IMG/VR virus record: IMGVR_UViG_3300013131_003315
Span: 1 to 22,423 of that record
DNA: 22,423 nucleotides
Origin: a virus
Strand: one strand, 5' to 3'
How positions within the stretch are numbered: the stretch's first letter is position 1; each line of letters opens with the position of its first letter. Positions 1 to 22,423 of the stretch are shown here, piece by piece. Both the position numbers and the translations under genes were made by a program. The notes beneath the pieces were generated by a model. It was not told where the DNA came from. It ran no database searches and was given only the letters and a program-made list of their open reading frames with translations.

Positions 1-2863
1 CTGGCGGCGACAGCGGAGTTATCGGCCCTTGCTCGGGGCCAGCTTCAAAGCTCTCAACTGCAACATCCGGCACTTCAATCTCAACTTCAATCTCAGCATC
101 AGGATTAAAAACATCCTGCACGACTTGCTCTTGCGCACGAAGGATATGACGCGCAGTAAAAGCTCCCTTTTGATTCCCACCCTTGACTAGGAATTCAAAG
201 TAGCTATTTCTGTCCTTACGTCCAGACACGTATTTATTCGCATCCTTAATCAGCCCAAGACTCTCAAAGACAGTTCCAATTTTATTGTTAAAGTTATACA
301 GAAACTGCATCTGACGTGCGAAACTACGAAACAGTTTGACGTCTCCAGGATTCATAGACCGCTTGGTTTCAGTAATATCTGCGGCCATGAAAACTTCGGT
401 ATACTGTGCAGCAATCTCTTGTAACCTAGTAGCCTTTTTTGCAGCTTCTGGACTGCTACGATCAGTTATCTCAGAGAAGTTCTCAATAAGATAATCGTCT
501 TGCTGATTATTTAGAAATTTGATAAGCTGAGACGCTAGAGGACTATTTTCATCAAGCCGCGATATCATCAAGTGTTGCAGCTCATGCACAAGAGTTGAAC
601 CATTGGCAGCGTTCATAGTCAGTGTAATTAGATCAGCATCACCATTACGCCACTCAAAGCGCCCAGAAAATACATTATCGTCAGCGTTAGTTTTAGTGGC
701 AGCTTCTTGGTCAGTTAAGACCGTGTCTGCATCAACAGAGGCTTTAATCGTGGCCTCTACGATAGGATCAAGCAAAGCATCAAAGTTAATTGCTGTACTT
801 GGATGATTAACATACTCAGCTACGCTACTAAAAGTAGCGCCCGAAGGATCGCCAGGAATAACCGTATTAGTGGCTAGGTTATACAGTATTAACTCAGCCA
901 TTTCTAGCGCAACATCTACGTTGCCCTGATTAACAATATTACCCTCTTTATCCTTTCTCCTAAGCGCATTAATAATCGGCAGCGCTCTATCAGACGGCAG
1001 TTTGCGTTCAGACAAATTACTGGCGCGAGGAAGATTAGTCAAGACATCCCCACGAAACATAGCATTCTGCAAGGCATCCTTCTCAGCCTTAGTAAAGCCT
1101 TCAAAATCACCGAATTGAGTAGCCTTATAGAGCTTCTTATAAAAGCCCTCAAGAGTTATATTACCAACCGCAAACTCACCGAATACACCATCAGTCTTAG
1201 CTTCTTCTCCAAGCGCCAGGAAAAAGCTAGAAATAAAAGGATCATTCTTTGCAAGCGCACTCAGACGCGCCGTTGCATTCTCAGCTCCTCTGGGAACCTG
1301 CACATCAAACTCACCTCGCCCAGGGCCGTCAACGCCAAGCTCAAATCCGCGCTTGGAAAATTCCTGGTGAAGCTGGTCTGTGCTGATCTCACCGAGAATA
1401 TATTTAGAGACCAGGGGGCGATTCCTAGAGATAAAGCTAGCTGGAAGATCATCACGGACAGCGTTAGCTCTTTCCTCTTTGTTCCTTGCGGCCAGAATCT
1501 TAGACCCCGCCTTACGTCCAAGATTAAACTGCCCAACGCCAATGGCAGTAACCGCAGCAGTCATGGCATATTCATCAAACGTCGGGAATCTATCCTCAAT
1601 AACCAGTTTATTCTGCGTCTCCTGCAGAAGCTCAGTTACAACCTCAGGAGCAAGCGCTCCTAGAGCTTTCCCAGAGACTTTAGAAACTGGCGAAGCCAAC
1701 GCCGCAAGTCCAGCTTGGCCTATCTTAGTCTGCCCGATTCGCTTCATAGCCTCAGCGCTAAGTCTAAGTCCAGCGTTTTTCTCGACATATCCAGTCACAG
1801 CTTTCTTTACAACGGGACCGTAGGCGCCCTTAGCGGCCGTCCCTAAAGCACCACCATATTCCAGCGCCATACTAGGGATAGTCAGAGATAAAGCAAGGTT
1901 ATTTTTATCATACTCAGACATCTCAGGACTGAATTGTTCAATCTGATGTCTAGATTCATCATACGCCATACCTGCGGCAGGAATCAGGCCAGCGCCAGGA
2001 ACCACGGCATTAGGCAGAAGAATAGAGAGAATGCTGCCCGTAACCTGAGAACCTGCGTTAAATAGCTTCCTAGGGCCAGTCGGAATTCCAGTATCTACAC
2101 CGAAAACTTCCAATGTAGGATCATCTGGATTAACGCTACCAGCCACGCTAGTATTTCTATCAACCGCTGCACGTATAGCACCAGAAAGATCCATACCGTA
2201 TTCAAGCAGCGCATTGTTAGGCTGCAAAGACTGTTTGACCTGTCGATACTCTGCTTCTAGCCCAGCTCTTTTCTGAGCTGTTTCAAGTTCTCTCTGAGAT
2301 AGTTCTTTCAGCCTATTCTTGTGCAATTCGTCTCTTTCAGCTTCAGGTATTGCCTTGATCCGCTCAGAGTCTGCGAGTTCTTCTTGAGTCAGTGCAAAAG
2401 TCTTGCTATTACTCACAGTCTCAACTACAGGTACAATAGGCTGTAACATCTCAGCTCTGCGGGACAAAAATGTCTTGGACTTATTTTTAGAGTCTGTGTC
2501 CTCTAGCTGAAGTGACAGCAGATCTTTTTTGATCTCTGAAGGGTAATCCCTTAGAGATTCATAAACGCCACCGACTGCCTGGGCAATATTCGGTAGTGTT
2601 TGATATATAGTACCTCCAATCTGTGTGATAGGATCAGTAAAAAGATCAGCTCCTCCCGCATTCGCTCTCTTAGCAGCCATCCTAGCTGCTTCTTTGCTAG
2701 CGCTATTCATAATCGGCAACGCAGCTTCATGCCCGCCGACAGAAGCACTCAGAGCTTTCCTACTCTCCGGCACAGTGCGATAGAAAAAGTCAGAAATTTC
2801 CGCTTCAGAAATATCATCAGGGAATTCATATTCCTGTTTGTTATCCGCATTAAAGATTTTCAT
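1..2863 (-). CDS. Large internal/ejection (polyvalent-type) protein with HELQH metallopeptidase motif, 3' end cut by window
   Basis: The frame is open from the ATG at 2863 to the window edge, about 954 codons with no stop, so the C-terminus is missing. The N-terminus (residues 1-30) has the acidic EFPDD pattern common at the start of large podovirus internal proteins. Residues ~20-260 are helical and charged. Hydrophobic, glycine/alanine-rich stretches at ~270-300 and ~330-350 could touch a membrane. HELQH at residues 760-764, preceded by a strand ending GSTLV and followed at ~811-826 by a helix with EIAAQYTEVF, matches the layout of zinc metallopeptidase domains known from phage polyvalent proteins. 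The visible end is acidic and proline-rich. It starts in a TAATG overlap with the preceding gene and closes a cassette of putative virion-internal proteins. I infer that it is packaged and ejected with the DNA. The protease assignment rests on motif and local pattern only. Confidence 0.72.
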   Translation of the reverse strand, partial: MKIFNADNKQEYEFPDDISEAEISDFFYRTVPESRKALSASVGGHEAALPIMNSASKEAARMAAKRANAGGADLFTDPITQIGGTIYQTLPNIAQAVGGVYESLRDYPSEIKKDLLSLQLEDTDSKNKSKTFLSRRAEMLQPIVPVVETVSNSKTFALTQEELADSERIKAIPEAERDELHKNRLKELSQRELETAQKRAGLEAEYRQVKQSLQPNNALLEYGMDLSGAIRAAVDRNTSVAGSVNPDDPTLEVFGVDTGIPTGPRKLFNAGSQVTGSILSILLPNAVVPGAGLIPAAGMAYDESRHQIEQFSPEMSEYDKNNLALSLTIPSMALEYGGALGTAAKGAYGPVVKKAVTGYVEKNAGLRLSAEAMKRIGQTKIGQAGLAALASPVSKVSGKALGALAPEVVTELLQETQNKLVIEDRFPTFDEYAMTAAVTAIGVGQFNLGRKAGSKILAARNKEERANAVRDDLPASFISRNRPLVSKYILGEISTDQLHQEFSKRGFELGVDGPGRGEFDVQVPRGAENATARLSALAKNDPFISSFFLALGEEAKTDGVFGEFAVGNITLEGFYKKLYKATQFGDFEGFTKAEKDALQNAMFRGDVLTNLPRASNLSERKLPSDRALPIINALRRKDKEGNIVNQGNVDVALEMAELILYNLATNTVIPGDPSGATFSSVAEYVNHPSTAINFDALLDPIVEATIKASVDADTVLTDQEAATKTNADDNVFSGRFEWRNGDADLITLTMNAANGSTLVHELQHLMISRLDENSPLASQLIKFLNNQQDDYLIENFSEITDRSSPEAAKKATRLQEIAAQYTEVFMAADITETKRSMNPGDVKLFRSFARQMQFLYNFNNKIGTVFESLGLIKDANKYVSGRKDRNSYFEFLVKGGNQKGAFTARHILRAQEQVVQDVFNPDAEIEVEIEVPDVAVESFEAGPEQGPITPLSPP

Positions 2864-3861
2864 TATTTGACTGCTCCAGTGAAGACTTTAGTTGCTCCAG
2901 TAATTGGGTCAAATTCTGTAAGAACAGTATCCTTAGTAGGAGTTGCGGTAGTACGCCTAGCGGTCTCAAACATTTCACCGATCCCAGATTTAGGATACTT
3001 ACTGGCAAGATAGTCTTTATTTTGTAAGGCCGCCTTTTTGGTATCCTCATATGCAGGATTAAGCGGATCAGGGTTACTCAGAACCCTTGATAAATCTGCA
3101 AATATTATCCTATCCTGCGGTTCCATTTCTGCAGAAGCCTGCTCTCCTTTTAACTGCATAACACGCTTAGCAATCTCTTCCTGCTGCGCGCCATCTGGAA
3201 GTGCAATGTCTAGCTTTCCGTCCTCTCCCATAACCCAACCAAATAAAACACCATCAATATTCGTAACCCCAGTCTTATCCCCCCTAGAAGCACCTGAACG
3301 TGCAATTCTAGCTGCGGTCAACTGTGTTTCCCTGGCCAGCCTAGCCTGCTCAGCCTCAAATTTTCTATCCTTCGACGATTCTTTAGAACGGAAAGTCAAA
3401 TCACGAGTAAAAAGCTGCTCTTCGTTCTCAAACCTAATCCCCTCAAGCTCTTTAGCCTGTTCAGCGCTAAGATCAAACATAGTCTTGTCATGCTCAAGTC
3501 CAGTTTCAAATTGCTCTTTTTGCTGCGCGAGTCTCGCATCTTCCTGCCCAATCTTACGCTCTTCCAGTGCCATCATACGGTTAGCACGTTCTTCTTCCGC
3601 GCTCTTGTCCAACCTAGCAGCAATAGACTCATCAATTGCCAGAACAGTACGGGGATCAAGAAACATAGGAACCTTAGGCGCCTTACCCTTAGATTCCATT
3701 CCAGAAGCCGCTGACTGTAGCATTCCAATCAGCTCATTGCCTTGTACATTTTGTGCCTGCCCAGCACCAGTAGCTGCCGCGTTAGCAGTCTCTGGACTCT
3801 TAGCAGTAGCTCCTGCAACGTTTGCAAAGAGCTGCATCAATTCACCAGTTGAAAATTTCAT
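2863..3861 (-). CDS. Putative internal virion (ejection) protein with shared N-terminal tag and coiled coil
   Basis: 332 aa, starting at an ATG preceded by AAGGAG. Residues 1-40 align without gaps to the start of the next gene upstream (3885-4463), with 21 identities including GEL at 6-8 and QAQNVQ at 35-40. Residues ~85-190 are strongly charged and heptad-like, predicted to form a long coiled coil. The C-terminal third is mixed alpha/beta with TEFDPITGATKVF near the end. There is no signal peptide or transmembrane segment. The position between a glycine-rich membrane-active-looking protein and the giant protein is like that of T7 internal core genes 14-16. The role as a virion internal protein is inferred from context and composition; I do not recognise the family. 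Confidence 0.6.
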   Translation of the reverse strand: MKFSTGELMQLFANVAGATAKSPETANAAATGAGQAQNVQGNELIGMLQSAASGMESKGKAPKVPMFLDPRTVLAIDESIAARLDKSAEEERANRMMALEERKIGQEDARLAQQKEQFETGLEHDKTMFDLSAEQAKELEGIRFENEEQLFTRDLTFRSKESSKDRKFEAEQARLARETQLTAARIARSGASRGDKTGVTNIDGVLFGWVMGEDGKLDIALPDGAQQEEIAKRVMQLKGEQASAEMEPQDRIIFADLSRVLSNPDPLNPAYEDTKKAALQNKDYLASKYPKSGIGEMFETARRTTATPTKDTVLTEFDPITGATKVFTGAVK

Positions 3862-3884
3862 ATCAAAGGCTCCTTACGCTGAGG

Positions 3885-4463
3885 CTAACGGAATATAGAC
3901 ACTTGCTGTTCAGGCTGACGGAACATAGACATTAGCTGTGCAAATTCATCTTCTTGCAGAATGCTTCGAGCGGCCAGCGGTGACGGCTGAGCCAGACTAG
4001 CCTTAGCAGCGCTCTTTCCAAGCTCTCCAGAGAATATCTTAGTCCCATCCTGCCCGCCGACCTTTCCAAGACCTCCTAGCTTACCAGAATCAATAGCGCC
4101 GCCTAGCGCTGCAGAGCCAGTACCAATCGCCGCATCAATGGCAAACTCCCCAAGGTCAAAGTCAAGCTCTCCATGATCAATCCCACCACCGAGAGTCTTA
4201 CCTAGACTTCCACCTAAACCAGCTCCAATCGGGCCACCAACAGCGCCACCAGCAACTGTCCCTAGCACTTTTCCTATTTTCGAAAACACTCCGCCCTTCT
4301 TCTTCTCTGCTGCTTTTTCTGCCTCTTCCTTATACTCGCTGGCCTGCACATTCTGCGCTTGATCGCCAGCCTTCTCTGCTGACAGAGCAGTAGCATTACT
4401 CCTGGCTGTTGTCGCCGCCAGGTTTGAGAAAATCTGTGCCAGTTCACCGGGGGAAAGTTCCAT
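3885..4463 (-). CDS. Putative internal virion protein, glycine-rich, with shared N-terminal tag
   Basis: 192 aa, ATG preceded by AAGGAG eight bases upstream. Residues 1-40 are the tag shared with the next gene (MELSPGEL at the start, QAQNVQ at 35-40). A lysine/glutamate helix at ~44-57 leads into a glycine/alanine-rich segment at ~63-95 (GTVAGGAVGGPIG type), with a second one at ~112-135. Such segments are typical of small phage internal proteins thought to insert into or cross the cell envelope. The C-terminus contains an EDEFAQLMSMF helix. The gene follows a 46-bp gap that contains a conserved hairpin and precedes the coiled-coil paralogue by 23 bp. Function as an ejected, membrane-active protein is inferred. 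Confidence 0.55.
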   Translation of the reverse strand: MELSPGELAQIFSNLAATTARSNATALSAEKAGDQAQNVQASEYKEEAEKAAEKKKGGVFSKIGKVLGTVAGGAVGGPIGAGLGGSLGKTLGGGIDHGELDFDLGEFAIDAAIGTGSAALGGAIDSGKLGGLGKVGGQDGTKIFSGELGKSAAKASLAQPSPLAARSILQEDEFAQLMSMFRQPEQQVSIFR

Positions 4464-4485
4464 CGTTCTGTCTCCTTATTTTATT

Positions 4486-4500
4486 TATGCATAGTGCATA
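4486..4500. promoter_or_regulatory. Junction hairpin motif, copy 1 (TATGCA/TGCATA)
   Basis: Perfect 6-bp inverted repeat TATGCA-TAG-TGCATA with a 3-nt loop in an AT-rich gap. It sits 9 bp after the stop of the upstream gene and 22 bp before the next ATG. The 18-mer GTGCATATTTTATTTATT at 4494-4511 recurs exactly at 14030-14047. A related hairpin lies at 19883-19901. Function unknown: promoter, RNA-processing or protein-binding site are all possible. Confidence 0.55.
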
Positions 4501-4509
4501 TTTTATTTA

Positions 4510-5376
4510 TTACGCAAAAGCAGCAATTACAGGAACAATACTACTGATACCAGAAAACACTGTACTAGCGCCTTCCATAATTCTAGACGGAGCTTCTGGA
4601 ATAACCGCAGCACCGTTGAGCGAGCTAACTGCTTTGGCATAGTTAAGCTGTGCTTTTGACTCCCACAAAAGATCTTCTGATTCCACGCTAAGCTGCATGG
4701 ACTGATGTTGAACCTTGGCTTTGACATAAAAGTCTGCCAGCGTGATGGTCTGCTGCGTGAACTGTACCATAGTAGCCAGTTTAACACGCTCAGAATCCAG
4801 CCTAGTTCTGACTGCCTCGTATACACGTGCAAGATTCTCTGACTTTAGCTTGGCCTCAATCTCATCTATGCCACGTTGTGCTTCTGCTTCCAGTAGTGCA
4901 ATATAAATCAGGCGAGCGCTAGAATTGACAGTATTGTACGCAGTAAACCTAGCATTTAGCTTAGCAACAGACTCCAGCAAGTCAGTGTCTTTCCTGTTCT
5001 TAACTGCAGTAAGGACGTCAGAAGTTTCCTGGTTAGTATTACTTGTCACTACCGACATCGTGTCTGCAAAACTATTACTAAAAGATTGCTGTGCATCATA
5101 AGCCTGCAGAGCTTCTTCTAGCCGTCTGACAGAATTAACTGCCGTATGCAGCGGGGACTCCGGTGCAAGAGGGTCCCAAAGAGGAAAGTCAGTGTATGGA
5201 TTATCTCCAGAGGTGAGCGCTGCTGTCACTCCACGCATACCTGAAGTGCTGGCCGTATAAGTATCCCCTAGAAACCAGTCGACAACACCCCCAGGGGGAT
5301 CCCAAGTACCCCCACTAATCATATACGCATATTCAGTCAACTGCGCATCGCTAAAATTAGACGGTGTTCCACCCAT
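4510..5376 (-). CDS. Putative internal virion / tail-associated helical protein
   Basis: 288 aa. The ATG lies 1 bp after the stop of the upstream gene, whose last codons provide a GGGAGG ribosome binding site. Residues ~80-255 are almost continuously helical and charged (ERVKLATMVQFTQQT and similar), and residues ~270-288 form a hydrophobic C-terminus. A mostly helical protein directly after the tail genes resembles T7 gp14-type internal virion protein B in size class and position, but I see no diagnostic sequence motif. It probably forms part of the internal core or the ejected channel. It is followed by the first intergenic gap of this stretch, so it may end a translational block. Confidence 0.5.
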   Translation of the reverse strand: MGGTPSNFSDAQLTEYAYMISGGTWDPPGGVVDWFLGDTYTASTSGMRGVTAALTSGDNPYTDFPLWDPLAPESPLHTAVNSVRRLEEALQAYDAQQSFSNSFADTMSVVTSNTNQETSDVLTAVKNRKDTDLLESVAKLNARFTAYNTVNSSARLIYIALLEAEAQRGIDEIEAKLKSENLARVYEAVRTRLDSERVKLATMVQFTQQTITLADFYVKAKVQHQSMQLSVESEDLLWESKAQLNYAKAVSSLNGAAVIPEAPSRIMEGASTVFSGISSIVPVIAAFA

Positions 5377-5377
5377 A

Positions 5378-5833
5378 TTAAACCTCCCAGACTACGGTCG
5401 TAGCCAGTTTACCGCCAAGAGTATCTGCGATCTTTGAAATAGATTCAAGCTCAGTGTAAGCAATAATCTGCCTGCACCCAGCAGTAGCCGCTTTGATCTT
5501 TACAAACTCCATTCCCTCACGGACCAACTCAGGCGTCATGTTATGCAGGGCAGAAAACGTATATATAACCATTATCTGATTCTCAGTAATAGCATCCCCC
5601 GTTTTCATAACAGACATAATAGCAGTCAAATGCTCATCGCCATTAGACTGCACTCTAAGCCCAATATAAACCGTAAGGATTCCCTTCATAATGGCAGAAA
5701 TGATATTCCCTCTGAGACGCTCATTAGTAACAGGGCTCAGGGGAAGTGCGTGTTCAATGTAATGCAAGATAAAATTAGAGCTAGCAGTCTCAGGTGGAAG
5801 CTCTAAGAAATGATTTCCAGGTGATAGTTTCAT
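5378..5833 (-). CDS. GNAT-like (acetyltransferase-fold) small protein
   Basis: 151 aa, starting in an ATGA overlap with the upstream tail gene. The middle and C-terminal halves show the GNAT order: a strand (TVYIGLRV), a second strand (HLTAIMSV), a strand near ~90-95 (MVIYTF), an MTPELVREGMEFVKIKA helix, the strand QIIAYTEL, then the ESISKIADTLGGKL helix typical of the last part of the fold. The acetyl-CoA pyrophosphate loop (R/Q-x-x-G-x-G/A) is not obvious. It may therefore be a catalytically inactive virion protein, in the way T7 gp13 occupies the same place between tail and internal core genes. Fold assignment is by eye and moderate; enzymatic activity is not established. Confidence 0.45.
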   Translation of the reverse strand: MKLSPGNHFLELPPETASSNFILHYIEHALPLSPVTNERLRGNIISAIMKGILTVYIGLRVQSNGDEHLTAIMSVMKTGDAITENQIMVIYTFSALHNMTPELVREGMEFVKIKAATAGCRQIIAYTELESISKIADTLGGKLATTVVWEV

Positions 5834-7401
5834 TGCTGCGCTTCCTGTCCTTGAGCCTCAACCCCAATGCCGCGGTCGTAACGTTTATCTGTCTCCTGAT
5901 AATGCACTATGGCATCCCATAGCGCGCTATCCACAGTAGCAGTACCAGACAACACAAGATTAGCCTCAAGGTATTGTCGTCCAAGGTATACAACTCCCTC
6001 TTTGTTTGGGCTAAGCGCTGCAGATGTTTTAAAACTGTCAGTATGTTTATATCGATACTTCAACTTAGCTGTTAGGTCTGTGATACCACTATAAAACAAC
6101 TGCACATGCTGCGCTTGCTTCAACATTCTACGACGTCTATCGCTCAGTCTAATCTCAACTACAATGTCCGCAGGCTGAGATGAGGCATTAGTATACGTCT
6201 TATCAGCGTCGTAAAATATATCTCCAGCCAAGCACCCATCAGTGCTAAATTTACCAAGCCTAGAGAGCTTATAAGCAACGGCCCCATCCTGCAGGAAATA
6301 AAAATCTCCAAGTCGATCGTCGTAACGTACCTTGAATTTAGCCGCACTAATGCGAGGAAGCAAGAACTCACTAAAATCATATTCAGTAAATTCTAAACTT
6401 CCGCTAGCAAGCCAAGCAGAGCCGCTCTTGTCAACAAAACAGGCAGAGGCAAAGCTACCATCGAAAGCTGCCCTAGATGCGACCGGAGCGCCAACTAACA
6501 ACGTATAAACTGGCCCCTGCGCAGTCAGCTCAAACGCACCAACCCCACGGCTAGTATATATAAGCATCTTTCCCATCATTTCAGTAAAGCCTAGAATCTT
6601 TCCGCCCCAGGGAACCCGGCACAAAAGTATCTGCCTATCACGAATAGCATTATGCAGGATTTGCATAAACTCACTAGCACGGTATTCAGTGAGTAGGCAC
6701 ATTTCCAAAGAGTACGGGATATCCATAGCACCCCCGCCTGGCATTCCCAAGATAAACATACTCTCATCTATCACATCCACAGACTGCACAAGCTCATAAT
6801 CATATGAGTATTTTTTAAGCAGCTCCCAGGATGTTGCCCACGCGGAAGAGTCCAAGATAGTCTTTGTAGTACTTAGGTTTCCTACTACCAGTCTGGTGTT
6901 ATATTGCCCAAGTGCCTGCGGAATCCAGCCATCTGCAGATTTCGCAACCGCCAGACTAGGATATAAACTATAATTCGTCGCTAGGAACTCTCCATTACTG
7001 AAGACGACATTTCCTAAATGCCCCACCCACTGCACTTTAGCATAAGACTTAGCAGGGCTGACGCTTCCAGTCCCCGTTGACATGTTAATCCCAGCGCCGG
7101 CAGTGAACTGATTACTACCCTGTGCCCAGGTTTCTCTATCAACCAGGTAAAGCATAGCCTGATCACTGCTGTTGAAATTCAAAACAACCAGCTCTTCACC
7201 GTCCATAAACTGCATGTGAGTTTGTGTATTCTCACTTTCTGTGAACGGTATAACAGACAGCGCATCACGCACCAGGCCATCCTTTGAAGGAGTCAATCCA
7301 GTACAGGCTTCAAGCGTCTGAGTATCAGTCATAGCATACTTAGTCTGGCGCACACCAGCAAGCAGTGCTTCTCTGACACTATATGAGTACTGATTTGCCA
7401 T
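5830..7401 (-). CDS. Tail protein, third of three tandem paralogues (tail tube/nozzle type)
   Basis: 523 aa, joined to the preceding paralogue by a TAATG overlap. It is beta-rich throughout, without signal peptide or coiled coil. The block with VPWGGKILGFTEMMGK followed by MLIYTSRGVGAF (centred near residue ~280) aligns with equivalent blocks in the two genes upstream (IPWEGVIYSMKSLGKD and NWKGKIHCIKELGDG). This pattern of short strands, an aromatic/glycine turn and a Y-(T/G)-x-x-G-(V/I) strand suggests a propeller-like tail protein such as T7 gp12 or P22 gp10. That is inference from size, beta content and position after the adaptor. The C-terminus (GQEAQQ) lacks the GKLGL ending of the other two copies. 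Confidence 0.6.
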   Translation of the reverse strand: MANQYSYSVREALLAGVRQTKYAMTDTQTLEACTGLTPSKDGLVRDALSVIPFTESENTQTHMQFMDGEELVVLNFNSSDQAMLYLVDRETWAQGSNQFTAGAGINMSTGTGSVSPAKSYAKVQWVGHLGNVVFSNGEFLATNYSLYPSLAVAKSADGWIPQALGQYNTRLVVGNLSTTKTILDSSAWATSWELLKKYSYDYELVQSVDVIDESMFILGMPGGGAMDIPYSLEMCLLTEYRASEFMQILHNAIRDRQILLCRVPWGGKILGFTEMMGKMLIYTSRGVGAFELTAQGPVYTLLVGAPVASRAAFDGSFASACFVDKSGSAWLASGSLEFTEYDFSEFLLPRISAAKFKVRYDDRLGDFYFLQDGAVAYKLSRLGKFSTDGCLAGDIFYDADKTYTNASSQPADIVVEIRLSDRRRRMLKQAQHVQLFYSGITDLTAKLKYRYKHTDSFKTSAALSPNKEGVVYLGRQYLEANLVLSGTATVDSALWDAIVHYQETDKRYDRGIGVEAQGQEAQQ

Positions 7402-8951
7402 TAATACTCTCCAAGACCTAGCTTACCGTCATCTTCATGGAAGATTGCATTGATGTAACGAACATTCTCAGAATCAGCTGTTTCCTCTTCCACTCTGATT
7501 CGATGATCCAACGCTGTTACCATATGATCTACAATACCAGCCGCAGTAAAATCAACGGCACTAGTGTTACCCCACGTCGTGCCTCCCAATGACTTAAAGA
7601 AAACCTGAGAGCTAACATTAGTAAGAGTCTTTTTACTAATCTCAACAGCCTCAAGTGTCTTATTACCACGAGTATCAAGGTCAATCTCGCCGCTCTCAAA
7701 AATAAACTTAGCATTACCGCCGTCAATATACGTGGCATACAGATCATTCGCTTGACTGATGACGCTAAGAATCTGATAGCGCGTTTTGCACAGCCGATCC
7801 TCTTTTGTGAGAAGATAGCCTTCGTCATTATCTGCAAGATAAAACTCATGTCGAATGTCATCGTGACTGATAACCATATCCTCTCCAAGCAGTCCAGAAA
7901 GATGCTCCTGAAACCTACGCTCACCAATCTGCGGGCCAGGAGTAACGGTTCTCAGCCAGCCGCGAGAGTCTAGAAACACATGCTTTCGATTATCCCCTGC
8001 TACAGCAGAGCCACTAGCAAGACCGATGTTTAGCAGTAGTTCAGGATAATAGATATTCGTATCTACCTGGCGCAGGACGCCAATTCCCTCAGAACCATAG
8101 ATCATCATGTCTTTTCCGAGAGATTTCATTGAGTAAATCACCCCTTCCCAGGGAATGAAGCAAAAACCCATCTGCCAGCGACGGCAAGCACTGATAACAA
8201 GCTCTCGAACATCAGCGGATTTATACCCCGTCAAAGCCACCATTTCAGCCGTAAAGGGCTTAGAACTTTCACCGCCACCCTCTAGTCCCCAGATAATACA
8301 CCGAGCATCAGGGACATTATCCTCGTTAGTAAGAATCTGATTCGGAGCATTGATGTTCCACGTATCCCAGAGATCAGCCCCAAATCCACTTGAGAAATAC
8401 GTACCAGAATGATTGAAGTTTGCCATAAACAGACGATTATCATGGATGGCAAAACTCTTAGGAACAGGCACATCTGCAGGCAGGCCTGCTGCCCAGGAAT
8501 TGTACAGGGCATGGTTTGTCATATAGACGTTACCATTAGAGATAAACCAGTAACCATCCCGTTCTGCATATTGCCAAGAAGTACCAGTAGCAATTGTCTT
8601 AGACGTACTGTCATCAGTAACGCTAGGAAGCGTGTTCGAGGACAAAAGATCAGATCCAGGACCCCACGAACCATTGAGAGCGTATAGCTTATGCGAGCTG
8701 CTATTATACTTCAACAGCATATTTCCCTTAGTCCCCTTCAGGAGCATAGGCAACGGATACGTCACGTCTTGACTAATCCCACCAGTTACAGGATAACTTG
8801 GAGCCTCTATAGGAACTGCCCCTCGCGTCGGAGACGGCTTCTTTCCAAAATACTCCTTTGCTCCCAAGTCAGGAGGATCATTCTCAAACTCACGTAGACC
8901 AAGAGCCAAAGCCTGCTGAAGTTGATACTTAACCTGATTCCTGCGTGCCAT
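7401..8951 (-). CDS. Tail protein, second of three tandem paralogues
   Basis: 516 aa. It begins in a TAATG overlap with the first paralogue and ends in the same kind of overlap with the third. Shared landmarks are IPWEGVIYSMKSLGKD with MMIYGSEGIGVL, then an AVAGDNRKHVFLDSRG strand pair equivalent to AVAGDIFEHCFIDENL in the first copy. The last residues, DGKLGLGEY, mirror NGKLGLSGRL of the first copy. It is beta-rich and probably part of the short tail tube or nozzle below the adaptor. The N-terminal ~25 residues (QVKYQLQQALALGLREF) are helical, unlike the first copy. Confidence 0.6.
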   Translation of the reverse strand: MARRNQVKYQLQQALALGLREFENDPPDLGAKEYFGKKPSPTRGAVPIEAPSYPVTGGISQDVTYPLPMLLKGTKGNMLLKYNSSSHKLYALNGSWGPGSDLLSSNTLPSVTDDSTSKTIATGTSWQYAERDGYWFISNGNVYMTNHALYNSWAAGLPADVPVPKSFAIHDNRLFMANFNHSGTYFSSGFGADLWDTWNINAPNQILTNEDNVPDARCIIWGLEGGGESSKPFTAEMVALTGYKSADVRELVISACRRWQMGFCFIPWEGVIYSMKSLGKDMMIYGSEGIGVLRQVDTNIYYPELLLNIGLASGSAVAGDNRKHVFLDSRGWLRTVTPGPQIGERRFQEHLSGLLGEDMVISHDDIRHEFYLADNDEGYLLTKEDRLCKTRYQILSVISQANDLYATYIDGGNAKFIFESGEIDLDTRGNKTLEAVEISKKTLTNVSSQVFFKSLGGTTWGNTSAVDFTAAGIVDHMVTALDHRIRVEEETADSENVRYINAIFHEDDGKLGLGEY

Positions 8952-10366
8952 TATAATCTCCCTGAAAGCCCTAGCTTTCCGTTTCTTTCATACTCGACAA
9001 AAAGAGAAGTATATGAAGGCGTACCAGAGCCGGTACGCTCTACCTCTATTTGAAACTCAATTGCGCTGATCATGAACTCAGCATAACCAGTTGCGTCTAT
9101 AGTCACCCAGCTGCTGGTTGATATAGACACCAGAGATGAGTCTCTATACCTAAGACGTACCCTAGATTCGACAGTCGTTCCTAGGCGAACCCCAACGACA
9201 AGTTTATGATCCCGGCTCCCCATGTCAAAAAAGCCAGTAGTGAATTTCTGCACGCCAGAAGCTGAAGCCGAAGCTATCTTAATAAGACTTCCACCATGCA
9301 CAAACATAGAGCTGTAAGAAGCTGTAACTAGACTCAGCCCACTATCACTAAGGACTAGGCCAAAAACATCGTCGCAGAAAAAATAATTACGTTCAATTGG
9401 ATCAAACGTCCCGACAATGCTATCAGTAAACCCTGTGGTATAGTCATCATAGAGAGGCTCACTTATCTTAAGATCTGGGGTTATTTTTCTAATCTTAAGA
9501 TTCTCGTCTATGAAACAATGCTCGAATATATCCCCTGCGACAGCACCGCGCTCAGCAATCCCATAGCTGGCTAGATCTACGCGAGACAGGGCAATAGGAC
9601 TCTCCTCGAATTTTACAAAAGCAATACCACTCTCGCCGTATACAACAGCTCCATCACCGAGTTCTTTAATACAATGAATCTTTCCCTTCCAGTTCATAGG
9701 AAGATATCCAGCTTCATTATTTTGAAAATACTGAGTTAGGAGTTCTTTATTGAAAGTCCCGAACAGCAAGTGAAAGAAGTCCATAATATCAGCGCTGGCA
9801 TAATACAACATGTTTTCCTCAAGAGAAAACGATGAGTAATCACCGTGGCTAACTCTAAGAGAATTTATATTATCAGCTGATGCAGAGGAAATAAAAGACG
9901 CCATACCGCCCGCTAAAAGTCTGCCCTTTAGAGTGCCAACAGTATTAGGGGCATTATCAGTAGTGATAATATCAGCACCACTAATAAGCATAGAATTACC
10001 ATTGCAGGCAACCCACAAATCTCCAATCATGGCGGTATGCCACACCCCACCTGCGGTTGGGGAAGCCGGGTTACCTGAAGTATCAACAACACTAGCAGAT
10101 GTCAGCGCCCATGTTGACGGATTAGCTGTGAACACTGTAGTCGTGCCTAGTGCAAATATCTCATTGAGAGACACTAGAGTCTGAGGATTAGGCCACGTAC
10201 CAAAAACAGTATAACCACTTCTAGTAAAATCATAATAGCCTAGCCCAAAAGGACATACTTTTACATCCTGTGCAGACGCTAGATAGTCCGCAAACAGAGA
10301 ATTCTCGGGTTTAACGTTAATCCCCCGAGTTAGGCTTTTTGTCAGATCCAGAATCTCTCTGGGCAT
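8951..10366 (-). CDS. Tail protein, first of three tandem paralogues
   Basis: 471 aa. The ATG at 10366 has GAGG eight bases upstream and lies inside the end of the 59-aa gene, which overlaps it by 50 bp. Conserved landmarks are NWKGKIHCIKELGDG followed by AVVYGESGIAFV, then AVAGDIFEHCFIDENL and a final NGKLGL motif. N-terminal sequence ILDLTKSLTRGINVKPE resembles the opening of many podovirus tail proteins that begin by docking onto the adaptor. Overall a beta-propeller-like tail component is likely; T7 gp12 and P22 gp10 are the functional comparisons. Divergence between the three copies is large, so the duplications are old or rapidly evolving. Confidence 0.6.
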   Translation of the reverse strand: MPREILDLTKSLTRGINVKPENSLFADYLASAQDVKVCPFGLGYYDFTRSGYTVFGTWPNPQTLVSLNEIFALGTTTVFTANPSTWALTSASVVDTSGNPASPTAGGVWHTAMIGDLWVACNGNSMLISGADIITTDNAPNTVGTLKGRLLAGGMASFISSASADNINSLRVSHGDYSSFSLEENMLYYASADIMDFFHLLFGTFNKELLTQYFQNNEAGYLPMNWKGKIHCIKELGDGAVVYGESGIAFVKFEESPIALSRVDLASYGIAERGAVAGDIFEHCFIDENLKIRKITPDLKISEPLYDDYTTGFTDSIVGTFDPIERNYFFCDDVFGLVLSDSGLSLVTASYSSMFVHGGSLIKIASASASGVQKFTTGFFDMGSRDHKLVVGVRLGTTVESRVRLRYRDSSLVSISTSSWVTIDATGYAEFMISAIEFQIEVERTGSGTPSYTSLFVEYERNGKLGLSGRL

Positions 10367-10496
10367 CTTCTAGTCCTCGTAGTAGTCTATTTGCGGCCAG
10401 CTTAGATAGTTCACGTTCTTTTGCTTCCTGCGCAGCACTCTGAAATCGCAGTGCGTTTAGCTGTCTGAGAGCTTTAAGGTTATCTTTTACTTTCAT
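10317..10496 (-). CDS. Small basic helical protein (59 aa) in head-to-tail block
   Basis: The ATG at 10496 forms an ATGA overlap with the stop of the adaptor gene, and GAGG lies just upstream. The frame then runs 59 codons to TAA at 10317, overlapping the next tail gene by 50 bp. It begins MKVKDNLKALRQLNALRF and is one long charged, alanine- and leucine-rich helix up to ~residue 47, with a polar tail. It fills what would otherwise be a 126-bp gap in a gene string that has almost none, and both its start and its neighbour's start are translationally coupled. Function unknown; a small virion or assembly helper is a guess. Confidence 0.7.
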   Translation of the reverse strand: MKVKDNLKALRQLNALRFQSAAQEAKERELSKLAANRLLRGLEDAQRDSGSDKKPNSGD

Positions 10497-11671
10497 CCTT
10501 GAATCCTCAGTGGGAGATTATCATCCCATTCCCGCTCTATTTGATCTTTTTCAAGCTCGTTAAGTCGTTCCTCAAGCTGACGTTTGTACTCTTGCGCACG
10601 AGTTTCATTGTTATAGCTGCGCTCAAGTTCATAGAGAGTGGCAAGCACTAGACAGTCAAAGAATTCTTCAGAAGTCCAACGGTTAGTCTGACTGTCAGAG
10701 ATAAGCCTAGGTTCGTAGAAAATGCCAACAATCTGCAGTTTATAGTAACTGTCCGCAGGAGGAAGAATCAACAACTCTCGGCCGGCTAGGCTAGTATTAA
10801 CAGTAATGCTATCTATCGTCCCTGCTGCTGTTGCTGAAAACCTGAAGTTAATAGTTGCCGGGGGAGAGAAAGACGGAGTATTACCCTCTGAAGCACCGAA
10901 GAGAAATAGGCAGTTCCAGGGCTGCGTCGGAGTGAAGCTATAAGTACCGCTGCCTGTTATAATAGCCTGACTGGAGTCAATTGCAGTATATGCTGAGCCG
11001 TTCCAGTATGCGGTCATGATGGCCAGGCTGTCTACTGTCGGAGCGCAATCTATAACCAGCTCTACAGCACCGTTAAAAATCTGATTCAGATTCACTCCCA
11101 TTGCTATGGTAGAAGATAGACCATCAGGCACGTAGGTTAACTGGCCGCCAGAGTGGCTCCAAGACGCACTCTTAGAGACGTGCCAGATTTTAGTAGCTGC
11201 AGCTAACAGCGTGCCGCCAGAAGCTCCGGTCAAGTCAAGGTCAGTTTCAACTGGCGCAGAAGTCAGGGGGAGGAGTCTAATCTCATTAGAAGCTAAGCTA
11301 GACGTCAAATGACACCAGTACTTAGGCTCTCCCTGAGCTTCTTGTGAATACTCCATGGTGAAAGTATCTTCTAGCTCTCGGAATGTTACTTTATCCAAAG
11401 GATAAGTAGTACCGTCGCTCTTAAAGGCCTTAACATAAGAGAGGCTTCGAAGGTTATCTACAGCTTTAGAGAACTGTCCTTGCGTGATGTTAATTACTCT
11501 ATGCTCATCCCGCTTAGTCCACGCCGCGAGGTTCTCCAGAAGCCTCTGTCCCTTATGAATGAAACGAACTATTCCATTATCGGAATAGTCATCAGCGTCA
11601 AAGTCAGTTACTAGATCAGCTCTACCGCTGATTTTAACGACCTCAGTTGAGACATCTAAGCGTGTGTACAT
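10493..11671 (-). CDS. Head-to-tail adaptor (tail tube A / gp11-type) with inserted beta-sandwich domain
   Basis: 392 aa, starting in a TAATG overlap with the preceding gene. Residues ~30-140 and ~298-392 look like the two halves of a podovirus adaptor: IVRFIHKGQRLLENLAAW near the start, and later RWTSEEFFDCLVLATLYELERSYNNE with a closing charged helix. That last pattern is typical of connector-binding tail proteins such as T7 gp11 and P22 gp4. Between them, residues ~142-298 form a serine/threonine/glycine-rich beta stretch (GTYSFTPTQPWNCLFLFG) resembling a jelly-roll or carbohydrate-binding module. Flanking pieces LLPLTSAP and LILPPADS look like the two sides of one original strand. The protein sits between the capsid and the tail paralogues, as expected for an adaptor. 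Confidence 0.62.
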   Translation of the reverse strand: MYTRLDVSTEVVKISGRADLVTDFDADDYSDNGIVRFIHKGQRLLENLAAWTKRDEHRVINITQGQFSKAVDNLRSLSYVKAFKSDGTTYPLDKVTFRELEDTFTMEYSQEAQGEPKYWCHLTSSLASNEIRLLPLTSAPVETDLDLTGASGGTLLAAATKIWHVSKSASWSHSGGQLTYVPDGLSSTIAMGVNLNQIFNGAVELVIDCAPTVDSLAIMTAYWNGSAYTAIDSSQAIITGSGTYSFTPTQPWNCLFLFGASEGNTPSFSPPATINFRFSATAAGTIDSITVNTSLAGRELLILPPADSYYKLQIVGIFYEPRLISDSQTNRWTSEEFFDCLVLATLYELERSYNNETRAQEYKRQLEERLNELEKDQIEREWDDNLPLRIQG

Positions 11672-12204
11672 TAGATGTCCCTCTTAAGAAGAGTTATAGT
11701 CACATTAGCCGAGCCCGCCGCATCTCCCGGCGCCGGAGAAGTAGTCAGAGAATTTCCAGTCTTAGCTGTGACAGCATATTCCCCATTATTTGCTGCGGCT
11801 CCGGGACTGTCCACATAAATGTAATCATCTACGGCAAAAGAGGAAAAGGAGACAGAATCGTCAGCATAAAACTTTCCGTCTAAGTTATCTGCCTCAATCT
11901 CAGTTAAGGAAGCTCTGCCAGGCTTTACCACAATCCGGTAGTTAAAGTTAATATCCTCATACGTGCCATCCGTCGGATCCAGAAGTTTCTGTGCATCTGC
12001 TGCCTTTAGTTCAGCAGAATCCAGGAAGTCTTGTATCAACCTGAAATACTCCGGATACGTCATCGTCATGTCTTTGGCATACCTAGCCTCAACTTCTTGC
12101 GCTTTACCAACCAGGGCTATAGCGTCCTGAACCCAGTCACGCGCCTGCCCTAGCCGCTGCTTGATAACATCAAGCGTCTGTGTCGCATCTATTGCTACTG
12201 CCAT
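11671..12204 (-). CDS. Small head/neck protein with C-terminal beta domain, unknown function
   Basis: 177 aa, ATG preceded by AGGAG seven bases away. Residues 1-75 are helical (LDVIKQRLGQARDWVQDAIAL). Residues ~100-177 form a small beta barrel-like unit (FAVDDYIYVDSPGAAANNGEYAV), a pattern seen in many phage head-associated proteins. It follows the capsid gene after a structured 118-bp gap and runs directly into the adaptor gene. Likely a minor head or neck protein. I do not recognise the family. Confidence 0.5.
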   Translation of the reverse strand: MAVAIDATQTLDVIKQRLGQARDWVQDAIALVGKAQEVEARYAKDMTMTYPEYFRLIQDFLDSAELKAADAQKLLDPTDGTYEDINFNYRIVVKPGRASLTEIEADNLDGKFYADDSVSFSSFAVDDYIYVDSPGAAANNGEYAVTAKTGNSLTTSPAPGDAAGSANVTITLLKRDI

Positions 12205-12322
12205 GTTAAAACTCCTGCGCTGCGGAGGCTATGAGGGATGAGTGCGGTGTGGGGTGTAGGCGGGAGCCACACTCTCTTTTTGGGGGGAAAGATTCCACTC
12301 ATAACCTCCGCAGCAAAGTTAA
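12205..12322. other. Structured intergenic region after the capsid gene
   Basis: Only substantial gap within the late genes (118 bp). Arms GCTGCGGAGGCTATGAG (12219-12235) and CTCATAACCTCCGCAGC (12298-12314) pair over 17 positions with one G/T difference. GTGTGG (12247-12252) and CCACAC (12267-12272) nest inside. On the minus strand this lies between the capsid stop and the next start. There is no U-run, so it is not a standard intrinsic terminator. It could be an attenuator, an RNA-processing or stability element, or a terminator for a phage polymerase, as T7 has after its capsid gene. Confidence 0.6.
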
Positions 12323-13618
12323 CTAAACCAGGTTGTCCTGACCAAGTCCCTTGAAGTATGCAAACTCAATCGGCTTGCTATACTCAAGGCCAGTTTCAGT
12401 GAGATACCCTTCTTTGATACCATCAACATTCGTCGAGGTATCTTTAGTGACAGTAGTGTTCTGAAGCGCCATCTCCTGCAGGTTCGCCATGTCGAACAGA
12501 ACCATGCTGGAGCGGTCAGTCGTATCCTGGCTGAAAAGAGGATGCGTCATGAGATTCAAGCGCATACCATTCGGAGAGCGCCAACGCTCAATATCAAGAC
12601 CGTACTCTGCCGTATCCGGCTCGATGTAGATATAAGCATTAGCAAGGCCCAGCTTCGTGAAAGACATACGCGCCACAGAGCCGAGAGCAGCACTACGCGT
12701 GGGCTTTCCGTAACGGCCTACGATTTCCAGCTTTTCCGTCAGCCAGTCAAGGCCACCCTCTTCCCAGGTCTGACCGCTAAAGTCAGTGTCATAACGGTAA
12801 TCAAAAACATGCGCATCGGCGTATTCCAGAATCATGGGAATAATGCCCTGCGTATAGGTCTTTTCCTTACCGTCGACAGTTTCCTTATACCGCTCACCCC
12901 ACCAGAAGGCTTTTTCCATCTCAACGCCGTGAATCTCGCTCTTCTCCCGGCGCTCTTCCTTCAGCACGTCACCAGTCAGAATCTCAGTCTGAGTCTGCGT
13001 ACGCGTGACAGAATAGGGCGTCCAGAAGATCTGAGTGTAGTTATACAGCTCAGTCGAGTTGTAGTTCACAATGCCAGGGATGGTCGAGCCTTGTTCCTGC
13101 GCATTACCGATTACCTTGATAAGGTTAGCCGCAGCCGGGTCAGTCGTCGTGGTAGTGGTAGCCTTCAGCGTCTTGACTTCAATATAGCTGTTAGCACCAT
13201 TCTCACTCACGCTAAGCACAACGCACGGCGTGTCATCACGAGGATCAGCAGAGTTACGGAGCATAACTACATGGTTCGGGCGGAACTCCAACGTCGAGCG
13301 GTCAGTCTGCGTATTGTCAACCTTCACAAACAAACGAAGACCGATGGCGTTAGAGCCCGCAGCATACGCAGAGCTAAGACCAGCGTCAGTGTACACATCC
13401 GTGACAGCGGCAATCTGACACGGAAACGTCTTAGTGTAATGCGAGAAGCGCGTGTCTTTCGGCTTCTTCGTTTTCATCATACCAAGCATAGCCGTCAGAG
13501 GCAGGTCACCGTTGATATACTGATAAGTCAGCCCTTCACGGGGATTCTGCGGACGATTATTAGCTTCCCACGTGGTAGTATGACGTACTCCACGAGACGC
13601 GGGGATGATTGTAACCAT
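12323..13618 (-). CDS. Major capsid protein, SU10-type (DUF5309-like)
   Basis: 431 aa, ATG preceded by AAGGAG. The stretch LYNYTQIFWTPYSVTRT at ~191-207, the K-x-x-x-IHG-x-E-(K)-AFWWGER region at ~227-243, and SMVLFDMANLQEMALQ in the C-terminal part match the SU10-type (DUF5309) family pattern, which has an HK97-like fold. Usual length of the family is about 300-450 aa, so this copy is normal. Position after scaffold and a small decoration-like gene supports the call. Composition is threonine-rich around ~152-160, giving a repeated codon run. Strong Shine-Dalgarno and the structured region just downstream fit a highly expressed gene. Family call from remembered motifs; fold by inference. Confidence 0.8.
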   Translation of the reverse strand: MVTIIPASRGVRHTTTWEANNRPQNPREGLTYQYINGDLPLTAMLGMMKTKKPKDTRFSHYTKTFPCQIAAVTDVYTDAGLSSAYAAGSNAIGLRLFVKVDNTQTDRSTLEFRPNHVVMLRNSADPRDDTPCVVLSVSENGANSYIEVKTLKATTTTTTDPAAANLIKVIGNAQEQGSTIPGIVNYNSTELYNYTQIFWTPYSVTRTQTQTEILTGDVLKEERREKSEIHGVEMEKAFWWGERYKETVDGKEKTYTQGIIPMILEYADAHVFDYRYDTDFSGQTWEEGGLDWLTEKLEIVGRYGKPTRSAALGSVARMSFTKLGLANAYIYIEPDTAEYGLDIERWRSPNGMRLNLMTHPLFSQDTTDRSSMVLFDMANLQEMALQNTTVTKDTSTNVDGIKEGYLTETGLEYSKPIEFAYFKGLGQDNLV

Positions 13619-13630
13619 TGTTATCTCTCC

Positions 13631-13990
13631 TTATACCGTTACGTCAGCGATAACATACAGATGCAGACCGTCACTATAAACAGCAACACGGTCGTCAGCA
13701 GCTGCAATGTTATCTCCAACAATGTCCGTTCCAGCCTGGTTTACAACCTGAATAGCTCCACCACCGCCCCCACCAGAATTCTCCATGATTGTAATGATTC
13801 GGCCAGCAATATCTCGCGCATGAGGCATTTTAACCTTGCCCGTGCCGCTGCCAGGAACGGTAACCTTCACAATCGTCGCAGTTACGTCGATATCAGCAGT
13901 CTCAGTATTCGCAGGGGCAAGATACTGCTCAATGAACTGCTGCAACGGATTGTACTGCGAACCCGCATTAAATCCAGGAATGCTTTGCAT
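13631..13990 (-). CDS. Small decoration-like capsid protein
   Basis: 119 aa. GGAG lies nine bases before the ATG. The N-terminal helix (NPLQQFIEQYLAP) is followed from ~residue 35 by beta strands (DIDVTATIVKVTVP) and a six-glycine turn at ~73-78 followed by AIQVVNQAGTDI. It ends in DGLHLYVIADVTV. Proteins with this glycine-turn beta pattern next to a capsid gene are often capsid decoration proteins or head fibres. It sits between scaffold and major capsid, separated from capsid by 12 bp. Assignment is from context and composition; no defining motif. Confidence 0.5.
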   Translation of the reverse strand: MQSIPGFNAGSQYNPLQQFIEQYLAPANTETADIDVTATIVKVTVPGSGTGKVKMPHARDIAGRIITIMENSGGGGGGAIQVVNQAGTDIVGDNIAAADDRVAVYSDGLHLYVIADVTV

Positions 13991-14017
13991 TTCTTAAGTC
14001 TCCGTTGGGTTGTATAT

Positions 14018-14040
14018 AAAATATGCGCTGTGCATATTTT
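14018..14040. promoter_or_regulatory. Junction hairpin motif, copy 2 (AAAATATGC/GCATATTTT)
   Basis: Perfect 9-bp arms AAAATATGC and GCATATTTT with a 5-nt loop. Read as TATGCG/TGCATA it has a 3-nt loop with one G-T pair, like copies 1 and 3. It lies 8 bp after the scaffold stop and 27 bp before the next ATG. The 18-mer at 14030-14047 is identical to 4494-4511. Confidence 0.55.
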
Positions 14041-14048
14041 ATTTATTC

Positions 14049-14816
14049 CTAGTCTCCGATGAGATCCTTCATGACTTCTGCCATAAAATCATCCTGAGCC
14101 TTAGCGGGCAAGCGGCCGCCAGTCTTTCCAGCAAACGCCGGCGTGGAGGTAGCCTCTTTACCATTCAGATCCCTTGGGCGCTTCAAAGCCTGACGAACAG
14201 CCGCCTCTAGCATTGAGGGCTTCCCTTCTCCGGCTGGCATAAACAGCTGCTCATAAGTAATGTCAGGCTTCTCCGTGCTCAGCTTCACTGCCGTAGCCTG
14301 GATGAAATCAGTCATATCACGAAGGTCACGATTTGAGTCAAAAAACTGTGCTACCATTGCCTGCTTGCGGGCACGATCATTAATGATCGGCTTGACTACC
14401 CCAGGGAGTTCCTGCAAAAGCTGTTCCCGAGCAACCGCAACAGCCTGCTTCATTACGTTGTTTGCAAACGCATTTGCGCTCTCAACAGAAGCAAACGTCT
14501 CGTTAAACTCATCTTCGCTCTTGAAAAACTCTACCGGCTTGATCTCCGCAGCTTTCGGCGCACCTTCCTCCGGCGCTTTCTGCAACTGCAACTGGCTGAC
14601 TACCTTTGCCATATCTGCCAGCTGCCGCTTAAGCGCCTCTACCTCACTGACTTCTTCCTCAGAACCTTCGGCTTGATCCTCTACAACAGGATCTTCCGAT
14701 ACAGGCTCTGCGATTTCAGCGGCAGGAGACTCAACTTCCTGCTCTTGGTTATCCGCCACGTCTGACTCATAAGAGGGGTCAAACGCTGACATGAGTTCCC
14801 TAGTTTCCTGATCCAT
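14049..14816 (-). CDS. Capsid scaffold / assembly protein
   Basis: 255 aa from the ATG at 14816, chosen because AGGAG lies seven bases upstream; an ATG at 14837 would add seven residues without a good site. The N-terminal ~70 residues are very acidic (EEEVSEVEAL), followed by a coiled coil at ~64-85 (LKRQLADMAKVVSQLQLQ), a helical middle, and a lysine/arginine-containing helical C-terminus (KAQDDFMAEVMKDLIGD). An acidic start with a helical, basic-tipped C-terminus placed before the capsid gene is the usual scaffold layout (T7 gp9-like role). It overlaps the preceding gene by 17 bp. Confidence 0.72.
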   Translation of the reverse strand: MDQETRELMSAFDPSYESDVADNQEQEVESPAAEIAEPVSEDPVVEDQAEGSEEEVSEVEALKRQLADMAKVVSQLQLQKAPEEGAPKAAEIKPVEFFKSEDEFNETFASVESANAFANNVMKQAVAVAREQLLQELPGVVKPIINDRARKQAMVAQFFDSNRDLRDMTDFIQATAVKLSTEKPDITYEQLFMPAGEGKPSMLEAAVRQALKRPRDLNGKEATSTPAFAGKTGGRLPAKAQDDFMAEVMKDLIGD

Positions 14817-15084
14817 CTTCATTCTCCTCTTGTTCAAGACTTTCCGCCATTACCTGAAAGGCTCCCAATGCCTTACGAAATCCATCTAGCTGACCTCTGG
14901 TGAATTCTACATTCTCACCCTGGAACTCAAGGCTATCCCTGCCGCTGGTTATACACAGCTCCATGAATATGGAGAAGTCACTATATATAGGCGAACGCAT
15001 GAACTCTCTGTGAGAGCTAGCGCTAGCTCTAAACTTTAGCTTCCCGTCTACCAGGGCCAGCTTAAAAGCATCATCTTTAAGCAA
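14800..15084 (-). CDS. Small protein between portal and scaffold, unknown function
   Basis: The frame has no ATG near its beginning. The best start is TTG at 15084 with AAGGAG nine bases upstream, overlapping the portal stop by 8 bp and giving about 94 aa. An earlier TTG at 15126 would overlap the portal gene by 50 bp. The protein starts LKDDAFKLALVDGKLKFRA, has a middle beta/alpha region and an acidic C-terminus (QEENEDGSGN). It may be a minor head protein or an assembly helper, since small genes in this place are common in podoviruses. Not recognised. Confidence 0.5.
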   Translation of the reverse strand: MLKDDAFKLALVDGKLKFRASASSHREFMRSPIYSDFSIFMELCITSGRDSLEFQGENVEFTRGQLDGFRKALGAFQVMAESLEQEENEDGSGN

Positions 15085-17020
15085 GAGGAATAGCTCCTTC
15101 TGGGTTTCCAGCAACCATTCCAGCAATAGCTTCCGGCGAGGCCTCTTGAATTACAAAACGCTCCGCGTTGACTTCTCCAGCACGATACATGACCGTGAGA
15201 AAGAGCTTCAGAAAGTCTACCCTGCTGGCCAAGATTGGATTACCACCTGCAAGCTCCATAGCCTTAAGGATGGCATCAGGATTATTATGCGCCGGAACTT
15301 TATCAAAGCTGCTTTGGACGTCATAATTCACGTTCATATCTGCCGGGCTAATGTTTACGCGACCCCGCTGAATCAGATCACCATAGCCAAGCTCTATCAG
15401 CTTTTGCTGTGCTCCACCATTGATCTTTACCCACGACGCCTGACTTGCGAGCTGAATAGTCTGACTTGCAAGCATCCTAGCCAGCGGTCGCATTGCCATC
15501 GCATACGCCATGCGAATAGTCTTATTTGTACGGCCCATGGATGAGTCACGAGTCTCACTAAACTCCTTCGCAGTACGCCGCTCAGGAGCATCAGGATCAA
15601 ATGCCCCCTGCGTGCCACCACCACCATTCCCGACATACTCCATGATTTTCATCATATACTGGCTGTCTACAACGTTACCGCGAGTAATATCTGAGGTTTT
15701 CATCTGCTCCATAGCACCTGCAACACCTTGTCCCCAAGTGCTACGACGCGTACGAATAAGGCCGCCAGCAGAACTCATCATTTTAATAGCATCATTGATG
15801 TTTACACGGAACGGATCAATGAGATAAGTATTATGCAACGTCCGATCAATGTTGGAAAAATGAGAAGAAATTAGCTTATCTACTCTGATCTGAGACGGGT
15901 ACAAGAGCTCCATACGAGAAATGGGTGCCATAGAATAGCCGTCAAAATCAGGAGCAAAGACTACAACAGGGAACAGCTCATGCGCAAGGCCCAGGGGCTG
16001 CCCCATGATAATCACAGAATCGTTGGCTACTGCAAAGGTCCAGATTTCAGGATATCTGTCACCGCCAGGAAGTCCCCACTCTTTAGGGATAAGCTTGACG
16101 TACATGTACATCACATCAACAGGGAAGTTAGCCTCTGTATAATGTGAATCGCTTGGAGCAGTTCCACCCGTTGCTTCATATCGACCGCTGTTATCTTCCA
16201 TCAGCGCTGAGCGGCTCTTTGCATAGTCCAGGTATTGCGCGTTGAAAAACTGTCCGTCAGAATTATGCTCACGATCCAGGAGCTCAATGCGGCTAGTGGT
16301 ATCTATCCAGCCGACAAAAGAGCCTTTTTGAATATTATGTCCGGGCGCTCCAGGATCGGGAAGATAATGATACGGATCAACATTTATAAGCTCATGCCCC
16401 TCCCAGGTAAGAGCACGCTCTACAGACCTACGCTGGCCCATCTTAGTCGGACCAAGAAGGCTATCAGCCGTTAGGTCTTCAAATACCAGCTTATTGCCGT
16501 ACTTCCTATGATACATAGGCGCAATAACACCTAGACCGTAGGTAAGGCCATCTTTGACCGCCGTGTGCAACGGCAGCTCTGCGCTGGTATATTCCATCTG
16601 CTGCTGGATATGCCGCTCCAGCAAGATGGCCCCAAGCTCATCTTCCGGTCCAATACCCTCAAGGGGGAAGAAAGTGTCAGTCATCAGGCCATAGACAAAC
16701 TGCGTCAAGAGGCTCTCGCGAATACTGAAACTGGTTGGGATAACCAGCTTGACTTCGTTATTCTCAGTATCCGGCGGACAAAAAGCAGTTTGACTATGGT
16801 CTATCTTTTTCCAAGAAGGATATCTGCCTGACATTGCGTTACGAGAAACATAGCCATTTTCAAGCAAACGAGTAATGGTATTCTGATGCAGCTCGGTGTC
16901 CGGATGCCAGTTAATGCGGCTATTCTCGACAACAGGATATTTATACTTATGATCCTTCTTGCCGATATTAGCACGAATCTGTCGTGCTCTATTAACTGCG
17001 CCTTGTACTAAGAGTGCCAT
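15077..17020 (-). CDS. Portal protein
   Basis: 647 aa, with the ATG one base after the large terminase stop and GAGG just upstream. It is a long mixed alpha/beta protein. SIRESLLTQFVYGLMTDTFFP near residues ~100-120, DGLTYGLGVIAP, and a long helical region at ~460-560 with RMAYAMAMRPLARMLASQT fit a podovirus portal (head-tail connector) by length and layout. Those proteins form the twelve-fold ring at the capsid vertex, through which DNA is packaged by the terminase. A GNGGGGTQGAFDPDA loop at ~465-480 is glycine-rich and probably exposed. The gene lies directly after large terminase and before scaffold and capsid, the standard position. Confidence 0.75.
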   Translation of the reverse strand: MALLVQGAVNRARQIRANIGKKDHKYKYPVVENSRINWHPDTELHQNTITRLLENGYVSRNAMSGRYPSWKKIDHSQTAFCPPDTENNEVKLVIPTSFSIRESLLTQFVYGLMTDTFFPLEGIGPEDELGAILLERHIQQQMEYTSAELPLHTAVKDGLTYGLGVIAPMYHRKYGNKLVFEDLTADSLLGPTKMGQRRSVERALTWEGHELINVDPYHYLPDPGAPGHNIQKGSFVGWIDTTSRIELLDREHNSDGQFFNAQYLDYAKSRSALMEDNSGRYEATGGTAPSDSHYTEANFPVDVMYMYVKLIPKEWGLPGGDRYPEIWTFAVANDSVIIMGQPLGLAHELFPVVVFAPDFDGYSMAPISRMELLYPSQIRVDKLISSHFSNIDRTLHNTYLIDPFRVNINDAIKMMSSAGGLIRTRRSTWGQGVAGAMEQMKTSDITRGNVVDSQYMMKIMEYVGNGGGGTQGAFDPDAPERRTAKEFSETRDSSMGRTNKTIRMAYAMAMRPLARMLASQTIQLASQASWVKINGGAQQKLIELGYGDLIQRGRVNISPADMNVNYDVQSSFDKVPAHNNPDAILKAMELAGGNPILASRVDFLKLFLTVMYRAGEVNAERFVIQEASPEAIAGMVAGNPEGAIPLA

Positions 17021-17021
17021 G

Positions 17022-18626
17022 TTATACCTCTACCAGACGACATTCAATGTCAAGTGCTGGTTCGTCGTAGATTCCTGCGTACTCATCTTCGTCGGTATGC
17101 TCAATGTCAGTGCCCTTTTCACTGGGCGCCGGAAGAAACAAACGATTGCCCTCTGACAACATCTGTGTGATATATGCAAACGCGTCAGCTACGTCGTCGT
17201 ACTGAGAGGACGGAAAGTCCATGAGCTGCATTTCAAGCGGCGCACAGGTGTTCTTGTTATGAAACACATAACCACGGCGATAATACGGGACCAGCGTTTT
17301 GATCCTATCCTCTTTTTTCATCTTCGGCTTAAGCACTATGCGATCAAGAAAATTATAGCCGCGAACAGCAATCTCAGTTTGAAGGGGATAGTCTATGAAT
17401 TCATTGAGGCTATTCAGCTCAATACCAAAGACCTTTACTCCATACTGATCAACCAGCTCAAAGAACTTGTCATAAAGCTCATCTGGGTACATACGCTCAT
17501 TGACAATGTCTCTGACAAACAAGCGACGATTTTCAAGATCAATCCCGATTACGACCATTGCGGAGAAGTCACTCTGCGGAGTAACAGTCTTAGCTGGGTC
17601 GATTAGAATCACAGTCTCAAGGCGCTCAAGGTTGACTCTGTCGGGGATAGCCATACCACTGGCCTGGAACAGGCGACCATCTGATTCATTGTAGAAGTTA
17701 AAATGCTCAGCTCGAAAGCTAGCAATCTCAGGCGGCATGGTCTTATTCATATATTCGCGATAGAAAACGTCCAAGGAGCCGTCGAGAAGATACTCATTGT
17801 ATTTCTCTTTAATTTCCTCTGTGGACATAAGCTGCGGAATAAGACTGTTAAGATTCTCATCACAGATAGAGAAAGTATGACAATCCCAGCTATCCATTTT
17901 CTGCAAGTGAACAGGAAGTGCGTCGTGATGCTTGAGAGTGTCTACATAGAGAATCTCCCAATCCTTCCGCATCCGATTAACGCATTCTGTAACGTCACCC
18001 AGAAACCACTTCTTGGTCTTCTTTCTCTGCTCTTCATTAGGAAGCTCTTTCGGCTTCTCAGGGTCGTCAAGAGCTACCAGGTCTGGGCGGAAGTTATTCC
18101 AGTTAAGACCACGAATCTGCTGATCACAGCCGCGAGGAAGAATCAGCGTATGACCAAAAGCTACCCAGGCCTTCTTTGAAAACGATTCGTCTATCTCTGC
18201 GCTCTTACTAACCTCATAGTCGTAAGAGTCATTCTTGACGTTACCGCAGAATTTCTTGATGATCTTGTTTGTCAGAAGATCTCGTTTCATATTTTCAGTC
18301 TGCATCTCTGCCAAGGTCTCGCTGGCACTGACGTAGACAATAAAACGCTTGTTTGCGAAGATGATATCCATCATTAGGCGAAAGCGCAAGAGAGTAGTCT
18401 TTCCAAGCCCACGAGGAGCAAGGACTAGCTTTTTCTGTTTAGTGTAGTCAAAAAACAGATCTATAATCTGATCATGGATGGTAGAAAACGGCACGTCAAA
18501 AATATCCCCGAACAGCTCATACGCAGCGGTCTTAGGATCAGACATCCATTGCACCATAAGCTCTTCGCGAAGCTCAGGTGAGATGCCTTGACCGGCGCCA
18601 AGTGTTTCTATGGGGATTCTAGGCAT
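17022..18626 (-). CDS. Terminase large subunit
   Basis: 534 aa from the ATG at 18626, which has AAGAGG seven bases upstream and overlaps the amidase stop by 8 bp. An ATG at 18722 adds 32 leucine-rich residues that are only the amidase gene read in another frame. The ATPase half has Walker A APRGLGKT (70-77) and Walker B LVALDDPE (183-190). The nuclease half has LIDPA (D343), FGIELN (E403) and the acidic QYDDVADAF group (D477, D478, D481). These are the metal-binding positions expected of the RNase H-like nuclease. It drives DNA translocation and cuts genome ends, with the small subunit two genes upstream. Confidence 0.93.
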   Translation of the reverse strand: MPRIPIETLGAGQGISPELREELMVQWMSDPKTAAYELFGDIFDVPFSTIHDQIIDLFFDYTKQKKLVLAPRGLGKTTLLRFRLMMDIIFANKRFIVYVSASETLAEMQTENMKRDLLTNKIIKKFCGNVKNDSYDYEVSKSAEIDESFSKKAWVAFGHTLILPRGCDQQIRGLNWNNFRPDLVALDDPEKPKELPNEEQRKKTKKWFLGDVTECVNRMRKDWEILYVDTLKHHDALPVHLQKMDSWDCHTFSICDENLNSLIPQLMSTEEIKEKYNEYLLDGSLDVFYREYMNKTMPPEIASFRAEHFNFYNESDGRLFQASGMAIPDRVNLERLETVILIDPAKTVTPQSDFSAMVVIGIDLENRRLFVRDIVNERMYPDELYDKFFELVDQYGVKVFGIELNSLNEFIDYPLQTEIAVRGYNFLDRIVLKPKMKKEDRIKTLVPYYRRGYVFHNKNTCAPLEMQLMDFPSSQYDDVADAFAYITQMLSEGNRLFLPAPSEKGTDIEHTDEDEYAGIYDEPALDIECRLVEV

Positions 18627-19332
18627 TTTCAAGCCTCTTAAGACGTGTTTCAAATTCGGCCAAGGTTGCAAGTACGCCGGACTCAAAAGTCGGAGCTTCA
18701 ACAGGAGCCTTGGAAGTCTCAACGGCAGCTAGCACGGAAGCATAAAATTCAGCTGTAGGAAATGCCGGACCTGGATCTTGCTTGCGGCCCGGAGAGATGT
18801 CATCGTGACCAACAATGTCACTCAGGTTATAGGCAACATGAAGCGCCGCTGCAACCTCAGTGCAGACCTGTACCTGCACTCCAGTGTACTTCTCCCACCA
18901 GCCAAGCGGACCGCCGTTCTTATGCTTGCTCTGCATGCAGCGAGTGACTTCTAGCTGCTGCCCAGTCCATGTTCTCGGAGCGCCCTCTGCACCGCAGAAG
19001 CCCCAATTGACCATTTCAATGCCGATACTAAAGTCATTGCAGTTAGTCCGGCCCATGTAATTTGAAACGCCAGCATGATACGCTTTGCGATTAAACGGGA
19101 CCATTTGCGTTACGCTACCATTTGCGTCAATGCAAAGATGTGCGCTGACATAAACGGCATCCTTCAGGGTCAGATGCTTAATAGAGCCCTCGGCGCTACC
19201 GCTTGCAGTATAATGCATGACGAGAAGCTGCGGCGTGATCTCTCCGCCCATGTCTGCGGCGATGACCTGCTTGACAGGATTACCATCCTCATAAAGCAGG
19301 CCAGTTTTCTTATTCACCCAGAAGCCGTTCAT
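18619..19332 (-). CDS. N-acetylmuramoyl-L-alanine amidase (endolysin, Amidase_2)
   Basis: 237 aa, starting in an ATGA overlap with small terminase. Amidase_2 core at ~30-190: H40 (VMHYTASG), H176 (VGHDDISPG) and D186 (KQDPGP) are the expected zinc ligands, with K184 near the active site; AYHAG and IGIEMVN are family motifs. It cleaves the amide between MurNAc and L-alanine in peptidoglycan. The extra C-terminal ~45 residues end in a short coiled coil (LATLAEFETRLKRLEN) with no recognised wall-binding domain. There is no signal peptide, so it needs a holin; two small membrane proteins lie just upstream. It is unusually placed between the two terminase genes. Confidence 0.9.
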   Translation of the reverse strand: MNGFWVNKKTGLLYEDGNPVKQVIAADMGGEITPQLLVMHYTASGSAEGSIKHLTLKDAVYVSAHLCIDANGSVTQMVPFNRKAYHAGVSNYMGRTNCNDFSIGIEMVNWGFCGAEGAPRTWTGQQLEVTRCMQSKHKNGGPLGWWEKYTGVQVQVCTEVAAALHVAYNLSDIVGHDDISPGRKQDPGPAFPTAEFYASVLAAVETSKAPVEAPTFESGVLATLAEFETRLKRLENA

Positions 19333-19862
19333 CCCGCTGCCTCCCCGAGAGCTTTACTGACGTTAACCGACTCAGCCGCACGACGCTCTTTCGCCTTTTC
19401 CCTGATGCGAGCAAGCTCCGTCAGGTCAAGGCTAGTGTTCGTGCTAGTCTGCTCGACTTTCGTGTGCTTTCCGAAACCAACACGATCCAGAAGGCTCTCT
19501 GCAACCCTATGACGTTGCATAGGATTAGTAGCGACTTCTTTGGAGAGAATCTCGTGAAAGACAGCCGTAGCCTTAGGAAGTAAGTCTTCAAGCTCTTTTG
19601 CAGTCTTGAGAAAGATATCATCCCTGGTTTCATGCAGCTCATTCAAATGAGCCTTGCCCAACTCACTGCCAAGAACATTACTAATCATGAGCTGCGTCAT
19701 TCCCATCATCTGCGCAATCTCACCGGGCTTATGACCAATGGCCGCTAACCGCAGGATCTCTCGATGATTATCCTGCAGCTTTTGAATCTGGTACTTCCTG
19801 GATTTCTCTTCCAAGACAGCTGCGACTTCCAGCATATTCTCAGAATTCATTGCTCCAGACAT
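19329..19862 (-). CDS. Terminase small subunit
   Basis: 177 aa, ATG preceded by AAGGAA eight bases away. Residues ~33-65 contain a helix-turn-helix (REILRLAAIGHKPGEIAQM followed by MGMTQLMISNVL) of the type used to recognise packaging sites. A central helical oligomerisation region (~75-130) follows, then a charged C-terminus (ELARIREKAKERRAAE) that would bind the large subunit. It precedes the amidase and large terminase genes by overlap. A conserved junction hairpin lies 20 bp before the start codon. Confidence 0.8.
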   Translation of the reverse strand: MSGAMNSENMLEVAAVLEEKSRKYQIQKLQDNHREILRLAAIGHKPGEIAQMMGMTQLMISNVLGSELGKAHLNELHETRDDIFLKTAKELEDLLPKATAVFHEILSKEVATNPMQRHRVAESLLDRVGFGKHTKVEQTSTNTSLDLTELARIREKAKERRAAESVNVSKALGEAAG

Positions 19863-19882
19863 GGTTAGTGTTCCTTATATTA

Positions 19883-19901
19883 TTTATGCACCCTGCATAA
19901 A
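19883..19901. promoter_or_regulatory. Junction hairpin motif, copy 3 (TTTATGCA/TGCATAAA)
   Basis: Perfect 8-bp arms TTTATGCA-CCC-TGCATAAA with a 3-nt loop in an AT-rich gap. It is 3 bp beyond the upstream stop codon and 20 bp before the small terminase ATG. Stem core and loop length match copy 1; the loop differs. Confidence 0.5.
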
Positions 19902-19904
19902 TTA

Positions 19905-20252
19905 TTAATCATCCCCAAGACTCCCGCTAACATTCACAATCGCTCCGCCATGGCTAGCCCTTTCCAGGGCTTTTGCAAACTTCTCAAAGGCTCTGGTGTT
20001 CTCTCTGATAAGCTGAACTAGCTCCGTACGATAGAGAGTTTGAAGCTCAGCTATTTGTGCGGACATAAAATCCTCTTTTTTCTCAAGCCGAAGAGAGTGC
20101 TCCCTAGCCTGTTGCATCAGAACATTTTCTCGCGCCTCATTTTTCTCATTCTGTGAAATATCACGACGGTAGGCCCAATACATGAAGATCATAAGCACCG
20201 CGACTGGAGCGCCAACAGCTTGAATGAAGTCTGCTAGAAATTGCCATTCCAT
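19905..20252 (-). CDS. Single-pass membrane protein with coiled coil, holin/BhlA-like candidate
   Basis: 115 aa. One hydrophobic segment at ~10-28 (VGAPVAVLMIFMYWAYRR) is followed by a positive turn and a long coiled coil (~35-95). This one-TM-plus-helix layout is found in BhlA/UviB-like holins and in some spanin i-subunits. No lipobox is present. The start has only a weak ribosome binding site and follows the neighbouring membrane gene by 6 bp. The placement beside the amidase and packaging genes supports a lysis role. Alternative: an unrelated membrane-anchored virion protein. Confidence 0.45.
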   Translation of the reverse strand: MEWQFLADFIQAVGAPVAVLMIFMYWAYRRDISQNEKNEARENVLMQQAREHSLRLEKKEDFMSAQIAELQTLYRTELVQLIRENTRAFEKFAKALERASHGGAIVNVSGSLGDD

Positions 20253-20258
20253 GCGCCG

Positions 20259-20450
20259 CTACCGTACATTCTGGTCTTGGCTGCTCTTATCTGCATCTCT
20301 GGCACTGACGCCGAGCATTACAGAGCCGAGCATGACAAGAGCTGAACCAAAAGCCTGAACCCAGCCTTCTCCAGCCGTCGCCATAGGAGTTCCCAGCGCG
20401 ACTAGAATGCCTGCAAATGATGTTTTCCAGGAAACTGAAAGTGCGTTCAT
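20259..20450 (-). CDS. Small membrane protein with two hydrophobic segments, holin candidate
   Basis: 63 aa, in an ATGA overlap with the preceding gene and with GAGG eight bases upstream. Hydrophobic stretches at ~10-25 (FAGILVALGTPMATAG) and ~32-48 (AFGSALVMLGSVMLGV) are separated by a short polar turn; the C-terminus is charged. Two-segment small proteins next to an endolysin are commonly holins, which release the cytoplasmic amidase to the cell wall at the end of infection. No family motif is visible. Confidence 0.5.
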   Translation of the reverse strand: MNALSVSWKTSFAGILVALGTPMATAGEGWVQAFGSALVMLGSVMLGVSARDADKSSQDQNVR

Positions 20451-20779
20451 TGTGAAATCCTCAGCAGTAAGGTACCAGACGTATATGCTCCGGTTGCTAC
20501 GCCAATTCGATACTGGACGCCAGCCTCAGGCTCTTCCAGGACTTCCTCAACGTCAGCCGTGTAGGTCTTACGAGTCTTCCAGGTAGAGCCGTCAAATGTG
20601 CGTTGAAGAGAAACTGTCGCAGTGCCGAAGCCGCTAGCAGAAACGTTGAACTTCCCCCGAAGCGCGACAGCGGTCGAGAAAGTATTCTGCGCCGTAACTG
20701 AAACGGCAGAGACTTTCCCACCGAGCTGCATCGCTCTGCCGTTTGAGCAAAGCTCTAGTATTTGAGTTATGTGCATCAT
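20447..20779 (-). CDS. Beta-sandwich protein, possible structural or receptor-related
   Basis: 110 aa. Start in ATGATG, with the first ATG overlapping the stop of the preceding gene and GGAG eight bases upstream. A beta pattern (AVALRGKFNVSASGF, TVSLQRTFDGSTW and YRIGVATGAYTSGTLLLRISQ) is seen in small phage proteins attached to structural genes. It could be a minor tail or fibre component. Not recognised as a defined family. Confidence 0.4.
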   Translation of the reverse strand: MMHITQILELCSNGRAMQLGGKVSAVSVTAQNTFSTAVALRGKFNVSASGFGTATVSLQRTFDGSTWKTRKTYTADVEEVLEEPEAGVQYRIGVATGAYTSGTLLLRISQ

Positions 20780-21090
20780 ACCTGCGGCTCCGCCGACGGA
20801 TCAAGCATCGTCAGATACTGTGCCCAAAGCGCAGGGTCCATTGGGGTGTCTCGATACAAAAGGCCAAGAACATCAGCCATTGGGAAACGCAACACGGCAC
20901 GGAATTCTGTATCCAGGGGGAAGTCAACCAAAAACTCAGCGCCATCGGCGGCCTCTAGCTGAAAGACGTAGTCATCCTCAAATTCATATATAATAGCCTT
21001 ATTGAACCAGATACTGCCCGAGCGGTTAGTATCCAGTTTATGATCTACGCCCGAACGGAGAGAAATGATAATGTTGTATCTCGGTTCCAT
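20776..21090 (-). CDS. Hypothetical protein, unknown function
   Basis: 104 aa from the ATG at 21090, which has AAGGAG six bases upstream. A longer frame starting at 21198 would overlap the preceding gene by about 98 bp and adds a leucine/histidine-rich stretch, so the shorter start is preferred. Contains strands such as NIIISLRSG and YVFQLEAADGAEFLVDF, and a C-terminal helix WAQYLTML. It is second in the late gene string. Role unknown. Confidence 0.55.
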   Translation of the reverse strand: MEPRYNIIISLRSGVDHKLDTNRSGSIWFNKAIIYEFEDDYVFQLEAADGAEFLVDFPLDTEFRAVLRFPMADVLGLLYRDTPMDPALWAQYLTMLDPSAEPQV

Positions 21091-21100
21091 AAGATTCTCC

Positions 21101-21724
21101 TTATGCCGCAATACGTGCGCGGAATTCTTGAAGGACGGAAGTGTTGCCTGCATGTGCGCTAGATGCATCAGCTGTAACCACAAGAGCAAGAGACGCATTA
21201 GTCGCTACGGCCGTCGAGCCAAGCGCGACAAGGCCAAGCCCTGCCGTTGACAGCCCAACCTCAGAGTGTGCAACAAGCGTACCGCTGCCGCCCGCGGTGC
21301 GAATCTGAATCTTGCCCTTGATGACGGCAAATTCACCGTTGCCGATATCTAGCGCACCAGTCGAAGCGATCACGGTGCCGCTTACGCCGCCAAGTCTAAC
21401 GGCAAACGTCTGCGTATCAGTCCCATTCTGTCCCGTGCAGCGAACAATTGCCTCGAATTCGATAACGCTGCCAGCCACAGGGCGATCAGCTGCAATCGTC
21501 CACGAGCCGTTCGAAAACACTGCCTCAGTAGTACCGGTACGTGCGGCCGAGTCAGCAAGGATATTATACTCCCAGCCAACTGCATTCAGCTTGGTTTCCA
21601 ACTGCGTGTTAGTGTAGGTATTATTCAGCGTCCGAAGGCCATTCGTAAGCTGAACGCGGCTCCCGGCCTGATACCGCAACGCTACCCCATTCTTCTGCAT
21701 GATCGTCTTAATCACGTTAAACAT
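21101..21724 (-). CDS. First late gene: beta-rich structural-type protein, unknown function
   Basis: 207 aa from the ATG at 21724, chosen because GGAGG lies nine bases upstream; an ATG at 21778 would add 18 residues without such a site. Residues ~55-207 are beta-rich, with WTIAADRPVAGSVIEFEAIV, FAVRLGG and a final LQEFRARIAA. This layout is seen in capsid-decoration or tail-fibre-tip beta sandwiches, but I cannot assign a family. As the first gene after the putative late promoter it is probably abundant. Its leader carries a small hairpin just upstream of the ribosome binding site. Confidence 0.5.
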   Translation of the reverse strand: MFNVIKTIMQKNGVALRYQAGSRVQLTNGLRTLNNTYTNTQLETKLNAVGWEYNILADSAARTGTTEAVFSNGSWTIAADRPVAGSVIEFEAIVRCTGQNGTDTQTFAVRLGGVSGTVIASTGALDIGNGEFAVIKGKIQIRTAGGSGTLVAHSEVGLSTAGLGLVALGSTAVATNASLALVVTADASSAHAGNTSVLQEFRARIAA

Positions 21725-21741
21725 AATGGAAAACCTCCATT

Positions 21742-21756
21742 CGGGAACTGCTCCCG
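21742..21756. promoter_or_regulatory. Leader hairpin of first late gene
   Basis: CGGGA and TCCCG arms around ACTGC, just upstream of the GGAGG of the gene starting at 21724. It could stabilise or tune translation of the late mRNA. Short and modest. Confidence 0.35.
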
Positions 21757-21869
21757 GCTTCCACCTTAACTCTACCATGCGCGCCGCGGGAACGCAAGCT
21801 GCTCTATTGCGCGTTTTGGCCCTTTTGCAGTTTTGAGCAAATGTATGAAAAAAGTTTCGTGGATGTAAG

Positions 21870-21892
21870 AGACCCTATAATACGTCGTAGAA
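21870..21892 (-). promoter_or_regulatory. T7-type RNA polymerase promoter-like sequence driving late genes
   Basis: On the minus strand, from position 21892, the sequence matches 15 of 20 bases of the T7 consensus (-17 to +3), including TACGAC (-14 to -9) and TATAGGG (-4 to +3). The predicted start is G at 21875, giving a leader of about 150 nt before the ATG at 21724. It is placed and oriented exactly where a late promoter is needed. The polymerase gene would be elsewhere in the genome. Confidence 0.6.
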
Positions 21893-21941
21893 ATATTTTT
21901 CCCCCCCTGTCTAGTACAATGGTACAGCCAGGCTAATAGAA

Positions 21942-22010
21942 TACTGTGACACAGAAACGTAGCGTACTATGACACAGAAACACAGTGTATTGTGACACAG
22001 AAACACAGTG
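21942..22010. repeat. Three contiguous 23-bp direct repeats (iteron- or operator-like)
   Basis: Units 21942-21964, 21965-21987 and 21988-22010 follow each other with no gap. All contain the invariant core TGACACAGAAAC. The first differs at its end (GTAGCG instead of ACAGTG in the other two). CTGTG-A-CACAG palindromes occur in unit 1. Spacing is about two helix turns, as for sites bound side by side by one protein. Confidence 0.9.
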
Positions 22011-22016
22011 CAAGTA

Positions 22017-22070
22017 TTGGCACGATACTTGCTACTAGCAAGAGTCATGCCCTAGCAAGTTTCGTGCCAA
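22017..22070. repeat. 18-bp inverted repeat in divergent control region
   Basis: TTGGCACGATACTTGCTA (22017-22034) pairs with TAGCAAGTTTCGTGCCAA (22053-22070) at 17 of 18 positions, separated by 18 bp. A smaller palindrome CTTGCTA-C-TAGCAAG (22028-22042) and CAAGTAT/ATACTTG (22011-22031) overlap it. Could form alternative hairpins or bind a dimeric protein. Confidence 0.85.
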
Positions 22071-22111
22071 GTTTTACTCTTCGGAGGGCTAAAATTATTT
22101 TTTTGGAGAGC

Positions 22112-22140
22112 TTGACTTCTACGCGCGCGGATGGTAGAAT
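22112..22140 (+). promoter_or_regulatory. Sigma-70-type promoter for rightward early genes
   Basis: TTGACT (22112-22117), 17-bp spacer, TAGAAT (22135-22140). Close to the -35/-10 consensus with the ideal spacing. It would give a leader of ~130 nt before the ATG at 22281. Confidence 0.8.
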
Positions 22141-22174
22141 TTGAATGTAGGCGGGGCGGGTGGAGACGGAACGA

Positions 22175-22184
22175 CGCTCTTTGA
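22175..22184 (+). promoter_or_regulatory. boxA-like antitermination element
   Basis: CGCTCTTTGA resembles the CGCTCTTTAA consensus of boxA, lying about 30 nt after the predicted early start. ACAGGC (22195-22200) and GCCTGT (22233-22238) could pair downstream. Suggests Nus-dependent antitermination of early transcription; short motif, so uncertain. Confidence 0.35.
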
Positions 22185-22280
22185 AACTTGAATCACAGGC
22201 TAAGAGACTTCGGGAAGGACTGGGGCTTGTAGGCCTGTATGTGTAGGCAGACGAAACAACAGAAAAAAGGAAAGTGAGAA

Positions 22281-22423
22281 ATGAGCGAAAAGATCGAAGT
22301 GTTCCAGACGCGTGAGTATACCCTAGACAGTGGAAAGACTGTCACGGGTGTGTCTACTAAGGATTCCCAATACGAATCCAGTGTCAAGGTGCGCGATTTG
22401 GTTGTGGAAAACGGCCGAATTTC
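22281..22423 (+). CDS. First rightward (early) gene, hypothetical, cut by window edge
   Basis: ATG at 22281 with AAGGAAAG upstream; open to the window edge, 47 complete codons. Begins MSEKIEVFQTREYTLDSG, mixed polar with two short strands (VTGVSTKD, VKVRDLVVE). It lies on the opposite strand from all late genes and downstream of a sigma-70-type promoter, so an early gene. Not recognised; the missing remainder prevents any domain call. Confidence 0.7.
   Translation, partial: MSEKIEVFQTREYTLDSGKTVTGVSTKDSQYESSVKVRDLVVENGRI

Follow-up and report, generated by a model that had tools for sequence, protein, structure and literature searches.

Gene content of the window and its recurring palindromes

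The window (the whole stretch of DNA analyzed, a 22.4-kb virus contig) carries the late half of an SU10-like podovirus, as judged from matches to the large terminase subunit (TerL), capsid protein, SU10-type portal and adaptor, amidase and small terminase subunit (TerS). The portal and adaptor matches to PF23899 and PF24175 (8e-9 and 2.5e-9, respectively) are both above the cut-offs. Among named phages, the closest is the 44.4-kb Desulfofustis phage LS06-2018-MD01, with a TerL identity of 43%. All genes lie on the minus strand (Table 1).

Table 1. Palindromes and principal late genes of the window
Feature	Position	Strand	Basis
Palindrome copy 1, sense TATGCACTATGCATA	4486..4500	-	exact match; in 46-bp gap before gene 3885-4463
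Palindrome copy 2, sense TATGCACAGCGCATA	14022..14036	-	exact on + strand, 1 mismatch on - strand; in 58-bp gap before gene 13631-13990
Palindrome copy 3, sense TATGCAGGGTGCATA	19885..19899	-	exact match; in 42-bp gap before TerS
192-aa gene downstream of copy 1	3885..4463	-	open reading frame; no PHROG match
119-aa gene downstream of copy 2, just ahead of capsid gene	13631..13990	-	open reading frame; no PHROG match
TerS, downstream of copy 3	19329..19862	-	phrog_2538 (1e-4); homologues in relatives
Major capsid protein	12323..13618	-	phrog_1328 (8.5e-16)
SU10-type portal protein	15077..17020	-	PF23899 (8e-9)
TerL	17022..18722	-	phrog_38 (4e-60); tree placement

The pattern TATGC(A/G)NNNTGCATA occurs without mismatch at exactly three places in the window, all of them intergenic, and every copy differs by one base from the ideal palindrome TATGCACNGTGCATA. 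Copies 1 and 2 also have in common the exact 18-mer AATAAATAAAATATGCAC that had been noticed earlier. Four gaps between genes exceed 40 bp (46, 118, 58 and 42 bp), and three of them contain a palindrome. When gaps and genes of the window were dinucleotide-shuffled separately, an equally strong palindrome family arose anywhere in 2 of 200 shuffles, and a family of any kind with three members in gaps arose in none of the 200. A second contig, 99.8% identical to the window, has both of the copies that fall in its span. The recurrence of palindromes at gene junctions, which a first, sequence-only reading of this DNA had put forward, is confirmed as a real observation.

That reading had placed the copies 20-27 bp before the next start codon. 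The 15-bp cores of copies 1, 2 and 3 end at distances of 22, 31 and 22 bp, respectively, from the downstream ATGs (4463, 13990 and 19862), so that the range holds for copies 1 and 3 and fails for the core of copy 2, which comes within it (27 bp) when its longest stem, spanning about 14018-14040, is counted. The modules that it saw separated at these junctions (lysis from packaging, scaffold from capsid, tail-associated from internal proteins) were named partly correctly: copy 3 precedes TerS, copy 2 the 119-aa gene ahead of the capsid gene, and copy 1 the 192-aa gene.

Several other features were observed in the window. The fourth gap above 40 bp (12205-12322, directly after the capsid gene) contains a different, long hairpin (-51.9 kcal/mol, z -8.5), and the Desulfofustis phage has a hairpin in the same place (L020 25635-25684). 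This hairpin is perhaps an attenuator that boosts capsid expression, because its position matches that of the T7 terminator T-phi. The proteins encoded at 2863-3861 and 3885-4463 are probably duplicated virion proteins, since a related N-terminus (MKFSTGELMQLFANVAGATAKS and MELSPGELAQIFSNLAATTARS) is common to both. The C-terminal regions of three consecutive large proteins (523, 516 and 471 aa) encoded at 5830-10366 look similar, and the three may represent tandem tail-protein paralogues. A noncoding, origin-like or regulatory region upstream of the late genes (21937-22070) contains a 23-bp sequence in three tandem copies (GTGACACAGAAAC). It also has an inverted repeat of 18 bp (TTGGCACGATACTTGCTA / TAGCAAGTTTCGTGCCAA), both arms of which fit a sigma-54 -24/-12 consensus.

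Palindrome arrays in related phages

The sequence-only reading had named a lack of further copies in the genome or in relatives as grounds for its refutation. The exact sequence is absent from the related genomes, which taken literally amounts to that refutation but overlooks the pattern at the level of the family, the relatives having versions of their own. Odd palindromes repeated 8-9 times were found in the Desulfofustis phage (GTCCCAANTTGGGAC) and in two further genomes, G014 (TGGTAAANNNTTTACCA) and G015 (GGTAAATNATTTACC). A scan for ParB-methylase genes returned 80 loci and added 29 further genomes above 40 kb to the four earlier ones. In 29 of these 33 genomes an odd palindrome reached a log score of at least 20, the shuffles scoring at most 18, and the remaining four had no clear odd palindrome. 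The palindrome is present in several copies per replicon, as is typical of ParB-, Noc- and KorB-type sites (three in the window and 4-31 in the relatives). In control phages, the search picked up the T7 promoters as a pseudo-palindrome and a local repeat cluster in G055; all other scores were weak.

Site statistics were drawn from the 21 genomes with a palindrome score of at least 30 (297 sites). The sites are intergenic in 206 cases (16 expected), and they are spaced more evenly than if gaps had been chosen at random (Fisher combined p about 4e-24), with a coefficient of variation mostly of 0.23-0.63 compared with about 1 for random choice. In the relatives, sites are present in 37% of the tandem gaps, in 36% of the convergent ones and in 17% of the divergent ones; some lie inside genes, and they cluster 20-35 bp before start codons. 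The sites are not promoter-like, because they are equally common in convergent and tandem gaps. The adjoining genes vary; TerS is the commonest neighbour of four tested (13 of 25, 3.1 expected). The central bases of the palindromes are symmetric even where a hairpin loop could not pair. These figures come from a simple gene caller and include some closely related genomes, and AT-rich motifs (e.g., G037 and G043) may include false sites.

Distant ParB-methylase-like proteins are also encoded by Microcystis phage Mel-JY34 (L228 11543-12838) and Vibrio phage VS-ABTNL-3 (L229 28578-29954), in which recurring palindromes are weak. These two phages may lie at the point where the array was acquired or disappeared.

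The ParB-methylase fusion protein

All 33 surveyed genomes encode a fusion of a ParB CTPase domain, a helix-turn-helix (HTH) domain and an N6/N4 DNA methylase. The N-terminal CTPase domain, seen first in the Desulfofustis phage, G014 and G015, carries the GGRR and ENxxRK motifs. An AlphaFold model of the fusion (mean pLDDT 87) matches the structures of Noc, ParB and KorB as well as those of N4/N6 methylases. The C-terminal half is the methylase, and the C-terminal dimerisation domain of ParABS proteins was not found there. A ParA partner (PF13614) scored above the cut-off in none of 13 relatives, with one partial weak match in G031, and was found in the N15 control; given the absence of ParA by this model, the system is not a standard partition system.

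ParB-CTPase/N6N4-methyltransferase fusions are described as frequent in phages in one report, which also suggests a possible anti-defence role (PMC12704722); its passages on the fusions name no binding sites, and no palindrome terms appear in the paper. The article on the Desulfofustis phage yields no match for ParB and treats palindromes in the context of CRISPRs. Dispersed parS-like arrays for a phage ParB-methylase were not found reported in the open-licence literature, and earlier reports may exist elsewhere.

Covariation of the HTH domain and the palindrome

Mantel tests were carried out over 33 non-redundant genomes and loci with 2000 permutations. Palindrome distance tracks HTH distance when the methylase domain is controlled (partial r = 0.38; p = 0.0005, the lowest value attainable with this number of permutations) and when both other domains are controlled (r = 0.34, p = 0.0005). 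Once the HTH is known, no signal is added by the methylase domain (r = 0.02, p = 0.44) or by the ParB-N domain (r = 0.06, p = 0.26). An informative position of the recognition helix is residue 146 (Desulfofustis phage numbering), which pairs with base 6 from the dyad as follows: H with G (5/5), P with T (6/6), K with T (9/10), Q with A (3/4) and D with A (2/3). Residue 146 is the first residue of the recognition helix in the AlphaFold model and corresponds, by gapless alignment of the GKSR/GKSQ segment, to R173 of Caulobacter ParB and Q158 of Noc. In those proteins, recognition of the outermost base of the core half-site falls to this residue: R reads G and Q reads A (PMC7383237).

On held-out loci with strong motifs from a later scan, the residue-146 rule gave base 6 correctly in 10 of 12 cases and wrongly in two. 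In a tree built without the HTH, the H-G pairing arises in about four places on the best tree; a phylogenetic sign test on independent pairs had just two pairs on well-supported branches and hence low power. In the relatives, the specificity residue of the HTH appears to determine the outer half-site base, and predicted binding of the ParB-methylase to the palindromes is well supported at the level of the family.

Relation of the window to the ParB-methylase phages

The window, which covers only half a genome, does not contain a ParB-methylase gene. In the TerL tree it falls among the ParB-methylase phages on a long branch. Its best TerL match is G039 (44%), the palindrome of which is also the most similar: the half-sites ATACA (G039) and ATGCA (window) have the same register and the same 3-bp centre, base 6 is A in both, and residue 146 of the G039 protein is Q. 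At base 7 most relatives have G and the motif of the window does not; by itself, the similarity of this motif to the family falls short of significance (p = 0.15). In L291, another ParB-methylase phage, TATGCA half-sites flank a 5-bp centre. A search for the missing half did not find the window motif among the loci of two ParB-methylase scans. We infer that the window palindromes are bound by the phage's own ParB-methylase, the membership of the window in this group resting on inference because the gene would lie in the missing half.

A DNA search with TATGCANNNTGCATAAATAAWA returned mostly AT-rich phages that are unrelated; there the palindrome forms the end of the preceding coding sequence, and these matches were taken as chance. 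A search with the 18-mer returned four other contigs, in which no palindrome recurs.

Interpretation of the palindromes

The best explanation is that the window palindromes are parS-like sites belonging to a genome-wide, roughly even array that serves a phage protein of the ParB CTPase-HTH-N6/N4 methyltransferase type, with a probability of about two in three. By analogy with ParB-parS and Noc-NBS, a dimer would span the dyad, each of its two HTHs reading one half-site (ATGCAC in the window). The clamp would then close upon nucleotide binding and slide off the site, as in ParB and KorB (PMC12704722, PMC11790492). The sliding clamp would carry the methylase along the flanking kilobases, and with evenly spaced sites the entire genome could be reached. 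The purpose would presumably be methylation of the flanking DNA. A tentative extension, which we consider possible and rather speculative, is that the methylase is processive: loaded at the array, it would slide both ways and methylate all phage DNA soon after replication, thereby protecting it from restriction.

The same palindromes could be operators at which the ParB-methylase or another dimeric phage regulator represses or times the downstream genes, like KorB operators or stoperators, and the earlier reading was right to leave a protein-binding (repressor-type) site open. The concentration of sites 20-35 bp before start codons is what operators would give, KorB, a relative of ParB, silences genes from near and far operators (PMC11790492), and one site of the Desulfofustis phage directly precedes a gene annotated as a transcriptional regulator. 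However, divergent gaps are not enriched (17% as against 36-37% elsewhere), convergent gaps are occupied equally, the neighbouring genes change among relatives and the spacing is too even for a gene-by-gene regulon. Operators are therefore considered unlikely; even spacing and the lack of promoter bias fit genome-wide loading better than control of single genes.

Readings at the level of RNA or transcription fare worse. Elements that process, stabilise or attenuate late mRNA as RNA hairpins are very doubtful: the predicted stems are modest (-4.4, -10.4 and -7.5 kcal/mol for copies 1, 2 and 3, respectively), and copies 2 and 3 do fold better than shuffles (z -4.8 and -3.3), but copy 1 is weak (z -1.7), the sense RNA of copy 2 has an A-C mismatch, and conservation in the relatives does not stop at the loop but reaches the dyad, a pattern that base pairing in RNA cannot account for. 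The least probable reading, with hardly any weight left, is that of N4-like hairpin promoters used by a polymerase of the phage or its virion, which the sequence-only reading had raised. The short stems, the 3-nt loop and the position upstream of genes resemble such promoters, but in the relatives sites also lie in convergent gaps (36%, against 37% of tandem gaps) and inside genes, the centre is symmetric, and base identity follows the ParB HTH. The check for an encoded polymerase returned no T7-like enzyme by PF00940 in 13 relatives, the T7 control being found, which weakens this reading, although the model may miss N4-type enzymes.

Two further candidates were rejected. Intrinsic terminators do not agree with the AT-rich stems (-4.4 to -10.4 kcal/mol), which are followed by an A-rich stretch and a start codon and have no G+C-rich stem with a T run. 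A T4-like or sigma-factor late promoter was considered in view of CATAAATA in copies 1 and 3 and abandoned, since this element is missing from copy 2.

If parS-like loading of the ParB-methylase is right, it would represent a new use of the ParB clamp, the delivery of an enzyme along DNA, and a new way for phages to modify DNA, which may mark or protect it. When the ParB-methylase fusions of phages were catalogued in 2025, they had no known target; the present analysis adds candidate binding sites and a residue-to-base rule that is testable by one mutation.

Comparison with known systems

The promoters of the N4 virion RNA polymerase consist of a short stem with a 3-nt loop. The phage sites differ in being genome-wide and strand-neutral, and no polymerase was found in the relatives (PF00940, 13 genomes). 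In phage N15, too, a ParB reads inverted repeats dispersed over the phage genome. The same palindrome finder located four sites in N15, which we take to be its known dispersed centromere sites. N15 differs in having four sites, a ParA partner (which was found) and the lifestyle of a plasmid prophage.

KorB of plasmid RK2 is likewise a ParB-type clamp with several sites per replicon, near and far from promoters (PMC11790492), and its structure is also matched by the fusion model. KorB is a repressor with the partner KorA and has no methylase, whereas the phage sites are without promoter bias. The ParB-parS and Noc-NBS systems are alike in the ParB CTPase fold with an HTH, in palindromic sites and in the specificity residue (ParB 173) that reads the outer half-site base (PMC7383237). 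NBS sites are scattered around the bacterial chromosome (PMC4331003), as the phage sites are along the genome. The phage sites differ from both in being odd-length and in occurring once every few kilobases over the whole genome, and the phage protein has a methylase replacing the C-terminal domain, with no ParA found. The domain architecture of the phage protein is that of the described phage ParB-CTPase/N6N4-methyltransferase fusions (PMC12704722).
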